NCBI RefSeq assembly: GCF_035917675.1 | Contig: NZ_CP109104.1 | Span: forward strand, 1-64,000 | Length of the DNA: 64,000 nt | Direction of reading: 5' to 3' | DNA from: Streptomyces sp. NBC_01775 | Lineage (GTDB): Bacteria; Actinomycetota; Actinomycetes; Streptomycetales; Streptomycetaceae | Part shown: positions 1-64,000 of the stretch, in pieces | Position numbering within the stretch: position 1 is the stretch's first letter | How the letters are laid out: each line of letters starts with the position of its first letter | Translations under genes and position numbers: made by a program | Notes under the pieces: model-generated | The model's database searches: none | The model's input: only the letters and a program-made list of their open reading frames with translations | What the model was told of the DNA's origin: nothing

Positions 1-502
1 CCGCGCCGCTGAGTCGGGTGTCCGGTGGGGCCGTCACCTTCGGTGACGGCGGGGTGGTGCGGTGGTTGGCGGTGTGCGGGTTCAGGCAAAAGACGCGGGC
101 TGGAGGGTGAGGGTTGGCCTTGCCTGTTTGTGCATGTGGTGTGGGGTTTTGGTGGGGAGGGGACTGGTCGGGGGTCCGGTCCCCACCCCCGGTGCGCGGT
201 GCCGGCCTGGACGAACCGGTGGCCGCTCACGCTCCCGTACCGCTACAGTATGTACCCGCCCGACGATGGTCCACAACCCCCGAAACCTGACGACACGTCA
301 CCGGAACCGTTTCCGGATCCCTTGCAGAGAGGTCTACACCACTCAGTGGCTCCGCCACTGGAAAACACCTCAGTCAGGCCCCGGAACAGGGGTCTCAACG
401 GCCTCAAAAACGCGTAAGAAGCGACTTCTTTGCCAGTGGGTTGCCATCCAGTGCCAAGGGAGACAGGAAAGCGCTGTAGGCGAGCCGTGGAAAGGGAAAC
501 AA
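1..502. other. non-coding leader stretch
   Basis: No frame here has a recognisable product or a credible ribosome binding site. Two small inverted repeats are visible: CCGGAA/TTCCGG at 301-316 and CAGTGGC/GCCACTG at 344-360. The stretch probably contains the promoter region for the small gene at 503, but no convincing -35/-10 pair can be assigned. Confidence 0.4.
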
Positions 503-664
503 ATGGCACACGACAACCTGAACGAGGATTGCGAAAAGAGCATGTATGAGGATGCGCCCTGCTCTTGCGAATTCCGCACCCGCGAATACGACAGCGCCTC
601 TGTACGAGGAGAAGGGCCGAGTTCCTACGACGGTCGAATGGCAGGCCCCTCGCTCGACTGGTAG
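503..664 (+). CDS. small hypothetical protein (53 aa)
   Basis: A short acidic frame starting MAHDNLNEDCEKS with a purine-rich Shine-Dalgarno (GGAAAGGG) 6-7 nt before the ATG. The start context is almost a copy of that of the next gene at 698 (GGAAGGGAAACAG then ATGGCGCAC), which suggests the two are co-transcribed, or that one leader was duplicated. It contains a CSC motif but no domain I recognise. The gap to the next gene is 33 nt. It may be a real leader peptide or the remains of a duplicated 5' end. Confidence 0.4.
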   Translation: MAHDNLNEDCEKSMYEDAPCSCEFRTREYDSASVRGEGPSSYDGRMAGPSLDW

Positions 665-697
665 CGAATTCCGCAACACGACGGAAGGGAAACAGAA

Positions 698-1363
698 ATG
701 GCGCACCATAAGACGCCCAGCAGTTTGGGGCCCCGTCAGTTAGCTGAGCACCTCGGGATCCCGGAGTGGCAATTCGACCGCGCCCGCCGACTCGACCGGG
801 TGCCGGCGCCCGACCGAGCCCGTGGCCGATGGTCGAGGGCGACCGTCGAGGACATCGCCCCGCGCCTGGACGAGGTTGTCGAAGCGGCCGGCTCGGTGCC
901 GGACATGGGGGCCGTCCGCGCCGCTGAACACCTCACCCAACGCCTCGGGATGGACGTGACGCCAGATGCCGTGGCCGAGCTGGCCCGGCAGGGGCTCCTG
1001 CGCACCGTGGAGCCCTACAAGGGCAACAACGCCTACGACGGCCAGGACCTCGAAGCGCTCACCGACCGCGTGGCCGTCGAACGCGCCGGCCACGACGGCG
1101 AGCAGCTGCTCCGCGACGAGGTAGCCGAACGGCTCGGGGTGCGCGAGGTCGACGTCCAGCACCTCGTCCGGGCCGGCCTCCTCACCCCAGTGCGGTGGGT
1201 CCGCTCCTGGCACCAGCGGCGCAGCGCAGCACCCTGCGTGCCCCTCTACCGCGCCGCAGACCTGACCGCGCTCCAGGAGCGCCACGACATCAACTGGAGC
1301 GCTGTGAGGGCCACACCGCGCGGACAACGCTCACCACCCACCTCTCTGCCCGACGCTGGATGA
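698..1363 (+). CDS. HTH-like hypothetical protein (221 aa)
   Basis: Starts MAHHKTPSSLGPRQLAEHLG with a strong GGAAGGGA ribosome site. The chain contains three similar units of about 60 residues, each with a winged or MerR-like helix-turn-helix look: LGPRQLAEHLGIPEWQFDRAR near residues 9-30, AEHLTQRLGMDVTPDAVAEL near 75-95, and LRDEVAERLGVREVDVQHLV near 130-150. I recall similar proteins in many Streptomyces genomes as uncharacterised putative DNA-binding proteins; this is memory, not a search. The last 20 residues (RATPRGQRSPPTSLPDAG) lose the charged helical pattern, so the C-terminus may be frameshifted. Role unknown, probably DNA binding. Confidence 0.75.
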   Translation: MAHHKTPSSLGPRQLAEHLGIPEWQFDRARRLDRVPAPDRARGRWSRATVEDIAPRLDEVVEAAGSVPDMGAVRAAEHLTQRLGMDVTPDAVAELARQGLLRTVEPYKGNNAYDGQDLEALTDRVAVERAGHDGEQLLRDEVAERLGVREVDVQHLVRAGLLTPVRWVRSWHQRRSAAPCVPLYRAADLTALQERHDINWSAVRATPRGQRSPPTSLPDAG

Positions 1364-2345
1364 GCAGCCGGCCAGCCCCGACCACAGCGGCCCGAGCACA
1401 CGCCACAGAGGCATCAAGTCGAACTTCAGCATCATGATCACCTCGTTCACGAAGGCCCGCCACTCCTCAGACTCAGGATCTTGCCGCCGGCGTGCTCCTT
1501 GACGAAAACGATGTCGCGGTCGTCCTGCAACGAAGTCGACGGTGAACTCAACGACCAGATGCGGACCGCCATGCCGGAGAGCCCAAGAAGTAGAGACAGG
1601 GCGCTCCGGCGACGATGAGGTTCAGCGCTGGCTGTACCAGTACCCAAGCGCCAGCAGTGCCCCGTTCCCCAGGAGTTTGACCGCGACGCGGGTCGCTTCG
1701 TCAGCTGCGGTTGCCGCGATTCCACGCAGCCCACGCCCCCTGCCCTGGCGAAGAGGTCCCGGTATCTCCAGCTCGAAGGGCGGCTTGTCCAGCCGATGAC
1801 AGTTACTGCACTGACACTGCGAGCCCGTAGGCTCAGGAGTAGCTCTGATGGTGGCCTCCCAAGGTCATCGTGAGGTGCTTCATGAAGGTGGCCCTCTGTC
1901 TCGCACACAGGGGGCCACCGCCATGTTCAGCAGCAGCCCCGACGGGCCGGGATCATTGTGCTGCACCCCACCGACAGCACGTTGCGCGCAACCCCCCAGA
2001 CTCGAACGAGCATTCGGCACCCTGTACCAGTGCGGCCTTCCAGGAATACGCCACACACGACAACCCCACCAGACACAACCCCGGTCGGCGTAGGGCGACG
2101 GCGTCTCTCAGACCTTGCCCAAGCAACGACTGCGGCCGATTACCAACTGGGCTCGTGACTACCATGCGCCCCGCAAGGTCCCGGGCCGGAATCGCCACTC
2201 AGGGGGCAGCACCAGGCCCGAGGGCTGGTCAATCTTCAGCAGGATGAAGTACACCAGCCCGAAGGCGATGAACACCGGTGGAAAGCAGCAGCCGGAGAGC
2301 ACCGCTGGCTTTCAGGCGTTGATGCTGGCTTTATCGACCACCAGT
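1364..2345. other. decayed intergenic stretch before the ISL3 element
   Basis: No intact gene. On the minus strand around 2170-2290 a membrane-like reading (VFIAFGLVYFILLK) is followed by LPPEW and an early stop, which looks like the end of a small membrane-protein gene. On the minus strand around 1447-1760 another decayed reading contains LLGNGALLALGYWYSQR before a stop. Neither has a plausible start. Both are likely gene remnants. Confidence 0.35.
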
Positions 2346-2366
2346 GGTTCTGGCTCAACTTCCGTG
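2346..2366 (+). repeat. terminal inverted repeat of the ISL3 element (transposase 3' side)
   Basis: Perfect 21-bp inverted match to 4087-4107. It lies 16 bp beyond the transposase stop codon. Confidence 0.85.
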
Positions 2367-2382
2367 ACGTGGCCACTCTCTG

Positions 2383-4020
2383 TCACGCAAATAGGACGCG
2401 TTTGCGAAGAAGTTGGAAGCCTGCCCGTCCGAACATCTGACGCTTGAGCATCTTGATCCGGTTGACATGGCCTTCGACTGCGCCAGAGCTCCAGGGCAAG
2501 GTGAGTCCGGCGATGACGGCGTCGCGATCGCGGTCAATGCCGGCCGCGAGGGTGTGAAGGCTGGGCAGGTTGTCGCTGCGGACGGCGTCGAGCCATTGCG
2601 GGAGACGGTGGCCTTGGCGCTCGGTGAGCATCTCGGCGAAGGACCGAACGTGGCCGGTGAGGGCTTCGAGTTCAGGGCAGTCGGCCAGGACTTCCTTCAG
2701 CCGGGTGTGTTCGGTGTCGGTGAGGGCCTCTGGTCGGCTGAGAATCCACCGGGTGACAGCGCGAGGTGTTGGCGGCTGGGCGGTGACAGGGCGGGGTGAA
2801 GTGCGCTTCTTCCTGATGTAGGCGCTGACGATGCCGTAGCTGCCGTTGTAGCCGAGCAGGATGATCTCCTCCCACAGCGTCCAGGCGTTCGTGCATCCCT
2901 CATCCCAGCGTTTGTCGAGGTAGGGCTTGTACTCGTCAACGGCCGTGGCTCGATTGAACCGGTACTGGCCAGTGAACAGGTCTTCCGGTCTGGCGGCGTC
3001 AGCCAGGCTCTTGACTGTTCGGTGTGTCATATGGAGCTGACAACCGATGGAACGGCGGCTGTGGCCAGCTTCGAGCATTGCGTGGACGGTGACGTGTCTA
3101 GCCCGGATGCGGTTGGCGAACCGCTCACTCTTCCACGGCGAGGCCGGAGTCTCCCCTGACAGCACAGGCTCGTCCGTGTCCTCCTTCCCGACCGATTCGG
3201 GCAGGAGGACGCGCAGACACTGGCGATGGCGGGCGACAGCACGCTCGGCAGCATCACCGAGGTTGCTCCACAAGTGCCACTGGTCAGCGACCTGGATGGC
3301 TTGTGGCGCCCCGGCCCTGGCGCCTTCCGCGAAGAAGGGCGCACGGTCGCGGCATACGACCTCGATCCCGGGACGGGCGGAGAGCCACCCGGCCACGCTG
3401 GACGCCTCCCGGTCGGGCAGCAGGTCCACCGGTCGCCGGGTCTCGACATCGACCAGCACGGTGCCGTACGCATGGCCTTTGCGGGTGGCGTACTCATCGA
3501 CGCCGACCACCCGAGGAGACGGGATATCCGGTTCTGGCAGGGCTTGGACCAGGCGCAGGACCGTGCTTCGGCTGACGGAGATGCCCAGAACCGCGGACAG
3601 TCGGGCACCGGCCCGGCCCGCCAGGGCGAGACCTACCGAAGCGAGCGTGGAGCGCAGCCGCTCGGTGCGCTGGCCGTGCTTCCGGGTCAGGCCGGGTATC
3701 TGCTCGACGAAGGTCCGGCGCGGACACACCCTGTCCAGACACCGGAAGCGCCGGACGTGCAGGCGGAGTACGACTCTTCGCCCACCGCTCGGGACATCGG
3801 CAGGAAACCGCAGGTAGGAGCTGTGAACCCGAGCCGACGAGATGCCGCACTGCGGGCAGGCGGCGCCCGGCGAAGTGCCTTGCGCGTCAACACGGACTAT
3901 CGCGATATCGACGTCTACCGACAGCACCGCGACGTCCGCGATCGCCGGTAACAACAGCTCCTGCAACCGGAGTACAACTTCTCTCACGGGCGAGACTGTC
4001 AGCCCCACCGCGACGATCAC
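2383..4020 (-). CDS. ISL3-family transposase
   Basis: 545-aa DDE transposase that should catalyse excision and insertion of its element. A zinc-binding N-terminal segment is visible (CPQCG near 37, then CLDRVCPRRTF near 92), followed by a HTH (LSAVLGISVSRSTVLRLVQ). The RNase-H-like core follows, with the first aspartate in VVGVDEYATRKGHAYGTVL, the second in VVCRDRAPFF, and the glutamate in WSSGAVEGHVNRIKMLKRQ. The C-terminal GRAGFQLLRKRVLFA is the usual family ending, so the gene looks complete. The longest frame begins with GTG at 4020 without a clear Shine-Dalgarno; a start further in (GTG before REVVLRLQELL) fits the family better. Confidence 0.9.
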   Translation of the reverse strand: MIVAVGLTVSPVREVVLRLQELLLPAIADVAVLSVDVDIAIVRVDAQGTSPGAACPQCGISSARVHSSYLRFPADVPSGGRRVVLRLHVRRFRCLDRVCPRRTFVEQIPGLTRKHGQRTERLRSTLASVGLALAGRAGARLSAVLGISVSRSTVLRLVQALPEPDIPSPRVVGVDEYATRKGHAYGTVLVDVETRRPVDLLPDREASSVAGWLSARPGIEVVCRDRAPFFAEGARAGAPQAIQVADQWHLWSNLGDAAERAVARHRQCLRVLLPESVGKEDTDEPVLSGETPASPWKSERFANRIRARHVTVHAMLEAGHSRRSIGCQLHMTHRTVKSLADAARPEDLFTGQYRFNRATAVDEYKPYLDKRWDEGCTNAWTLWEEIILLGYNGSYGIVSAYIRKKRTSPRPVTAQPPTPRAVTRWILSRPEALTDTEHTRLKEVLADCPELEALTGHVRSFAEMLTERQGHRLPQWLDAVRSDNLPSLHTLAAGIDRDRDAVIAGLTLPWSSGAVEGHVNRIKMLKRQMFGRAGFQLLRKRVLFA

Positions 4021-4086
4021 GATCTATTTTCGGTCTGCTTCTCGCGCCACCCGGCAGCCGCCAACCGTCACTCAGAGTTGCCCTTG

Positions 4087-4107
4087 CACGGAAGTTGAGC
4101 CAGAACC
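4087..4107 (-). repeat. terminal inverted repeat of the ISL3 element (transposase 5' side)
   Basis: Perfect 21-bp inverted match to 2346-2366, upstream of the transposase start. It abuts a truncated TPR-like gene fragment. Confidence 0.85.
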
Positions 4108-4403
4108 GTGTGACGTCGATAGAGCCACACGCGCAAGCCAGGACCGTGCCCTTGAGCTCTCCGCTCCGACCAGCAGCATGACGCGCGGCCTGCTGCACAT
4201 CGACGCGGCAGCCTGCTGGCTACGGGAAGGCGACGCCGCGCGGGCCTGTAGCACTGCCACGACGGCGCTTGCCGAATTCCTCTCCGGATGGCGAAAGGGC
4301 CTCACCCCACACCCGCGCAGCCGACCTCTACCGCAGCATCCCTGCCCGGAACCGTCAGGAATCCGCCGCCCGCGACCTGCGCCAAGCACTCGCCAGAGCC
4401 TGA
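4108..4403 (+). pseudogene. C-terminal TPR-like fragment, cut by the ISL3 element
   Basis: Reading + from the IS end gives RGLLHIDAAACWLREGDAA and then ACSTATTALAEFLSGWRKGL. After a one-base shift near 4300 it continues HTRAADLYRSIPARNRQ and ends DLRQALARA at the TGA of 4401-4403. The alternating Ala/Leu helical pattern is that of the tetratricopeptide tail of actinomycete XRE-type regulators. The 5' part is missing and a frameshift is present, so the gene is dead. No matching 5' half is recognisable left of the IS. Confidence 0.6.
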
Positions 4404-4418
4404 GACAGAGAGCCTGCG

Positions 4419-4912
4419 CTATCCATCCCGGCGGTCTTCATACTCGGCGGAGGCCGACCAGGTCCGCGGCTTCCGGTCGGGGCGGCATACGTCGCACACC
4501 CGGGCCGCGCTCATGTCCGCCAGCAGGGCCGGCGCCTTCGCCGCCGTCACCAGCCGCCTCTTCCAGTCGCCCCGGGCCTGCCAGCAGTCCTTCCGGTGCA
4601 CGTACCACTGCGGCGCCTCATTCCGCACACCCCGAGTACGCACCGCCAACCACTGCCGTCCGCACCCTTCGTCGGCACCGCGTCGTAGCGCTCGCCGGGA
4701 ATCGGGGTGATGGAGTCTGCCGCCACGGTGATCCGGGTCGGTGCGGCCTTCGCCTCTCTCTGCCGGTCGGCGTGCTCGTAGCGGGTGGGCAGGATGGCCT
4801 CACAGGCGAACCACCCGGCCGTCCGAGGTGCGCTCGCGGGCGGTGACGATGACGTCAAGCTGCTGGCCGTCGGGCAGGGTCGCCCACGGCCCCGCACGGG
4901 CACGCCACCCAC
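4419..4912 (-). pseudogene. DUF6233-like protein gene with two frameshifts
   Basis: Three overlapping minus-strand readings join into one protein: GQQLDVIVTARERTSDGR, then WFACEAILPTRYEHADRQRE followed by ITVAADSITPIPGERYDAV, then QWYVHRKDCWQARGDWKRRL and ARVCDVCRPDRKP. The ending, with its VH..DC......R pattern and CxxCRPD, resembles the C-terminal signature I recall for the Streptomyces DUF6233 family. Two indels (near 4840 and near 4665) break the frame. No function is known for the family. Confidence 0.55.
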
Positions 4913-5138
4913 TCATAGATCGAATCTTAGTTCGATATTGGTCAAAGTGCCCGGCTGGGTCGATGATGATCCGCCCGACCTGGACTTCGGCGACCGCCGA
5001 GGGCAGCGGCGCGGGTCTCCCCGCTCAGGTGAGGAAAGGGGCCGTCGGGAGGGTAGTGGTTGGCCGTACGAGTCCGCCTCCGAACGCGTTCCCGCATCAT
5101 GGTCCTGAACCGGGAGCGCTCATCAAAGAGAGCCCAGC

Positions 5139-6248
5139 ATGCCGCGATACCTGAAGATCCACGAGATCCGCGCGATGACCTACCTCGAACTCAAGCGCTG
5201 GTGGGAGGTCGACTTCGATGTCCTGGTCTCAACGGCCGTTGCCGAGGCTGACGGTCGCGTCGACTCCACTGTTTCCGAGGCTCTGAACAGCGACGACTGG
5301 ATTGAGCAGTGGGCTGACGCCCTGTACGCGGGCGCAGGAGAACTTGCGTCGAGTATCGAGCGCATGGCATTTACCGGTGATCCGCGCTTGACGAAAGTGA
5401 AACGCCGTGGGGGCGTCGTTCTCCAGCGGATGGGACAGGTCAACGGGCTTCTGAAAGCAAGGCGCGCAGATCAGGGCTGGGAGATGCTGGGTGAGCATCT
5501 CAAGGATGCCCGGCTCGCAGCCCTGGCGATCTTGGCCAAGCACTACCGTGAGGAATACTTAGAACTACGAGCACAGGAACTGGCCCGGCGCGGCCTGCCT
5601 TCGGATCATCCGTTCTACCACGTGTCCTACCGTGACGTTTTTGACGCCATCGAGGATGCCGTCACAAAAGGTCTGATCGACGCGCCGTCCGACAGCGGGA
5701 GAATACAGGCTCTGCTGTCCGCGCCGCCGGACGAGCTCACTTCCCTGGCGGCCGGCGACACCACCCACCAGCAGGACCGCTGTGACGAGCTTCGGCACCC
5801 GCTGCTCCTGCGCCGATGGGCCGGAGCCTTGGAACACCTCCGCGACCGGCACTGTGAACTGGCCGGACTTGAGCCAGTGTTCACCACTGAACTCACGTCT
5901 CTCGACATGAAGGCTGTGCGTTCGTTGAAGGAGGAGGACGCCTGGGCGCTCATCAACCGGCGCAGGTTCATCCGTGCCCTGGGCCAGCGGTGGCGCGAGT
6001 GCCAGATGCACGTCCGGCAGCTGGGCCGGGTTGCCGCGCAGCGGAAAGAAGACGTCGCGAAGCCCTGGCATGAGGCGGAGCATGCCGCTCGCCAAGAGCT
6101 GGGCCGTCGATACCCACAGCAGTTGGATCTTCTCATCGCAGGCTTCACCCCCTTCTGCGAGCCTGGGACCACCCGGATCAAAAGAGGAGCTCTGTCGACG
6201 CATCAACGAGGACTGCTCGTCAATGAGCTCAAAAAGTCTCTGCCGTGA
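5139..6248 (+). CDS. conserved hypothetical protein (369 aa)
   Basis: Starts MPRYLKIHEIRAMTYLELKR. It is highly charged and predicted helical, has no signal peptide or membrane segment, and ends in a basic tail. Notable stretches are ALNSDDWIEQWADALYAGAG (about 46-65), a central LRHPLLLRRWAGALEHLRDR and an R-rich INRRRFIRALGQRWRECQ. I recall related sequences in other Streptomyces without an assigned function. It stands alone: the ISL3 element and two pseudogenes lie upstream. Codon use is like that of intact genes. Function not assigned. Confidence 0.75.
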   Translation: MPRYLKIHEIRAMTYLELKRWWEVDFDVLVSTAVAEADGRVDSTVSEALNSDDWIEQWADALYAGAGELASSIERMAFTGDPRLTKVKRRGGVVLQRMGQVNGLLKARRADQGWEMLGEHLKDARLAALAILAKHYREEYLELRAQELARRGLPSDHPFYHVSYRDVFDAIEDAVTKGLIDAPSDSGRIQALLSAPPDELTSLAAGDTTHQQDRCDELRHPLLLRRWAGALEHLRDRHCELAGLEPVFTTELTSLDMKAVRSLKEEDAWALINRRRFIRALGQRWRECQMHVRQLGRVAAQRKEDVAKPWHEAEHAARQELGRRYPQQLDLLIAGFTPFCEPGTTRIKRGALSTHQRGLLVNELKKSLP

Positions 6249-6549
6249 TCTATGCCCTTCCCACTGCCCGGCCCAGGACGCCGCCTCGTGCCACCCAGCA
6301 GCGACCGCCGCATCATGCGGCGACTCGCTCCGGCACTTCGGGAGCGCCGGCCCCCCTTGCGCGCCATCGCACAACTTGGCGCGCAGCCCGTGCAGGCACG
6401 GCTCGGTGAACAGCTTCTGCGACTCGGGCTTCAGCGCAGCCTCGGCACGACCGTACATCCTCAGTGATCGTTGCAGTCGGCTGCGCGTTCACCCAGTGCT
6501 GTCGTTCAGGATCCCCCCGTGTGCGATCCTGCCAGGCCAACGGAGTGGC
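6249..6549. other. intergenic stretch, nothing recognised
   Basis: Between two convergent genes. The frames crossing it are out-of-phase readings with no recognisable product, and no strong hairpin is seen. Confidence 0.4.
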
Positions 6550-6981
6550 TCACTGATTTGACAGCGATTGGACCGGTTCTCGGTCCACGGGAGAGTGGGG
6601 GCGCTCGGCGGGTGCTGCGGCGGCGGCCTCCCGTGCCGCGCGGGTGCAGGTGGCGAGGTGGGAGAGAACACTGTTGAGGATCTCGAATCGGTCGCTGGGG
6701 CGGCGGGAGGGCAGGCGCTCGATGGCTTCCTCCGCTGCCTCCTGGACGTGGCGCGTCCAGGAGGCCATGTTCTGGTTCGGGTCGGTGGCGGCGGCACGCC
6801 AGTCGCGCTCGTAGGTGACGAGCCTGCCCGACAGCGTGGCGTCCTGGCGGGCGGCGACGTGCGCCGGGTCCAGACGGAGGGCGGTCAGACGGGTGCGCGC
6901 GCACATCCACGCGCGGGCCGCGCGCACCCCCGCCACGCCCACTAACCCCAGCACACCCGTCACGGTTGTCAGCGTCTCCAT
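6550..6981 (-). CDS. small membrane-anchored hypothetical protein (143 aa)
   Basis: The ATG at 6981 is preceded by a strong GGGAGGGGA site, so this start is preferred to the longer frame that begins at 7173. Residues 3-24 (TLTTVTGVLGLVGVAGVRAA) form one transmembrane segment. The rest is a soluble, helical tail with AHVAARQDATLSGRLVTYER and QEAAEEAIERLPSRRPSDRF. Topology is probably a single N-terminal anchor with a cytoplasmic tail. The product is not recognised. The intact IS5-family element begins 59 bp upstream. Confidence 0.65.
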   Translation of the reverse strand: METLTTVTGVLGLVGVAGVRAARAWMCARTRLTALRLDPAHVAARQDATLSGRLVTYERDWRAAATDPNQNMASWTRHVQEAAEEAIERLPSRRPSDRFEILNSVLSHLATCTRAAREAAAAAPAERPHSPVDREPVQSLSNQ

Positions 6982-7037
6982 CGAATCCCCTCCCGGTTCG
7001 CGGTCTCGGGCACCGCATGTGTGCGGGCACCCGGCCC

Positions 7038-7040
7038 TTA
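7038..7040 (+). repeat. TTA target-site duplication, left copy
   Basis: TTA immediately outside the left inverted repeat; the second copy is at 7907-7909. Confidence 0.75.
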
Positions 7041-7906
7041 GACCGTGTCCTATGTGGTGAGGCGGATGAGTCGTTTGTAGCAGCACAGGGCGGCTGCGAG
7101 GCCGAGGAAGGCCAGGTAGTTGCCCGGGTCGCATTCGTAGCGGTGGTTGAGGCGTCGGTAGCCGGTCAGCCATGACATGGCGCGTTCAATGACCCATCCG
7201 CGGCGCCCTAACCGCTCGCTGGACTCGATGCCTTTGCGGGCGATGCGGACGCCGATGCGCTTGCCGCGCAGCCATCTGCGCAGGTCTGGCCGGTCGTAGG
7301 CTTTGTCGGCGTGCAGCCGCTGAGGTTTGAAGTACCGGCCTCGATCAGGGTCGTGTCTCGTTTGGTGACCGGCCACCATCGGCTTCAGCCCTTCGCTGTC
7401 GTGGACGTTGGCGGCGGAGACGCCGACGAGGAGGGGCAGTCCGTTCGCGTCCGACAGAACGTGCATCTTCGAACCCGGCTTGCCCCGGTCCACAGGCGAC
7501 GGGCCTGTGTGTTCGCCCCCTTTTTCGCCCTCACGTGGGCGGAGTCGAGAACGACACGGGTGACGTCGATGAGGCCGGCGTCATCGAGCCGGTGCAGCAC
7601 AGTCTCATGTAGCCGGCCCCAGACGCCCGCTCTCGACCAGATCACGAACCGACGATGGGCCGTCGACTTCGATATCCCGAAGCACGGCGGCAACGACCGC
7701 CAGGCACAGCCACTGACCAGTACATAGACGATCGCCGCGAACACCGTCTCATCAGGCGTGTCCTGCGTCCCGCCACCCTGCGGCCGGACTCTCGACGCCG
7801 GGATCAGCGGCTTCGCGACCTCCCACAACCCGTCCGGAACAATCCAACTCCACGTTCCCCGCCCCATACACAGACCAACGTCCGCCTCACCACATAGGAC
7901 ACGGTC
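7041..7906 (-). mobile_element. intact IS5-family insertion sequence (866 bp)
   Basis: The ends are perfect 26-bp inverted repeats (GACCGTGTCCTATGTGGTGA... at 7041-7066, complement at 7881-7906). They are flanked by a direct TTA at 7038-7040 and 7907-7909, which fits the 3-bp target duplication of this family. Two overlapping minus-strand frames encode the transposase. The element splits or abuts a DUF6349-like gene whose C-terminal part follows on the + strand. It looks like a recent, complete insertion. Confidence 0.92.
7050..7867 (-). CDS. IS5-family transposase, two frames joined by -1 frameshift
   Basis: Frame A (7867 down to 7385) gives MGRGTWSWIVPDGLWEVAKP, WRSLPPCFGISKSTAHRRF and VVLDSAHVRAKKG, with the first catalytic aspartate in DSAHV. 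At 7516-7525 the minus strand reads A5G5. A -1 slip there continues as GEHTGPSPVDRGKPGSKMHV into frame B, which holds LHADKAYDRPDLRRWLR (second Asp) and RRGWVIERAMSWLTGYRRLN (Glu). A and B together make a normal-length IS5-group (IS427-like) transposase. The stop codon lies inside the left inverted repeat. The arrangement indicates programmed frameshifting rather than decay. Confidence 0.9.
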
Positions 7907-7909
7907 TTA
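7907..7909 (+). repeat. TTA target-site duplication, right copy
   Basis: TTA immediately outside the right inverted repeat, matching 7038-7040. Confidence 0.75.
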
Positions 7910-8230
7910 CTCGCCGCACCAGCGACGACGCCGAGGAGTACCGCGGGGCCTGCCTCGCCTGCACCTGGGAGGACGAGGAGCGCACCGGTCGCACCGCAGA
8001 CCGCGCCGCCGTCGAGGACACCCACGACCACGCGTTTCCCGGGTGGCGCACCCTCCTGCCCCTGCTCGGTCCCGCCGGCCAGGAAAGCGCCCGCGTATGG
8101 GCCCTCGTCCGCGCCCTCTACCCGCCCCGCTGGCTCGACGCCGGAGCCCCCCAGCTCGTGCGCCGTGCCACCGCCAGCCCGCGCTACCGGCTCCACATGC
8201 CCCCACCCGCCCGCACCCGCCCCCCCGTTC
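7910..8230 (+). pseudogene. DUF6349-like protein, 5' end removed by the IS
   Basis: In-frame reading from the IS edge: EEYRGACLACTWEDEE, then AAVEDTHDHAFPGWRTLLPL, then ALVRALYPPRWLDAGAPQLV. The order CxxC...W, an ED..DHA.PGWR segment and a YPP.W...G segment matches the end of the DUF6349 family as I remember it. Nothing left of the element supplies the N-terminus, and the IS carries a clean target duplication, so the 5' part was probably lost earlier. The frame runs on without a stop into the next gene. Confidence 0.6.
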
Positions 8231-8352
8231 CCGAGTCCACCTGCCCTCTTCTGAACGCTTTCGCCGGGGCGCGCTCCCAGGCTCGCTGCCCATCAGCGGC
8301 GGGCTGCGCCACGGCGCCGGGGCGGCCCGTCCCGTCACGACCGGAGGACTAC

Positions 8353-9147
8353 ATGCCTGTCTATCTGCCTGAACCGGACCGCCCCGACCACGGGGGGAAC
8401 CGGCTTTCCCTGAACGCACACGTGGGCCGTCCTCGCGACCAGTGCGGGCTGCTCCCGACCAAGTACGTCACGCTGTACGAGAGCATGACCGGCCGTCAGC
8501 GGTGGGGCGGGTACGGGCGGTGCACGATGGAAGGTGCCTGTTCTTCCTGCCCGGTCCAGCGAGAGCACTTGCAGGGAGCCGAACTGGAGTGGCCGCGGGG
8601 GACCCCCGTCCTGCGGGCCCGCTCCGTCCCCCTCCAGCCGGACCCGAGGCATGTCTTCAGCGACCCGGCGGCCGGACACGAACGACTGTTCCTGACACCC
8701 CTGTGGGGTGCTGAACCAGTCATTGTCTCTTTTCGCGAGGTGCGCAACGCTCCTGGGGTCTCGATGGGCCGGGCCTTCGACGAGGGGGAGGCGACCGGCT
8801 TCTGGCTTCTACGTGACCGCCCGGACGCGGAGCAAGCCGCCGTCCATACCAAGGAGTTCGCCTCGCCCACCCGGCACGCCCTGTATGCGCGGCGCGGAGG
8901 CCCGCGCAGCGCCCTGGTCTCCTGCTCGGGCGGCTGCGTGCACGGCTCCATGGCTCTGGCCCGTCTGGCGCTCGACCTCACGGCGCCCGAGCAAGGAGCG
9001 GCTGGTCAGGGAAGCGAACTTCCCCAGGCCCAAGCGGCTGGAGGACTTCGTCTTCGCGGAGAACCCGAACGTCACCCCGGAACTGGTGGGCACGCTGGCC
9101 GATCCGGCCTGGGCGAAGGCCAACCAGCCGCTCTGCCTGATCGGTGA
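8353..9147 (+). CDS. hypothetical protein, C-terminus run into an IS21 fragment
   Basis: The ATG at 8353 is preceded by GGAGG (8342-8346). The protein starts MPVYLPEPDRPDHGG and contains CTMEGACSSCPVQREHLQG, a possible metal site, and a central GAEPVIVSFREVRNAPGVSM. No family is recognised. From about residue 212 (near 8986) the same DNA encodes an istB fragment in the next frame, so the last 50 or so residues (rich in Gly, Arg and Pro) are probably out-of-frame reading. The native end was lost when the IS21 sequence joined. Confidence 0.5.
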   Translation: MPVYLPEPDRPDHGGNRLSLNAHVGRPRDQCGLLPTKYVTLYESMTGRQRWGGYGRCTMEGACSSCPVQREHLQGAELEWPRGTPVLRARSVPLQPDPRHVFSDPAAGHERLFLTPLWGAEPVIVSFREVRNAPGVSMGRAFDEGEATGFWLLRDRPDAEQAAVHTKEFASPTRHALYARRGGPRSALVSCSGGCVHGSMALARLALDLTAPEQGAAGQGSELPQAQAAGGLRLRGEPERHPGTGGHAGRSGLGEGQPAALPDR

Positions 9148-9337
9148 CAGCGGCACCGGCAAGTCCCACCTGCTGATCGGCATCGGAACCGCGATCGCCG
9201 AAGCGGGATTCCGTGTCTGCTACACCACCACCGTCAACCTGGTGAACGAACTCGCCGAGGCCGCGGACGAGAGGAAACCTCGCCCGCACCATCGCCCGCT
9301 AGGGACGCGTTGACCTGCTCTGTCTGGACGAGTGTGT
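8986..9337 (+). pseudogene. istB: IS21-family istB (ATPase) fragment
   Basis: The + frame reads KERLVREANFPRPKRLEDF, then CLIGDSGTGKSHLLIGIGTA (Walker A, GDSGTGKS), then YTTTVNLVNELAEAADE. A one-base insertion near 9275 shifts the frame; the continuation NLARTIAR, a stop in place of Tyr, then GRVDLLCLDE (Walker B) is still readable. IstB loads the IS21 transposase onto target DNA. Both ends of the gene are missing, along with istA and the IS ends. The sequence stops abruptly at about 9337, where an unrelated ASCH fragment starts on the other strand. Confidence 0.85.
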
Positions 9338-9458
9338 CGTGGAAGTCTTGGAACCGTTGAGGATCGCCGCAACGAGTTGGTCGCGCAGCGGGCCGGGGAA
9401 GGCGAACTCGGCCCTGGGTACCGATGCGAGATCGCCGGTGAGACGGCGTCCGTCGTCA
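9338..9458 (-). pseudogene. ASCH-domain protein fragment
   Basis: The minus-strand reading is LASVPRAEFAFPGPLRDQLV followed by AAILNGSKTSTT, the characteristic start of actinomycete ASCH-domain proteins (PKAEFAFPGPLRD...ILDG.KTSTT). Only about 35 residues remain before the junction with istB. The only nearby ATG (9458) is in another frame, so the 5' end is frameshifted as well. ASCH domains are putative RNA-binding folds; nothing functional is left here. Confidence 0.65.
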
Positions 9459-9685
9459 TGCGGTCACCGTAACAGCCCACCTGCGGTGTGCTGGTTCGGT
9501 GTTGGTGGGTTGGTGGGTGTCGGTGATGGCGTGCCAGGTTGCGGTGGGACACCCGTGCACAGATCGCGTAGCCGGCCAGCCCGGGGTCCTGCCCTCGGTT
9601 CCCGGAGCACCCCAGGCTGAGCCGGTGGCTGATCACCCGTGGCCGGAGAATGCACTCACCGGTGATCAGTCATCTGGCGCGAGCT
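9459..9685. other. intergenic stretch
   Basis: No gene recognised. CTGATCACC at about 9627 and GGTGATCAG at about 9660 form a 9-bp inverted repeat with a 24-nt loop, downstream of the secreted-protein gene on the minus strand. It may act as a weak terminator. Confidence 0.3.
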
Positions 9686-10192
9686 TCACTCGACACCGCT
9701 GCACTGGCGCGCCCCGCCTGAGTTGTGGTTCCGCACCTGCTCGGAATATGTCGAGCCTGGGACTACGTCGTCCTTGGTCTCAGGCTCCACCAGCCGAATG
9801 CGGAAGCGGAAGCAGTCCCCTTCGGCCAGGTTCCATGGCTGACCATCACCGGCGTCCACGGACCCTGTGCCTCCGTAGCCGGTCTCGGTTCGCAGCCGGT
9901 ACTCGTGAGTGTCGGGATCGTTGCTGACGTTCCAGACGTCCAACTGCACATCCTTCCCGTCGTCCTGGCGATCCCATATTTTGACTTTGTCGCCGTCGAA
10001 CTGGATTGAAGCTTGTCCTCCCGTGTCCCCCTCGTCCGCAGTGTAGATGTAGTGCCAGTCCGCTGCTATGGCCGGCGAACCTTCACTTGCCGTCACGCGG
10101 TCATCAGCCTGCGCGGTAGGCACCCCGAGGACGCCCAGTGCCGCTAACAGCAAAACGCCGGCACCAATGTTGCCGCATTTTCCGATCCTCAT
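9686..10192 (-). CDS. secreted hypothetical protein (168 aa)
   Basis: GGGGGAAACC precedes the ATG at 10192. A Sec signal peptide is clear: MRIGKCGNIGAGVLLLAALG, hydrophobic to about 24, with a likely cut after AQA (residue 29). The mature part is acidic and beta-like (IQFDGDKVKIWDRQDDGKDV, TETGYGGTGSVDAG, EGDCFRFRIRLVEPE), with two cysteines (GDCF and RQCSG) near the C-terminus that could pair. The product is probably exported. No family is recognised. It has its own leader and no operon partner. Confidence 0.75.
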   Translation of the reverse strand: MRIGKCGNIGAGVLLLAALGVLGVPTAQADDRVTASEGSPAIAADWHYIYTADEGDTGGQASIQFDGDKVKIWDRQDDGKDVQLDVWNVSNDPDTHEYRLRTETGYGGTGSVDAGDGQPWNLAEGDCFRFRIRLVEPETKDDVVPGSTYSEQVRNHNSGGARQCSGVE

Positions 10193-10442
10193 GGTTTCCC
10201 CCTGAGTCGAATTTGCGACTCCTAGTCGAAAAGCACGCGTGACAGCCGTGCCCCCAGGGCCGCCCGAGGCGCGATTGCCTCACTTCGAAAGGGTTCCCGT
10301 TGCTCTGCGAAAAGGCAATACGGTTTAGGGAATTCTAAGTTTGCGGGAAAAGACGGAAGGAGAATCTTCGCTTCCGTCGGACGATCTCCGCCTCCCTCGC
10401 CGCCGCGCCTGATGCGCTCCGCCAGCCGGAGAACACTCGTTC
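10193..10442. other. intergenic stretch upstream of the secreted-protein gene
   Basis: It holds the promoter region of the minus-strand secreted gene. It is locally less GC-rich (10310-10370), as promoter regions often are. No specific element is assigned. Confidence 0.35.
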
Positions 10443-11054
10443 GTGATGAGGTGCGGCGGGCCGTGCTTTCGGGGACAGCCCGGACCTGCCGGTCACCTAC
10501 GAACCCCTTGGCGTGACACCAGGAGAGCCCACCCTGCACGCAACCTGGACGCACACCGACTTCCAATCTACGACCGCCACGCACTCATCGCCGGTCTCCC
10601 CGTCCCGCACAGCCCGACCGACGTCGACTCTCAGCAGGATGCCGCCGAGGCGGTCACCGACGCCCGTGCGGCCGTCGCCGCCCTGGTCGCCGCCCCCGAC
10701 GCCCTGAAGACGCTGCTCGACGCCGGACTGCCCGAGCTGCTGCACGCTGCCGCCCAGTGGGATCCCGCGGCGAACCACGCCACAGATCACGACCGCGAGA
10801 CGGCCGCCGTACAGCTCGCACAACGGCTCGCCCGCTTCGGCGAAGCCGTTCAGCTCTACTACAGCCCCAACCGCGGGAACAGCCGGTATGAGGGTTACCG
10901 CCTGAAGAAGAGATCGATAGCCGTGCCGGGACGCGCATCGTGCCGCCCGGCAACTCCTGTGACGCCAAGGGGTGCGAGGAAGCCAACTTCAAGGCCGTCT
11001 TCCATCCGATGGCCGGCAACGATGACCTGCCCTGCATCGAGGTCGCTGGCGTGA
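10443..11054 (+). CDS. hypothetical protein, probably a partial gene
   Basis: The believable core lies at about 10540-10900: HRLPIYDRHALIAGLPVPHS, then AVAALVAAPDALKTLLDAGL, then AAVQLAQRLARFGEAVQLYY. The start is uncertain and the residues before HRLPIYD and after RGNSRYEGYRLKKRS look out of frame. A following gene may begin at 10940 in another frame. A helical, unrecognised protein. Possibly the remnant of a small accessory gene. Confidence 0.35.
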   Translation: MMRCGGPCFRGQPGPAGHLRTPWRDTRRAHPARNLDAHRLPIYDRHALIAGLPVPHSPTDVDSQQDAAEAVTDARAAVAALVAAPDALKTLLDAGLPELLHAAAQWDPAANHATDHDRETAAVQLAQRLARFGEAVQLYYSPNRGNSRYEGYRLKKRSIAVPGRASCRPATPVTPRGARKPTSRPSSIRWPATMTCPASRSLA

Positions 11055-11584
11055 CGGTGTTCACCTATCTGGACCCCGACACGGGCGCTGTCGGGGTGTC
11101 CGTGGATCTGGACACGACGGAAGCACAGCTCGTCCGTCCCGATGGCACTGTGCCGCTCCGCATCGATGTCCAGGACACGGTGGTTCTGGAGGACACTCGG
11201 CGCAGTGCTCCTGTGAACCACGAGCAGGCAAGTTCGGGGGCGCGTGCAGCCGAGAACCCGCCTGCCAACTGGCGCGGCTGTCGCGACTCACGAGCGGGTT
11301 CCAGGGCTTGGCCTATCAAGATTCCTGGAACCCGCGCGCTTCGGACCGGGCACAGTCGAAGATCCGCGCCGACGAAGCCGGACACCTCGGAGCGGGGCGC
11401 AGACTGGTCGCCTTCGGCGCCCGGCCCCGCCGCACGGACGAAGACAGGGCCCGCTGGCTGGCCGAGCTCGAACAGGTCGGCGCGACGGTGCTGGACCACC
11501 ACGGCAACCACCGCTTCTGCGGACGGTTGCCGCGTGTTGCCGCTTCGCGGACGACTACCAGGACGCAGGTCTCTCGGCCGATGA
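10940..11584 (+). CDS. hypothetical protein with a credible N-terminal 90 residues
   Basis: It starts MPPGNSCDAKGCEEANFKAV and continues CIEVAGVTVFTYLDPDTGAV and DGTVPLRIDVQDTVVLED to about 11204. That part has good codon bias and a beta-rich pattern. Beyond it the frame becomes arginine/serine-rich and is probably out of phase, so the native stop has likely been lost to an indel. No family recognised. Confidence 0.35.
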   Translation: MPPGNSCDAKGCEEANFKAVFHPMAGNDDLPCIEVAGVTVFTYLDPDTGAVGVSVDLDTTEAQLVRPDGTVPLRIDVQDTVVLEDTRRSAPVNHEQASSGARAAENPPANWRGCRDSRAGSRAWPIKIPGTRALRTGHSRRSAPTKPDTSERGADWSPSAPGPAARTKTGPAGWPSSNRSARRCWTTTATTASADGCRVLPLRGRLPGRRSLGR

Positions 11585-11847
11585 GAACCGTCCAAGGTGC
11601 CCCGCTCCTCCCGCCCGGCGGCCTGTTCACCACGCGCACGGGCGAGGACGTCGCGAACCTGGTCGAGGCACTGCACCCTCAACGGCAGTACGGGGCCGCC
11701 CAGCTTGCTGCCGAAACGACAAGGGAGCCGCCGCACTTCGGCCTGCCACGGAGTGGCCCGGCTCGGGTTGTGCGCTGGGGGCTCGAGATGTGCGTACTTC
11801 ACGCCTGCACTACCCGGAGGTTCACTCGTTTGGGCGCTGTGCCTTAG
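11308..11847 (+). CDS. hypothetical protein, probably degenerate
   Basis: The frame can be followed upstream of the TTG at 11308 (CQLARLSRLTSGFQG) and on through LAYQDSWNPRASDRAQSKI, RRTDEDRARWLAELEQVGAT and VLDHHGNHRF. After about 11520 the coding signal moves to another frame (RFADDYQDAGLSADENR), pointing to a frameshift. There is no ribosome site at the TTG. Product unknown. Confidence 0.3.
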   Translation: MAYQDSWNPRASDRAQSKIRADEAGHLGAGRRLVAFGARPRRTDEDRARWLAELEQVGATVLDHHGNHRFCGRLPRVAASRTTTRTQVSRPMRTVQGAPLLPPGGLFTTRTGEDVANLVEALHPQRQYGAAQLAAETTREPPHFGLPRSGPARVVRWGLEMCVLHACTTRRFTRLGAVP

Positions 11848-11915
11848 AACTCCTAACGGAATGACTTTCTGGGGTCGACTGCCCGGTGTGAGGTGTCGTC
11901 GGGCAGCATGGGGTG

Positions 11916-12311
11916 ATGCACTTTGATCCGCCGCTGCCTCGCGAGGTGAAAGTCATCGATTCGGCCTCGCTGTTCAGGCTGGAGGAGCGCGCGTGTGCCC
12001 TCAGCCTGAACTCGCGGTTGGACCCGGCGTGGGTGCAAGCGAATGCGGCGCATGACGGAGCCCACTACCTGTGGCCGGTCTTGTGGAACAGCTTGCCGGA
12101 CGTTCCGCGTCAGCTGCGGTGCGAGCTGTTGACCACTCTGCGTGCGGGAGACCGCGTGGTGAGCTATCTGGACGTGCTTCCCGAAGACTTCGCCCTGCTG
12201 CCGAGGGTGACCTCGCGCGAAGAAGGCATGCAGGTCAGTCAGCTGCTCGACCGGGTTCCTTCGGTCAGGGAATGGCTACTGCAGGAGGACAAGGACTCGG
12301 GTCGACTGTGA
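11916..12311 (+). CDS. hypothetical protein (131 aa), 3' end at an IS boundary
   Basis: It starts MHFDPPLPREVKVIDSASLF and continues HYLWPVLWNSLPDVPRQLRC and GDRVVSYLDVLPEDFALLPR. Codon bias is good and there is no signal peptide. The Shine-Dalgarno is weak. The reading runs to the point where a minus-strand IS5 transposase fragment begins (about 12276-12311), so the last 10 or so residues may come from the IS. Family not recognised. Confidence 0.5.
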   Translation: MHFDPPLPREVKVIDSASLFRLEERACALSLNSRLDPAWVQANAAHDGAHYLWPVLWNSLPDVPRQLRCELLTTLRAGDRVVSYLDVLPEDFALLPRVTSREEGMQVSQLLDRVPSVREWLLQEDKDSGRL

Positions 12312-12600
12312 CAGGCGTCGCCAGCAGATGAGTGCGCATCCCAGCATGAGGAAGGCTTCGTGGATGTCGTCGCGGATCTCCCAGCGGATCCGCAGACGGC
12401 GGTACCAGTGCAGGTGGGCGAAGGCGCGTTCGACAACCCGGCGTTGGGTGCCAAGTCCGGAGCCGTGTTCGGTATCGCGTCGCGCGATCAGTGGCTTCAC
12501 GCCGAGTACGCGGACGAGGCTGCGGTACTTCTCGTGGTCGTAGCCGCGGTCACCGAGCACGGTGTCGGGGCGGCGCCGGGGCCGGCCGCGCTTGGGAATC
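12276..12600 (-). pseudogene. IS5-family transposase C-terminal fragment
   Basis: The minus strand reads RGRPRRRPDTVLGDRGYDHE, then VKPLIARRDTEHGSGLGTQR, then VVERAFAHLHWYRRLRIRWE (the catalytic Glu region), ending HEAFLMLGCALICWRRL. This is the C-terminal third of an IS5-family transposase. The 5' two-thirds are replaced by an IS481 fragment read in the same direction. Confidence 0.85.
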
Positions 12601-13059
12601 CGGCCGGCTTTCTTCGCATCCAGATGCGCCATGTGCCCGGGCCAGCGAGCGGTGGTCTTGCCCGGTTCCCGGTTGCTGTCACCGCAGGGACCGAGGAACC
12701 GGCGGTGTCCCAGACCCGGCTTGGTCAAGTGCCGCGTGATTGTACGGCGGTTGGGCGTGTGCCCGGGTGCGGCGAGCTCGTGAGTGATCCGCTGCGCGGA
12801 TCACTTCTCGTTCCGCCGTCAGGGTTCGGTCTTCTCGATCACCCACGCCGGTGTCGCACGCGGACTGCGGTGCGGGGTCGAGGGGCGGTCGAGCAGGTCG
12901 AGGTCTCCGTGACGGCGCCACCGGTTCACCCACTTCGACGCGCATGCCCGGGAGATTCCCATCTCGGCGGCGACAAGGGGTGATCGGAGGGGTCCGACAG
13001 TGCTCGATCAGCCGTCGACGTCCCTCGGCAGGCAAAGGTGCGTTCGGATGCGTGGTCAT
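12601..13059 (-). pseudogene. IS481-family transposase N-terminal fragment
   Basis: Starts MTTHPNAPLPAEGRRRLIEH. With a frameshift near 12990 it goes on as the HTH region (DGNLPGMRVEVGEPV in one frame, corresponding to MGISRACASKWV in the neighbouring one), then NRRTITRHLTKPGLGHRRFL, DSNREPGKTTARWPGHMAHL and DAKKAGRIP. This is the first 40% of an IS481 (leucine-zipper/HTH) transposase. At about 12600 it passes directly into IS5 sequence. The first codon overlaps the stop codon of the upstream oxidoreductase gene (ATGA). Confidence 0.8.
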
Positions 13060-13658
13060 GCTCGCGTCGAGCGGGCATGGATGGCTCCACTGATGGTCCG
13101 CACCGCCTGGTCGACGCTCTGCGCTGTGGCCTCAGGGGAATCCTGCTCGGACTCGTGGATGAATGCTGTGGCGCCGCGCCGGCTGCCGCAGTAGTCGATG
13201 ATTCCGTGCTCGATCTGTGTCCGTATTGCCTTCTCGTACCCATGGCGCTCGTATGCGCCCGAGTCGTCGCCGGCGATGGGCAGAAGGTGCGTGGTGAGTG
13301 TCTGAAGTTTCGGTCGCAGACCCGAAGTCGGGGAGTACTCGAAGGCCCAGCCGTTGATAAAGACACGGTCAATCCACCCCTTCAGCAGTGCAGGCATTGA
13401 CCACCAGTACACGGGGAAGATCAATACGAGGTCGGTGGCGCGTTCGAGGCGATGGTGCTCACTGGCGATGTCGGCTGGATAGTTGTCCCCCTCGTGATAT
13501 GCCCGGCGGTCCGCCAGGGTGAACTTGGGGTCGAACCGTTCCTTGGACAGGTCGGCGACCTCAACTGACGCGGGGTGGAGTGCTGCCTCGGTTCTTCCGA
13601 GTACGTGATGCGTCAGGGACTGGGGGTCTGGGTTCGTGGCGACCAGCAATGTGTGCAT
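13056..13658 (-). CDS. NAD(P)H-dependent flavodoxin-fold oxidoreductase
   Basis: 200-aa protein of the flavodoxin-2 (MdaB/KefF/NQO) family, likely an FMN- or FAD-dependent quinone or nitro reductase in the cytoplasm. It begins MHTLLVATNPDPQSLTHHVL (flavin-phosphate loop) and has LVLIFPVYWWSMPALLKGWI, the conserved P-x-YWW active-site segment, then DRVFINGWAFEY. AAAGGAA precedes the ATG. It is divergent from a TetR gene across a 37-bp perfect palindrome, so it is probably repressed by that TetR and induced by an electrophile or quinone. Its TGA is formed at the edge of an IS481 fragment, so the C-terminal residues (IHARSTRA) may be slightly altered. Confidence 0.88.
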   Translation of the reverse strand: MHTLLVATNPDPQSLTHHVLGRTEAALHPASVEVADLSKERFDPKFTLADRRAYHEGDNYPADIASEHHRLERATDLVLIFPVYWWSMPALLKGWIDRVFINGWAFEYSPTSGLRPKLQTLTTHLLPIAGDDSGAYERHGYEKAIRTQIEHGIIDYCGSRRGATAFIHESEQDSPEATAQSVDQAVRTISGAIHARSTRA

Positions 13659-13673
13659 CGAGAGTTCCTTTGA

Positions 13674-13710
13674 CCCGCATGTAACCTACTACTAGTAGGT
13701 TACATGCGGG
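13674..13710. promoter_or_regulatory. 37-bp perfect palindromic operator
   Basis: CCCGCATGTAACCTACTA, a central C, then the exact reverse complement. It fills most of the 68-bp gap between the oxidoreductase and tetR starts. This is the expected site for the divergent TetR protein and should control both genes. The core AACCTACTAcTAGTAGGTT resembles known TetR-family half-site spacing. Confidence 0.88.
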
Positions 13711-13726
13711 TGAGAGACTGCTGGCC

Positions 13727-14305
13727 ATGACCGGGCGAAGACTCTCCAGCGCCGACCGGCGAGCCCAGCTCGTCGGCATTGCCCGTGACGTCATCGCCAC
13801 TGAGGGTACAGACGCGCTCACGCTCGCTTACCTGGCCGGCAGGGCAGGGATCTCCAAACCCGTCGTCTACGATCACTTCTCCTCGCGCTCGGCGCTTCTC
13901 CTCTCGCTGTATGAGGACTTCGACCATCGACACCTCGCTGACCTGCGTGCTGCGATTGCGCACACTCCGCCGGATCTACGGCAGCGGGTCGAAGCGATCG
14001 CGACGGCTCATGTTGCGTGCATGGTCTCCCAAGGCGCCGAACTCGGTGGAGTGGTGGCCGCGCTGGTCGGCACACCAGACCTCGAGAAGGCTAGGCGGGA
14101 ATCTGAACGCCGCTACGTGGACATCTGCCGACAAGGGATGCGAAGCGCCGACGGTGCCGCGGACCTCGACGAGGAAGCAGCGATCGCATTCATAGGCGCC
14201 GCGGACGCACTTGGCCATGCGGCCGCTCGCGGGACGATCAGTCCTGAAAGCGCCCGATCGGCCATCACCACCGTGCTGCTCAGCCTTGTCAACTGCTCTG
14301 GCTGA
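13727..14305 (+). CDS. TetR/AcrR-family transcriptional regulator
   Basis: 192-aa one-component repressor. The N-terminal HTH is clear: AQLVGIARDVIATEGTDALT, then LAYLAGRAGISKPVVYDHFS with recognition helix KPVVYDHF near residues 46-53. The C-terminal ligand domain has no known signature. It is divergent from the oxidoreductase gene and shares the palindromic operator, so autoregulation and repression of that gene are likely. The inducer is unknown. Confidence 0.92.
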   Translation: MTGRRLSSADRRAQLVGIARDVIATEGTDALTLAYLAGRAGISKPVVYDHFSSRSALLLSLYEDFDHRHLADLRAAIAHTPPDLRQRVEAIATAHVACMVSQGAELGGVVAALVGTPDLEKARRESERRYVDICRQGMRSADGAADLDEEAAIAFIGAADALGHAAARGTISPESARSAITTVLLSLVNCSG

Positions 14306-14373
14306 AGGACTCGAAGCTGTGTAGTCGCTCTCACGTCAACAACCTCCTGGCCCGCAACAGTTAGTCTCTTGGG

Positions 14374-15252
14374 ATGCGTGTACTGATCACAGGGGCAACC
14401 GGTTATGTCGGGAATGCGGTTGCGGTTGCTCTGGCCGAGGCGGGGCATGAGGTGTTTGCCCTCACGCGGGATCCGGGCTCGGACAGGGCGAGGGCGCTGC
14501 GGGACTTTGGTGTCCGGCCGCTGCGTGGACGTCTCGCGGACCGTGCCGTGCTCAGCGGGATGCTCGCCGGTGCGGACGCCGTGGTCCACACCGCCTTCGA
14601 CCCGGATGATCCCGTCGGCGCCGATCGTGCTCTGTTCGGCGCTCTCGCCGACGCCGGTCGCCGCCAGCACCTGGTGTATACGACCGGCTGCTCGGTCTAC
14701 GGTGAGCACGCCCATGCGGTGCTGACGCCTCAGACCCCCGTCGACAACGGCAATCTCCGTGCTCGGCTGGAAGCCGAACTGCGGAGTGCCGGGCTGCCGC
14801 ACACCGTGCTGCGGCCGGGGATGGTGCACGGCGGTGATGCACGCGGTTCGATCGTCGGGGACTGGTTCCGCCAGGCCCGATCCTCCGGGCCGGTGCACCG
14901 GGGACGGCGGGACAAGGTGTGGTCCTGGATTCACGTCGAGGACCTGGCGCGGGCGTACACGGCGGTACTGCGTGCGCCCGAGGAGCACGACGGGCGCACC
15001 TACCTGCTGGCCGACGCCCATCCCGCGGCCCCGCTGGCTGTCGCCGAAGCCGCTGCCCGGGCGGCCGGCAGCGCCGACGCCCTGGCCTTCGCCCCGGTTG
15101 AGGACGAGAAGCCGGTGTACCGGATTTTCGACCGTGACGAGGTCATCGACTCCGCCGCTGCGAGGGGCGCGTTGGCGTGGACCCCGCAGGAGAGTGATGT
15201 CCTGGCGGCACTGCCTGCTTCGTTCAGGCAGTGGTCGGCCGCCCGGCCCTGA
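14374..15252 (+). CDS. NAD-dependent epimerase/dehydratase family protein
   Basis: 292-aa extended/atypical SDR. It starts MRVLITGATGYVGNAVAVAL with the dinucleotide loop GATGYVG at 7-13. The acid ending beta-2 is replaced by TRDPGSD, which suggests NADP preference. VVHTAFDP follows at about 71. The active-site Tyr lies in YTTGCSVYGEH but the usual YxxxK lysine is not there, so the protein may be an atypical SDR with a reductase or scaffold role. WSWIHVEDLARAYTAVL and a C-terminal substrate lobe follow. Monocistronic; substrate unknown. Confidence 0.85.
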   Translation: MRVLITGATGYVGNAVAVALAEAGHEVFALTRDPGSDRARALRDFGVRPLRGRLADRAVLSGMLAGADAVVHTAFDPDDPVGADRALFGALADAGRRQHLVYTTGCSVYGEHAHAVLTPQTPVDNGNLRARLEAELRSAGLPHTVLRPGMVHGGDARGSIVGDWFRQARSSGPVHRGRRDKVWSWIHVEDLARAYTAVLRAPEEHDGRTYLLADAHPAAPLAVAEAAARAAGSADALAFAPVEDEKPVYRIFDRDEVIDSAAARGALAWTPQESDVLAALPASFRQWSAARP

Positions 15253-15333
15253 GCAGGTCTTGACGAGGAACGGAAATCGAGCCCGCCTTGGTCGACGGCG
15301 CAAGATGAGTTTGCTCAGCTCCGGAGCGGCCTA

Positions 15334-15350
15334 CGAAGGAACATCCTTCG
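15334..15350. terminator. short hairpin between convergent genes
   Basis: CGAAGGA-ACA-TCCTTCG, a perfect 7-bp stem with a 3-nt loop. It lies 82 bp after the epimerase stop and 121 bp beyond the stop of the convergent Tpg-like gene. Without a T-run it is only a weak terminator candidate. Confidence 0.35.
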
Positions 15351-15470
15351 TTCCGCCGGCCGCCATACCTGGCGCCGCAGCGTTTGTGTCTGTTCGGTCG
15401 GCGGCATCCACCGGGCCGTCGTGCATCGTCAGCGCGGCGGAGCGCAGTTGCTGGAGAGCGTCAGGATGTT

Positions 15471-16061
15471 TCAGGCGTTGATGCCGATGCCGGATACGTA
15501 GGCGTAGGCGACCCAGTCGGAGTCGAGGTCGGCGATGACGTCGTCCCAGATCTCGCCGAGGGTGTCCGCGTCCCCGGCCTGCCAGGCGTCCACGGCGTCG
15601 TCCCAGATGTAGCGGACCTGGATGGTGCGGTCCTGGACGTTGGGGCGCCGGTACTTCTCCGGGACGGCGGACTGGTCCACGGGGTAGATCTCCATACGGG
15701 AGCCGCGGCCCTGGTTGTTGAGGTGCCGCTTCATCCAGCCCGAGCGGATCAGGTTGTCGCGGCGGCGGTCGAGGTAGGCGGCCTCGATCTTCTCCCGGCT
15801 CGCCCGGGACGGAGTCGTACGGCCCGCCCGCCAGTCGCGCAGGGTGCGCGGCCGGACCCCGGCCTCACGCAGCGCGGCGGCACCGGCCGGGCTGTCCAGG
15901 TACCGCAGCCGGGCGTTGAGGCCACGCCGGGAGGTGACCAGGGAGGCGATGCCGTGGGCGCGCACGATGCGCTCCAGTTCGTGGGCGAGCGCGTCCCCGC
16001 CCCGCATGCCCCGGGCCCCGTACTTGCGCCAGATCCCCCACTCGCGCTCTGACTGGTTCAC
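15471..16061 (-). CDS. tpg: Tpg-like telomere terminal protein candidate
   Basis: 196-aa basic protein. Streptomyces Tpg, about 185 aa, is the protein covalently attached to the 5' ends of linear replicons and primes end-patching synthesis. As in Tpg, an N-terminal DNA-binding region (RGLNARLRYLDSPAGAAALR, then VRPRTLRDWRAGRTTPS, HTH-like at about 46-85) is followed by an Arg-rich linker (AAYLDRRRDNLIRSGWMKRH) and an acidic C-terminus (DDAVDAWQAGDADTLGEIWD, then DVIADLDSDWVAYAYVSG). Its ATG overlaps the stop of the Tap-like gene by 4 nt, the canonical tap-tpg order. The C-terminal sequence diverges from classical Tpg, so it may be a separate terminal-protein type. The assignment rests on context, size and layout. 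Confidence 0.6.
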   Translation of the reverse strand: MNQSEREWGIWRKYGARGMRGGDALAHELERIVRAHGIASLVTSRRGLNARLRYLDSPAGAAALREAGVRPRTLRDWRAGRTTPSRASREKIEAAYLDRRRDNLIRSGWMKRHLNNQGRGSRMEIYPVDQSAVPEKYRRPNVQDRTIQVRYIWDDAVDAWQAGDADTLGEIWDDVIADLDSDWVAYAYVSGIGINA

Positions 16062-17770
16062 GGCTTACCCCCCAGGGTGTAGGTCTCTTTGGTCTTCATG
16101 TCCGCGAGTCCCCGGCCCTCGGCGAATACCGTTTTCCAGTCGCCTGCGATGTGGAGTTCGTCGGTGCCCGACATCTGCACCACCGTCAGCCCGCCGGTGC
16201 GGGCCTTGTGGGCTTTCAGCCAGAGGTTGGCGAATGCCTGGGAGCGGATGATGTGCATCCAGTCCGGGCGGCGGATCTCCCGGTTCGTGGAGGATTCGCC
16301 GATGGTGGAGACGAACTTGGAGTACATCGCCTTGATGTACTCGACCGTGAGTGTGTCATCTGTGGCGATGGCGGTGGCGCGGGCTTCCGCGAGGGTCCGG
16401 CGCAGTTTCTCCAGCAGTCCCTCGGTGCTGCCGGACACGTAGGACTCGCGGATGACCGGGGCCTCGCACAGGCCGTCCTTCGCGCAGCGTTGGAGAAGGC
16501 GCAGGGTCGGTTCGGTCACCCACAGGTCGCCGGGTTCCATCCGTGCTCCCAGGGGTGAGGGGAGGTCGGTGTGGTCCCAGGCGGGTGGGATGATCAGGTG
16601 CACTCCGGCCTTCTTCGGGTCGTGGAGGCCGCTGGTGTCGTGGACGAGGCGCCCGAGTGGGAGGCGGGTCTTCCATGCGGACAGGTAGGCGGCGTTGGCG
16701 TCCAGGGCGGTGATGTCGAGGGCGGCGTGGTCGCCCGCTTTCACGGCGGCCACCAGGGTGGTGTTGTGCCACTTGGGGCGGCCCTCCCAGATCGCGTCGG
16801 CGCCCTTCTGGGTCCGCTTCTTGAGGATGTCCTCGGTCGGGGGGAAGTCCTTGTGCTCGTAGCGGCCGGTGGCGCGAGACTGTGCGAACAGGGCCATCAC
16901 GTCGGGGATCGCGCGTTTGACGAGCGCGGCCCGGGCGGCGTCGGTGTCGCCGTCGTGCTCGCGCAGCACCCGCGCGACCGTTGCCGTGATGGTGGTGCCC
17001 AGATCGCCTTCGGCGTAGCCGGCTGTGCGGCGCGGAGGAGACGGCGAAGGCGCCGGCGGCGTTCCGGCGTCAGTGACGGCCGACGCGGCGGGGGCTGGTG
17101 CCGGGGCGGGGGGCGTCTGCGGGGCGAGGGTGGTGGGGAGTTGGCCTCCGACGCACAGGCCGTACATGTGCTGCGGCTGTCCGGCGGCGCGGGCGGTGGT
17201 GCCCTTGCCGCACAGCACACACGGCTCCGGGGTGCCGGCCTGCCCCGGATCCGGCGCCGCCACAACAGGCGCACCCACCGGCGCAGCCGGCAGGGCAGCG
17301 ACCGGCACCGGGGCCGGGGCCGGGGCCGGGGCCGGGGCAGTGGCAGTGGCAGTGGCCGGGGCGGTGGCCGGCTGCTGCTCGGGGGCCGGAGCGGGCGGAG
17401 TGTCCGGCTCGGTGTCGGGAGGGGCGGGTGACACCTTTGGTGACTCCTCCGGCCCGGCAGGAAGAGGGAGTTGACCGGCGGCCGACGCCTTGGGCGCGGA
17501 GGTGGTGGCCTGGGCGCTGGTGGGGAGGCGGTCGGCGGGCAGGCACTCGACCGCGTGCGAGATGCCCCCCAGCAGATCCGGCACCGCGATGCCCCAGTGC
17601 GCTGAGAGCCGGTCCACGTCCTCCAGCGACCATGTCGCGCGGCCGGACTGACGACGCGAGAGCCCCGTCGGGCTCAGCCCGATTCCGGCGGCCAGCTCGG
17701 CCTGCCGCTCACCCGTACGCGACAACAGCGCGGCCACCGTCGCCCGCAACATCTCCTCACTACTCATCAT
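16058..17770 (-). CDS. tap: Tap-like telomere-associated protein (HTH + polymerase-like palm)
   Basis: 570 aa. Residues 8-65 are an XRE-type HTH (AELAAGIGLSPTGLSRRQSG). Residues 82-250 form an Ala/Pro-rich linker interrupted by a possible zinc knuckle (CVLCGKG at 184-190, GLC at 204-206). The C-terminal 300 residues show B-family-polymerase-like motifs: A-like LDANAAYLSAWKTRLPLG (Asp357), B-like VEYIKAMYSKFVSTIG (Lys480) and C-like VQMSGTDELH (Asp537). Streptomyces Tap recruits Tpg to the telomere and is reported to add nucleotides to it, which suits this layout. The ATG at 17770 is chosen because the HTH begins directly after it; no strong Shine-Dalgarno is seen. It overlaps the Tpg-like gene (ATGA). 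Confidence 0.72.
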   Translation of the reverse strand: MMSSEEMLRATVAALLSRTGERQAELAAGIGLSPTGLSRRQSGRATWSLEDVDRLSAHWGIAVPDLLGGISHAVECLPADRLPTSAQATTSAPKASAAGQLPLPAGPEESPKVSPAPPDTEPDTPPAPAPEQQPATAPATATATAPAPAPAPAPVPVAALPAAPVGAPVVAAPDPGQAGTPEPCVLCGKGTTARAAGQPQHMYGLCVGGQLPTTLAPQTPPAPAPAPAASAVTDAGTPPAPSPSPPRRTAGYAEGDLGTTITATVARVLREHDGDTDAARAALVKRAIPDVMALFAQSRATGRYEHKDFPPTEDILKKRTQKGADAIWEGRPKWHNTTLVAAVKAGDHAALDITALDANAAYLSAWKTRLPLGRLVHDTSGLHDPKKAGVHLIIPPAWDHTDLPSPLGARMEPGDLWVTEPTLRLLQRCAKDGLCEAPVIRESYVSGSTEGLLEKLRRTLAEARATAIATDDTLTVEYIKAMYSKFVSTIGESSTNREIRRPDWMHIIRSQAFANLWLKAHKARTGGLTVVQMSGTDELHIAGDWKTVFAEGRGLADMKTKETYTLGGKP

Positions 17771-17784
17771 GACGGCCGATTCTA

Positions 17785-17807
17785 GCAATTATTTGCTCTT
17801 TTTGAGC
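17785..17807. promoter_or_regulatory. overlapping inverted repeats in the Tap-like leader
   Basis: GCAA-TTAT-TTGC (17785-17796) and GCTC-TTTTT-GAGC (17795-17807) lie 15-37 bp upstream of the Tap-like ATG in an A/T-rich island. On the minus strand TAGAAT (17783-17778) could be a -10 box. They may be an autoregulatory site for the HTH of the Tap-like protein. Inferred only. Confidence 0.35.
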
Positions 17808-18060
17808 TTGAATCGCTGATATCGCGACGGGATTGAAGGGTGGCATCTCGCGTACGCGAACGAGAAGGGCGGCGCGGTCGGCCTTCGGCAATCCCCGGTA
17901 GCGGTTGGTCTCGGCGTTGTGTGCCGTGGAATCGGAGCGGGCCGGTCAGCACCGCCCCGCCTGTTGCCCGGCCGGCAGCGGCTCCTGCAGGAACTGAGAA
18001 CCTTCCCGGTCTGACCACGGGTACAGGAACTCGGCATCGCGGGCGCCGTTCACCCGTCGG

Positions 18061-18987
18061 GTGGCGGATCCGGATCACGGCGTTCAGCAGCCCGCCATGA
18101 CTTGGCTGTTGAGCGTGGAGGGGCACGAGCACGGCAGGCGGGTGCAGCAGGCTGCCGCAGGGGCCGAGGGTGCGGGAATCGAGGCCGCGTTCGTCACGGC
18201 CGCCGGGCGGCTGACGCAGTTGCCGTGGGATCAGGCGGCGGCGGTGCGGTTCGAGAACCTGGCGCCGGTATCCGCGTTTCCGGTCGTTCCGGGCCGCCGG
18301 TGGGGGCCGGACTGGTGGTGGGGGCCGGACTGGTGGTGGTCGGCGACCACCGGACGGCACGTCGTACACGGTTCGGCAGCGATGCGCACCCAGCTGATGG
18401 TCCTGGACCGGAATCCGGACGTGACCGGCCTGGCCGCACGTCCGGTACGGCTGCTGTGGCGGGAACCCGACGGGCGGGTGCGCTCCTGGGTGCCGCAGCT
18501 CTTCGCCCTGTACGCGGACGGCACCGGCCTGCTCGCCGGCTGCCCCTCCAGCCCGGCCGCCGGCGGAGGACAGGGCGCAGCGGGCGCGGATGGTCCTGGA
18601 AGCAGCGTGCGCGCGCGTGTGGGCCGGGCTTGCCGGCGCCTCGAGCCGCCCCCGGCGGTGGTGGCGGCGAATCTGCGGTGGCCGGCCGGCTACCGCCACC
18701 CACGCGGTCAGGGCCCGCCCAGGCTGCGGGCCGCGCCGGCCGAAGTATTCGCCGTGTCCTGCCCGCCGGCCGGCGGCGCAGCCGCGGTGGGTGAGCCTCT
18801 GCAAGTGCTGCCGGCTGTCTGTCACGCGCTGTGGTGCGGGCATCTGACGCGTCTCTTGATGAGCCGCTGCGCGAGGGGGGCGCTGGTCTGCGCTGACGCA
18901 GAACGCAGTGGTGGGGATGTCGGAAAGCGGCTGGGCGCCGGGGGCGGTCGGGGAAGGGGCGAGTGCGGTGGGCGGCACACACGGTAG
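18061..18987 (+). pseudogene. TnsA-like transposase endonuclease subunit, degenerate
   Basis: The frame reads MTWLLSVEGHEHGRRVQQ, then AVRFENLAPVSAFPVVPGRR, then MRTQLMVLDRNPDVTGLA, then ARPVRLLWREPDGRVRSWVP and VVAANLRWPAGYRHP. This matches the actinomycete TnsA-like heteromeric transposase subunit, which cuts the 5' transposon ends. Between about 18560 and 18640 the frame slips and returns (MVLEAACARVWAG is readable in the neighbouring frame), and the expected glutamine/lysine catalytic pocket is disturbed. An 18-bp tandem duplication inserts a second WGPDWW unit. The C-terminal third is frame-disturbed. A TnsB-like pseudogene follows directly. Confidence 0.65.
18301..18336. repeat. 18-bp tandem duplication inside the tnsA-like gene
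   Basis: Two exact copies of TGGGGGCCGGACTGGTGG in tandem, giving WGPDWWWGPDWWW in the protein. Six extra residues are expected relative to the family. Confidence 0.9.
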
Positions 18988-20320
18988 GAGCCAGCGGCCG
19001 GTGGTGGAGGCCGGCGCGCACCTCACCTGCCGGGGACGGACCTGGCAGGTCGCCGTCCTGCAAGGGCCGCGGGTCCACCTGCTGCAGGAGACTGGCGCCG
19101 AAGTGAGCCTCCTGCTGGGGCGGTTGTTCGCCGACCCGGGCTTCGAAGTGGTGGGCGCGCGGGCACCGGACACAGTGCCGCGGTGGGGGCTGTTCGAGAC
19201 CGTTCCGGTGGCAGCCCAGCAGCGGGCGCCGGCCCGGCTGCCCCTATCCGGGAGCCTGGCTGCCCCCTATCCGGGAGGCGGGACCGGATGGCCACCCTGA
19301 GGGTGGCCGTGACAGCCAGACGATGCGGCCGCAGTACGACCCCGAGCGGTGGACGCCGGCGCAGCGGGACGCGGCCAAGGCGCAGGAGCTGGCGGCGCCG
19401 GGCTTCGCGCGGGTGACGCGTACGACGGTGGAGCGGATGCGGTACGCCTGCCGGAAGCAGGGGTTGTGGGGGCTGGCCGACAAGCGCGTGGTGCCGGCCC
19501 GTGGGCGTCGTCCGGCGGGGTATGCCGACGAGCGGGTCGTGGCCGCGGTGCTGGAGGCGCTGCGGCGCCAGCGGGGCCGGTCGAAGGGGACGGTGAAGGG
19601 ACTGCAGGTACTGGTCGGGCAGGTCCTGGAGGACACCCATGGGCGCGGGGTGGTGGAGTGCCGTCACGCTCGACGTTCTACCGGCTGGTGAGTGTGCCGG
19701 CCGACCCGGCCGGCCGTCCGGGACGCCCGGCGCGCACCCGGCACCGCACCCGCCCGCGCCTCATCGTCGGCGCCGGTGGTGCAGCGGCCCGGGGAGCAGG
19801 TGCAGATCGGCACCGCCCGTCTGGACATCATGGCCGTCCTGGAGGACGGCAGCCTGGGCCGGCCGGAGCTGACGATCGCCGTCGACGTCGCCATGTGGGC
19901 CGCGCTGATCACCATCAGCGGATACGTACCCGTCCCGCTGAGCGGGGCCGACTGACCTCGAACTGCTGCCGGTGCGCCGGCAGCCCATCACCGGACGCGA
20001 GCCTCGGCTACCGCACCTACAACCACGACATCCTCGGCCCCCACCGCAGCCAGCGCTCCCCCGGTCACGGCCAGGGACGGCAAGTGGGAGGTCCACCCAC
20101 CACAGCCCCCACGACGCCCGCCAGATCCTCGTCCGCCTCACCGACGGAAAGCTCCACGAAATCCCGTGGATCCACCGCGGCCACATCCACCAGCCCTTCG
20201 ACGACGCCATCCGGCGCCACGTCCAGGACGAGGTCGAACAACGCAGGGGATCGCGAGCAGCATGAGGCCGGCCTCGCCGACGCCCTCGACCAGCTCCTGC
20301 GCCGCACCCGCCACCCCGCC
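18908..20320 (+). pseudogene. TnsB-like (Mu/Tn7-type) transposase, multiply frameshifted
   Basis: Consecutive + frames rebuild one protein: LTCRGRTWQVAVLQGPRVHL and LFADPGFEVVGARAPDTVPR (18990-19200); GFARVTRTTVERMRYACRKQ, WGLADKR and ALRRQRGRSKGTVKGLQVLV (19323-19640); SRSTFYRLVSVPADPAGRPG; then EQVQIGTARLDIMAVLEDGS and LGRPELTIAVDVAMWAALIT (19790-19925). The tail appears as GREPRLPHL/SLGYRTYNHDILGPHR and DARQILVRLTDGKLHEIPWI (to about 20250). The first DDE aspartate seems replaced (IGTA where I expect IDTT), and the core holding the second Asp and the Glu is deleted. At least four frameshifts. No tnsC follows. Confidence 0.75.
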
Positions 20321-20440
20321 AACACCGACCTCATCCGCGTCGACCTCACCGGTGCCGACCTCGCCCGTGCCGACCTCGCCGGCACCCGCTTCATCGACGC
20401 CTGCCTGATCGGCGCCGACCTTACCGACGTTGCGGAACTT
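20321..20440 (+). pseudogene. pentapeptide-repeat fragment fused to the TnsB tail
   Basis: Directly after HEAGLADALDQLLRRTRH of the TnsB-like tail the frame reads DLIRVDLTGADLARADLAG, then TRFIDACLIGADLTD. That is seven to eight A(D/N)LxX pentapeptide units forming a short quadrilateral beta-helix. It stops at about 20440, where codon bias is lost. Probably the start of a pentapeptide-repeat protein joined to the transposase remnant by a deletion. Confidence 0.55.
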
Positions 20441-20659
20441 GGAGCTGAGGGTTCTGGCCGGTGTGCGCTGGAGCGCCAACACCCGGTGGCCCCTCGGCCT
20501 TCGCGAAGTGGCTCAGGAGACGTCCGAGGAGGTCGAATCAGGGTCTTCCGGGTGCGGGGAGGCGAGGGGCAGGACCGTGCCCCGGTCACGGCGCCCGTTC
20601 CTGGGCGGTGAGAACGCCTCGCGATGCTTGGGGCGGCACCTTCCCGTCGCGCCGTCCCA

Positions 20660-20871
20660 GGCAGTCTGGAGGGCGTGCTGTGGGCCTGCGGGGCGCGCCG
20701 AGCGGTACTGGGCGCGTAACGGGGATCTGACGGTGCCCCGAGGCACGTGAAGACCTCCCCAGCGACGGCGGCCAGGGGTGCGACGTCAAGCTCGGGGTGT
20801 GGCTGGCCAACCAGCGCACCCGCCGCACCAAGCCGGTGGCTGAACGGGCGGCAGCGCTCGCCGACCTCTGA
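20660..20871 (+). pseudogene. helicase-associated (HA) domain fragment
   Basis: Two + frames join across an indel near 20752: AVWRACCGPAGRAERYWARN and GDLTVPRGT, then CDVKLGVWLANQRTRRTK and AERAAALADL with a TGA at 20869-20871. The W..(Y)...G...VP......G..LG.W...QR.......L...R...L pattern is the repeat found at the end of large actinobacterial DEAD/DEAH helicases. Only the terminal repeat remains. Confidence 0.55.
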
Positions 20872-21293
20872 GTGGGCGTGAGCTGCGGGCGGGAAGCCCC
20901 GACAGCGTCCGGGAGACAGACGACCGGCAGATCGAGACCCGGCTCTCCGGCCGGTCGCTCCTGGCGGTCCTGGTCACCATGCGCACGATCCTGGACACCG
21001 CCTCCCCCGAGCGGGGGCCTGGCAGCCTGGGCCCCCGGCGAGCGCCATCTACCGCCGCACCCGCCAGGGCCGTCGGCACCGCCACGCTCACCCGCCCGGA
21101 AGGAAGCGAGATCACCACCGTCCTGGACGACCGCCCCCCCCAAGCATCGCCCCCTTGACGCCCATGCTCGGTATGGGCCCCCGAAACGCTATGGCTGGCT
21201 GAACGGGGTGCGCGGTGTCCGCCCTGCCATCTCCATGGGCGGACGACGCACGGCCGGTCCCTGCGCACGGCCGCCTCCTGCTTGGCAAGAAGG
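20872..21293. other. possible coding remnant, then non-coding
   Basis: A + strand reading without a clear start, RELRAGSPDSVRETDDRQIE, TRLSGRSLLAVLVTMRTILD and GTATLTRPEGSEITTVLDD, has good codon bias from 20878 to about 21150 but is interrupted near 21015 (G-run). It looks like the middle of an unrecognised gene. Nothing is seen in 21160-21293. Confidence 0.3.
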
Positions 21294-21840
21294 TCAAACG
21301 GTCCCGGCAGACCGGATTTCAGCACCAAAGAGGTCTGTCCGTTTGTGCACGTATGAAGGACTTGGCGGGGCGGGCCACGCCAGGATGTAGTGCTCTTCGA
21401 CGGGTTCGTCGTCGTCCTGCGGGTCGAGGCGGTCGCCGTCGTCACGGCCGCGGGCATGGACACGCACCCGGAACGGGCCGGGCCGGGCGTGGGTGAAGTC
21501 GGGAAGTCTGCTGTCTTCCCGCTCTTCGTCCTCCTCTCCTGCTGTCGCTACGCCGGGATCATCGCCAGGAAGGGTCAGGCTGACGTCGACGACTTCCTCC
21601 CACCCCGCCAGTTCAGGGGGTTCGGGGGTGGTGTCGCGGACGTCCACGGTCAGCAGGATGTCGCCGGTGTCCGTCCCCGTCCGCACGATCGCGAAGCCGC
21701 CGGGGCCGGCGAGCCTGCCCCGGGGACGGAGTCCACCAGTCCGTTGGAAGCGGCGGGCCGCTCCAGGGCTCCGAAGACCTCCCCACGGATGCAGTACCGC
21801 CCCTCAGCGACGAACACCCGCTCCGTTCCCCCCGGGGCAT
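21294..21840 (-). pseudogene. probable immunity-type protein, two indels
   Basis: GGAGGGGTT leads to the ATG at 21840, only 8 bp after the stop of the NucA/NucB fragment. The first frame breaks in a C4G6 run; the next reads RVFVAEGRYCIRGEVFGALE. After a second shift near 21735 it continues GPGGFAIVRTGTDTGDILLT, ELAGWEEVVDVSLTLPGDD and FTHARPGPFRVRVHARGRD. An acidic, beta-rich protein with a central W-E-E-V-V segment, similar to small Streptomyces proteins that I recall beside polymorphic toxins. Position and composition suggest it once neutralised the adjacent nuclease. The function is inferred. Confidence 0.5.
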
Positions 21841-21848
21841 AACCCCTC

Positions 21849-22022
21849 CTACATCTCGACCCAGAAGGCGTCGCCGTTCAGGACCCGCTGGCCCTCGCAG
21901 AAACGGGCGATCAGGTCGCCCTGTTCGTCATTCTCCCCCTCGGGCACCCAAGCCCACCCCCAGTCGCGGCTGGTGGTCTTCGCCGCGCCCTGGTTCGTCG
22001 AGGCGAAGGGGTACTCGTCGCG
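21849..22022 (-). pseudogene. NucA/NucB-type DNase domain, C-terminal fragment
   Basis: The minus strand reads RDEYPFASTNQGAAKTTSRD, then AWVPEGENDEQGDLIARFCE, then GQRVLNGDAFWVEM and a TAG at 21849-21851. (C)DEYPFAS...G........VP..EN..QG..L..FY...RVL.GD.FWV is the hallmark ending of NucA/NucB nuclease domains, often the C-terminal toxin of actinobacterial effectors. Upstream at 22022 it joins an unrelated receiver-like sequence; the catalytic His/Asp part is missing and the leading Cys is replaced by Arg. Non-functional remnant. Confidence 0.68.
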
Positions 22023-22140
22023 CTTCCCGGCCGGAGGAGACGGCGACGATTTCCTGGTCGAGGGGGTCGAGAACGGCTTTCATCACCATGCGGCTGTTGA
22101 GGTGCTCGTCCACGAGCAGGACCCGCGGCATCTGCCTGGT
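22023..22140 (-). pseudogene. response-regulator receiver-domain fragment
   Basis: The minus-strand reading PRVLLVDEHLNSRMVMKAVL followed by DPLDQEIVAVSSGREA is the first beta-alpha-beta unit of a CheY-like receiver (VLLVDD...). It stops at the NucA/NucB junction before the phospho-acceptor aspartate. Upstream (to about 22620) a coiled-coil-like, Glu/Arg-rich reading crosses several frames. Confidence 0.55.
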
Positions 22141-23050
22141 CCCGCGCCCCGGGCCGGGGACAGAGTGAGGAAACACTTCCGCTGATTCATCGGCTTCCGC
22201 GGTCTCTTCCAGACTGCGCAGCTGCCGTTTCAGCAGCGCGCACCGCCTTCTCGGCCTGCGCGCGGCGCAGCTCAGTCTCGCGTGCCTTGGACTTGAGTCT
22301 GAGGACTTTTCACTGAATTCGTCCCGTTCACGCAGGAGCCCTTCGATGTCGGGGTGGCATCGGCCAGGGCGTCGGCGCGGGCGCGTACGGCTCCCCAGCC
22401 GGCTCCGAGCTGGATGAGGCGCACTCCAGGCCGGCGATGCGGTGCTGGCGGCCCAGGAGGGCTCCGCCAGAATGTCGCGGCGGCTTTTGGAGAGTCGGCT
22501 TTCGCGGTCCGCTTCGGCCAACTGCGTAGGCATTCATACTCAAGACCGGCCGACTCCGCCGCCGCGCGGATGGAGGAGGCCAGATCACCGGGGAGCCGCA
22601 GGGTCATTCCCACCGTCATGGCACCAGAGCAACCACCGGACACCGGAGGCTGGTGGCATAAGACGGTGACACGAGATGCCACCTCGACCCCCAGTTGCCG
22701 TGCGTTCGCAAGCCGGACGCCGAGGCTGAAGCCCGACCGGCAACTGCACGCCGTAGCGACCCCCCTGACGAAAGCGGGAGCCAACACGACAAGAGCCCCT
22801 CGAAGACCCGGCTCCTCCAATGTTCCCACGGCATCGAAACAGCCAGCCAGGCTACCGAGCACCCTCACCAAGCCAACCCCCGACAAACAAACCACCATAG
22901 GTGCCGGCCGACCAGCACGACGGCAGGGTGCGGTGCCACCTCGTTGCCGGGCGCGCTGGGCCGATCGGGTGACCGACCCGCGAATGGCGCGCCTTCCGCC
23001 GGCGGAAGGGCGACCATCGGGGAGAGGTTCACCCGAGGAAAGGGCTTCCC
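22141..23050. other. decayed stretch with small coding remnants
   Basis: No intact gene. On the minus strand near 22618-22530, MTLRLPGDLASSIRAAAESA looks like the start of a ribbon-helix-helix (Arc/ParD-like) protein cut short. From 22530 to 22200 a coiled-coil-like reading (IRLERDEFSEKS, ARRPRRRCALLKRQLRSLEE) precedes the receiver fragment. 22650-23040 shows no recognisable coding. AGGAAAGGG at about 23036-23044 is the ribosome site of the next gene. Confidence 0.35.
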
Positions 23051-23641
23051 ATGCGTCGTGCATTGATCATCGTCGATGTGCAGAAGGACTTCTGCGAGGG
23101 CGGCAGCGTTCCGGTGAAGGGCGGCGCGGACCGGGCCGGCGCTATCGCCGAGATGGTCCGTAGCGCCGATGGGCAGTACGCCTTCGTCGTCGCCACCCGT
23201 GATCACCACATCGATCCGGGCGCCCACTTCTCCGAGAACCCCGACTTCCAGGACTCCTTCCCTGTGCACTGCGTCGTCGGCGGTGAGGGAGGCGAGTTCC
23301 ATCCCGGTTTTGCGCCCGCTGTCGACTCCGGGCACGTCGACGAGGTCTTCTTCAAGGGCGCGCACTCCGCCTCGAAGAGCGGTTTCGAGGGCTCGGCCCA
23401 GGACGGCACGACGCTGTCCGCCTGGCTGAAGGCCCGCGACATCGCCGACCTCGACGTCGTCGGCATCGCGACCGATCACTGCGTGAAGGCCACCGCACTG
23501 GACGGAGCGCGCGCGGGTTTCACAGTGCGGGTCCTGCTCGACTACACCGCCGGCGTCGCCGCCGACACCACGCGCACCGCGCTCGCCGAGCTGCGCCGGG
23601 CCGGTGTGGAGCTGAGCGGCGAACCTGTCGTCGCCGCCTGA
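23051..23641 (+). CDS. pncA: nicotinamidase / pyrazinamidase-like isochorismatase-family hydrolase
   Basis: 196 aa, normal length for PncA, which hydrolyses nicotinamide to nicotinate and ammonia in NAD salvage. Visible catalytic elements: Asp in LIIVDVQKDFCEGGS (about residue 9), metal-binding Asp/His in TRDHHIDPGAHF, the lysine in VFFKGAHSASKSGF, and the nucleophilic cysteine in GIATDHCVKATALDGARAGF. A good AGGAAAGGG site precedes the ATG. It stands alone among remnants, so it is either a genuine second copy or a relocated gene. Downstream a 24-bp unit spanning its stop codon is duplicated. Confidence 0.92.
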   Translation: MRRALIIVDVQKDFCEGGSVPVKGGADRAGAIAEMVRSADGQYAFVVATRDHHIDPGAHFSENPDFQDSFPVHCVVGGEGGEFHPGFAPAVDSGHVDEVFFKGAHSASKSGFEGSAQDGTTLSAWLKARDIADLDVVGIATDHCVKATALDGARAGFTVRVLLDYTAGVAADTTRTALAELRRAGVELSGEPVVAA

Positions 23642-23680
23642 AAGGCCGGGCCCCATGCCGCCTGAAAGGCCGGGCCCCAT
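23633..23680. repeat. 24-bp tandem duplication across the pncA stop codon
   Basis: Two exact tandem copies of a 24-bp unit starting GCCGCCTGAAAGGCCGGGCC. The first copy contains the native TGA, the second a copy of it. GGCCGGGCCCCATG within the unit is partly self-complementary, so the region might also aid termination. Confidence 0.9.
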
Positions 23681-23909
23681 GTCGCAGGCTCCTGGGCAGG
23701 CCCTGTCGCCCTTGGCTGTGCTGTCGCAGGAGATCGGTCACGCCCGGGGAGGGTCTGGCTGCGCCAGGGGGCGAGCTGGACGTACGCGGATGAGATGCCG
23801 GCGCTGATACCGACGCGTCCGAGTGCCGACCGCCGCTGCCGTGGTGCCGGTACCTGTGCCCCGGGCAACGAACGGCCCGGAGCAACAGGGCGTTGCTGTG
23901 GGCCGGGAC

Positions 23910-24485
23910 CTACGCCTTGTGGATCTTCCAGTCGGCGACGTTGGAGTTGCTGCGGTTGTAGTAGGCGTTGGTGCACACGTCGTACTTGCCGCCCGAGGCG
24001 GTGGTGCCCCCGTTGGTCTCCAGGAAGCCGCCGTTGTCGCCGTAGAGGTTGGCCAGGTGGACGGTGTCGCCGATGCGGACGTTCTGGTCGAGAGGGTTGG
24101 AGGTCTGGGCGAAGATCCGCCAGCGGCCGGTGCCCGTCGCCCGGTCCTTCGCCTGAGAGGTGAGGACGTTGAACTTGCCGCCGGAGTTCTTCTGGTCCGT
24201 AGTGGCGTGACCGTTGGTGTCCAGGTAGCCGCCGTCGCCGCCGTAGAGGTTGCGCAGGTGGATCAGATCGCCGCTGATGACCTCGGTGCCGGCGGCCTTG
24301 CCGGAGACCGAGAGAACCTCCCAGGTGCCCGTGCCCGTGCCCCGGGTGGGGGTGTCCGCGGTGGAGACCCCGTACTTCGCGCCGGAGTCGCCGGCACCGC
24401 CGTTGGTGTCGAGGTAGCCGCCCTGCCAGGAGTTGTAGCCGTTCTGCAGATGGATCCGGTCGCCGTACCTGAGCTCGTTCGCCAC
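23910..24485 (-). CDS. three-repeat beta-trefoil-like (lectin-like) protein
   Basis: 191 aa without a signal peptide. Three internal repeats of about 60 residues: RYGDRIHLQNGYNSWQGGYL (residue 6), SGDLIHLRNLYGGDGGYLDT (about 71) and RIGDTVHLANLYGDNGGFLE (about 136). Each is followed by a (K)Y.V.T block and GTG.W.I/V. The threefold GD.(I/V)HL.N.Y......GG(Y/F)L.TNG pattern implies a beta-trefoil or similar carbohydrate-binding fold. The ligand is unknown. It may be released on lysis or act as a defensive lectin. Codon bias is typical of the host. Confidence 0.78.
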   Translation of the reverse strand: MANELRYGDRIHLQNGYNSWQGGYLDTNGGAGDSGAKYGVSTADTPTRGTGTGTWEVLSVSGKAAGTEVISGDLIHLRNLYGGDGGYLDTNGHATTDQKNSGGKFNVLTSQAKDRATGTGRWRIFAQTSNPLDQNVRIGDTVHLANLYGDNGGFLETNGGTTASGGKYDVCTNAYYNRSNSNVADWKIHKA

Positions 24486-24836
24486 GTGTCCTCTTTCGCC
24501 GCCCCGGGATACACACTGACCGTGCCGGGCGCTCTTGCCGCTGGCACCGGCCCTATGAGAGCGGCGGAACAGGGGGTGGCGGTAGGCGGCGCAGTGGCCT
24601 GTGAGCCAATTCGACCATATGGGTTTACCCGACCCTTCCCGCCCTGTACCAAGGGGCCTCTCGCGCGCAGAAACCCTTCTCCATACAGGTGTTCACAACT
24701 CCGCGGCGCGGCACAACGACGGGAAACCAGCGCTGCCACCTCCCACACCGTCACCCACGAGGGTGAACGACGCCGCACCCGCATTGACGCCGGCCCTGCC
24801 GGCATGGACAGGCCCCGCCACCGGGGCCTTTGACAC
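24486..24836. other. intergenic stretch upstream of the lectin-like gene
   Basis: No gene recognised. It should contain the minus-strand promoter of the lectin-like gene. CATATGGGTTTAC at about 24615 is the least GC-rich point. Confidence 0.35.
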
Positions 24837-24985
24837 GAGGCCAAGTGGGACGGCTTCCGCGCCGTGTGTTTCGCCGTGCCCGGCCACCTCTACCTCCAGA
24901 CCCGGCGCGGCACCGACCTGAGCGGTGCCTTCCCGAAATCGCCCGCGCCGCCGGGGACCTGGCCGGGGTGGAGCCGTAACCGTAC
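24837..24985 (+). pseudogene. ATP-dependent DNA ligase adenylation-domain fragment
   Basis: AKWDGFRAVCFAVPGHLYL, then QTRRGTDLSGAFP. KWDGFRA contains motif I (KxDG), whose Lys receives AMP, and RRGTDLSGAFP is the following conserved strand. One base is missing after AFP; restoring it gives EIARAAGDLAGVEP and then an immediate TAA. About 50 residues of the ligase core survive, with no start and no other motifs. Confidence 0.68.
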
Positions 24986-25055
24986 TTCGCCAGGCCCGGG
25001 TTCGTACGGGCCCGGCGAACCCGCGGCCGCGAGTCCAGAAGTCCCTGCGCGAGTC

Positions 25056-25093
25056 ACCCGAAGGGCCCGGCCAGACGGCCGGGCCCTTCGGGT
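25056..25093. terminator. strong GC-rich hairpin terminator
   Basis: Perfect 17-bp stem ACCCGAAGGGCCCGGCC / GGCCGGGCCCTTCGGGT with an AGAC loop. It stands downstream of the ligase fragment on the + strand and 175 bp downstream of the secreted-protein gene on the minus strand. No long U-tract follows, as is common for Streptomyces terminators. Confidence 0.75.
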
Positions 25094-25267
25094 GTGCGCG
25101 TGGCACCCCTTCGTGTTTTGGGCCCTCACTTGAGGTCGGATTCTTGGAACTCCCCCAGGTCAAACGCGGTAACAGTGGCTATTACCACGCCCCTGGCGGA
25201 AGTGCTCGATCCGGCGAGACGTTCACCCGGCCGGGCCGGGGTGTCTACGCGGACGACGGGTGAGTGC

Positions 25268-25807
25268 TCAGCAGCCTGCGGCCACGACGGTGATGTCGGG
25301 TACGGGCCCCGATCCGCGGCCTACGTACCCCGGCCTGACTTCGGCCGTCGAAAGGTCAGTGAGCCTCAAGGTGTAGGTGCCGGCGCCAGCACAGGTGTAT
25401 GGGTATTGGTGGATCGTTCCCCCGCCATGGAGCGGATCTCCGGTGTGAAAGATGGTGCCCTCCTGCAGCACCTGCCCGTCCTTGCTGACGGAGTAGTGCC
25501 CTCGGATCACGCACACGACCTTGCTGTAGGCAAGGACACCCTTGTACTGGCAGTCGTTTTCGACCTTGACCACGGGATTACCTCCCGCAGAGGTGGCGAG
25601 ACAGCCTTGGATTGCAGACCACCAACCCGGAGATCCGTAGCCCTCCTTGCGCTGGCATCCCTGCGGTGCTGGTGCTGCGGCGGCAGCAACGCGGTGAGCG
25701 GGCTTGGAATTGCTGTGGGGGAGTGAGGCAGCGTTCGCCTGAGCGCAGCTGAAGGCCGCCGCTGCGGCTACCGCGGCGACGGAGATTTTGGTGAGCTTGG
25801 GCAGCAT
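25268..25807 (-). CDS. secreted hypothetical protein (179 aa)
   Basis: The signal peptide is clear: MLPKLTKISVAAVAAAAAFS, with a likely cut after AQANA (about 26). The mature part has five or six cysteines (GCQRKEGYG, IQGCLATSAGG, ENDCQYKGV, KVVCVIRGH, YTCAGAGTY, VVAAGC), so disulfides are likely. It has beta-strand-rich segments (GTYTLRLTDLSTAEVRPGYV). GGAGG precedes the ATG. An extracellular protein of unknown function, not obviously an enzyme. The strong hairpin at 25056-25093 may terminate it. Confidence 0.78.
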   Translation of the reverse strand: MLPKLTKISVAAVAAAAAFSCAQANAASLPHSNSKPAHRVAAAAAPAPQGCQRKEGYGSPGWWSAIQGCLATSAGGNPVVKVENDCQYKGVLAYSKVVCVIRGHYSVSKDGQVLQEGTIFHTGDPLHGGGTIHQYPYTCAGAGTYTLRLTDLSTAEVRPGYVGRGSGPVPDITVVAAGC

Positions 25808-26084
25808 GGTGGCCTCCTGTGAGCGGACCGGGTGACGTTTCGACCCGGATTGCGGCGCCCACGCTAGGAACGCTTTGACTGCTTCTACGGCCTTTAGGGG
25901 CTAAACCACCAGTTCAGGGGGCGCGGGAAGCGCACCTCCCAATGCTTCGCGCCCCGTGCGGCTGGTTTCTGCACGACGGGCCCGCCCGGCCTTGACCGGC
26001 CGGGAACGGCGATCAGCCACGTCGTCTCACACGCCTGTCGCTTCCTCATGCCCCGAGGTGACGTCGTCGGCGGAGCCCTCCGGT
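25808..26084. other. intergenic stretch, nothing recognised
   Basis: Upstream of the minus-strand secreted gene. TTTAGGGGCTAAAC at 25893-25906 is a small inverted sequence. No gene. Confidence 0.35.
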
Positions 26085-26270
26085 CTTGGGCCGCCGGCGT
26101 TTCGGAGGTTGTACTCGACAGTGCAGGCCTGGACGATGGTGCCGGTGTAGCGCAGGGCCGCGCCGACGGACAGGCCGAACAGGCCGCAGATGCAGCGGGG
26201 GTCACCGCCGGTGGCCCTCGGCCTCGTAGAGGAGGCGGTCCTCACGGAGCCGGCTGACGGCCCTTCACGA
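26085..26270 (-). pseudogene. C-terminal tail of an integrase/recombinase-like protein
   Basis: Two minus-strand frames join: VSRLREDRLLYEAE, then ATGGDPRCICGLFGLSVGAA and LRYTGTIVQA. In actinomycete tyrosine-recombinase-like proteins the last 50 residues read RL..DR.L.EA..T.GDP..I...FGLS...A.RY...., which this matches. A one-base shift separates the two parts. No catalytic domain is present. Confidence 0.5.
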
Positions 26271-26283
26271 GTCACCCACACGA

Positions 26284-26742
26284 GTGCCGGCCGCCATCGG
26301 CCGGGAACCGGCCGTACGGTACGACCACCATGGCGATGAACGGTTCGATGGCATCACGACCACGCAGCCCCCATGCGCCCACCACCGCTTCGGAAAGCGA
26401 GCGCCCGTGCCCGTCATCGGTCCTGGCCGCGACGACCCCGAGTACGACAACTACGGCCCTACCTGGAAAACCCAGGACACCCCCTTCCGGCGGTGGCTGG
26501 TCGGGAAACTCACGGCGGCCGGCTTCCAGTACGCCAGGGACATGGCCATCTCCTGTGCCCCCGCCAATCGTTACCACGGCCTCAGCGATCTTGAGATGGG
26601 CACCATCGCCATTCTGACCGGCACCGGCATCGATGAAGTCCGGGCAGCCCACAAGCCCGACATCGCTGCCTGGATGCGCGAACAGGAGGTCCGCGATCAC
26701 CCCGACCTCGCCGACCTCAACCGGATCGCCGAACGCCACTGA
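26284..26742 (+). CDS. hypothetical protein (152 aa)
   Basis: The GTG at 26284 opens the frame but has no ribosome site; the first 30 residues are doubtful. The confident part is WKTQDTPFRRWLVGKLTAAG, RDMAISCAPANRYHGLSDLE and MGTIAILTGTGIDEVRAAHK to the end (AERH). Soluble and mixed alpha/beta, with a pattern that could be a small helical DNA-binding or adaptor protein. Convergent with the RelE-like gene, 47 bp away. Family not recognised. Confidence 0.5.
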   Translation: MPAAIGREPAVRYDHHGDERFDGITTTQPPCAHHRFGKRAPVPVIGPGRDDPEYDNYGPTWKTQDTPFRRWLVGKLTAAGFQYARDMAISCAPANRYHGLSDLEMGTIAILTGTGIDEVRAAHKPDIAAWMREQEVRDHPDLADLNRIAERH

Positions 26743-26789
26743 CCCCTGGACCCGCCCCGGCGGGGCCGCGGGCGCGTACGTGCGGGGCG

Positions 26790-27083
26790 TCATGGGCGGG
26801 TGAGGATGCTGTGGCTGCCGACCCGGCGCCAGACGATGTGCCGGTGCCCGGCTGTGCACTCAGGTCCGTAGTGCCAGGTGGCACGGCCGTCGGGCGCCCA
26901 GGTCACTTCCCAGACGCCGCGCGTCGGGTGGACATGGTGCACGCGCAGGCCGGTCCGGAAGGCGCCGGTGCGCAGGTCGGGCACGAACGCGGTGGTGATC
27001 ACGCGGCGGAACCGGCGCTGCTGGTCGGGGGTGAGGCGGCGCAGGTCGCCGGCGAGGCGTGGCAGCATCTCGAAGGTGAGCAC
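26790..27083 (-). CDS. RelE/HigB-like toxin-family protein, no antitoxin visible
   Basis: 97 aa from the GTG at 27083, which has GGAAGGAG about 8 nt upstream; the longer frame from 27284 lacks this. MLPRLAGDLRRLTPDQQRRF, VITTAFVPDLRTGAFRTGLR, VHHVHPTRGVWEVTWAPDGR and HRHIVWRRVGSHSIL follow the compact beta-alpha RelE-like pattern, including the terminal (I/V)WRR(I/V)G.H.I(L/F). Such proteins usually cleave mRNA at the ribosome unless bound by an antitoxin. No small antitoxin gene is next to it, so it may be inactive, solitary or controlled in trans. Confidence 0.65.
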   Translation of the reverse strand: MLTFEMLPRLAGDLRRLTPDQQRRFRRVITTAFVPDLRTGAFRTGLRVHHVHPTRGVWEVTWAPDGRATWHYGPECTAGHRHIVWRRVGSHSILTRP

Positions 27084-27106
27084 CAGGTGGTCTCCTTCCG
27101 ACAGCA

Positions 27107-27134
27107 CGAAGCCCCCGGGGTCCGGGGGGCTTCG
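27107..27134. terminator. GC-rich hairpin just upstream of the RelE-like gene
   Basis: CGAAGCCCCC / GGGGGGCTTCG around GGGTCC, a stem of about 10 bp that ends 24 nt before the GTG. Read on the minus strand it lies in the leader and could attenuate toxin expression. Alternatively it is a terminator for transcription coming from either side. Confidence 0.5.
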
Positions 27135-27625
27135 CGGCGGGACCATCCCGCACTTACATACGCCGCGAGCACGCGAGCGCGCGGAATCGCCTGTTTTCGT
27201 GTTTTGAGGCGTGTGGGACGCGTGTGGTGACCGCCCGGGAAGGCCGGGTCCTCGGCTGCCCCACCCCGTCGTCGGCTCCCCCAACGAGGCTTAGGACCGT
27301 GGCCGACTGGCGCCCGGAATGCAGCCCGTACGACAATCCGGTGGGCTGGGAACCGGCCGGCGAAGGCGCCCACCGTGCCGTGGCCCGGACCACCGTCTAC
27401 AAGGCCGAAACAGATGCCGGCCGCAACCGGAGCGAGCACCGAACCCTCCACGGACTCCGCGACCAGGGATTCGCCCACGCACCCCACCACACTGTGGACC
27501 GTCCCCCAGACCTACGGCACCGGCCGCGATGTCGAGGTGCTGGCGATGCCGTACCTCCCGAACGACGGCACCGCGCCACGCACCCCCGAGCCGGAGTGGT
27601 CGACCTCAACCCCACGAAACATCAC
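27135..27625. other. uncertain stretch with weak + strand coding
   Basis: From about 27300 the + strand reads VADWRPECSPYDNPVGWEPA, RTTVYKAETDAGRNRSEHRT and LHGLRDQGF, then in another frame LWTVPQTYGTGRDVEVLAM. It may be a frameshifted unrecognised gene cut at the Tn3 fragment. No start or ribosome site is convincing. Confidence 0.3.
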
Positions 27626-27945
27626 CGCGTTCGTGAGCAGGGCGTTGAACTTCATCGCCTTCTCCTGCTCGATGGGGTCGTTGTCGGCGAGGACGCCCTG
27701 GTTGCCGAAGCCGACCCGCTGGGAGAACCGGTTGAACGACTCGACCTTGTTCGTCGCGGCCGTCACCCGCCGGCGAAGCGGCGCGTCCGAGAGGTAGCGC
27801 AGCAGCTGCACCGTGCGGATCACCCGGCCGACCGCGCGGAACGCGGTGTAGGTGGAGTTCTTGTGCGAGCCCGACCGCAGCCGCTTCAGCAGCGTCGACG
27901 AGGAGACGGCGCCCTCACGCACGGAGACAGCGAGGTCAGCTGGGC
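27626..27945 (-). pseudogene. Tn3-family transposase (TnpA) C-terminal fragment
   Basis: The minus strand reads VREGAVSSSTLLKRLRSGSH, YTAFRAVGRVIRTVQLLRYL, RRRVTAATNKVESFNRFSQR and VGFGNQGVLADNDPIEQEKA. NKVE.FN....W(V)GFG carries the last acidic catalytic residue of Tn3 transposases. It ends after KFNALLTNAVMF, where the native protein continues, and starts in the middle of the catalytic domain. The resolvase and the 38-bp ends are absent. Confidence 0.85.
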
Positions 27946-28826
27946 GGATCGCGGGTTTGTTCCGGCGTGGGCGCGGCCGTGGTGGCGCTGGTCCAGCTGG
28001 CGAGTATGCCGAGTGCTTCGGCAGAGGGGGAGGCGGGTTCGGGGGTGTAGATGGCGAGGCTCTGCTCGGGGTCGTCTTCGGTGGCGAGGACGACGTAGTC
28101 GAGGGTGAGGTCGCCGACGAGGGGGTGATGCAGGCGTTTGGTCCCGGTGGTGTGGGCGCGGACGTCGTGGTCGGCCCAGAGCCTGCGGAATACGTCACTG
28201 TGCAGGGACAGCTCACCGATCAGTTCGGTGAGCTGCGGATCGTCGGCGTGGCGTCCGGCGTACAGACGCAGGCCCGCCACCGTGTCCCGGGCGGCCTTCT
28301 CCCAGTCGGTGTAGAGGCTGAGAGCAGCCTGGTCGAGGAAGACGAAACGGGCGAAGTTCCGGTCGCGGTGCGGGCGGGAGGCGAAGTCCGCGAACAGGGC
28401 ATAGCCGAGCCGGTTGGCGGCCAGGACGTCCAGGCGCCGGCCCTGGACGACGGCGGGAACACGGAGCGCGTCCAGGGCCCGGTAGAGGACGGGGCGGACT
28501 CTTTGCGGGGCGAGCGGGCGCTTGCGCCGGGCCCGAGCGGCCCCGGTGGTGGGCTGGGCGAGGTCGAAGAGGTGAGCGCGTTCGGTGTCGTCCAGGTGCA
28601 GAGCGCGCGCGACGGCGTCAAGGACGGCCTCGGAGACGCCTTGGGTGCGGCCTCGTTCCAGACGGATGTAGTAGTCGACGCTGACCCCGGCGAGCTGGGC
28701 GACTTCCTCTCGGCGCAGACCCGGAACGCGGCGGGGCCCGGCGTGGGGGGTGAAGCCCGCCTGTTCGGGGGTGATCCGGGCCCGGCGGCTGCGCAGGAAC
28801 TCGCGGATCTCGCTGCTGCGGTCCAT
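27936..28826 (-). CDS. XRE/MmyB-family transcriptional regulator
   Basis: 296 aa from the ATG at 28826; the longer frame from 28967 lacks a ribosome site and reads into the divergent promoter. The N-terminal HTH is LRREEVAQLAGVSVDYYIRL with the trailing ERGR, and is followed by LDAVARALHLDDTERAHLFD. The C-terminal MmyB-like ligand domain (LDVLAANRLGYALFADFASR, NFARFVFLDQAALSLYTDWE, LVGDLTLDYVVLATEDDPEQ) may bind a fatty acid or lipid. It is divergent from the SDR/AKR pair, a common arrangement in Streptomyces, where it probably controls that pair. Its 3' end abuts the Tn3 fragment. Confidence 0.9.
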   Translation of the reverse strand: MDRSSEIREFLRSRRARITPEQAGFTPHAGPRRVPGLRREEVAQLAGVSVDYYIRLERGRTQGVSEAVLDAVARALHLDDTERAHLFDLAQPTTGAARARRKRPLAPQRVRPVLYRALDALRVPAVVQGRRLDVLAANRLGYALFADFASRPHRDRNFARFVFLDQAALSLYTDWEKAARDTVAGLRLYAGRHADDPQLTELIGELSLHSDVFRRLWADHDVRAHTTGTKRLHHPLVGDLTLDYVVLATEDDPEQSLAIYTPEPASPSAEALGILASWTSATTAAPTPEQTRDPPS

Positions 28827-29058
28827 GCGTCCACCGTACGGCGCGCCCGTCGGCCTGCCGGGCAGCGAAAGGGGTACTGCCGGACCCCCGGACGAACGCG
28901 CCCCCGCACGGGCCCCCGCGGCGGGTCGGCGGGTGGTTGCCTGGATGGCGGGCCTGCTGCACCGCACCGATCAGGGCACTGGCAGGCCGACGGCCCTCTC
29001 ACCTGCTGTGACCCGACGTGGGTGAGACCGCCTGCCCCGCAGAAACAAGGGAAGATCC

Positions 29059-29823
29059 ATGGCTTCGAAACTGACCGGCACCGTCGCCCTCGTCACCGGC
29101 GCGAGCAGCGGTATCGGCGCCGACACCGCCCGCCAGCTCGCCGACCAGGGCGCCACGGTCGTTCTGGTGGCCCGCCGCAAGGACCGCCTTGAGACGCTGG
29201 CCGCCGAGATCACCGAGGCCGGCGGCACCGCGCTGGCGGTGGAGGCGGACATCACCGACCGCGACCGGGCCGAAGCAGCCGTACGGCAGACGGTGGAGCG
29301 GTTCGGGCGGCTGGACATTCTGGTCAACAACGCCGGGCTGATGCTGCTGGGACCGGTCGTCGGTGCGGATCCCCAGGAGTGGGAGCGCATGATCGCCGTC
29401 AACGTCCAGGGCCTGCTGCACACCACTCACGCCGCACTGCCGCACCTGCTCAAGGCAGCCGGGGAGGGCCCGCGGCAGGTCGCCGACATCGTCAACATCA
29501 GCTCGATCGCCGGCCGCCAGGCGTGGGCGAGCTACGGGGTCTACAACCTCACCAAGTTCGGCGTGAACGGCTTCACCGAGTCGCTGCGCCAGGAGCTGGC
29601 CGGCCGCCATGTGCGGGTGGGTGTCCTGGAGCCGGGCGCCGTCGACACCGAGCTGGGCTCGCACAACAACGAGACGATCCACGCCGAGATCCTCGGCCCG
29701 TTCAACGCACAGCACGAGCGCCTCGTCCCCGCGGACATCGCTGACGGGATCACCTACATGGTGACCCGATCCCGGCACGCGGCGATCGCCGAACTGTGGG
29801 TCATGCCCACCGACCAAGCCTGA
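29059..29823 (+). CDS. SDR-family NAD(P)-dependent oxidoreductase
   Basis: 254-aa classical short-chain dehydrogenase. Cofactor loop TGASSGIG at about 13-20, NNAG at about 87-90, catalytic Ser in NISSIAG, and the Tyr-Lys pair in [17 protein letters not shown] after beta-2 indicates NADP(H). GGGAAG precedes the ATG. First gene of a likely SDR-AKR(-NQO) transcript; the divergent MmyB regulator lies 232 bp upstream. Probably reduces small carbonyl compounds; substrate unknown. Confidence 0.93.
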
Positions 29824-29861
29824 TCACCGCTCACCTCACCGCCAAGACGGAGGAGTTCCTG

Positions 29862-30872
29862 ATGAAGCACGTATCGCTGGGCGGGCTGGACGTCTCGCGC
29901 ATCGGCCTGGGCGCCATGACCATGGCCGGCACCTACACCACCGGCGGAGGGCTCGATGACAGCGAGTCGATCCGCACCATCCACCGGGCACTGGACCTCG
30001 GCGTCACGCACATCGACACCGCCGAGATCTACGGCCCCTTCCACAGCGAAGAAGTCGTCGGCAAGGCCATCAAGGGCCGGCGCGACCAGGTCGTCGTGGC
30101 CACCAAGTTCGGTCTGGTCTCCCACTCCGGCGACAGCCCGGCCCCGGGCGTCACCGACAGCAGCGCCGCCAACGTGAAGGCCGCCGTCGAGGGATCCCTC
30201 AAGCGGCTCGGCACCGACCACATCGACCTGCACTACCAGCACCGCGTCGACCCGAACACGCCCATCGAGGAGACCGTCGGCGCCCTGGCCGAGCTGGTCG
30301 CCGAGGGCAAGATCCGCCACATCGGGCTCTCCGAGGCCAGCCCCGCCACGATCCGCCGCGCATACGCCGTGCACCCGGTCGCCGCCCTGCAGACCGAATA
30401 CTCGCTGTGGACCCGTGATGTCGAGGCCGAGATCCTGCCGCTGCTTCGCGAGCTCGACATCGGGTTCGTTCCCTACTCGCCGCTCGGGCACGGCCTGCTG
30501 ACCGGGCAGATCCGCAGCGTCGACGACTTCGCCGACGACGACTGGCGCAAGACCAACCCGCGCTTCACCGGCGAGAACTTCCAGCGCAACCTGGCCATCG
30601 TCGACGAGGTGCGGGCCATCGGCGCCGAGGTCGGCGCTACGCCGGCGCAGACCGCGCTGGCGTGGCTGTTGACCCGCGGCGACGACATCGCCCCCATCCC
30701 CGGAACCCGGCGGGTCGCACGCGTTGAGGAGAACACAGCCGCCGACAGCATTGAGCTCAGCGCCGCTCAGCTCGACCGCCTGGACGACCTCACACACGCC
30801 GCGGGCGAGCGTCACGACGAGGCGAACATGGCCAGCATCGACTGGCGATCTGACGCCCCGGCGACGTGCTGA
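29862..30872 (+). CDS. aldo/keto reductase
   Basis: 336-aa NADPH-dependent (beta/alpha)8 reductase. The ATG at 29862 has GGAGG 8 nt upstream. The catalytic tetrad is visible: Asp and Tyr in [10 protein letters not shown] (about 47-56), Lys in [10 protein letters not shown], His in [11 protein letters not shown]. The cofactor end is [16 protein letters not shown]. 38 bp after the SDR, same strand, so co-transcribed. Related to the YghZ/Tas-like aldo/keto reductase branch that acts on aldehydes and quinones. Confidence 0.93.
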
Positions 30873-30938
30873 CCCGTCGCACCCGACCAACCCGCATCTA
30901 TTCACTCACTTCACTGATCACTGAAAAGGTTCCTCATC

Positions 30939-31070
30939 ATGTCCAAGGTTCTCGTTGTCGTAGGCCACCCCGACCTGTCCCAGTCGAAGGCCAACAGGGC
31001 CTTGGTGGACGCCGTCCGCGAGCTGGCCCATGTCACCGTGCACGACCTCTCGCCGCCTACCCTGACTTCC
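30939..31070 (+). pseudogene. flavodoxin-fold NAD(P)H oxidoreductase, 5' part only
   Basis: MSKVLVVVGHPDLSQSKANR, then ALVDAVRELAHVTVHDL, is the start of a KefF/MdaB-type oxidoreductase; with one base restored it goes on (Y)AAYPDFQR. At about 31071 the coding moves to the opposite strand. It is the third gene in the SDR-AKR transcript (66-bp gap, AAGG before the ATG) but cannot make a full protein. Confidence 0.75.
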
Positions 31071-31157
31071 AGCGTGGTGTTGTACCAGAACACCGGGTGC
31101 TGGAAGACGATCACGTCGTGGTCGGCCAGCAGTGCCTGCTCGGCGTCGACGTCGAAT
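31071..31157 (-). pseudogene. inverted middle segment of the same oxidoreductase
   Basis: On the minus strand the DNA reads FDVDAEQALLADHDVIVFQH and PVFWYNTT, the piece of a KefF-like protein that should follow AAYPDF (the P-x-FWY active-site segment). It therefore lies inverted relative to its own 5' end. At about 31157 it is fused in frame to enolase-superfamily sequence (FPPEQEVAA). A local inversion created both junctions. Confidence 0.72.
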
Positions 31158-31590
31158 GCGGCGACCTCCTGCTCAGGAGGGAACGCCCCGCCCTTGGGCT
31201 TGAAGGAGCGCGACCCGCAACGCTCGTGGAACTTCCGTGCCAGGCCACCACGCCCTCGGGGTCCAGCGCTTCGTCCCAGTCGTCGGCGGGGTCTTCCGCA
31301 CCGGGATGCCGGCCCCACTTGTAGAACTGGTAGCCGGCGTAGTCCACGCGGTCGCGGACCTTCCCGCCCAGCAGGGCGTGCACGGGGACCCCCGGTTCCC
31401 GTCCGTAGGCGTCCAGGGCCGCGGTCTCGAAGGCGGAGATGATGCTCAGCCGCATCTTCTCGCTGGTCAGCACGCCCCGGTAACCGCTGGCATTCGGAGG
31501 GGGTCGACCACACGGTTCTCGCCCCCTCGCCCCAGGCCGCGGATGGTGTTCACCGCGCCGACCGGCCGGCCCTTCGGTGAAGGTGTCAAG
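31158..31590 (-). pseudogene. enolase-superfamily (mandelate racemase-like) fragment
   Basis: Minus-strand frames rebuild NTIRGLGRGGENRVVDPLR, SAFETAALDAYGREPGVPVH, ALLGGKVRDRVDYAGYQFYK, WGRHPGAEDPADDWDEALDP and ARKFHERCGSRSFKPKGGAF. This is the N-terminal capping domain and the start of the barrel, including the K-x-K strand (SFKPKGG). At least two frameshifts. The metal-ligand half is missing. It is not the same gene as the enolase-superfamily gene at 63365. Confidence 0.65.
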
Positions 31591-31714
31591 AGTGCGGCGT
31601 AGGGCAATGGTTCGAGAAGCCCACCAGGCCGCGCTGGGCAGAGACCTTCCACCTACGGGACCAACAGCCTCCCGCCTTCGCCGGAGTCGCGAGCCTGACC
31701 CGGCGAGCGCGGGC

Positions 31715-32620
31715 TCACGGGCCGGGCGGGGAGACGCCTACTTCTTCGGCCAGTTCGCGGAACCTCAGCCCGGCCTGACTCTGGTACCGCGGGTTCCAGG
31801 CGACCGCGAGGCCCAGCGGGGGCTGGGGGCCCGAAGTGATCAGCTCCCGGAACTCCACACCGTCGCGGCCCTTGCGTGCGGCGCTGGAAGGGACAAGGGC
31901 GACGCCCATCCCACTGCCGACCAGGAAAAGTACCGTCTCGACCTGCACGGCCTCCTGCGCCACCTTCGGCGTCACCCCGGCCTCCTGGAACAGCATCGTC
32001 GACAGGGCGTGCAGGCCGGGAATGGCGTGCTGGGTGTAGTCGATGAACGGCTCGTCCGACAGGTCGTTGAGGGTGATCCGCTTCTGACGGGTGAAGCGGT
32101 GCCCGGTGGGCAGGGCGAGGACGAAGCGGTCGGCCTCGACGGTGACGTACTGGAGGTCGCTGCGCCGGGTGAGAGGGACGCGGACGATGCAGACATCCAG
32201 CGTGTGGCGCTCCAGGGAGTCGATGAGGCCGGTATTGGTGTCTTCGGTGAACTTCAGGGCCACACCCGGGTAGGTCCGGCTGAAGGCGGGGAGCAGCAGC
32301 GGCAGCAGCCGGTTCTTCGCGGAGCCTACGAAGCCCACGCGCAGGTTGCCGGTGGCCCCCGCCGCCGTGGACTCCGCGACCCGCGCCAGCTCCGTGGAGT
32401 GGAAGACGACGGCACGGGCGTGCTCCAGGGCGGCTTCGCCGGCCGAGGTCAGTTCGACGCTGTGGGTGGAGCGCAGGAAGAGCTTGGCACCGATCTCATC
32501 CTCCAGCTTGCGGATGGAGACCGACAGCGGGGGCTGCGTCATGTGCAAACGCTCGGCCGCCGTACGGAAGTTGAGGGTTTCGGCCACCGCCAGGAAGTGC
32601 CTGAGCTGCCGCAGCTCCAT
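31715..32620 (-). CDS. LysR-family transcriptional regulator
   Basis: 301 aa from MELRQLRHFLAVAETLNFRT. The ATG at 32620 is preferred (GAGAGG 8-9 nt upstream) to the one at 32635. HTH: AERLHMTQPPLSVSIRKLED. The effector domain shows NLRVGFVGSAKNRLLPLLLP and VQVETVLFLVGSGMGVALVP. It is divergent from the nine-gene catabolic operon and shares a 121-bp gap with a LysR-type box, so it very likely activates the operon in response to the substrate or its CoA ester. Confidence 0.93.
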   Translation of the reverse strand: MELRQLRHFLAVAETLNFRTAAERLHMTQPPLSVSIRKLEDEIGAKLFLRSTHSVELTSAGEAALEHARAVVFHSTELARVAESTAAGATGNLRVGFVGSAKNRLLPLLLPAFSRTYPGVALKFTEDTNTGLIDSLERHTLDVCIVRVPLTRRSDLQYVTVEADRFVLALPTGHRFTRQKRITLNDLSDEPFIDYTQHAIPGLHALSTMLFQEAGVTPKVAQEAVQVETVLFLVGSGMGVALVPSSAARKGRDGVEFRELITSGPQPPLGLAVAWNPRYQSQAGLRFRELAEEVGVSPPGP

Positions 32621-32622
32621 GG

Positions 32623-32641
32623 TGATACCTCTCATGTATCA
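32623..32641. promoter_or_regulatory. LysR-type binding box (T-N11-A)
   Basis: TGATAC-CTCTCAT-GTATCA: perfect 6-bp arms with a 7-bp spacer, i.e. a T-N11-A LysR motif. It overlaps the leader of the lysR gene and lies 5 bp before a possible -35 of the divergent operon, suiting autorepression and activation of the operon. Confidence 0.75.
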
Positions 32642-32645
32642 AGAA

Positions 32646-32675
32646 TTGGCGAAAACCCCTTGAGCATTGTATGAC
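32646..32675 (+). promoter_or_regulatory. possible promoter of the catabolic operon
   Basis: TTGGCG (32646-32651), 18 bp, TATGAC (32670-32675). It sits just downstream of the LysR box and 66 bp before the first start codon. Assigned by eye from similarity to sigma-70-type boxes. Confidence 0.45.
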
Positions 32676-32741
32676 CGTGCAGAGATCGGCATGGTGGCTC
32701 GCACCACACGCGCACTGACAGTGCACCAAGGGAGCCGCCCC

Positions 32742-34868
32742 ATGTCAGCCGTGCCCTCCACGCCCGTACCGACGGGTTTCGAGCACGCCTTCCGCCCGCG
32801 TTCGGTCGCCGTCATCGGTGCCTCTGACGACCCCGGCCGTATCTCCGGCCGGGCACTGCACTACCTGCGCCGCGCCGGTTACCAAGGCGCTATCTACCCG
32901 GTCAACCACAAGCGCACGACGGTGCAGGGGCTGGCCGCCTACCCGTCCCTGGGCGCGGTGCCCGAGGTCCCGGACGTGGCGCTGATCGCCCTTCCGTCAG
33001 GGCTGCTCAAGCAGGCGGTCACCGACTGTGTGGCCAAGGGCGTGGGCGCCGCGGTCATCTACGCCGCGGGTTTCGCGGAGACCGGCGAGGACGGACAGGC
33101 GGTCCAGGAGGAGCTCGCCGGCATCGCGCGGCGCGGGAACCTGCGGCTGTTCGGCCCCAACTGCCTGGGGCTGCTGCACGCGGCCAGCGGTTTCGTCGGC
33201 ACCTTCAGCAGCGCCTTCGACGAGGAGATCCCTCCTGGGGGCAGCGTCGCGGTGGTCAGTCAGAGCGGTGCCTATGGCGGCCACCTTGCCTACCTGTGCC
33301 GCCGCCGCAACGTCGGCGTCGGCTACTGGGTGTCCACCGGCAACGAGGCGGGCACCGACGTTGCCGAGTGCATCCACTGGCTCGCTCTGCAGGACGACGT
33401 CTCGGTGATCCTCGCCTACGCCGAAGGAGTGCGGGATGCCGGGCGGCTGCGCACCGCGCTGGCGGTGGCGCACGAGCAGCGCAAGCCGGTGGTCTTCATG
33501 AAGGTCGGCTCCTCCAGTGCCGGTGCCGCCGCCGCACAGTCGCACACCGCCTCGCTGGTGGGCAGCGACGCCGTCCACGACGCGCTCTTCCGCCAGTACG
33601 GCGTGCACCGCGCCCGGACCACCCAGGAACAGGTCGACCTGGCCTACGCGTGCAGCCGGGGCGTGTTGCCGGCCGGGCGCCGGGTGGGCATCGTCACGGT
33701 CTCCGGCGGCTTCGGCGTGCAACTGTGCGATGCCGCCGAGCGGTACGGGCTCGACGTCGCCGGGCTCCCCGATCAGGCCCGCGCCCGGCTGCGCGGGATC
33801 AACCCGATGGGCAGCGACGACAATCCCTGTGACACCACCGCGGGCTGGCTCAACGACATGAGCCTGATCACCGACACCTTCGGCGTCATGTACGCGCAGG
33901 GCGACTACGACAGCGTGATCGGCTCGTTCACCATGCTGCCGGACTCCCCCACCTACGGCGAGGGCATCAAAGAGGCCATCCGCAAGGGCACCTCAGACTT
34001 CATGGACCGGCCGACCGTGCTGTGCATGGAGGCGCGCCCCGAGGTGGTGCGGTCCTACGAGGATGCCGGCTTCCTCGTCTACGACGACTCCGAGCGGGCC
34101 GTCGCCACGCTCGACGGCCTCGCCCGTCTGCGGGAGGGCTTCGAGCGCCCGCTGCCCGCATCCGGTGGGATGGAGGCGCTGCGCAGCGAACTGCCGGGCG
34201 GACCACTGTCCGAGGCCGCCGCGCAGGAGCTGCTGGCTTCGGCGGGCGTACCGTTCCCGGCGTCCAAGGTGGTGACGTCGGCGGCAGAGGCTGCCGAGGC
34301 CGCGGTGCGGATCGGCCTTCCGGTCGTCATGAAGATCGTCTCGCCCGACATCCCGCACAAGACCGAGATCGCCGGGGTCGTGCTCGGCGTCACGGACGCG
34401 GATGCCGCCGCGGCGCAGTTCACCGTGCTCACCGAACGCGCCGCCACGGCCCGGCCCGACGCCCGCGTGGAGGGGGTGCTCGTCTCGAGGACGGCGCCGC
34501 GCGGGGCCGAGGTCATTGTGGGCGCGCGCCGCGACCCGGTCTTCGGCCCGGTGGTCATGTTCGGGACCGGCGGGGTGCAGGCCGAACTGTTCCGCGACGT
34601 CGCTACCCGGGTCGGCGCCGTCGACCGGGCCGAGGCGCTGCAGATGATCGCCGAGACTCGCGGACACGCCCTGCTGACCGGCTTCCGCGGTCTGCCTCAT
34701 GCCGATGTGGACGCCATCGCCGACCTGCTGGTGACCGTCTCGGCGTTCGCCGTCGCCAACGCCGACCGGATCGAGACGCTGGAACTGAACCCGGTGGTCG
34801 TCCGCGAGGCCGGCCAGGGTGTGCTGGCGCTGGACGCCTTGGTGGTGCCGCGCCAGGGGACGTCATGA
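32742..34868 (+). CDS. acetate--CoA ligase (ADP-forming)-type acyl-CoA synthetase
   Basis: 708 aa: CoA-binding Rossmann domain (FRPRSVAVIGASDDPGRISG, about 18-110), succinyl-CoA-ligase-like domains with the phospho-histidine segment AAAAQSHTASLVGSDAV (about 265), and a C-terminal ATP-grasp (PVVMKIVSPDIPHKTEIAGV, ADRIETLELNPVVV, about 490-700). It converts a carboxylic acid, CoA and ATP to acyl-CoA, ADP and phosphate in the cytoplasm. The ATG at 32742 follows AAGGGAG; the longer frame from 32667 overlaps the promoter. First gene of the operon, overlapping the next by 4 nt, so it probably activates the operon's substrate. Confidence 0.92.
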   Translation: MSAVPSTPVPTGFEHAFRPRSVAVIGASDDPGRISGRALHYLRRAGYQGAIYPVNHKRTTVQGLAAYPSLGAVPEVPDVALIALPSGLLKQAVTDCVAKGVGAAVIYAAGFAETGEDGQAVQEELAGIARRGNLRLFGPNCLGLLHAASGFVGTFSSAFDEEIPPGGSVAVVSQSGAYGGHLAYLCRRRNVGVGYWVSTGNEAGTDVAECIHWLALQDDVSVILAYAEGVRDAGRLRTALAVAHEQRKPVVFMKVGSSSAGAAAAQSHTASLVGSDAVHDALFRQYGVHRARTTQEQVDLAYACSRGVLPAGRRVGIVTVSGGFGVQLCDAAERYGLDVAGLPDQARARLRGINPMGSDDNPCDTTAGWLNDMSLITDTFGVMYAQGDYDSVIGSFTMLPDSPTYGEGIKEAIRKGTSDFMDRPTVLCMEARPEVVRSYEDAGFLVYDDSERAVATLDGLARLREGFERPLPASGGMEALRSELPGGPLSEAAAQELLASAGVPFPASKVVTSAAEAAEAAVRIGLPVVMKIVSPDIPHKTEIAGVVLGVTDADAAAAQFTVLTERAATARPDARVEGVLVSRTAPRGAEVIVGARRDPVFGPVVMFGTGGVQAELFRDVATRVGAVDRAEALQMIAETRGHALLTGFRGLPHADVDAIADLLVTVSAFAVANADRIETLELNPVVVREAGQGVLALDALVVPRQGTS

Positions 34869-35722
34869 CGACGGACCCGCGAAAGCTGCTGCGGCGGGAG
34901 TTCGCGCCGGTCCGGCAGCGGTACACCGCCCAGGACTCCCGCCTCTACGCGCTGAGTCTCGGCCTCGGCGCCGATCCGCTGGACGCCCGTCAGCTGGCGT
35001 ACGTCTACGAGGAGGGCCAGCGCGTCTTTCCCACCATGCCGAACGTGCTCGGCTACCCCGGTTTCTGGGCCCGCGAGCCGGACACCGGCATCGACTGGCG
35101 GCGGCTGCTGCACGTCGAGCAGTCGATGACGCTGCACACACCGCTGGCACCCGAGGGCGACGTCGTGGGCCACAACCGGGTCACTGGCGTCGTGGACAAG
35201 GGCGTGGCCAAGGGTGCGCTGCTCTACCAGCAGCGTCAGATCCTCGACGCCGGCAGCGGGCGGCTGCTGGCCGAGGTGGGCCAGGTCAGTCTGTTGCGCG
35301 GGGACGGCGGCTGTGGCAGCACAACTGACGCCGCTCCCCCGCCGCACCGGCAGCCCGACCGGGCACCGGACGCGGTGCACGACCTGCCGACCCTTCGGCA
35401 GGCGGCGCTGCTCTACCGGTTGAACGGCGATGCCAACCCGGTGCACGCCGACCCCGGGACCGCGCGGGCGGCCGGGTTCGAGCGGCCGATCCTGCACGGG
35501 CTGTGCACCTTCGGCGTGGCCGTACACGCGCTGCTGGCCGGCGCCCTGGACTGGGGCGAGTCCAGGCTGCACCGGGTTCGGGTCCGCTTCACCGCCCCTG
35601 TCTTCCCCGGGGAGACGCTGCGGACCGAGTCCTGGACCGACGGCGATGTCGTGTCCTTCCGCACCACCGCCATCGAACGCGGCGCGGTCGTCCTGGACGC
35701 CGGCCGAGCCGACCTGATCTGA
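34865..35722 (+). CDS. MaoC-type (hydratase-2) enoyl-CoA hydratase
   Basis: 285-aa double-hotdog protein like the hydratase-2 part of peroxisomal MFE-2. The N-terminal hotdog (VYEEGQRVFPTMPNVLGYPG) is degenerate. The C-terminal one carries the catalytic motif RLNGDANPVHADP (Asp and His) and RPILHGLCTFGVAVHAL. It hydrates trans-2-enoyl-CoA to (R)-3-hydroxyacyl-CoA. Its ATG overlaps the ligase stop. Paired with the FabG-like dehydrogenase next to it, this gives an (R)-specific beta-oxidation route. Confidence 0.9.
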   Translation: MTTDPRKLLRREFAPVRQRYTAQDSRLYALSLGLGADPLDARQLAYVYEEGQRVFPTMPNVLGYPGFWAREPDTGIDWRRLLHVEQSMTLHTPLAPEGDVVGHNRVTGVVDKGVAKGALLYQQRQILDAGSGRLLAEVGQVSLLRGDGGCGSTTDAAPPPHRQPDRAPDAVHDLPTLRQAALLYRLNGDANPVHADPGTARAAGFERPILHGLCTFGVAVHALLAGALDWGESRLHRVRVRFTAPVFPGETLRTESWTDGDVVSFRTTAIERGAVVLDAGRADLI

Positions 35723-35744
35723 CCTGACGCACAGGAGCCGCATC

Positions 35745-36494
35745 ATGGATCTGGAACTCAAGGACAAGACCGCGATCATTACCGGCTCGGCCCGGGGGCT
35801 GGGCGCCGCGACGGCCCGTCGCCTGGCGCAGGAGGGTGCGCGCGTCGTCGTCACCGATATCGACGGTGAGGGCGCGGAGGCCACCGCCAAAGAGCTGGCC
35901 GGACTCGGCCACCGCGCGATCGCCGTGCGCGCGGACATCACCTCGGGCACGGACGTGGATGCCCTGATGGCTGCCGCTGCCGAGGAGTTCGGCGGGGTGC
36001 ACATCCTCGTCAACAACGCCGGCTTCCCCCGCGACACCCTGCTCACGAAGATGACGGACACCGACTGGGACACGGTGATCGAGGTGATTCTCAAAGGATC
36101 GTTCCTGGTCACCCGCGCCGTCATGCCGCGTCTGATCGAGCAGCGCTGGGGGCGGGTGGTCAACATCTCCTCGCGCAGCTACCTGGGCAACCCGGGCCAG
36201 GCGAACTACTCAAGCGCCAAGGCGGGCATTGTCGGCTTCACCCGTGCGCTCGCCGCGGAGCAGGGCCGCTACGGCATCACCGTCAACGCCGTCGCCCCGG
36301 GCTTCATGGAGACCGAGGCCGTCCGCTCCCTGGGCCACTACGAGAAGATCCGGGAGAAGGCCGTCGCCGCCCAGCCGCTGCGCCGCACCGGGCAGCCCTC
36401 GGACATCGCGGACGCGGTGGCGTTCCTCACCTCGGAGCGCGCCTCGTTCATCACCGGCGAAACCCTGCACGTGACCGGTGGCCGGTTCGGCTGA
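35745..36494 (+). CDS. FabG-like SDR, probable 3-hydroxyacyl-CoA dehydrogenase
   Basis: 249-aa classical SDR with GSARGLGAAT (about 14-23), NNAG (about 88), catalytic Ser in NISSRSYLG, and Tyr/Lys in YSSAKAGIVGF. It ends GETLHVTGGRFG, typical of FabG relatives. TDIDGEG after beta-2 favours NAD(H) over NADP(H), fitting an oxidative role. AGGAG precedes the ATG. 22 bp after the hydratase. It probably oxidises the (R)-3-hydroxyacyl-CoA made by that hydratase. Confidence 0.9.
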   Translation: MDLELKDKTAIITGSARGLGAATARRLAQEGARVVVTDIDGEGAEATAKELAGLGHRAIAVRADITSGTDVDALMAAAAEEFGGVHILVNNAGFPRDTLLTKMTDTDWDTVIEVILKGSFLVTRAVMPRLIEQRWGRVVNISSRSYLGNPGQANYSSAKAGIVGFTRALAAEQGRYGITVNAVAPGFMETEAVRSLGHYEKIREKAVAAQPLRRTGQPSDIADAVAFLTSERASFITGETLHVTGGRFG

Positions 36495-36668
36495 CCGGTC
36501 CGGCCCGGTCGGCCGCCGGCGCCCTGCCATCCACCGGGCCGCCCCGCGCGGGGCCCAACCTCGCCACCGCGCGCACGTCCGCGGGTGTCACCGCTTCCAC
36601 CCACCCGCCGCGAAACGCACCGCTCCCCCTCCCCCAGGCTCACCCCATGATGTCAACGGAGATATCTC

Positions 36669-38045
36669 ATGCCCGCTTCCCGTGAAGCCGTCGCCGGGGC
36701 GGCACGCCCCGCCGGCTCCGCAGCGTCCCCCGGCCGCAGCAGAGCACGCTTCTTGATCGTCGCGATGCTGTTCGTGGTCTCCACGCTCAACAACGCCGAC
36801 CGCGCCATCCTGTCGATCACCGGCACGGAGATCCAGGACGGCATCGGCATCAGCGACATCACCCTCGGCTACCTGTTCTCCGCCTTCTCCTGGGCCTACA
36901 TGCTGGCCCAGTTGCCCGGCGGCTGGATCGTGGACAAGTGGGGCGCCCGCAAGGTGTACGCGGGCAGCATCTTCGTGTGGTCGGTGACCACACTGCTCCA
37001 GGGCTTCGTCCCGCTGTTCGGGCTCGCCTCGGCGATGATCGCGCTGTTCGTCCTGCGGCTCGCGGTGGGCCTGGCCGAGGGCCCTGCCTACCCCACCAAC
37101 GGCCGGGTCGTGGCAACCTGGTTCCCTGCGGCCGAACGGGCTACCGCCTCGGCGATCTTCAACTCCTCGCAGTACGCGGCGCCGGTCGTCTTCACCCCCT
37201 TCATGGCATGGCTCACCCACGGCTGGGGCTGGCCCTCGGCGTACTTCGTGATGGGCGGCATCGGCATCGCGCTCAGCGCCTGGTGGTGGGTGGCCTACCG
37301 CCAGCCCCGTGAGCACCGGGGCGTCAACCAGGCCGAGCTGGACCACCTCATCGAGGGCGGCGCGCTCGTCGACATCGAGAAGGCCGCGTCGGTCGGCACC
37401 AAGACCGGGGTCAGCACCTGCTCCGTGGTCCGGCAACTCCTCAGCAGCCGGCTGATGATCGGGCTCTGCACGGGCCAGTTCTTCATCGCCACACTCGTCT
37501 ACTTCTTCCTCACCTGGTTCCCGATCTACCTCATCAAGGAACTCGGCATGCCGCTGCTGGAGGCGGGCTTCACCGCGTCCATCCCGGCGCTTTTCGGCTT
37601 CATCGGGGGCATCCTGGGCGGTCTGCTCTCCGACGGGCTGCTGCGCCGGGGCATATCGGTGACCGCGGCCCGCAAGATCCCCATCGTCGCCGGGCTGGCC
37701 CTGTCCACCTGCATCATCGCGTGCGCCTGGACCTCGTCCAAGACCGTGGTCATCGCCTTGATGGCGATCGCGTTCTTCGGCAAGGGACTGGGCAGCCTCG
37801 GCTGGACCGTCCTCTCGGACACCTCCCCCAAGGAGGCCGCAGGGCTCTCCGGCGGTCTGTTCAACGCCCTTGCCAATCTGGCCGGCATCACCACCCCGAT
37901 CATCATCGGCTACGTCGTCGACGTCACCGGGTCCTTCGACGGCGCGCTGTACTTCGTCGGCGCCTCCGGCCTTGCTGCGGCGCTGTCCTTCCTGCTGGTC
38001 GTCGGCCGGATCGAGCGCATCCAGTTGAAGGGGGCCGCCCAGTGA
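36669..38045 (+). CDS. MFS transporter, anion:cation symporter (ACS)-like
   Basis: 458 aa with 12 predicted membrane segments. TM1 is FLIVAMLFVVSTLNNADRAI. The signature loop between TM2 and TM3 is LPGGWIVDKWGARKVYAGSI. GFIGGILGGLLSDGLLRRGI repeats the loop in the second half. The pattern with Asn-Asp-Arg in TM1 and an amphipathic GTEIQDGIGISD loop is typical of ACS-family importers of organic acids (glucarate, phthalate, tartrate). GGAGA precedes the ATG. The 174-bp gap before it is the largest in the operon. It probably imports the dicarboxylate-like substrate. Confidence 0.92.
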   Translation: MPASREAVAGAARPAGSAASPGRSRARFLIVAMLFVVSTLNNADRAILSITGTEIQDGIGISDITLGYLFSAFSWAYMLAQLPGGWIVDKWGARKVYAGSIFVWSVTTLLQGFVPLFGLASAMIALFVLRLAVGLAEGPAYPTNGRVVATWFPAAERATASAIFNSSQYAAPVVFTPFMAWLTHGWGWPSAYFVMGGIGIALSAWWWVAYRQPREHRGVNQAELDHLIEGGALVDIEKAASVGTKTGVSTCSVVRQLLSSRLMIGLCTGQFFIATLVYFFLTWFPIYLIKELGMPLLEAGFTASIPALFGFIGGILGGLLSDGLLRRGISVTAARKIPIVAGLALSTCIIACAWTSSKTVVIALMAIAFFGKGLGSLGWTVLSDTSPKEAAGLSGGLFNALANLAGITTPIIIGYVVDVTGSFDGALYFVGASGLAAALSFLLVVGRIERIQLKGAAQ

Positions 38046-38896
38046 CGGCCCCGAGCGAGTACGCCTCCTGGATCGGCCGGTGTGAAGAGGCCGAGGACAC
38101 GCTGAGCGCGGACACCGTCCGGGGGCTGACCGCTGTCCTGGACCATGAACCGGAGAGTCCGGACGACGCGCCGCCGCTCCTCGCCCACTGGCTCTGCTTT
38201 CTTCCCCGCACGCCGCAGAGCGGGCTCGGCCCCGACGGGCACCCGAGACGTGGCGGCTTCCTGCCATCGGTCCGACTGCCCCGCCGCATGTGGGCCGGAG
38301 GCGACCTGTGGTTCTCCGCGCCGCTGCGCACCGGCGTTCCCGTCCGCCGCACCTCGGAGATCGTGGATGTACGGGAGCGCGAGGGGCGCAGCGGGCCGCT
38401 GGTCTTCGTCACCGTCGACCACAAGCTGCGGCAGGATGGCGCCCTCGTCCTCACCGAGCGGCAGGATGTCGTCTACCGAGAAGCCCCGAGCGGGGCCACG
38501 GCGGCTGCCGGGGGCACGCGGGAGCGGCCGGCGGAGGAGCCGCCGCCCGGTGCGTGGCAGCGCTCCCTCGTCCCGGATCCAGTGCTGCTGTTCCGCTATT
38601 CGGCGCTGACCTTCAACGGCCATCGCATCCACTACGACCGCACCTACGCCCAGCAGGAAGAGGGTTACCCCGGGCTGGTCGTCCACGGGCCGCTGACAGC
38701 GACACTGCTGCTGGACCTCTACGTCCGGCAACAGCCCGCCGCCCATGTCACCGGGTTCCGGTTCCGTGGCCTGCGCCCGGGCTTCGACGGCCGGGAGCTG
38801 ACCCTGCACGGCACACCGACCGGGACCGGCGCATCCCTGTACGCGGCCGACGACCAGGGCCGGACCGTGATGAGCGCGGAGGTGGACGCCTCATGA
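38042..38896 (+). CDS. FAS1-like/HTD2-type dehydratase, mesaconyl-C4-CoA hydratase-like
   Basis: 284 aa starting with GTG overlapping the MFS stop (GTGA). Two hotdog halves: HWLCFLPRTPQSGLGPDGHP and FLPSVRLPRRMWAGGDLWF in the first; LLFRYSALTFNGHRIHYDRT with the catalytic FNGHRIHYD, then YPGLVVHGPLTATLLLDLYV, in the second. This signature is that of mesaconyl-C4-CoA hydratase and its relatives. The reaction would be hydration of a branched enoyl-CoA such as mesaconyl-C4-CoA to citramalyl-CoA. The CitE-like lyase follows immediately, which supports this. Confidence 0.85.
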   Translation: MTAPSEYASWIGRCEEAEDTLSADTVRGLTAVLDHEPESPDDAPPLLAHWLCFLPRTPQSGLGPDGHPRRGGFLPSVRLPRRMWAGGDLWFSAPLRTGVPVRRTSEIVDVREREGRSGPLVFVTVDHKLRQDGALVLTERQDVVYREAPSGATAAAGGTRERPAEEPPPGAWQRSLVPDPVLLFRYSALTFNGHRIHYDRTYAQQEEGYPGLVVHGPLTATLLLDLYVRQQPAAHVTGFRFRGLRPGFDGRELTLHGTPTGTGASLYAADDQGRTVMSAEVDAS

Positions 38897-39819
38897 GCGC
38901 TCACCACGCCGCGGCCCTGCGGTCGCTGCTGTTCGTCCCGGCCGACAACGAGCGGCTGCTGTCCAGGGCCCAGCTGCGCGGCGCGGACGGATTGATCCTC
39001 GACCTGGAGGACGCCGTCCCGGCATCGGGCAAGGAGCGGGCGCGACGGGCCCTGCCCTCCCACATCGCCCGGCTGGCCGCCGAGGTCCAGTACCTGGTGG
39101 TGCGGACCGGCTCGGCGCGCGAGGACTGGGAGAAGGACCTACGGGCGGCGGTCCGCCCCGGCCTGCGGGCGGTGATGCTGCCCAAGACCGAGTGTCCCGG
39201 GCAGCTCACCGAGGTGGCCGCGTTCCTCGACGCGCTGGAGCGAGAACGCGGGCTGCCCGTCGGCTCGGTCGGGCTGATCGCGCTGATCGAGTCCCCGGCC
39301 GCGCTGTTCGCATTGGCGGCTCTGGCGGAAGCGTCGCCGAGGGTGTGCGCACTGGCGCTCGGCAGCGAGGACTTCGCCCAGTCGCTGGGCATCGCGCCCA
39401 CACCACTCGTGCTGACCGAACCGTGCCGCTGGATCGCGCTGGCCGCCTCGGCCGCCGGCATCGGCTCCTTCGCGCTGCCGCTGTCCCTGGCCGTCCTGGA
39501 CCGGCCCGAGGCGCTCGCCTACGCCGCCCGGCAAGCGCGTGAGCTGGGCGTCACCGGTGCTCTGTGTGTTCACCCGGCGCAGGTCGCCGCGGTCAACGCC
39601 GCGTACGCGCCCGGCGACGCGGAGATCGCCTGGGCACGCCGGGTGGCCGACGCCTGGGACGCCGCCTGCGGCGACGGTGGCGGCCCGGGTGTCATCCGCG
39701 TCGACGGCCTGATGGTCGACGCGCCCGTCCTGCGCCGCGCGCGCGCCCTTCTGCTCTCTCTGCCCCCGGCGGACGCCGCGGGACACACAGTGACCATCGA
39801 CCATGGAGGTGACCGATGA
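38893..39819 (+). CDS. CitE/HpcH-family malyl- or citramalyl-CoA lyase-like
   Basis: 308-aa (beta/alpha)8 lyase. RSLLFVPADNERLLSRAQLR, the metal/CoA segment GLILDLEDAVPASGKERARR, GLRAVMLPKTE, the catalytic Glu in GLIALIESPAALFALA, and LALGSEDFAQSLG are all present. ALCVHPAQVAAVNAAYAPG is the family's conserved closing motif. It would cleave a 3-hydroxyacyl-CoA such as citramalyl-CoA to pyruvate and acetyl-CoA. Its ATG overlaps the preceding hydratase stop, indicating translational coupling. Confidence 0.9.
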   Translation: MSAHHAAALRSLLFVPADNERLLSRAQLRGADGLILDLEDAVPASGKERARRALPSHIARLAAEVQYLVVRTGSAREDWEKDLRAAVRPGLRAVMLPKTECPGQLTEVAAFLDALERERGLPVGSVGLIALIESPAALFALAALAEASPRVCALALGSEDFAQSLGIAPTPLVLTEPCRWIALAASAAGIGSFALPLSLAVLDRPEALAYAARQARELGVTGALCVHPAQVAAVNAAYAPGDAEIAWARRVADAWDAACGDGGGPGVIRVDGLMVDAPVLRRARALLLSLPPADAAGHTVTIDHGGDR

Positions 39820-40658
39820 GCGGCGCACACGTCCGCCTTCGGACAGCGGACCGGGTGGCGACGGTCGTCTTCGACAACCCACCGCTGCACGTGTGGAACG
39901 CGGCCATGACCCGTGGGCTGGCCGAGGCGCTGGACACCGTCGAGGACGACCCTTCCGTCGGCGTGGTGGTGCTCACCGGGGCCGGGGACCGGGCGTTCTG
40001 CGCGGGCTCGGACATCGTCGAGTTCGCCCCGATGCGGGCGCCGGGCGAAGCGGTGACGAAAAAACTCCGTCCACAGCAGGCGCTGTTCGCGCGGCTGGCG
40101 TCCTTCCCGAAGCCGACGATCGCCGCGTTGAACGGACACACGCTCGGCGGCGGCCTGGAGATCGCGGTCTGCTGCGACCTGATCGTCGCCGAGGAAGACA
40201 TCAGCATCGGATCGCCGGAGATCACACTCGGCGTCTTCCCCGGCAGCGGCGGCACGTTCCGGGTCGCCCGCCGCATCGGGGCCGGGCGCGCCAAGGAGAT
40301 GCAGCTGCTGGGCGAGCCGGTGGACGCGGCGACGGCGCTCACCTGGGGCCTGGTCAACCGGGTGGTGCCGCGCGGCGGGGCGCATTCCGCCGCACTGGAG
40401 CTGGCGCAGGTCCTGCTGCGGCGCCCGCTCCGGTCGATGGCGCTGTGCAAATCGCTGATCGACGTCGCGTACGACCTGACCGAGGAGGAGCTGATCGAGC
40501 GTTCGCTGGAGGCCGGCGACGAGGCGTTCACCTCCGCCGAGAGCGCCGAGGGCGTCCAGGCGTTCCTCGCCAAGCGCGCCCCCGACTTCCGGGCCGCGTC
40601 CGAGAGCACCGTCCGGAAGGCGTCCGAGAGCACCATGGAGAAGGAGAGTCCCGCATGA
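39816..40658 (+). CDS. enoyl-CoA hydratase/isomerase (crotonase) family protein
   Basis: 280 aa. Both oxyanion-hole segments are visible (AFCAGSDI near 67 and NGHTLGGGLEIAVCCD near 108). Both catalytic glutamates are present: in GGGLEIA and in GSPEITLGVFPGSGGTF. ATG overlaps the CitE-like stop. With MaoC this gives the operon hydratases of opposite stereospecificity, or this one acts as an isomerase or hydrolase. The last 25 residues carry a repeated SEST unit (AASESTVRKASESTMEKES), unusual for the family. Confidence 0.92.
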   Translation: MSGAHVRLRTADRVATVVFDNPPLHVWNAAMTRGLAEALDTVEDDPSVGVVVLTGAGDRAFCAGSDIVEFAPMRAPGEAVTKKLRPQQALFARLASFPKPTIAALNGHTLGGGLEIAVCCDLIVAEEDISIGSPEITLGVFPGSGGTFRVARRIGAGRAKEMQLLGEPVDAATALTWGLVNRVVPRGGAHSAALELAQVLLRRPLRSMALCKSLIDVAYDLTEEELIERSLEAGDEAFTSAESAEGVQAFLAKRAPDFRAASESTVRKASESTMEKESPA

Positions 40659-41851
40659 CCCGCGCGGCGATCGTCGCCCCCGTCCGTACCCCCATCGGCG
40701 CCTTCGGCGGCAGCCTGCGCCCGGTGCCCGTCGAGAAGCTGGGCTCAGCCGTCGCGACGGCGGCGGTGGAGCGCGCCGGGATCGATCCGGCCCTGATCGA
40801 GGATGTGGTCTTCGCACAGTCCTACGCCGGCAGCGAGACGCCGTGCGTAGGCCGCTGGATCGCGCTGGAGGCCGGATTCCCGGTCGAGGTCGCCGGGATG
40901 CAGCTGGACCGGCGCTGCGGCGGCGGTCTCCAGGCCGTCGCCACGGCGGCGATGATGGTGCAGTCCGGAGCGGCCCAAGTCGTCATGGCGGGCGGCGTTG
41001 AGAGTATGAGCAACGTCGAGTACTACACCACCGACATGCGCTGGGGCGGACGCTTCGGCTCCACCGTCTTCCACGACCGGCTCGACCGCGGGCGGGAACG
41101 CGCCCAGCCGGTGGAGCGGTTCGGGAGGATCTCCGGCATGATCGAGACCGCCGAGAACCTGGCCCGCGACTACGGAATCACCCGCGAGGAGGCCGACGCC
41201 TACGCGGTCCGCAGCCAGCGACGGGCGGCAGCGGCCTGGGACTCGGGCGCCTTCGCACGCGAGGTCGTCCCGGTGACGGTGCCACAGCGCAAGGGCGACC
41301 CGGCGGTCTTCGCCCGCGACGAGGGGATGCGTCCCGACACCTCGGTAAAGAAACTCGCACGGCTGCGCACGGTCGAGCCCGGCGGCACCGTCACACCGGG
41401 CAACGCCTGCCAGCAGAACGACGCCGCCGCAGCCTGCCTGATCGTCGCCGAGGACCAAGTGGAGCGGCTGGGCCTGACCCCGATCGCCTATCTGAGCGGC
41501 TGGGCCGCGGCCGGATGCGAGCCCTCCCGCATGGGCATCGGCCCCGTCCCCGCCACCGCCAGGCTGCTGAAGCGGCTGGGCCTGACCCTGGCGGACATGG
41601 ACCTGATCGAGGTGAACGAGGCGTTCGCCTGCCAGGTGCTCGCGGTGCTCAAGGAGTGGGGCATCGACGACGCGGAGCGGGTCAACGTCAATGGTTCCGG
41701 CATCTCGCTCGGCCACCCCGTCGGGGCGACTGGCGTGCGCATCATGACCACGCTGCTGCACGAACTGGAGCGCCGTGACGCCCGGTTCGGACTGGAGACC
41801 ATGTGTATCGGAGGAGGCCAGGGCATTGCAGCCGTCTTCGAACGTGTCTGA
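40655..41851 (+). CDS. thiolase (acetyl-CoA C-acyltransferase)
   Basis: 398 aa. Nucleophilic Cys in MQLDRRCGGGLQAV (about 89), NEAFAC loop, His in GSGISLGHPVGATG, and the second active Cys in MCIGGGQG. It cleaves 3-oxoacyl-CoA with CoA to acetyl-CoA and a shorter acyl-CoA. ATG overlaps the crotonase stop. It closes the beta-oxidation set started by the ligase, MaoC/crotonase and FabG-like genes. Confidence 0.94.
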   Translation: MTRAAIVAPVRTPIGAFGGSLRPVPVEKLGSAVATAAVERAGIDPALIEDVVFAQSYAGSETPCVGRWIALEAGFPVEVAGMQLDRRCGGGLQAVATAAMMVQSGAAQVVMAGGVESMSNVEYYTTDMRWGGRFGSTVFHDRLDRGRERAQPVERFGRISGMIETAENLARDYGITREEADAYAVRSQRRAAAAWDSGAFAREVVPVTVPQRKGDPAVFARDEGMRPDTSVKKLARLRTVEPGGTVTPGNACQQNDAAAACLIVAEDQVERLGLTPIAYLSGWAAAGCEPSRMGIGPVPATARLLKRLGLTLADMDLIEVNEAFACQVLAVLKEWGIDDAERVNVNGSGISLGHPVGATGVRIMTTLLHELERRDARFGLETMCIGGGQGIAAVFERV

Positions 41852-43037
41852 GGAGCGCCGCGGCCCGCTGGCCGGACTGCGCGTCGTGGAGGTCTCAGCC
41901 TTCGTGGCGGCCCCGTTGGCGTCCATGACGCTGGCACAGTTGGGCGCCGAGGTGATCCGCATCGACCCGGCCGGCGGGAACATCGACCACCACCGCTGGC
42001 CGGAGACCGAGCACGGCCAGAGCCTGTACTGGGCCAGCCTCAACAAGGGCAAACGATCCGTCACCCTGCCCTTGGACACCCCCGGGGGGCAGCGCGCGGC
42101 GGCCGACATCATCTGCGCGGGCGGCGAGGGCGCGGGCATCCTGATCACCAATCTGCCCGCCCGGGGCTGGCTCAGCTACGACCAACTGTCCGCGCGGCGG
42201 CCCGACCTGATCATGATGCGGCTGCTGGGCGACCACGACGGCTCCCCCGCCGTGGACTACACCGTCAACTGCGCCAGCGGTTTCCCCCACGCGACCGGCA
42301 CCGGTCCGGAGCCGGTCAATCACGTGCTGCCGGCCTGGGATGTGGCCGCGGGGCTCTACCTGACAGTGGGCCTGCTGGCTGCGGAGCGCAGGCGGCAGAC
42401 GACCGGGCGGGGCCAGGAGGTCACTCTCGCCCTGTCCGACGTCATGCTCGCCACCGTCGGCAACTTGGGCTATATCGCGGACGTGCAGATCAACGGCGCC
42501 TCACGCGAACCGATCGGCAACAGCCTCTACGGGGCCTTCGGACGGGACTTCCGCACCGCAGATGGGCGCTCGGTGATGGTCGTGGCCCTCACCACCCGGC
42601 AGTTCCGGGCTCTGGGCCGGGCCACCGGGCTCGCCGAGAAGCTGGAGATGACCGGCCCGCTGATGGACGTCGACCTGACGACGGAAGGCGGCCGGTATGC
42701 CGCCCGGCACGCCATCGCGGCAGTGCTGGAGCCCTGGTTCGCGGGAAGGACCCTGGCCGAGGTGCGCGCGGTGTTGCACGGCTCCGGGGCGCTGTGGGGT
42801 CCGTACCAGACGTTCCGGCAACTGGTCGAGGAGGACCCACGCTGCTCGACGGAGAACCCGCTGTTCTCCTGGATCGAGCAGCCGGGCATCGGCACACTGC
42901 TGACTCCCGGCTCACCCCTGGTCTTCTCCGGTGACCCGGCACCGGTGGCCACGCCAGCACCCCGGCTCGGTGCGGATGCCGGTACCCTCCACGGCTCTGT
43001 CCCGCCCGACAGTCACATGATCAACGACTTCTGCTAG
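41844..43037 (+). CDS. CaiB/BaiF (class III) CoA-transferase, mesaconyl-CoA isomerase-like
   Basis: 397 aa from the GTG at 41844, overlapping the thiolase end by 8 nt. LRVVEVSAFVAAPLASMTLA, QLGAEVIRIDPAGGNIDHHR, LYWASLNKGKRSVTLPLDT and VDYTVNCASGFPHATG are very close to what I recall for 2-methylfumaroyl-CoA (mesaconyl-C1-to-C4-CoA) isomerase of the 3-hydroxypropionate bicycle. YGAFGRDF and LWGPYQTFRQLVEEDPRCST follow. The last 22 or so residues (LHGSVPPDSHMINDFC) do not fit the family's helical end, so the 3' end may be altered. It would move CoA between the two carboxyls of a C5 dicarboxylate. Confidence 0.88.
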   Translation: MSEERRGPLAGLRVVEVSAFVAAPLASMTLAQLGAEVIRIDPAGGNIDHHRWPETEHGQSLYWASLNKGKRSVTLPLDTPGGQRAAADIICAGGEGAGILITNLPARGWLSYDQLSARRPDLIMMRLLGDHDGSPAVDYTVNCASGFPHATGTGPEPVNHVLPAWDVAAGLYLTVGLLAAERRRQTTGRGQEVTLALSDVMLATVGNLGYIADVQINGASREPIGNSLYGAFGRDFRTADGRSVMVVALTTRQFRALGRATGLAEKLEMTGPLMDVDLTTEGGRYAARHAIAAVLEPWFAGRTLAEVRAVLHGSGALWGPYQTFRQLVEEDPRCSTENPLFSWIEQPGIGTLLTPGSPLVFSGDPAPVATPAPRLGADAGTLHGSVPPDSHMINDFC

Positions 43038-43147
43038 GACCCCTAAGTTGGGCTTTGGCTGCCGAGACCTGACCATTGTGAAGAGCCGGAGAGCTCCGGC
43101 CGGGGCCGTCAGCGACCTTCGCGTCGGGACGGCTCGGCAGGGGGCCT

Positions 43148-43179
43148 GGCCTGCCCGTCTCCTTGGTGACGGGCAGGCC
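43148..43179. terminator. hairpin terminator after the catabolic operon
   Basis: GGCCTGCCCGTC-TCCTTGGT-GACGGGCAGGCC, a perfect 12-bp stem 110 bp after the operon's last stop. Confidence 0.7.
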
Positions 43180-43369
43180 GGGCGTCGCGTCTACGGTTCG
43201 GCCAGGTGGTCGGGCCGGTACTTGCCGTCAGCCGCGAGGTGGTTCTTCGCGGTCACTCCACCAGAGGGGACCGGCCGATGGCGTGGTCTTCCGGTTCGCC
43301 GGCCGGAGCCCCTTCGAGGTACGCCAGCCAGGGCGGTGGCCTGCCCGAAGCGGTCAGCAGTCCGTGGCA

Positions 43370-43690
43370 TCATCTGTGATCGACTGCCCCAGTGGCTACG
43401 TGCGTATCTGCCCCGAGATCAACCTCGGTGGTCAGCCGTGGGTCAAGCGCGCGGTCGAGAGCACCGCGAAGGACCTGCCCACAGCCATCCGCGACCGGGG
43501 CAGCCCGGTGCGCGACAACTCCGCCCGCACCGCCCGCGCCTACGAGAAGCGCAACTTCGCCGGACGATGGGTGTGCGTCACCAAGAGCGGCGGCCCCATC
43601 CACGACCTGCGTGGCTACAGCCTCAACGACCAGACCCGCGATCATCCCGCTTCAGGTTGTTCACCAGTTTTGACCTCACGGAGGAGCTGA
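43370..43690 (+). pseudogene. secreted I36-type (beta/gamma-crystallin-like) protein, signal peptide lost
   Basis: The + frame gives CPSGYVRICPEINLGGQPWV, VESTAKDLPTAIRDRGSPVR, then NSARTARAYEKRNFAGRWVC and SGGPIHDLRGYSLNDQT. The C.....C.Y...N..G.......D.......(D/N)N..SS.... layout is that of the peptidase-inhibitor I36 family of small exported Streptomyces proteins. The upstream frame has no signal peptide and no proper start, and the end (after NDQT) is off-family, so both ends appear damaged. Confidence 0.6.
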
Positions 43691-43709
43691 ACCCTCAGCC
43701 CGCCGGCGG

Positions 43710-44486
43710 CTATGGGATGTCCGTGGTCTCGCTGCGTCCGTCTCGCGGCCCGAAGGCTGTGAGGGCATCGGCATCGGTTGCCTGCGCTCGGAGGAAGTAG
43801 TCGGCCCACTGGGTGATTTCGGGATAGGAGGAGTCCCGGGTCACTTGGTCGATCGCGGCCTCGATATCGAAGTTCGTGGTCCGCAGTTCGACGCCGGGGC
43901 CAAGGAGCGCCCAGTGGGCTCCGGTCCGTCCGTAGGGCATACCGACGCTGCCGGGGTTGATGACGAGTCGTCCGTGGGCGAGGCGGATGAACGGCATGTG
44001 GGTGTGGCCGAGGACCACCGTGCGGACGTCGGCGTCGAGCTCGCTGAAGACTTCTTGCCAACGGTCGAGACGGGAGTCGACCAGTACGACTTCCTCATCG
44101 TCCCGAGGAGTGGCGTGGCAGAACAGGACCCTCCCCATGCCTTGCAGGGGCAGGGAGAGCGTTTGAGGCAAGCGGGCGAGGAGTTCAAGGTGATCTGCGC
44201 GCAGTTGCTCGGCAGCCCAGGGAGCGATCGGGTCCGGGATGGCGTCGCGCCGGCCACGGCGGTATTCGAGGAGCTCGCGGTCGGCGTTCCCACTGACCCA
44301 GGCGACACGGTCTCCGAGCTTGGTCAGCCGGTCCAGCACCTGGGCCGGTTGCGGGCCGGCCGTGATGTCGCCGGTGAGCACGACGCGGTCCGCAGCGCGC
44401 ACCTCTGGTTCGTCTAGCACTGCCTCCAGGGCGGGCAGGACTCCGTGGATATCAGACAGCACGGCTACTCGCTTCAGCATGGTCAC
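43710..44486 (-). CDS. metallophosphoesterase (YfcE-like)
   Basis: 258 aa. Metal motifs in order: AVLSDIHGVLPAL (D-x-H, about 9-12), VVLTGDITAGPQ (GD), WVSGNADRELL (GN-D), FCHATPRDD and VVLGHTHMPFIRL (GH-x-H), then LVINPGSVGMPYGR. It belongs to the small phosphodiesterase branch (YfcE/MJ0936-like) acting on cyclic nucleotides or phosphomonoesters; the substrate is not predictable. The C-terminal 40 residues form a helical extension. Monocistronic. Confidence 0.92.
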   Translation of the reverse strand: MTMLKRVAVLSDIHGVLPALEAVLDEPEVRAADRVVLTGDITAGPQPAQVLDRLTKLGDRVAWVSGNADRELLEYRRGRRDAIPDPIAPWAAEQLRADHLELLARLPQTLSLPLQGMGRVLFCHATPRDDEEVVLVDSRLDRWQEVFSELDADVRTVVLGHTHMPFIRLAHGRLVINPGSVGMPYGRTGAHWALLGPGVELRTTNFDIEAAIDQVTRDSSYPEITQWADYFLRAQATDADALTAFGPRDGRSETTDIP

Positions 44487-44578
44487 TACTCTGGGCTGAA
44501 GCCCGCCCGGAGGGGAATCGTTCTGCTCCTCGCGTAGCCCGAGTTGTCTCGTGGCTTCGGGCCGTCGTCGCGCGTGCT

Positions 44579-45120
44579 GTGGACGGCGCGGACTACATCG
44601 TCCACGCGGCGGCCCTGGCTGATGTGGCGGCCTGTGCCCGTCACCCGCGTCGCGCGATCGCAGCGACGGAGCGACGGAGCGAGCAGGACGACTCTCTCTT
44701 CCCCTCCCCGGATGCGCGGAGTCGCGGTCGATGCGGCAGTTGCTGGAGTCCGTCTACGGACAGCCCCGCCTTACTTCTCCGTCTACGGCCAGCCGCAGGT
44801 GATCAAGCCGAGCAGTCACTCGTGGGTGGTCGCCTGGTTCGTCGTACGCGCCGCTCTGGGGCTGCCGCTGCACCTGAACGGCGGTGGCCGACCCCATCAG
44901 CGAACACTCCCCCGGCGCACGGGTACTGGAGACGCCAATGCCGCCCGGTGACCCACTGGGCGGCTGCGCCGCACCGCACCGGTCGGCGGCAACGCTGGGG
45001 TGGAAACCCTCCGTCTCCGTCGCCGACGGGGTGGCCCGCTACGTGCGGTGGCTGGGCAAGACACCCGGCGCGGTGCCGGACTGGCTCCGCAGCGAGCAGG
45101 CCGTCGGCATCCAGAGCACC
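44579..45120 (+). pseudogene. NAD-dependent sugar epimerase/dehydratase, multiply broken
   Basis: Pieces in order on the + strand: VDGADYIVHAAALADVAACA (44579-44640); YFSVYGQPQVIKPSSHSWVV and VRAALGLPLHLNGGG (44780-44890, another frame); then RVLETPMPPGDPLGGCAAPH and LGWKPSVSVADGVARYVRWL with GKTPGAVPDWL (44915-45090). These are the N-terminal, middle and C-terminal parts of one sugar-nucleotide epimerase with two large internal deletions and frameshifts. It converges on a decayed glycosyltransferase, so the pair is the relic of a cell-surface polysaccharide locus. Confidence 0.72.
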
Positions 45121-45125
45121 GGGGG

Positions 45126-45835
45126 CGGCCGAGGCGGGGTCGTGCGCCGGACGGTGGCCCACCACCGCATCGGCCGCCGTGGCGGGCACGCCGTGCGCAC
45201 GCCTTCGGCGAACCCCGCGAACCAGGCGCGGAGCCCGCCCCACGAGCGGATCCGGGCCGGGGTGAGAAGGGTCCAGGCGCCCAAAGTAGGCGGGAACCAG
45301 CGGGGCGGGCAGATGGCGCTTGGCCGGCCGGCCATACCCGGTTCCGGGCGACCATCCGGTGAAAGACCGCATGCCGGGCCGGCGACGTCACAGATGCTTG
45401 GAGCACCAGGGTGGGCGGCTCGTAGAGCACCTTCCAGCCCGCGTCCAGGGCGCGCCAGGCCAGGTCGATCTCCTCGCCGCTGGGTGAGACCCGCTCATCG
45501 CAGATACGGAAGCTGACAACGCCCAGCCGCTCGTCCCTGTCATACAGGCCGGCCAGACGGGTGAAAGCCTCCGGGCTGATCGGCAGACCGTCATCGTCCA
45601 GGTCCACCACGACATCGATGTCGCCGGACTCCGCCAGGCGGGCCAGGGCGGCGTTCCGGCCGCCGGCCACGATCAGGTTCTCCGGCGACTCCACGCCGGT
45701 CACCCCGTCGGGGGGCAGGGGCAGCGGCGCCCCGTTGCCGACCACCGCCACCCGCTGCGCGGGCGTCTCCTGCACGGCGACCGACTCCCGCAGCTCCATC
45801 AGCAGCGAGGTGCTGGACGCGTCCACGCGTCCACG
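45126..45835 (-). pseudogene. family 2 glycosyltransferase, frameshifted
   Basis: The minus strand reads RESVAVQETPAQRVAVVGNG, GVESPENLIVAGGRNAALAR (nucleotide-sugar loop) and DIDVVVDLDDDGLPISPEAF (the DxD-type motif), then a deletion removes the acceptor part. It resumes at EEIDLAWRALDAGWKVLYEP and ARHAVFHRMVARNRVW, and after a frameshift near 45340 at AWTLLTPARIRSWGGLRAWF and GFAEGVRT. The start with the first strand is lost. GT2 enzymes of this type add sugars to wall polysaccharides. Confidence 0.75.
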
Positions 45836-45924
45836 CCGGCTCTGGTGGCCGAGGACTGAACCGCTCCCCCCTCTCCCCCGGCGCGGGTGCCGGACGGCGC
45901 GCACGGGGTCATCATGGGAGCGTG

Positions 45925-46860
45925 ATGGAGCTGCTACCGCCGATGCCGCTGATGGAGTGGCGGGACACCAAGGAGACGCTGCACCGCTTCGCGCAGATCG
46001 TCGGCAAGATCCGCCTGGCGGCGAGCGCTCGGCGCAACCACTGGTGGAACGTCCCGTTTCATGTCACGGGGCGCGGCATCACCACGCGTCCGATGGGTCA
46101 GGTCGACGGGAATCCGATCTTCACGATCGACTTCGACTTCGTCGACCACCGGCTCGTCGTCGCGACGCTGGACGGCGAAGAGCGGTCCTTCCCGCTTCCG
46201 GGCCAGTCGGTCGCGTCCTTCCACGACGCGACCCTGGCCGCTCTGGCCGCGCTGGGGGTCCGGGTGGACATCGCCGTTCCCAGGCCCTTCGACCTGCCCG
46301 ACGCGGGCCGGCCGTTCGCCGAGGACACCGAGCACGCGGCCTACGATCCCGTGGCCGCCAACCGCTACTGGCGGGTCCTGTGCCAGGTGGCGTCCGTGCT
46401 GGAGGAGTTCGCGGCGGGCTTCTCGGGAAAGAACAGTCCGGTGCACCACTTCTGGCACACCTTCGACATCGCCCATAGCCGGTTCTCCGGGCGACGGGTC
46501 GACCAGCCCCGGCAGGCCGACCCCGTTACCCGGGAGGCGTACTCCCGGGAAGTGATCAGTTTCGGCTTCTGGTTCGGGGATGACACCTTCACCGAGCCCG
46601 CCTTCTACTCCTACACCGCCCCCGAGCCCGCCGGCGTGGCCGGGGAGCCGCTCAGCCCCGCGTCCGCGCGGTGGGTCGCGCACGGCGACAGCCACCTGGC
46701 CGTGCTGCGCTACGACGCGGCCCGCGTCGAGACCGATCCCCTGGCCGCCGTCCTCGCCTTCTACGAAAGCGCCTACCTGGCCGGGGCCGGACGCGCCGGA
46801 TGGGACATCGCGGCGCTCGCGTGCCCCGGAGGCATCACGGACCCGGTCCGGCGGATCTGA
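45925..46860 (+). CDS. DUF5996-family protein
   Basis: 311 aa. LPPMPLMEWRDTKETLHRFA, QIVGKIRLAASARRNHWWNV and PFHVTGRGITTRPM (start of the domain), the central FSGKNSPVHHFWHTFDIAHS and FSGRRVDQPRQADPVTREAY, and ISFGFWFGDDTFTEPAFYSY are as in the DUF5996 family, widely found but without known function. Conserved His, Trp and Asp suggest an enzyme. The ATG at 45925 is chosen over the GTG just before it. Monocistronic and intact among remnants. Confidence 0.85.
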   Translation: MELLPPMPLMEWRDTKETLHRFAQIVGKIRLAASARRNHWWNVPFHVTGRGITTRPMGQVDGNPIFTIDFDFVDHRLVVATLDGEERSFPLPGQSVASFHDATLAALAALGVRVDIAVPRPFDLPDAGRPFAEDTEHAAYDPVAANRYWRVLCQVASVLEEFAAGFSGKNSPVHHFWHTFDIAHSRFSGRRVDQPRQADPVTREAYSREVISFGFWFGDDTFTEPAFYSYTAPEPAGVAGEPLSPASARWVAHGDSHLAVLRYDAARVETDPLAAVLAFYESAYLAGAGRAGWDIAALACPGGITDPVRRI

Positions 46861-46894
46861 CTCCCGGGCCGTAGAGTCCAACGATCGGGCGCGG

Positions 46895-47254
46895 TCAGTG
46901 GAGCTGCCGCTCCCAGTCCCCAGGGACCTTGTCCCGGGGGCCCGGAGTGGGCTGCGAGGCCGGGTGCGCGGTGGGCGGGGCCAGCTCCGGCCCCTCGTAG
47001 TACTGATCGGTCTCGATGTTCCAGAACCAGTTCTCACCCGGTTCGAAGCTGGTCAGCAGAGGGTGTCCGGCCTCGCGCGCGTGTTTCGTGCCATGCTGCG
47101 CGGGCGAGGAGTCGCAGCATCCGATGTGCCCGCAGGCGGCGCAGCGCCGCAGGTGGAACCACCACCCCGGTCCGTCCCCCGCCACGCACTGCACGCACCC
47201 GGTTCCGCTGGGCGTTGCGGTCGGATCGAGACCGGGGATCTGCTCGTGTGCCAT
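46895..47254 (-). CDS. UBP-type zinc-finger protein
   Basis: 119 aa. CVQCVAGDGPGWWFHLRRCA, ACGHIGCCDSSPAQHGTKHA and REAGHPLLTSFEPGENWFW contain the Cys/His ladder of a UBP-type (ZnF-UBP) finger: CxxC, W.HLR.C..CGHIGCCDSS...H...H....HP. In bacteria its target is unknown; free C-terminal peptides are suspected by analogy. A stand-alone domain with a proline-rich tail. The ATG has GAGAGAGG upstream. Confidence 0.9.
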   Translation of the reverse strand: MAHEQIPGLDPTATPSGTGCVQCVAGDGPGWWFHLRRCAACGHIGCCDSSPAQHGTKHAREAGHPLLTSFEPGENWFWNIETDQYYEGPELAPPTAHPASQPTPGPRDKVPGDWERQLH

Positions 47255-47306
47255 GAGGGATGCCTCTCTCGTGAGGTGCCGTTCTCTGTGAGGTGCCGTT
47301 CAGCGG

Positions 47307-47780
47307 TCATGTTTCGGTACCGGTGCGTGCCAGGATGCCCTTCAGCAGGCCCGTGGCCTGTCCGACCTCGATGAGGTAGCCGTCCGGGTCGCGCATGTAG
47401 CAGCGCAGCTCGGCGTGCCGGTCGATGGGCGGGGTGAGGAACTCGGCTCCCTTGGCGCGGGCTGCCGCATAGAACCCGTGGATGTTCGCCACCCGTACGT
47501 TCAGGAAGCTGGAGACGGTGTGAGGGTCCTCCGGTGTGCGCAGGACGACGTCGGGTTTGTCGTCGGTGGGCTCGCCGCCGGGGTTCATGATGATCCAGCT
47601 GTTGGCGACCTTGATGATGCAGGGGTTCTCGTCCAGCACCACCTGTCCGCCCAGCACATCGGCGTAGAACGCCCGCGAGCGCGGGACGTCGCCGACCGTG
47701 AGGAAGTGCGTGAGCAGCAGGCCCTCGACCGGTGCGGGAAGGTCCTCGGCTGACGCGCCTGCGGAGATGAAATCGGACAT
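47307..47780 (-). CDS. VOC-family (glyoxalase-like) protein
   Basis: 157 aa. LLLTHFLTVGDVPRSRAFYA, DVLGGQVVLDENPCIIKVAN, SFLNVRVANIHGFYAAARAK and HAELRCYMRDPDGYLIEVGQ form the paired beta-alpha-beta-beta-beta modules with metal-ligand positions (His in LTHFL, Glu in LIEVG). Function within the superfamily (dioxygenase, lyase or resistance protein) cannot be told. Upstream of the zinc-finger gene by 52 bp, so possibly co-transcribed. Confidence 0.9.
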   Translation of the reverse strand: MSDFISAGASAEDLPAPVEGLLLTHFLTVGDVPRSRAFYADVLGGQVVLDENPCIIKVANSWIIMNPGGEPTDDKPDVVLRTPEDPHTVSSFLNVRVANIHGFYAAARAKGAEFLTPPIDRHAELRCYMRDPDGYLIEVGQATGLLKGILARTGTET

Positions 47781-47899
47781 ATGCCGAGCGTATGGCGCGG
47801 GCGGCTGCTCGGCATTCCCACCCGGCCGAGCCCGTCAACCGTCGTCCGGCCCTCGGCCGGGCCCTTGCGCAGAGCCCGCCGCGGGCGGATGAGGGCACC

Positions 47900-48003
47900 G
47901 GCCCAGAGTTCTGGGACAGTCCGCACCTGGCGCCGGCGCTTCATGGACCGCGGCCTGGACGGCATCTGCGACAAGCCCAGGCCGGGCGCCCAGGAAGATC
48001 ACC
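47900..48003 (+). pseudogene. IS630-family transposase fragment
   Basis: GTVRTWRRRFMDRGLDGICD followed by KPRPGAQEDHR is the second HTH of IS630-family transposases (V..WR.RF...GLDGL.D.PRPG.P). About 35 codons remain. Confidence 0.6.
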
Positions 48004-48082
48004 GACGCGAGCCCTTTCGAGCTTCCACGGCAGGGCACCGCGGGTGGAGGCGGCGCCGAACTGGGATGGCGCCCTGCGGGCC

Positions 48083-48122
48083 CTGAACTCCTGGCCCATG
48101 CGCTGAACTCCTGGCCCGTGCG
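48083..48122. repeat. 20-bp tandem repeat (two copies)
   Basis: CTGAACTCCTGGCCCATGCG and CTGAACTCCTGGCCCGTGCG in tandem, one mismatch. Confidence 0.85.
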
Positions 48123-48179
48123 CCGGAGAACCAATGGCAAACCGCTGAAGTGGCTCCTCCACCGACGGATAATGAGTAC

Positions 48180-48830
48180 ATGACAGCTTCCGGACCGGCT
48201 TCCCTGTCGATGTCGATGACCATCGTCCTGGCGCGTCGTAATCCCGGGTCACTCGCGTGCGACCTCGCATCAGCCAAGGCGGCCATGTATCAACTGGAAC
48301 GTGTGCTGAGGGACTCCCGGACCTACCGAAGTGGCAAACGGACTGACGAAGCCCGGCGCCAAGCGAAGACAGTTGCGCGCCAATTGCGCCGCATCAGCCG
48401 TCGCTTCTACCTAGGACCGTGCGGGCCTGCCCGAAGGCACGAACGGCTTGGCAGATACGTCAGCGTCCATGACCGCGATGCTCTCGATGACGGTGGTCTC
48501 AGGGGCGTCGCCAAGGAGCTCGCCTACCTCGCCCGGGTGCTACGGAAGATCGGGCCGTGGTCCGGCGCCTCCATGTTGGTGCGTGACACCTCAGGGGAGA
48601 GCACCGCATCCCGCATGGGTGAAGTCGGCCGGTCGCTTGCAGCCGTACTTGCCACGATTGTTCTCGACTTGACCGCCACCGACCTCACTTGCATTGGACC
48701 CGACCGGCTACCTGGGGTTAATGCAATCTGGTCATCCGGCACTGTCTGGCCCCCGGGCATGGCTGACCGGATACGCACCTCCTCTGTGGAGGTCGGCCCC
48801 GGCGTCTTCCTGGTGCGAGTGCCTTGGTGA
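48180..48830 (+). CDS. hypothetical protein (216 aa)
   Basis: MTASGPASLSMSMTIVLARR, CDLASAKAAMYQLERVLRDS, RRQAKTVARQLRRISRRFYL, DDGGLRGVAKELAYLARVLR and VGRSLAAVLATIVLDLTATD: amphipathic helices with a basic middle. No signal peptide. Less GC-rich codon use than its neighbours (ATTGTTCTC, GGGGTTAAT near the end), hinting at recent acquisition or relaxed selection. The last 35 residues (GVNAIWSSGTVWPPGMADRI) may be off-frame. Not recognised. Confidence 0.5.
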   Translation: MTASGPASLSMSMTIVLARRNPGSLACDLASAKAAMYQLERVLRDSRTYRSGKRTDEARRQAKTVARQLRRISRRFYLGPCGPARRHERLGRYVSVHDRDALDDGGLRGVAKELAYLARVLRKIGPWSGASMLVRDTSGESTASRMGEVGRSLAAVLATIVLDLTATDLTCIGPDRLPGVNAIWSSGTVWPPGMADRIRTSSVEVGPGVFLVRVPW

Positions 48831-48929
48831 ATTGTTGTACCTGGAGGAGGCTCCCCCGGGTCGGGCGGCGGCCTGCACGGCCGTGACGGCCTCGGCTCCG
48901 TGTCGCCGTCGGCGGCGCGGAGGAAGAGA

Positions 48930-49158
48930 CGGGGGACGCCTTGAGGAAGGTCCCCGCAGTCAGCTCATAGGGCTCTCCGGAGCGCCGCAAGGTGGACAGG
49001 ATGCCGTACTCGCCCGGCTCCAGGCCGTGTTCGGCGGGGAAGTCCTTGGTCTTCTTGTCCCACAGCCGGGACAGCCGCATGATCCGGCCGAACGACAGCA
49101 CAGCGGTCGACGGGGTCCGGACTCCTCTGGCGATGTCCCCGCGTGCGCCGGTCTTCAC
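48930..49158 (-). pseudogene. MarR-family regulator, 5' part only
   Basis: The minus strand reads FGRIMRLSRLWDKKTKDFPA, EHGLEPGEYGILSTLRRSGE and PYELTAGTFLKA, the N-terminal helix and the first helices of the winged HTH of a MarR protein. After LKA the frame is lost (the expected continuation is VTSGAITNR), and the recognition helix and wing are gone. Confidence 0.72.
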
Positions 49159-49209
49159 CGCTGGGCGAACGACGAAGGCCGGTACACGGTCTCCTCCTAC
49201 AGGGCGGGG

Positions 49210-49578
49210 TCAGCTATCGGTCCACCAGTAGCGCTTCTTGTTGTCGGAGTGCTTCCGGTTGCTCTTGTTCCCGTTGTCGGCGCACCACACCTTGCCGTCG
49301 GTCTTGGCACAGGCCCGCATGTAGCGGCCCTTCACGTCACTACTGCTGTGCTGGTAGGCCTTGGAAGTGACCGTATATGAGCCCTTCTTGGCGCTCTTAT
49401 GACCACAGCTCGCCCAGTTCTTGCCCTTGGAGGGGCTGATGGTGACCCATACCTTGTCGCCCTTGTGGGCGCCGTACAGCTTCGCCGCTCACCGGTCGTA
49501 GAGCTTTCCGGTGGCCAGCACGAGGCTCCTGCCTCGAAAGCTGGTGTAGCCGTTGTTGTACGGGCAGTGCGTCACTCC
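49210..49578 (-). pseudogene. secreted-type hypothetical protein with an internal stop
   Basis: The minus strand reads CPYNNGYTSFRGRSLVLATG, KLYDR, TGA (49489-49491), AAKLYGAHKGDKVWVTISPS, KGKNWASCGHKSAKKGSYTV, KGRYMRACAKTDGKVWCADN and ends YWWTDS at 49210. Lys/Ser/Asn-rich with paired cysteines, typical of small exported Streptomyces proteins. The TGA falls where TGG (Trp) is plausible. A stop also lies just upstream in frame, so the signal peptide is cut off. Confidence 0.6.
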
Positions 49579-49700
49579 CGTACGGAGAAGTCGTCACCGC
49601 CATGTCCTTCTGCCCTTGCCTTGTGCGTGGTCCCAGACGTTGCGGACCATCTGCGCACGACGCCAATCCCGCTTTGCACCAAGGGCATATCATATTGCTC

Positions 49701-50291
49701 ATGACGCAAGGAGATGAAGAGCTGGACAGCCTCGTCCGCAAACGCATCCGCGCTCTGCGGGTGGCGCAGGGCTGGTCCCTGGAGGAACTGGCCACCCGCG
49801 CCCGCCTCAGCCAGTCCTCCCTGAGCCGCATCGAGAACGGCCAGCGCCGCCTCGCCCTGGATCAGCTGGTCACTCTCGCCCGTGCCCTGGACACCACGTT
49901 GGATCAGCTCGTGGAGACCGCCGCTGACGACGTGGTCACCAGCCCGATGATCGACGGCACCCACGGCGGGATGCGCTGGCCCGTAAAGGGTGACCCCGGC
50001 ATGAGCGTGGTGCGCCAGCGCATGACCGAACCGCCGCCCGAGAACCCGGCGCGCATGCGTGCCCACCCCGGGCGCGAATGGCTCGTCGTCCTGTCCGGCA
50101 CCGCGATCCTCATGCTCGGCCACCGTCGCTTCCGCGTCGAGACCAACCAGGCCGCCGAGTTCCCCACGATGATGCCGCACGCGATCGGCGCCGAGGGTGG
50201 GCCCTGCGAGATCCTGGGCATCTTCGACCGCGACGCCCGCCGCGGCCACCAGCGCGAGGGCAGCGGTGACGCTCAGGGCACTCGCGAATGA
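49701..50291 (+). CDS. XRE-family regulator with C-terminal cupin domain
   Basis: 196 aa from MTQGDEELDSLVRKRIRALR; the longer upstream frame is not needed. HTH: LEELATRARLSQSSLSRIEN with the trailing GQRRLALDQLVTLARAL. The cupin domain (residues 105-185) shows GREWLVVLSGTAILMLGHRR and AAEFPTMMPHAIGAEGGPCE. This class binds its own promoter and senses a small ligand in the cupin. A near-palindrome GCATATCATATTGC (49686-49699) sits directly at the start and may be its operator. The methyltransferase gene 128 bp downstream is the probable partner. Confidence 0.92.
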   Translation: MTQGDEELDSLVRKRIRALRVAQGWSLEELATRARLSQSSLSRIENGQRRLALDQLVTLARALDTTLDQLVETAADDVVTSPMIDGTHGGMRWPVKGDPGMSVVRQRMTEPPPENPARMRAHPGREWLVVLSGTAILMLGHRRFRVETNQAAEFPTMMPHAIGAEGGPCEILGIFDRDARRGHQREGSGDAQGTRE

Positions 50292-50419
50292 CGGCGCGGG
50301 CCGCGTGACGGCCCCCGCAGCGGTGACGTTCTTGCGCGTCGGGCAGCAGACCCGCCAATCGTCTTGCGTAAATGGGAAGCTACCGTGCCGCAGGCGCATA
50401 GCCGTTCTAGTGTCAAGGC

Positions 50420-51307
50420 ATGACCCAAGCACACGGGCACACCCAACACGGTGCTCAGCACGGACGCCACCACGAGCACGGACGCCACCAGGAGCACGGA
50501 ACCGGCGGCGAGGCGGAGATCCTCGACCTGGACGCCGAGGTCCTCGGCGAGCACATAGCCTCCATCACCGCATGGCTGCCGCTGCACACGGGCCCGCACC
50601 ACGTCGTCGATCTGGGCTGCGGCACGGGCGCGGGCACCTTCGCCCTCCTCGACCGGTTCCCCGACTCGCACGTCACCGCCGTCGACGGGTCCGCCGGACA
50701 CCTTCAGCGCCTGCGCGCAAAGGCGTGCGCCCGCGGCGTGGAGGAGCGCGTGAGCACGGTGCAGGCCGACCTCGATGACGCCGCCTGGCCCGACCTCGGC
50801 TCACCCGACCTGGTGTGGGCGTCGGCCTCGATGCACCACATGGCCAACCCCGATCGCGTACTGCGCACCGTCCACGACCTGCTCACCCCCGGCGGCCTCT
50901 TCGCCGTCGTCGAACTGGCCGGCTTCCCCCGATTCCTGCCCGAAAGCGCCCCCAAGGACCGGCCCGGTCTGGAAGAACGCTGCCACGCCACGACCGACCG
51001 CTTCAACGCCGAGCACATGCCCCACCGCGGCGCCGACTGGGGCCCGATGCTGACCGCCGCCGGATTCACGGTCGAGGGCGAACACACCATCGCCGTGAAC
51101 ATCGAGGGCTCCCGCAGCGAAGCGATCGGCCGCTACGCTCTCGGCGGCCTGCAGCGCATCCGCGGCGCCGTCGCCGAATCGCTCTCCCCCGAGGACCTCA
51201 CCGCGCTCGACCAACTCCTCGACACCGGCAGCCCGCACAGCATCCTGCGGCGCGACGACCTGACGATGCGCACCGAGCGCACCGTCTGGGCCGCCCGCCG
51301 AACCTGA
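50420..51307 (+). CDS. class I SAM-dependent methyltransferase with His-rich N-terminus
   Basis: 295 aa. The first 28 residues are a histidine-rich tract (HGRHHEHGRHQEHG), a likely metal-binding or disordered tail encoded by a tandem 18-bp repeat. The SAM-binding motifs follow: VVDLGCGTGAGTFALLDRF (motif I, about 55-73), VTAVDGSAGHLQRL, VQADLDDAAWP, DLVWASASMHHMANPDRVLR and LLTPGGLFAVVELAGFPRFL. Substrate unknown. In other Streptomyces I recall the same XRE-cupin/methyltransferase pairing, so the regulator probably controls this enzyme. Confidence 0.92.
   Translation: MTQAHGHTQHGAQHGRHHEHGRHQEHGTGGEAEILDLDAEVLGEHIASITAWLPLHTGPHHVVDLGCGTGAGTFALLDRFPDSHVTAVDGSAGHLQRLRAKACARGVEERVSTVQADLDDAAWPDLGSPDLVWASASMHHMANPDRVLRTVHDLLTPGGLFAVVELAGFPRFLPESAPKDRPGLEERCHATTDRFNAEHMPHRGADWGPMLTAAGFTVEGEHTIAVNIEGSRSEAIGRYALGGLQRIRGAVAESLSPEDLTALDQLLDTGSPHSILRRDDLTMRTERTVWAARRT
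50459..50494. repeat. 18-bp tandem repeat encoding HGRHHE/HGRHQE
   Basis: CACGGACGCCACCACGAG then CACGGACGCCACCAGGAG, one mismatch; it expands the His-rich N-terminus of the methyltransferase. Confidence 0.85.
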
Positions 51308-51708
51308 TTGCGAACACCCCCTGTCGCCCTCCAGGCAGCCCCAACAAACAAGAGCTCCGCCAACTTGAAGTCGCAGGTCAAAGGGCTGGTGTGGCCGGTG
51401 CTCCGGTGCTCCGGTGCTCCGGTGCTCACGCTGGTCGTTGGAGGCAGTCTGCGGAGTGGATCGTCTGTCAGCTGACTTCGAGGTTCGTCAGGACCAGCTT
51501 GTGGGTGCGGGTGGCGGTGGAACCGGTGATGCCGGAGGGCTGGGCCGTTCATCACCCGCGGCAGAGAGCGGTGCGTGACACCTCCCGGCAACGCGCGTCC
51601 ACCGCGCTTGTGTCCATGTCACCACTGGGGCTGAGGTGGCAACCTGGCCACTACGCCTTACCCCAAAACTCTGCGGAGGGCGGCCACTTGACCCCTCGTC
51701 GTTAGCGT
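51308..51708. other. intergenic stretch with a short tandem repeat
   Basis: It contains the (CCGGTGCT)4 array at 51395-51426 and otherwise no recognisable gene or hairpin. Confidence 0.35.
51395..51426. repeat. 8-bp tandem repeat, (CCGGTGCT)4
   Basis: Four exact copies of CCGGTGCT. Confidence 0.9.
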
Positions 51709-52130
51709 GGTGGCTTCTTGCACATCGTCCTCCGCCGAGAAGACCCTCGACATCCGGGGCCTCCTGCGCTGACGCCCTCACCAGGTCGCAGCTTGCCGAG
51801 CACGGCGTGATCCAGGGCGGTGAATTCACCGCGAGCCCGAACGGTCCGAAGAAGAATGAGTTCAACATGTGCAACTGGACCTCGGGACCCAACGGGCAGT
51901 ACCGACTGACCGTTGTCTTCGACCGCACCGGGCGCGACAACGGCTGGGGCGGCGAGAAGGACTCGGCGAAACCAATGAGCGGGTTCCCGGCCAGCTACGG
52001 CAAGCACGGCAGTCACAAAGAGGTGAGCATCGCAACGGAGCCCGACGCCGGAACGGTCCAGGTGTGGGGGATGATGGCGGGGTGTTGGTCAGAGCAGAGG
52101 CAGTGCGGCCCGCCCCGTCGAAGCCCATGA
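51709..52130 (+). pseudogene. DUF3558-like lipoprotein, signal region frameshifted
   Basis: The lipobox-like VVASCTSSSAEKTLDIRGLL is read in one frame (51710-51770). After a stop/shift the mature part continues ADALTRSQLAEHGVIQGGEF, NMCNWTSGPNGQYRLTVVFD and RTGRDNGWGGEKDSAKP. The (C)A.LT..QL...GV......C.W......LTV.FD layout is that of DUF3558 lipoproteins. The acidic gene after it overlaps its 3' end. Confidence 0.5.
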
Positions 52131-52480
52131 CTGTCCGGGTGCACTCGGCGGTGGGCACCGTTGTGGTGCTCTGGCAGGGAGCCCCTGAGCCAGTGGGGCG
52201 AGAACACCATGTCGAGTGGACGGTGGATGAGGACATCGCCTGGGCGGTGAACGCCTGGCCAAGTGCTGCTGGCACCGCTGAGCTGCGGGAAGACGGTAGC
52301 CGCATTGTCTTTCGTGGACGGCTGAGCCTCACTGAAGACGGAGGGGCTGTCCTGGACGTGAGCGGCGCGCCGATCCTGTTCGATCTTGCTGACCCACCTG
52401 TGCCGAAAGGTGTCGATGGGACGTGGGTCGAGGTCCGTGTGGCACAGGACCAAGTCACCGTCTGGCCCCACGGAATCTGA
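52127..52480 (+). CDS. hypothetical protein (117 aa), acidic beta-rich
   Basis: MTVRVHSAVGTVVVLWQGAP, HHVEWTVDEDIAWAVNAWPS, SRIVFRGRLSLTEDGGAVLD and WVEVRVAQDQVTVWPHGI: alternating strands, acidic, no signal peptide. Its ATG overlaps the end of the DUF3558-like remnant by 4 nt. Composition and size are like those of immunity-type or small accessory proteins, but no family is recognised. Immediately downstream lies an IS5 remnant. Confidence 0.55.
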   Translation: MTVRVHSAVGTVVVLWQGAPEPVGREHHVEWTVDEDIAWAVNAWPSAAGTAELREDGSRIVFRGRLSLTEDGGAVLDVSGAPILFDLADPPVPKGVDGTWVEVRVAQDQVTVWPHGI

Positions 52481-52489
52481 CTGCCGGCG

Positions 52490-52975
52490 GACGGTCAGGT
52501 GTCGCGCCGGTTCGGTGTGGACTCGCGGGTGAGTCGACGGCCTATCAGGTCGCCCATTGCCGGCTTGATCATGGCTTCCGAGCGGTGTGGGTGTGTTTCC
52601 GTAGTCGAGGGCGAGGCCGCGGTGGTGCATGGACCGGCCGAAGGTGCGCTCGACGACCCGGCGCCGCGGGATGCCCCTGAAGCCCTTCCCGGCCGGGTCG
52701 CGGTGGACTACTTCGACGTCGATACCGAGGCCGGCGCCGTGGTCGACGGCCTTGGTGCGGTAGCCGCTGTCGGCCCAGGCTTTGGTCACGCGCGGGTGAG
52801 CCTTCGCGATCTGTGAGAGCACCTGGGTGCCGCCGGTGTTGTCGGAGACGCTCGCGGCCGTGACCAGCACGGCCAGGAGGAGGCCGAGGGTGTCGACGCC
52901 GATGTGGCGCTTGTGGCCCGGGATCTTCCTGCCCGCGTCGGCGCCTTGGCCGCTGGCAGGGCACGTTGGACGAAA
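52490..52975 (-). pseudogene. IS5-family transposase fragment (second type)
   Basis: The minus strand reads QGADAGRKIPGHKRHIGVDT, LGLLLAVLVTAASVSDNTGG, HPRVTKAWADSGYRTKAVDH (catalytic Asp), KGFRGIPRRRVVERTFGRSM (Glu) and, after a shift near 52590, HPHRSEAMIKPAMGDLIGRR to a TGA at about 52496. It lacks the N-terminal 40%. It is distinct from the IS5 types at 7041 and 12276. Confidence 0.88.
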
Positions 52976-53042
52976 TGGGCGTCGGGCTCAACACCGAGAG
53001 CTCGGCGGTGCTTCTCTGCCGTCGCGATAAGCGTCGGTCGGT

Positions 53043-53588
53043 GTGATCCCTGATTCGGGCGGGAACCCGTGGCTTCCGGGCCACGTCCTTCTGGGCGTGA
53101 CTGAATCGCCCGGCCTCTCCAGCCCTGACAACTGCGCGAGCTCTGACGGCGACGAAGAGTCCCTGCGGCCTGGTCCGCTGTGGCGCCATGCCTTGTGGGT
53201 GGCGGGCGTCACCATCCTCGGGGTGGGGCTGGGTTGGGCCAACGCGTCGTTCCGTGTCGGCCCCGATGAGTACGGGATGCCGCTCGCCGCTCCGGGGCAG
53301 GTGTGGCCGTATCTGGTGACCTGGACCGCGACCGGTCTGACGGCGGCAGCCGCGCTGCGAGCTGTCGCCGCCAGGGTTCGGCTCTACTGCCTGGACGTGC
53401 TCGTAGTCCTACTCACCTTTCTGGGCACCCGGCTCTCACTGGGCTTTCGGCCGGAGCCTCCGGTGCTGGGCGCGATGGCCGCGGCCGCACTGACGGCAGC
53501 GGGCGTATGGTGCGCCCTTGCGCTGCGCCTCGGCTTTCGTGGCCACCGCGGGCGGCGAGTTGCTTCTGGCGGGCGAGGGGTTCGGTAA
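53043..53588 (+). CDS. small membrane protein (hypothetical)
   Basis: Up to 181 aa; the GTG at 53097 (VTESPGLSSPDN) is the more likely start because the region before it adjoins IS remnants. Three to four membrane segments: HALWVAGVTILGVGLGWANA, VWPYLVTWTATGLTAAAALR, LYCLDVLVVLLTFLGTRLSL and PPVLGAMAAAALTAAGVWCA, with an Arg-rich cytoplasmic end. Integral membrane protein of unknown role. Confidence 0.6.
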   Translation: MIPDSGGNPWLPGHVLLGVTESPGLSSPDNCASSDGDEESLRPGPLWRHALWVAGVTILGVGLGWANASFRVGPDEYGMPLAAPGQVWPYLVTWTATGLTAAAALRAVAARVRLYCLDVLVVLLTFLGTRLSLGFRPEPPVLGAMAAAALTAAGVWCALALRLGFRGHRGRRVASGGRGVR

Positions 53589-53869
53589 GCATGGGATCCG
53601 CACACCCGACCGTGGGCGAAGCTCCAGGTCAACTGATTTCGCCGGTTGGCCACCAACTACCGCGCCGAGCTGCTTCCGGTCGAAACGAGCAAGGAGTCCG
53701 TGAGTGACAGCCTGACGACCTCGCCGTCACCCGCCATCACCACACAGCGTCACCGACCACAGAAGGTGTGCCAGAGCCAACTCGTGAACGTCGCCCGACC
53801 GTGGATCTGGGTGCCTCCCAAACCCGTGGCATGGGTTCGTGGCCGGCGCGCATCTGGCGGGAGCGGACT
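53589..53869. other. intergenic stretch, nothing recognised
   Basis: No gene recognised between the membrane protein and a decayed methyltransferase fragment. Confidence 0.3.
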
Positions 53870-54080
53870 TGTCGGGGTGCGGCGTCGCGGGCGGGCATGA
53901 ACCGAGCGAGGCCGCGCACGTGCCCGACAGCCTGGCGCCCGTCCTCGGAGACTGTGAGCGCGACATGTCCCGGACGGCCCCAGGGTACGACGATCCATGC
54001 GCCGGGCCGGGCCCGGGACGCCCAGCTCCAGGGGATCGTCTCAACCGCGCAGGTGGCGATGACCCGTTCGCGTTCTCCGC
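53870..54080 (-). pseudogene. PCMT-like (protein-isoaspartate methyltransferase) C-terminal fragment
   Basis: The minus strand reads ERVIATCAVETIPWSWASRA, RPGAWIVVPWGRPGHVALTV, SEDGRQAVGHVRGLARFMPA. This matches the end of the methyltransferase fold used by actinomycete protein-L-isoaspartate O-methyltransferase-like proteins (DR(V/I)I.TC.V..IP..W....RPGG.(I/V)V.PWG). The SAM-binding half is absent. Confidence 0.6.
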
Positions 54081-54155
54081 CTGACGCGCCGTCTCCATCT
54101 GATGGTGGCCATGTACGGGTCGCCGTACACCAGCCGCCCCGCCCAGGGCATGGGT

Positions 54156-55415
54156 TCAGGCTGTTGGCGAAGGTGGCTTGTCGTAGGTGGTGACCCAGGC
54201 CGTCGAGACCGGCCAGTCGCGTTCGGGGCGGTGGGGGTGGACGCCGATGACGGCCAGTGGCGGCAGGTTGTCGAGTTCCGACAGCTCCTGCCATTGGTCC
54301 TGGGTCACCTCCAGGTATCGCAATCCCTTCAGCTCGGTCACCGTGGCGATGTCGACGACGTGTGCTGCCGCGATGTCCAGCGCCCACAGCTTGGGCACCG
54401 TACGGAGCGGAGCCAGCTCGAGGGGCCGCGCGCAGGTGACCGACAAAGAACGCAGCTCCCGGTTTCGGGCCGGCGCCGTCAGGTCGGCCGATTCCATATC
54501 GAGCTCCAGATGTTCCACCGGACGGCCGGCGAGCGGGGTCAGGTCGGGCGAACCCTCGCTCGACAGCACCAGCGAACACACGTCGGGTACCGCGGTGAGG
54601 AACGCGCAGTCCTCCACGCCGGTCACCCGGACCTCCTGCACACGCGGACCGGCCTGCTCGGCCCGTGCGCGGGAGGGCCGGTCGTCGCTGTACCTGGTGT
54701 GCCCGCCGGACCAGTCCGGCAGATCCGCGTCGATCCACAGGCTCTTGTCGTGATGGCGGTAGTCACCGCGCTCCAGCGCTTCCACCAGACGGCGCAGGAA
54801 CGTGGTCACCGAGTCGGCGACGTACATCGGTCCGTCCGTGTAGTCGACTCCGATCGCGATGACCTGCCCGGGACGACCGTTCGGCCCGGGATCCATGTCC
54901 ACGGCGAGCCAGTTGCCGCCGGTGTCGAACGCGAACCGGATCCAGCCCGCACGCAGCGGCGACCTCCGGACGGTGTCCGGGGGCTGGGTATCGAACACTG
55001 TCCGGCGCCAGGGTTCGTGCTCCCATTCCTGCGCGATGTCGAGCCACTCGTCATCCTGGTCGCCGATCTCGGCGAGGGGGAACCACGGGTGCCGGTCGAA
55101 CAGCGGGTTGACGAGGTCGTCGTCACCGTCGGCGATGCCGTACAGCGCGCGGAGGTCCGCAGGCAGCGCGACGCCGAGTTCCGCCTCCGCCGCGGCGAGG
55201 TCCGCCTCGCTCGCGGGCTCGGGGAGCTCCTCCTCGTACCCGAGGATCTGAGCCATCAGCTGCCGGTAGTAGTGGAAGAGCCGCACCGCTTCTTCCGGAT
55301 CACCAGCGGGAACCGCAGACTCGGGCCCTTCCTGCTCGTCACCCCGATCGGGCAGAACGAACTCGTCATCGATCACATGAAGGAACGGCAGCTTCTGCCG
55401 GGAGGATGTCGCCAT
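54156..55415 (-). CDS. SMI1/KNR4-family protein with leucine-rich C-terminal half
   Basis: 419 aa. The N-terminal SMI1/KNR4 domain (about 60-220) is clear: EPASEADLAAAEAELGVALP, ADLRALYGIADGDDDLVNPL, WIRFAFDTGGNWLAVDMDPG and GRPGQVIAIGVDYTDG. The C-terminal half has irregular leucine-rich repeats: VCSLVLSSEGSPDLTPLAGR, VEHLELDMESADLTAP, LRSLSVTCARPLELAPLRTV, PKLWALDIAAAHVVDIATVT and LKGLRYLEVTQDQW. SMI1/KNR4 domains are common immunity proteins of bacterial toxin systems, but stand-alone housekeeping copies exist too. No toxin gene is adjacent. Confidence 0.88.
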   Translation of the reverse strand: MATSSRQKLPFLHVIDDEFVLPDRGDEQEGPESAVPAGDPEEAVRLFHYYRQLMAQILGYEEELPEPASEADLAAAEAELGVALPADLRALYGIADGDDDLVNPLFDRHPWFPLAEIGDQDDEWLDIAQEWEHEPWRRTVFDTQPPDTVRRSPLRAGWIRFAFDTGGNWLAVDMDPGPNGRPGQVIAIGVDYTDGPMYVADSVTTFLRRLVEALERGDYRHHDKSLWIDADLPDWSGGHTRYSDDRPSRARAEQAGPRVQEVRVTGVEDCAFLTAVPDVCSLVLSSEGSPDLTPLAGRPVEHLELDMESADLTAPARNRELRSLSVTCARPLELAPLRTVPKLWALDIAAAHVVDIATVTELKGLRYLEVTQDQWQELSELDNLPPLAVIGVHPHRPERDWPVSTAWVTTYDKPPSPTA

Positions 55416-55589
55416 GCCGCCGCAACCTAGCAGCGGCCTCCGACACCGGGATGCTGATTCTCTGCACGTTTACCTGTACGCCCCTGTGCGCTGGAAGCCG
55501 TCCGCCGCACGCCCCTTCTGGCTCCCGTCCCGGCGGCCCTTTCGACAGCCGCTGGTGGATCTGCTTCGGTGAGGAGCCCTTCGGCTGTA
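55416..55589. other. intergenic stretch
   Basis: Promoter side of the SMI1/KNR4 gene; no recognisable element. Confidence 0.3.
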
Positions 55590-55815
55590 TCGGGTCGTTG
55601 GTCATGGCGACCGCTGGGACACGCTGGAGAGGGTGGCAGATGGCGGCCCCGGCGAGGCCGTTCAGCGAGTCCCCGGCGCGAGGCAGGAATGCGCCCAGGT
55701 CCACCAGGAGCGTCACGTGGTCCGCGACGTGTTCGAGTGCCCCCGTGACCACCATGCCGCCGTAGGAGTGGCCGAGCAGGACGATGTCGCCGAGGTCCTC
55801 GTACAGGTTCGTGTT
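55590..55815 (-). pseudogene. alpha/beta-hydrolase fragment
   Basis: The minus strand reads NTNLYEDLGDIVLLGHSYGG, MVVTGALEHVADHVTLLVDL, GAFLPRAGDSLNGLAG. GHSYGG is the nucleophile elbow. The acid and histidine of the triad and the first strands are missing. It is joined head-to-head with a VOC fragment at about 55815. Confidence 0.72.
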
Positions 55816-55936
55816 GGCGACGCCTCACGGGCGTCCGGTCCACGAGAACGGCAGGACATGGCACATCCCGGCGGATCCGGACGGCAACGAGTTCTGCGTC
55901 ATGGCCCCGCCCGACGCCTACCGGACGGGGCCATAA
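55816..55936 (+). pseudogene. VOC-family protein C-terminal fragment
   Basis: GRPVHENGRTWHIPADPDG, then NEFCVMAPPDAYRTGP and TAA. The DPDGNEFCV ending with its Glu metal ligand is typical of glyoxalase/VOC proteins. Only the last beta unit survives. Confidence 0.65.
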
Positions 55937-55974
55937 CACGGCCGGACCGTACCGCGGCCCGCGCCAACCTACGG

Positions 55975-56643
55975 TTACCGCGTTGCGGTGGCCAATGCCG
56001 CGCGGATGGCGTCCTCGCCGACCGGCTGGCCCTTCTCGTTCGAGAACGGCCCGTACGGGGTCCCCCACACCGGCGTGCCCGTCTCCTGCCGCCAGCTTTC
56101 GGCCAGCGGTCCCGCGTCCACGACGCCGTACCCGATGGATTCGATGAATTCGGTCACCGCCGCCTTCTCCGGCGCGGAGTCCCCGGCGATCGGCAGGTAC
56201 GAGCTGTCGGCCGCCCCCGCCGGGCGGGCGAGTGACAGCAGGTGCTTGTAGAAGATGTTGTTGAACGCTTTCACGACGGTGGCGTCCGGGGCGTATCGCA
56301 GCAGCAGTTGGCTCGAGGTGAGCGACTTGCTGTCGAGCTCGGGGATGTGCCCGTCACGCTCGGGGCCGTAGTTGCACGTGTCGATGACCGTCTTCCCGGC
56401 CAGTGGCACGGCGGGCAAGTCGGGGAACGCCGTGACCGGCACCGTGACCACGACGATGTCACCGGCCGCCGCGGCCTCCCCGCTCGTCGCCGCGGACGCC
56501 CGCGGCCCCAGTTCCGCGGCCGTGTCCGCGAGCGTTTCGGGACCCCGCGAGTTGCTGAGCACGACCTGGTGCCCGGCCTCGATCGCGAGCCGCGCGATGG
56601 TACTGCCGATGTTGCCGCTTCCGACGAATCCCACAGTCGTCAT
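55975..56643 (-). CDS. NADPH-dependent F420 reductase-like (NAD(P)-binding) protein
   Basis: 222 aa from the ATG at 56643 (GGAGGGAC 6 nt upstream); the longer frame from 57042 lies over the next gene's DNA and is not real. The N-terminal Rossmann motif is VGFVGSGNIGSTIARLAIEA with SNSRGPE after beta-2. GDIVVVTVPVTAFPDLPAVP and ATVVKAFNNIFYKHLLSLAR follow, then SSYLPIAGDSAPEKAAVTEF. It resembles F420:NADP oxidoreductase and the wider 'NADPH-dependent F420 reductase' group. Part of a minus-strand cluster controlled by the divergent LysR. Confidence 0.88.
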   Translation of the reverse strand: MTTVGFVGSGNIGSTIARLAIEAGHQVVLSNSRGPETLADTAAELGPRASAATSGEAAAAGDIVVVTVPVTAFPDLPAVPLAGKTVIDTCNYGPERDGHIPELDSKSLTSSQLLLRYAPDATVVKAFNNIFYKHLLSLARPAGAADSSYLPIAGDSAPEKAAVTEFIESIGYGVVDAGPLAESWRQETGTPVWGTPYGPFSNEKGQPVGEDAIRAALATATR

Positions 56644-56711
56644 ATTCCGTCCCTCCAGAAGAGCCGTACCCTTGTCATTTGCCGGACTCGTTGCGATTCG
56701 GGTCCCTGCCG

Positions 56712-57647
56712 TCAACTGGCGGAGAAGTAATGGCCGTTGTCCAAATCGGCGAGCAGGCCGGGTTGAGCGGGTTCCCAGCCGAGGGTCCGGCGGGTGATGA
56801 GGTTGGACGCCGGGTAGTTCTGCGTGACTACGTTCGCGAGGAACCCGAAGTACCCCGGCACCATCAGTACGTCCGCGGGAACGCTCACGGCGGGCAGGCC
56901 CAGACGGCTGCCAATGGCCTCGGCGATCTCGCGGAGCGGGATGGCCCCGTCCCCCACCGCGTGCCAATATCTGCCGGCCGGCCCCTTCTCCAGCGCCAAG
57001 CGGAACAAGGAGGCGACATCGCGGACGTGCACGGCATTCCACAGGTTCGCGCCGTCTCCGGGGTAGCCGACAAAGCCCTTCTCCTTCGCGAGCGCGATCA
57101 GCTGCACGAGGAAGCCGGCACGATCGGTCGTGCTGTGCGCGATGTTGGCAATCCGCACCACCGAAGACCGCACTCCCCGCTCCGCGAGGCCGACTACGGC
57201 GGATTCCACGACGTTACGAACCCGCAGGGTGCCCTTGTACTCATCGCCGCCGGGAAGGGCCGGGTCCTCCTCCGTGACCGGCCGGCCCAGGTTCCCGGGC
57301 GAGCCTATGCTTCCCGCCGCGACCAGCGGCTTTCCGGTTCCCGCCAGTGCCTCGCCGTACGCGAGCATGATCGGGAGCTCCGCGGCGGCCACGGCGTCGA
57401 TCCCGCCGGAGGGAAGCAGGTCTTGCCTGTGCGCGACGTGGATGACGCCGTCGGAATCCGCAGCCGCCTCCTTGAGCCCGTCGAGATCCTCGAGGTCGCC
57501 GCGACGTACCTTCGCGCCGAGCTCGGACACCGCCGCCGCAGCCGTGTCCGACCGGGCCAGGCCGGTGACCTCGTGCCCGGCGGCGATGAGCTCGGGGATG
57601 ATGTACGAACCGGAATGGCCGGTCCCGCCAGTGACGAAAACGCGCAC
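56712..57647 (-). CDS. SDR (extended, NAD-dependent epimerase-like) family protein
   Basis: 311 aa. MRVFVTGGTGHSGSYIIPEL has the GGTGHSG dinucleotide loop, LARSDTAAAA after beta-2 suggests NADP, and DGVIHVAHRQDLL follows. Atypical at the active site: the tyrosine region is replaced by AAGSIGSPGNLGRPVTEEDP. ANLWNAVHVRDVASLFRLAL is the usual C-terminal marker. 68 bp upstream of the F420 reductase-like gene and probably co-transcribed with it. Substrate unknown. Confidence 0.88.
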   Translation of the reverse strand: MRVFVTGGTGHSGSYIIPELIAAGHEVTGLARSDTAAAAVSELGAKVRRGDLEDLDGLKEAAADSDGVIHVAHRQDLLPSGGIDAVAAAELPIMLAYGEALAGTGKPLVAAGSIGSPGNLGRPVTEEDPALPGGDEYKGTLRVRNVVESAVVGLAERGVRSSVVRIANIAHSTTDRAGFLVQLIALAKEKGFVGYPGDGANLWNAVHVRDVASLFRLALEKGPAGRYWHAVGDGAIPLREIAEAIGSRLGLPAVSVPADVLMVPGYFGFLANVVTQNYPASNLITRRTLGWEPAQPGLLADLDNGHYFSAS

Positions 57648-57699
57648 GCTACTGCTCCTTGTGAATGATGTGGCGCGAGAAGTGGTGGTGCGGGTGCGC

Positions 57700-58026
57700 T
57701 CAGCTGAGAATGCTGACGTCGAGGAAGAAGTTGGTGTGCTTGACGGAGTGGGCGACGAGGCCCAGCATCAGCAGGCCGGTCCTCTCCAGTGTCCGCGTCA
57801 TTGCCAGCTGCCCGGTGTCCATCGGGCGCAGTCCCAGGCTGATGACGATGTCCCCGGCCGGGGCGGCGCCGGCCGTCCCGACAGTGGCGCCGCCGAGCGC
57901 ACCGGCCAATTCCTTGGCCTTGGCCGGGTCGCGGCCGATGATCTCGACGGCGTTGCCGCCGGCGAGCGCCCGGCCGGCCAGAGCGCTGGCCATGTTCCCC
58001 AGGCCGATAATGCTGATGCTGCTCAT
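57700..58026 (-). pseudogene. NADPH-dependent F420 reductase-like gene with large in-frame deletion
   Basis: 108 aa where family members have about 210. The N-terminal half (MSSISIIGLGNMASALAGRA, AVEIIGRDPAKAKELAGALG) joins at PAGDIVIS directly to the C-terminal end (GLRPMDTGQLAMTRTLERTG, LLMLGLVAHSVKHTNFFLDV). The frame is intact but roughly 100 residues of the middle are gone, so activity is unlikely. First gene after the LysR promoter region. Confidence 0.8.
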
Positions 58027-58182
58027 TGGTGTGCCTGCTTTCCGGAGCTGGACAGGACGCCATGCCCACCCCCGTCGTTATTGACGATTGCGTCGCCGAC
58101 GCCGTCGAATGACTCGATGGTCCTGGCTCAATTCATGATGCGCCCATTCTGGTTCTGGGCCCTGCCATCAAGCCCCGCTGTC

Positions 58183-58201
58183 GAATTCTTATGCCGAATT
58201 C
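58183..58201. promoter_or_regulatory. LysR-type box between the divergent cluster and lysR
   Basis: GAATTC-TTATGCC-GAATTC: palindromic arms spaced 7 bp, matching a T-N11-A LysR motif (ATTC-N7-GAAT). It lies in the 280-bp divergent gap between the truncated reductase and the LysR gene. Confidence 0.6.
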
Positions 58202-58306
58202 GCTCTGGCCCATCGGGTACCTATTCAGGATGCCGTTTGGTGTGAGCGGGTGTCCAAGACCTCTTTCAGCTGTTGCGATACCCTGAAGGCATCACCGGGA
58301 GGCGCC

Positions 58307-59218
58307 ATGGATCTGGACCTGCGCAAGTTGCGCTACTTCGTCGCCGTCGCAGACAGGCTGCACTTCGGCCGCGCCGCCGATGAGCTGCACATCGCGCAGC
58401 CCGTGCTCAGCCGGCAGATCCGCGCGCTGGAACAGGACCTCGGCACCCCGCTGCTGACAAGGGACAGCCACGGCGTGGCGCTGACCGACGCCGGCAAGCA
58501 GCTGCTGACCGACGCCGGCCCGCTGCTGGCCTCCGCGCACGCGGTCCGCCGCCGGGTGACCGTGGCCGCGCGGGGCAGCCAGCGGATAATGGTCGGCTTC
58601 CGGGCGGGAATCGCGGTCGCCCCGGCAGTAGAGCTGTTCGCCGCCCGGCACCCAGACGTTCTGGTGGACGTGCAGCGGATCGAATGGGACGACCAGGCCC
58701 CGATGCTGCTCGACGGCCGCATCGACGTCGGCTATGTGCGGCTGCCCATCGACGAGACCGGCCTGCGCGTCACCCCGCTGTACACCGAGCCGCGGGTGGC
58801 GGTGCTGCCCGCCGGCCACCGATTGGCCGGCAAGGAGGAGGTCACCGAGGCCGACCTGGCCGGCGAGCCGCTGGTCTGGCATGCCGACACGTGCACGCAG
58901 CCCACCAGGCGCCCGCACCCCAACGCCGGGTACCTGGTGCGCGGGGTGGACGAGACGCTCGAGCATGTCGCGGCCGGCCGGGGCATCTCGTTCCTGGCCC
59001 GTTCGGCGACCGTGTTCTACTCACATCCGAACATCAGCTACGTGCCCATCCCGGATCTGGCGCCCGACCAGGTGTACCTCGCCGTGGCGGCAGCGCGCAC
59101 CTCGCCGGTGGTCGACGACTTCTTCACCGCGGCTCAGGCGACGGCCGATGTCACGGCAGAATGTGGGAACTACGAAATGTGGCAGCTTGGAAGCGACGCC
59201 GTTTCAAAGCACGGTTGA
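58307..59218 (+). CDS. LysR-family transcriptional regulator
   Basis: 303 aa from MDLDLRKLRYFVAVADRLHF (GGGAGG upstream). HTH: RAADELHIAQPVLSRQIRAL. Effector domain: GSQRIMVGFRAGIAVAPAVE, RIDVGYVRLPIDETGLRVTP and DETLEHVAAGRGISFLARSA. It likely regulates the divergent reductase/SDR cluster through the box at 58183-58201. The effector is unknown. Confidence 0.93.
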   Translation: MDLDLRKLRYFVAVADRLHFGRAADELHIAQPVLSRQIRALEQDLGTPLLTRDSHGVALTDAGKQLLTDAGPLLASAHAVRRRVTVAARGSQRIMVGFRAGIAVAPAVELFAARHPDVLVDVQRIEWDDQAPMLLDGRIDVGYVRLPIDETGLRVTPLYTEPRVAVLPAGHRLAGKEEVTEADLAGEPLVWHADTCTQPTRRPHPNAGYLVRGVDETLEHVAAGRGISFLARSATVFYSHPNISYVPIPDLAPDQVYLAVAAARTSPVVDDFFTAAQATADVTAECGNYEMWQLGSDAVSKHG

Positions 59219-59516
59219 GCAGTCCGACTGACAACAGCAGCGCCAACAGGGGCACGCGGCCACAGCAATGGCGAAGGTATTGAGCTCGGGGGCGGAGGCG
59301 ATGTTGGCGCACAGTGAGAATCGACATCGCCGCGCGACCCGCTTCTAACATGATGCAAATCATGATCTTGTTGAAGTCGTCGAAGGCATTCTCGATCAAT
59401 TCCGCGAGACACTTCCACTCCTCGATCTCAATCTCAATCTCAATCTCACCGAGCATGCGAAGAATCCGCGCGGATGGTGTTATCCGCACCTTGGCCGATT
59501 CCCTCGAACGGGACGG
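59219..59516. other. locally AT-richer stretch with hexamer repeat
   Basis: Contains (ATCTCA)4 at 59425-59448 and a minus-strand reading rich in Glu and Ile (EWKCLAELIENAFDDFNKIM) that may be a decayed gene. Codon use here is less GC-rich than in the surroundings. Confidence 0.35.
59425..59448. repeat. hexamer tandem repeat, (ATCTCA)4
   Basis: Four exact copies of ATCTCA; on the minus strand it reads as an EIEIEIE tract. Confidence 0.9.
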
Positions 59517-59660
59517 CTACGGCATGACTCCGATCAGCATGTACTGGTTCACTTCCGCTTCCAGCGCGGCGGCGATCATCCGGCGGGCGCCCTCACGCAC
59601 GATCTCGTCGATCAAGGAGCCGGACTCGGTGGACCCCTCGGCGGTGACTGCGCTCAGCAT
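59517..59660 (-). pseudogene. IS256-family transposase N-terminal fragment
   Basis: The ATG at 59660 opens MLSAVTAEGSTESGSLIDEI and VREGARRMIAAALEAEVNQY, the conserved start of Streptomyces IS256-type transposases (SLIDEIVREGARRML.AALEAEV). The frame then turns to unrelated sequence and stops. The catalytic domain is absent. Confidence 0.82.
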
Positions 59661-59998
59661 GGGCCCGCCTCCCGACCCGCGCTGCAACGCAGGTCCACTC
59701 GGTGACTTCTCGATCAATCACCTGGGAAGGTACGCCCTTCGCGCGCTCCCGAGGCTGATTCACAAGTCCTGAGCATTGCTCTGGTGGCCAGGACTCGGGT
59801 GATACGAGATCCCACGGCGGGCCGCCACGGTGCCAGGTCCGACGCTGTTTCAGTGGATCGTCGGTCGCCGCACGCAGTGCTGCCGCAAGGGTGTCCAGGT
59901 TGTTCGTCACACAACGATCTCGGGCGCCCTCGTTCTTGTCTCCGCGAGCACCCCATGTGTGGCTGAGCGCTTCACATGCCTTTCGTCCGCTGAAGCGC
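59661..59998. other. stretch without a confident gene
   Basis: A minus-strand reading MTNNLDTLAAALRAATDDPL (from 59910) could be the start of an unrecognised gene cut by the IS256 fragment. No hairpins of note. Confidence 0.3.
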
Positions 59999-60976
59999 TC
60001 AGCCTGTCGAGCGACGCACGCGGGAGAGGATCGACCACGACTTCGATGACATCAGCCGCGTACGAACGAGCGCTCGCAGCATCGCGGCGCCCGCCCCCAC
60101 CGCCGCAAGGTGCAGGGCCGCCGCGAGCGCGAGGTTTTCCGGCAGGGCCGCATCGGCCGGCTGCGCGACCGCCAGGTACAGGGTGAACGGAAGCTTCCAG
60201 CCGCTCCAGGCGAACAACGAGCCCGAGCCGAGCCAGCCGAGCACCATCGGACCCCATCGGGGGACTCGTGCGGGCCGGCCTCGGACGACAGCCCAGGTAG
60301 CGGCGGACGCCACGAACGCCCAGAGCCCGAAGACTCCGGACAGCGCATACCAAGCGAGGTCCCGCTCGCCGCGGTGGGCGACACCTGCGGTGCCGCCCAC
60401 CGCCCAGTACAGCCAGATGAGACCGACCGCGGCACCGACCACGGCCATCCATGGCAGCGCTCTTGGCGAGCCTTCCCCACGGTCCCCGAGCCGGCCCGCG
60501 AACGCGTCCGGCCAGCGCCGCCGCAAGTACGTGGGCAGCGCGATGGCCAGACCCAGCCCCATGCCCACAAAGCCGATCTGAACCAGCGCGGCCTCCCAGA
60601 CCGGCATCGACGAGCCTGCGTTCCTCCCGCTCTTCGGATTGCCATCCGGCGGGCCCAGCAACGAACTGAGAACGGCGTACGGCAACACCGGGACGAGGAA
60701 CCCCGTCCCAACCCAAGCGCCGAAAACCAACGGCGCTCCCGGTATGCGCATCCCCCACGGCCGCACCAGCGCGAGCGCCACCGCGATCCCGATCCCTGCC
60801 ATACCGATCGTGGCGCTGTTGAGCACCACCCACTCCGCCATGCCGAACCCGGTCCCGACCGGCAGCAGCCCCAGGAGCGACCCGACCACCCACGACACCT
60901 TGATCAACAGGTAGGGCGTCAGCGCCAGCGCTGCCCCATACGCCGCCACCCGCCCGACCCGATCCCACCGATCCAC
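59999..60976 (-). CDS. multi-pass membrane protein (hypothetical)
   Basis: 325 aa from the GTG at 60976, which has GGGAG about 6 nt upstream; a TTG at 60997 gives 7 more residues. About eight membrane segments: YGAALALTPYLLIKVSWVVG, VLNSATIGMAGIGIAVALAL, GTGFLVPVLPYAVLSSLLG, AALVQIGFVGMGLGLAIALP, MAVVGAAVGLIWLYWAVGGT, WYALSGVFGLWAFVASAATW, LFAWSGWKLPFTLYLAVAQP and ALAAALHLAAVGAGAAMLRA. No transporter signature. Unknown membrane protein typical of actinomycetes. Confidence 0.8.
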   Translation of the reverse strand: MDRWDRVGRVAAYGAALALTPYLLIKVSWVVGSLLGLLPVGTGFGMAEWVVLNSATIGMAGIGIAVALALVRPWGMRIPGAPLVFGAWVGTGFLVPVLPYAVLSSLLGPPDGNPKSGRNAGSSMPVWEAALVQIGFVGMGLGLAIALPTYLRRRWPDAFAGRLGDRGEGSPRALPWMAVVGAAVGLIWLYWAVGGTAGVAHRGERDLAWYALSGVFGLWAFVASAATWAVVRGRPARVPRWGPMVLGWLGSGSLFAWSGWKLPFTLYLAVAQPADAALPENLALAAALHLAAVGAGAAMLRALVRTRLMSSKSWSILSRVRRSTG

Positions 60977-61455
60977 CTGAACTCCCAACTCGAGCAACGG
61001 AGTTCAAGCCTCATTCACCACTGCCTCCACGGGCGTCAACCGCCAGGCGCATCCATTTCATCACTCAGGGGGAGTGAGCATCAGCCGACAGGAGCACATA
61101 GAACCGCTGGAGCACGAGGAGCCGCCGGTTCAAGCCCTCCGACCGCCAGACGCAGCGCTCAGACGCACCGTTGGAATTGATCATCTACGGCCTGTCCGGC
61201 GGATCTTTCTGTTGCCCTCTTTCTGGTGCTGAGCGGGGGCTGCTGCCCCTGCCTGTGCGTTGCAGAGTGCGGGTGTTCCCCCAGGCTCTTCGAGCAGGGA
61301 GGTACCCCCAGGCTGGGCGCGCAGCTCCTTGCGCCGCTTCATGGCTCACCCCGGCGCCGGGCATTGTGCTGCGGGTCCCGTCCGGTCTCACACCCGGTGT
61401 CCCCTGTCCGGGGAAGTGGATTCCCCGGAGCCGCGTCCATGAGAAATCATGAAGC
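60977..61455. other. intergenic stretch
   Basis: Divergent gap between the membrane protein and the acetyltransferase. No gene; GGAGGTACCCCCAGGCTGG near 61300 and CACTCAGGGGGAGTGAGC near 61060 are small inverted repeats that could act as terminator or regulatory elements. Confidence 0.35.
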
Positions 61456-62337
61456 ATGCGTTCGGACGACTGGCACCTCACCGAAGATCCCGACGACTTT
61501 CTCGCCCGGGCCGGGGAATTCCTGCGCTCGCGCCCGGCCCTGCACACCATGCCGCTGACCGTGATCGAGTCACTGCGCACACGGGGGGCGGACGCGTACG
61601 GGGCCGAAGCTCCCGTCTTCGGCCGGCTGGAGCGAGCGGGCGAGGTCCGTGCCACCTTCTACCGCAAACCGCCCGGCCTCCTGAGCCTCACCCCCCTCAC
61701 CCCCGAGCACGCCGACACCCTCGCTGCCCGTCTCGCCGGCCTCGGCCACGAACTCCCCGGCGTCAGCGCGGAGCACAGCACCGCCACAGCTTTCGCCGAG
61801 GCATGGCAGCGGCACACGGGCGCGACATCGACGCCGCGCGCGTATCGCATCCGCCTGTACCGCCTGGGCACGCTGACCCCGCCGAAGCCGCTTCCCGAGG
61901 GCCGGGGCCGAGTCGCGGGCGAGCAGGACCTTGAGCACATCATGCGCTGGTGCCGCGAGTTCGCCACGGCCGTCGGCGAAGCCGTCTCCATCGACGCCGG
62001 CTCCTGGGCCGGCACACGCTTCGCCGACAAGCGCTACACGTTCTGGGAGACTCCGGACGGCACTCCCGTATCCATGGCGGGCATGACCCCGATGGTCGCC
62101 GGCCAGATCCGGGTGGACCCTGTCTACACCCCGGCCCGCCTGCGCGGTCGCGGTTACGCGGGCGCTGTGACGGTGGAGGTGAGCCGGGCCGCGCTGGCCG
62201 AAGGCGCGAGGGAGGTCGTGCTGTTCGCGGACGCGTCCAACCCCACCAGCAACGCCCTCTATCAGCGAATCGGGTACCTCCCGGTCACTGAATTCGCCGT
62301 GTACGACTTCTCGCATGCCGCACCAGAAGCCGGATAA
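61456..62337 (+). CDS. GNAT-family N-acetyltransferase
   Basis: 293 aa. The acetyl-CoA-binding core lies in the C-terminal third: VAGQIRVDPVYTPARLRGRG with the R-x-x-G-x-G/A loop RLRGRGYAGAVTVEVSRAAL, then VVLFADASNPTSNALYQRIG and YLPVTEF. The N-terminal 150 residues (DDFLARAGEFLRSRPALHTM, ATFYRKPPGLLSLTPL) form a second, degenerate GNAT-like unit, giving the tandem layout known for such actinomycete enzymes. Probably acetylates a small molecule or peptide. Convergent with the GntR gene. Confidence 0.9.
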   Translation: MRSDDWHLTEDPDDFLARAGEFLRSRPALHTMPLTVIESLRTRGADAYGAEAPVFGRLERAGEVRATFYRKPPGLLSLTPLTPEHADTLAARLAGLGHELPGVSAEHSTATAFAEAWQRHTGATSTPRAYRIRLYRLGTLTPPKPLPEGRGRVAGEQDLEHIMRWCREFATAVGEAVSIDAGSWAGTRFADKRYTFWETPDGTPVSMAGMTPMVAGQIRVDPVYTPARLRGRGYAGAVTVEVSRAALAEGAREVVLFADASNPTSNALYQRIGYLPVTEFAVYDFSHAAPEAG

Positions 62338-62391
62338 GAACGCGGGGCACGTACGGGGCGCCCCCTGTGGGTGCGTGGTCCCGGCGGTCTC

Positions 62392-63075
62392 TCATGGCCG
62401 GGTATCCGCGGTCTTGTTCCCGGCGTTGTCACCGAGGTAGGTCTCGATGTGCCGGGTGACGGCGCGGTCCACCTCCTCGGCCGTGCCGTCCCGCAAGGCG
62501 GAGAGCAGTGCCCGGTGCTGCCTGGGGATCTCTTCGGGCGAGGAGTGCGCGGGTGCGTCTCGCAGGAAGTGGGCATGCACCCGAGGCTGGATCGTGCGCC
62601 AGATCTGGAGCGCCTGGATGTGTCCGCTCGCGGTGATGACCGCCTCGTGGAACGTCAGGTCGAGGTCGGCAAGGCGCTCCGCACTGCCCTCTCTTCCGAC
62701 GGCAGCGAACATTTCGTCGACGACCCGTTCGAGTTGGTCGAGCAGTTCCGGCGGGCGTGTCCTGGCGACGTCGCGGAAGGCGAAGCGCTCGATGGTGATC
62801 CGGATCGGAACGAGGACCTCTCGTACCTCACGCTGCGAGATTTCGGCGACTTCCGCCCCCCGGTAGGGGTGGGACACCACGAGCCCTTCCTGCTCCAGGA
62901 TCATGATGGCCTCGCGGACGGGACCGCGGCTGACTCCGGAGCGGGCTGACAGTTCGCGCTCGACCAGGCGCTCACCGGGCTTCACCTCCCCGCTCGCGAT
63001 GGCCTGCCTGAGCCAGTTCAGGACCCATTCCCGCCGTGACGCCGGAGGCCCGGACGGCGGCATCGAGCTCGTCAC
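62392..63075 (-). CDS. FadR-type GntR-family transcriptional regulator
   Basis: 227 aa from the GTG at 63075 (GGGA upstream). Winged HTH: ELSARSGVSRGPVREAIMIL with wing EQEGLVVSHPYRGAEVAEIS. C-terminal FCD domain: ADLDLTFHEAVITASG (metal-site Asp and His) and PRQHRALLSALRDGTAEEVD, AVTRHIETYL. FCD regulators bind an acidic substrate and release DNA. It is divergent from an enolase-superfamily gene across a 36-bp perfect palindrome and so is its likely repressor. Confidence 0.93.
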   Translation of the reverse strand: MTSSMPPSGPPASRREWVLNWLRQAIASGEVKPGERLVERELSARSGVSRGPVREAIMILEQEGLVVSHPYRGAEVAEISQREVREVLVPIRITIERFAFRDVARTRPPELLDQLERVVDEMFAAVGREGSAERLADLDLTFHEAVITASGHIQALQIWRTIQPRVHAHFLRDAPAHSSPEEIPRQHRALLSALRDGTAEEVDRAVTRHIETYLGDNAGNKTADTRP

Positions 63076-63140
63076 GTGATTCCCATCCCCTGGACGAAGG
63101 GCCCGCGGGTGTGCGGGCGCCGGCCCCTACGATAGCCACT

Positions 63141-63176
63141 CTCATATGGCAGATGGTTGACCATCTGCCATATGAG
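63141..63176. promoter_or_regulatory. 36-bp perfect palindromic GntR operator
   Basis: CTCATATGGCAGATGGT-TG-ACCATCTGCCATATGAG: 17-bp perfect arms about a TG centre. The core TGGTTGACCA fits the TGGT-N2-ACCA FadR-type consensus. It lies 65 bp upstream of gntR and 188 bp upstream of the enolase gene, in the divergent gap. Confidence 0.9.
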
Positions 63177-63364
63177 GGTTTAGCGTCTCGCACCGAGCGC
63201 CGCCCCCTCTCGGACAGGGGGAGCGAACGAGCATGCCGCCGCTCTTCTTCCTAGGAGACTCCCAGCTCGTAGGGCGGCTGGGCGGCTGGGGTGCCGTACG
63301 GCCCGACCGTCCGGTCGGGCGTCCGGAACCCACCTGGAACCGTTCACCGAAGAATCAGGAACCC

Positions 63365-64000
63365 ATGAAGATTCGTGACATACGCGCGGCCGGTCTGCGC
63401 GGCGCCACCCCGGCAGGCGGGTGGCAGGAGGAACTCGACCACGACGACGTCGTACACACCCTGGTGGCGGTGCACACCGACGAGGGGCTGGTCGGCGTCG
63501 GCAGCGTGTTCACCAGCGAGGCGCTGGTTCGCGGCGCCCTCGAACTACTGCGCCCCCTGCTGATCGGCGAAAAGGCGACGGAACCGGAGCGGCTGTCGGA
63601 GCGGCTGCATCGCACCACGTTCTGGATGGGGCGCGGGGGCACGGTGACGCACACGATCAGCGGAATCGACACAGCGCTGTGGGACCTGCTCGGGCAGGTT
63701 ACCGGCCAGCCCGTCGGCCGCCTGCTGGGTGGCCGGTACCGCGAACGCGTCCGCCCCTACGCGTCCCTGCTCATGGACCAGCCGGAGATCCTGGCGGACC
63801 ACCTGCGGGAACTCGCCAAGCAGGGCTGGACGGCCTTCAAGATCGGTTGGGGCCTCTTCGGACGAGTCAGCGAGCGCCTCGATGAGCGGATCGTGGCTGC
63901 GGCCCGGGAAGCCGTGGGCCCCGACGCGCTGCTCATGGTGGACGCGGGGGGCAGTGACAGCGCTTGGTCCAACGGTTACAAGTGGGCCCTGCGCACCTCA
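63365..64000 (+). CDS. enolase-superfamily protein (mandelate racemase/muconate lactonizing-like), partial
   Basis: 212 codons to the window edge without a stop. The N-terminal capping domain (MKIRDIRAAGLRGATPAGGW, DDVVHTLVAVHTDEGLVGVG, GTVTHTISGIDTALWDLLGQ, VGRLLGGRYRERVRPYASLL) is followed by the barrel start, GWTAFKIGWGLFGR (catalytic-lysine strand) and LLMVDAGGSDSAWS (first metal-ligand Asp). AGGAA precedes the ATG. It probably dehydrates or epimerises an acid sugar, controlled by the divergent FadR-type regulator. The exact reaction needs the missing C-terminus. Confidence 0.9.
   Translation, partial: MKIRDIRAAGLRGATPAGGWQEELDHDDVVHTLVAVHTDEGLVGVGSVFTSEALVRGALELLRPLLIGEKATEPERLSERLHRTTFWMGRGGTVTHTISGIDTALWDLLGQVTGQPVGRLLGGRYRERVRPYASLLMDQPEILADHLRELAKQGWTAFKIGWGLFGRVSERLDERIVAAAREAVGPDALLMVDAGGSDSAWSNGYKWALRTS

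Follow-up and report, generated by a model that had tools for sequence, protein, structure and literature searches.

The two-gene unit tap2/tp2 near the chromosome end of Streptomyces sp. NBC_01775 very probably represents a divergent and widespread protein-primed end-patching system of a linear replicon. It was analyzed in a window of 64,000 nucleotides, which runs from base 1 onward of the 9,061,594-bp chromosome contig (C1); the second contig of the genome (C2) has 275,123 bp. The upstream gene, tap2 (16058..17770, minus strand, ATG at 17770), encodes a telomere-associated, polymerase-like protein of 570 amino acids, and an alternative TTG start upstream at 17788 would add six amino acids. 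The downstream gene, tp2 (15471..16061, minus strand, GTG start), encodes a candidate terminal protein of 196 amino acids. Both open reading frames (ORFs) were as described in the earlier note on this DNA, including the overlap of 4 nt (16058-16061). The third-codon GC content was 0.87 for Tap2 and 0.95 for TP2.

Homology searches yielded 1715 homologues of Tap2 at E<=0.001 (7996 candidates scored) and 256 of TP2 (857 candidates). The motifs noticed before (LDANAAYLSA, KAMYSKF and GTDEL) proved to be conserved: among 120 Tap2 homologues and 46 further loci, [LVIF]DxNxAY was found in 117 and 44, KxMYxK in all 120 and all 46, and GTDEL[HQ] in 119 and 46, respectively. A chance ORF pair was ruled out by the homologues and these motifs. 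At E<=1, no NCBIfam family matched either protein, including the curated models for Tap (NF047542) and Tpg (NF047541), while the Tpg model found the archetypal Tpg of the same genome with 202-203 bits as a positive control. Pfam gave a weak helix-turn-helix (HTH) match as the sole hit for Tap2 and no match for TP2. Relatives are named acyltransferase, HTH protein, transcriptional regulator or hypothetical protein. A plain acyltransferase was rejected, as no such domain was among the Pfam matches listed; the name was probably prompted by the Pro/Ala linker of these proteins.

According to its structural model, Tap2 contains a polymerase palm. Models and profiles were built from 44 sequences each (the homologues at hand). 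The XRE-type HTH that had been proposed for the N-terminus was borne out for residues 1-75 (17546..17770, minus strand) by an AlphaFold pLDDT >90 and HTH matches in the PDB. It is followed by a Pro/Ala linker with a Cys knuckle (PCVLCG...HMYGLC; 17140..17235, minus strand, limits approximate, recognized in the sequence). Within this otherwise low-confidence linker, residues 181-200 reached pLDDT values of 89 and 83, and a CxxC stretch resembling the knuckle is present in a Tap of the TpgA1 type. The palm/fingers domain comprises residues 265-568 (16067..16978, minus strand). A comparison of the C-terminal structure with family B polymerases, suggested in the earlier note, gave a match of the predicted domain to the palm of this family, the best one being to the protein-primed phi29 polymerase. 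D357 is the candidate catalytic Asp of motif A (16700..16702, minus strand); it is invariant (44/44) and aligns with an Asp of three archetypal Taps. The motif C candidate, D537 of GTDELH (16160..16162, minus strand), is likewise invariant (44/44) and sits between two strands of the model (529-534 and 538-542).

As in the phi29-type, protein-primed family B (PF03175), Tap2 is predicted to show a palm and fingers fold with the motif order A, B, C. The phi29 polymerase appears to possess two Asp positions like D357 and D537, to the resolution of a structural aligner that reports ranges only. Tap2 aligned with residues 126-493 only of the phi29 polymerase, and therefore most of the exonuclease part is absent from Tap2; its palm is fused to the HTH, which in some relatives gives way to a DnaB-like domain. 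Sequence homology to the phi29 polymerase was dropped as proof since the HHalign score of Tap2 against a phi29-type polymerase profile (19.8) lay within the range of 40 shuffles (up to 21.8). PF03175 was absent from the best 25 of 45 Pfam families obtained with 44 Tap2 members. A tblastn search of phages with the Tap2 palm was also discarded: eight records were returned, with a best E of 0.09, in head or hypothetical proteins. The DnaB-like domain precedes the palm in 15 of 182 Tap2 sequences, some of whose frames are possibly overlong (examples are loci L012, 3765-6056, L100, L112 and L122). An alignment of 12 such members shows G, S or A at the position of the Walker-A lysine, and therefore this DnaB-like ATPase is probably dead.

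The profile comparison with Tap and Tpg that had been proposed revealed homology between the palms of Tap2 and archetypal Tap. HHalign aligned the two profiles over 205 columns (probability 80%, E 1.4e-5, score 47.5), compared with a maximum of 29.1 for 40 column shuffles and 16.0 for the reversed profile. The alignment runs through the palm, places D357 opposite the Asp of GIDVNMAF and stops before motif C; judging by eye, we would guess that GTD of Tap2 has its counterpart in SDC of archetypal Tap. For TP2, the match to the Tpg profile covered 70 columns in the HTH part only (probability 40%, E 3e-4; 0.9% with a single Tpg). The TP2 model (pLDDT 92.4) shows a C-terminal part of strands and helices, and the order of these elements, judged by eye, seems to resemble that expected from the Tpg sequence. 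Compared with the PDB, the model had relatives at the HTH level only, and its C-terminal half matched no recognized fold. The available text of PMC3572947 gives T114 as the priming residue of Tpg; around this position, no segment of TP2 was alignable, and the GTTDDGR-type segment of Tpg had no recognized counterpart. The candidate priming residue of TP2 is S131, a position occupied by S or T in 40 of 44 sequences and by R in the proteins of plasmid C2 and S. mobaraensis.

Gene order, the 4-nt overlap, an HTH in both proteins and the Tap-homologous palm thus fit a tap-tpg pair, as had been claimed. Like archetypal Tap/Tpg (NF047542/NF047541), Tap2/TP2 show the same gene order, close spacing, small-protein size and position near replicon ends. 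They differ in that they fall outside both NCBIfam models, in that Tap2 is without the segment of about 200 residues that precedes the palm of archetypal Tap, and in the end signature of those TP2 replicons that show one. By description, they may be likened to two other pairs. Tac/Tpc of plasmid SCP1 is also an atypical pair with priming in vitro (PMC4513846, as far as accessible), and GtpB/GtpA of S. griseus IFO13350 is also a non-archetypal pair of a telomere-associated and a terminal protein (PMC7205883, accessible part).

Membership of tap2/tp2 in the described GtpB/GtpA system has a substantial chance of being correct, though somewhat short of even. The same mechanism would be compatible with it, and the breadth of the family and the link to a telomere class would still be new. 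The accessible sections of PMC7205883 describe GtpA as a terminal protein that is 18% identical to Tpg, and TP2 likewise falls outside the Tpg model. They also state that GtpB/GtpA homologues (~50% identity) occur in all eleven strains studied and are the only such system in a subclade with GGA-loop telomeres. Against this stands the statement in the same sections that pRLB1-9.1 has no Tap/Tpg homologue, yet a 106-kb RLB1-9 plasmid in PLSDB, which may be the same one, carries TP2 and Tap2. This negative may be misleading because a 50% identity cut-off could hide TP2/Tap2.

The chromosome is linear and carries the pair within its terminal inverted repeats. The contig ends form an inverted repeat of 22,903 bp (left copy 1..22903), which in a blastn comparison of the window with the reversed right end was 99.978% identical, the differences being four mismatches and a single gap; the three mismatches in its first 18.6 kb all lie within the first 40 bases. 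It had been supposed that the replicon is, or once was, linear, and that the distance to its end should be mapped; since the pair lies inside the repeat, it is present twice, 15.47 kb from each end, with the second copy at C1:9043822-9046118. Transposase-related sequences also occur inside the repeat, namely a region with ISL3-type transposase similarity (2346-4108), a DDE transposase ORF (7050-7493) and an IstB-like ORF (8708-9313). C2 harbors a diverged pair about 13-15 kb from its right end, with 52% identity over Tap2 219-554 and 44% in TP2; in its large protein of 763 amino acids, one part resembles DnaB and another, scoring below the cut-off of its model, resembles Phd. Archetypal Tpg gave a single match (C1:9025197-9025733), outside the inverted repeat. 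Archetypal Tap was represented on C1 by a C-terminal piece directly upstream of Tpg and elsewhere by N-terminal pieces on C2 and one weak internal match, all below cut-off. Thus, no complete archetypal Tap/Tpg pair was found in the genome by profile search. The tpg frame (L024 ~3869-4737; C1:9024868-9025737) lies beside a Tap remnant of the last 92 model positions, an arrangement resembling the type II tpg with a 92-aa tap remnant known from the accessible text of PMC7205883.

It is improbable that tap2/tp2 is a relic here and that the chromosome ends are kept in trans by the C2 pair or by archetypal Tpg with another partner. The archetypal Tpg ORF and the second, different pair on the 275-kb plasmid would allow for this. 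However, tap2 and tp2 are open in both copies of the inverted repeat, an intact archetypal Tap was not found in the genome, and the plasmid pair is only 44-52% identical and lies near an end of different sequence.

Across species, tap2/tp2 is a recurrent, end-biased and outward-pointing two-gene unit that replaces archetypal Tap/Tpg. In tblastn searches of PLSDB, Tap2 was found in 150 and TP2 in 151 records, all of them Streptomycetaceae by genus name. Placement was analyzed for 60 listed of the 151 TP2 records. Among these, the distance to the record end was below 5 kb in 26 and below 10 kb in 33, the positions were skewed towards the record ends (KS p 6e-13), and TP2 was transcribed towards the nearer end in 54 (p 1e-10). 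The inward-pointing pairs in the other six records speak against the end-patching reading, as does the position of the pair, which lies ~347 kb inward on pSCAT and ~56 kb inward on pSGZL, the latter being labelled circular in PLSDB. On chromosome-size contigs, all 22 copies from 11 genomes pointed outwards, and 16 lay within 20 kb of the end; two of these 22 rows are partial copies of one genome (G099), and draft or plasmid contigs, G064:C1, G052:C3 and fragments (G025, further G104 and G062 pieces) were left out. TP2 was present at both chromosome ends in five genomes (G000, G062, G047, G065 and G104). The record of the 1.7-Mb plasmid of Kitasatospora sp. NBC_01519 (L065) has TP2 about 10 bases from both of its ends, at the right one inside an open frame of 948 residues.

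The two genes also occur together. A Tap2 ORF shared the locus of TP2 in 42 of 43 instances, with overlapping loci treated as separate, and in 61 of 80 TP2 loci on genome contigs; the remaining 19 gave none, some of these contigs being short. In 11 annotated plasmid loci, Tap2 and then TP2 adjoined in the same order. Many linear replicons thus carry a homologue of the small protein beside a Tap-like gene, often close to an end; the earlier note had named the absence of such homologues as a refutation.

Among 121 Streptomyces genomes, 49 had TP2 and 93 archetypal Tpg (87 over cut-off). Their co-occurrence was below expectation (p 3e-4; p 8e-6 with the cut-off; kinship ignored). The 25 genomes in which TP2 came with a weak Tpg match or none at all had no archetypal Tap over cut-off, compared with its presence in 24 of 25 control genomes taken from the 64 TP2-negative, Tpg-positive ones. 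Matches to the N-terminus of NF047542 in TP2 genomes were rejected as unspecific since other ORFs scored equally and four unrelated control genomes matched too. Eight genomes had neither TP2 nor archetypal Tpg (G009, G022, G066, G070, G082, G084, G114 and G116); these probably rely on a different end system or have a circular chromosome. A pair of non-catalytic XRE-type regulators hitch-hiking at the ends of linear plasmids, for example in partition or copy control, would suit the HTH-type folds of both proteins and annotations such as HTH protein, transcriptional regulator and hypothetical, but is very unlikely in view of the conserved Asp residues, the predicted phi29-like palm, the homology of Tap2 to archetypal Tap and the exclusion of archetypal Tap/Tpg.

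For the telomeres themselves, the accessible text of PMC8743542 distinguishes six classes, among them Sg2247, for which it reports no end-patching proteins, and has pSCAT and pSGZL on its replicon list. These two Sg2247 replicons were read, and each carries one TP2. The signature A[CT]GACGC[AG], picked after inspection of these ends, was present within the outermost 60 nt at 17 of 41 TP2-replicon ends (11 of 26 replicons by hand count, both ends of some, including the right end of C2), compared with 0 of 22 control ends, many of which resemble ordinary coding sequence and may not be true telomeres. The controls were 19 left chromosome ends from genomes negative for TP2, together with three plasmid ends of unchecked TP2 status; the number expected per 60 nt of the window is 0.009. 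Its absence from the other 24 TP2-replicon ends counts against the end-patching reading. The 7.57-Mb chromosome of G048 starts and finishes with the first 47 nt of pSCAT; this genome gave no Tpg match, and its TP2 lies 17.2 kb inward of the right chromosome end. Compared with shuffles, the 3' strand folded strongly at the left ends of G048 (z -6.2) and G062 (z -6.7) and at the right end of C2 (z -4.2).

The ends of the chromosome under study folded no better than shuffles (z -1.0 and +0.7; +0.9 for the plasmid end of the same sequence, +1.4 for an internal control), and the signature was seen neither at these two ends nor at the plasmid end sharing their sequence; both results speak against the end-patching reading. 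Thus, the link between the pair and these telomeres rests on position and kinship rather than on sequence. The outermost bases of the chromosome (contig end, 1..90) are probably missing because window positions 28-84 match three Streptomyces plasmid ends at which they lie 46-55 nt further inward; the foldback at the contig end is also weak. The missing 46-55 nt are expected to hold a terminal hairpin of the ACGACGCG type.

Over its left 8,993 bases, C2 is 99.96% identical to the chromosome end (window 1-8992; L007 1-8993; L218). The sister plasmid of NBC_01186 has signature-type sequence at both ends, and that of NBC_01795 at its right end, the left end of its record being about 550 nt short. 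From about base 7906, C2 tracks the NBC_01186 sequence (99.1%); a crossover within 7906-8993 therefore most likely gave C2 its copy of the chromosome end. A telomere exchange between chromosome and plasmid is the most likely explanation of this left end, as judged from the sequence comparison.

The following mechanism may be proposed for the end-patching system. The arrival of the replication fork at the telomere would leave a 3' overhang, at which Tap2 would bind TP2. Acting as a short-range, protein-primed polymerase of the family B type, Tap2 would use a hydroxyl residue of TP2 as the attachment point for the first nucleotides, which it would then extend. A cellular polymerase would close the gap, and TP2 would remain covalently on the 5' end. 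From the evidence above, we infer the covalent attachment of TP2, the priming and Sg2247-type telomeres as the cognate ends. Beyond this, we lean towards the view that Tap proteins, archetypal Tap as well as Tap2, are trimmed polymerases of the phi29/tectivirus type, and that the Tap2 family patches Sg2247 ends and has spread through telomere exchange with linear plasmids; for archetypal Tap, the evidence for such an origin is profile homology. If true, this would explain the polymerase activity of Tap in vitro despite no stated polymerase motif: according to the accessible part of PMC4513846, Tap and Tac add nucleotides to their own terminal proteins, although its authors recognize no motif of a polymerase. 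With the predicted phi29-type palm, this puzzling activity becomes a testable question of the active site, and protein-primed, phage-type replication may keep the ends of Streptomyces chromosomes. Among the open-access papers listed, no title or abstract opening linked proteins to Sg2247 telomeres or Tap to a polymerase fold. In the accessible text of the respective papers, a telomere-replicating pair of S. albus J1074 is assumed and unidentified (PMC3937824), and the telomere-replicating proteins of S. rimosus are stated to be unidentified (PMC8743542); the Tap2/TP2 family provides concrete candidates for both.

Downstream of the pair, the sister plasmids (L060 and L061) encode a helicase with a helicase-associated domain, for which the corresponding region of C2 would be L012 from ~6650. 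A helicase with a helicase-associated domain likewise trails the archetypal pair of the TpgA1 type in L032.
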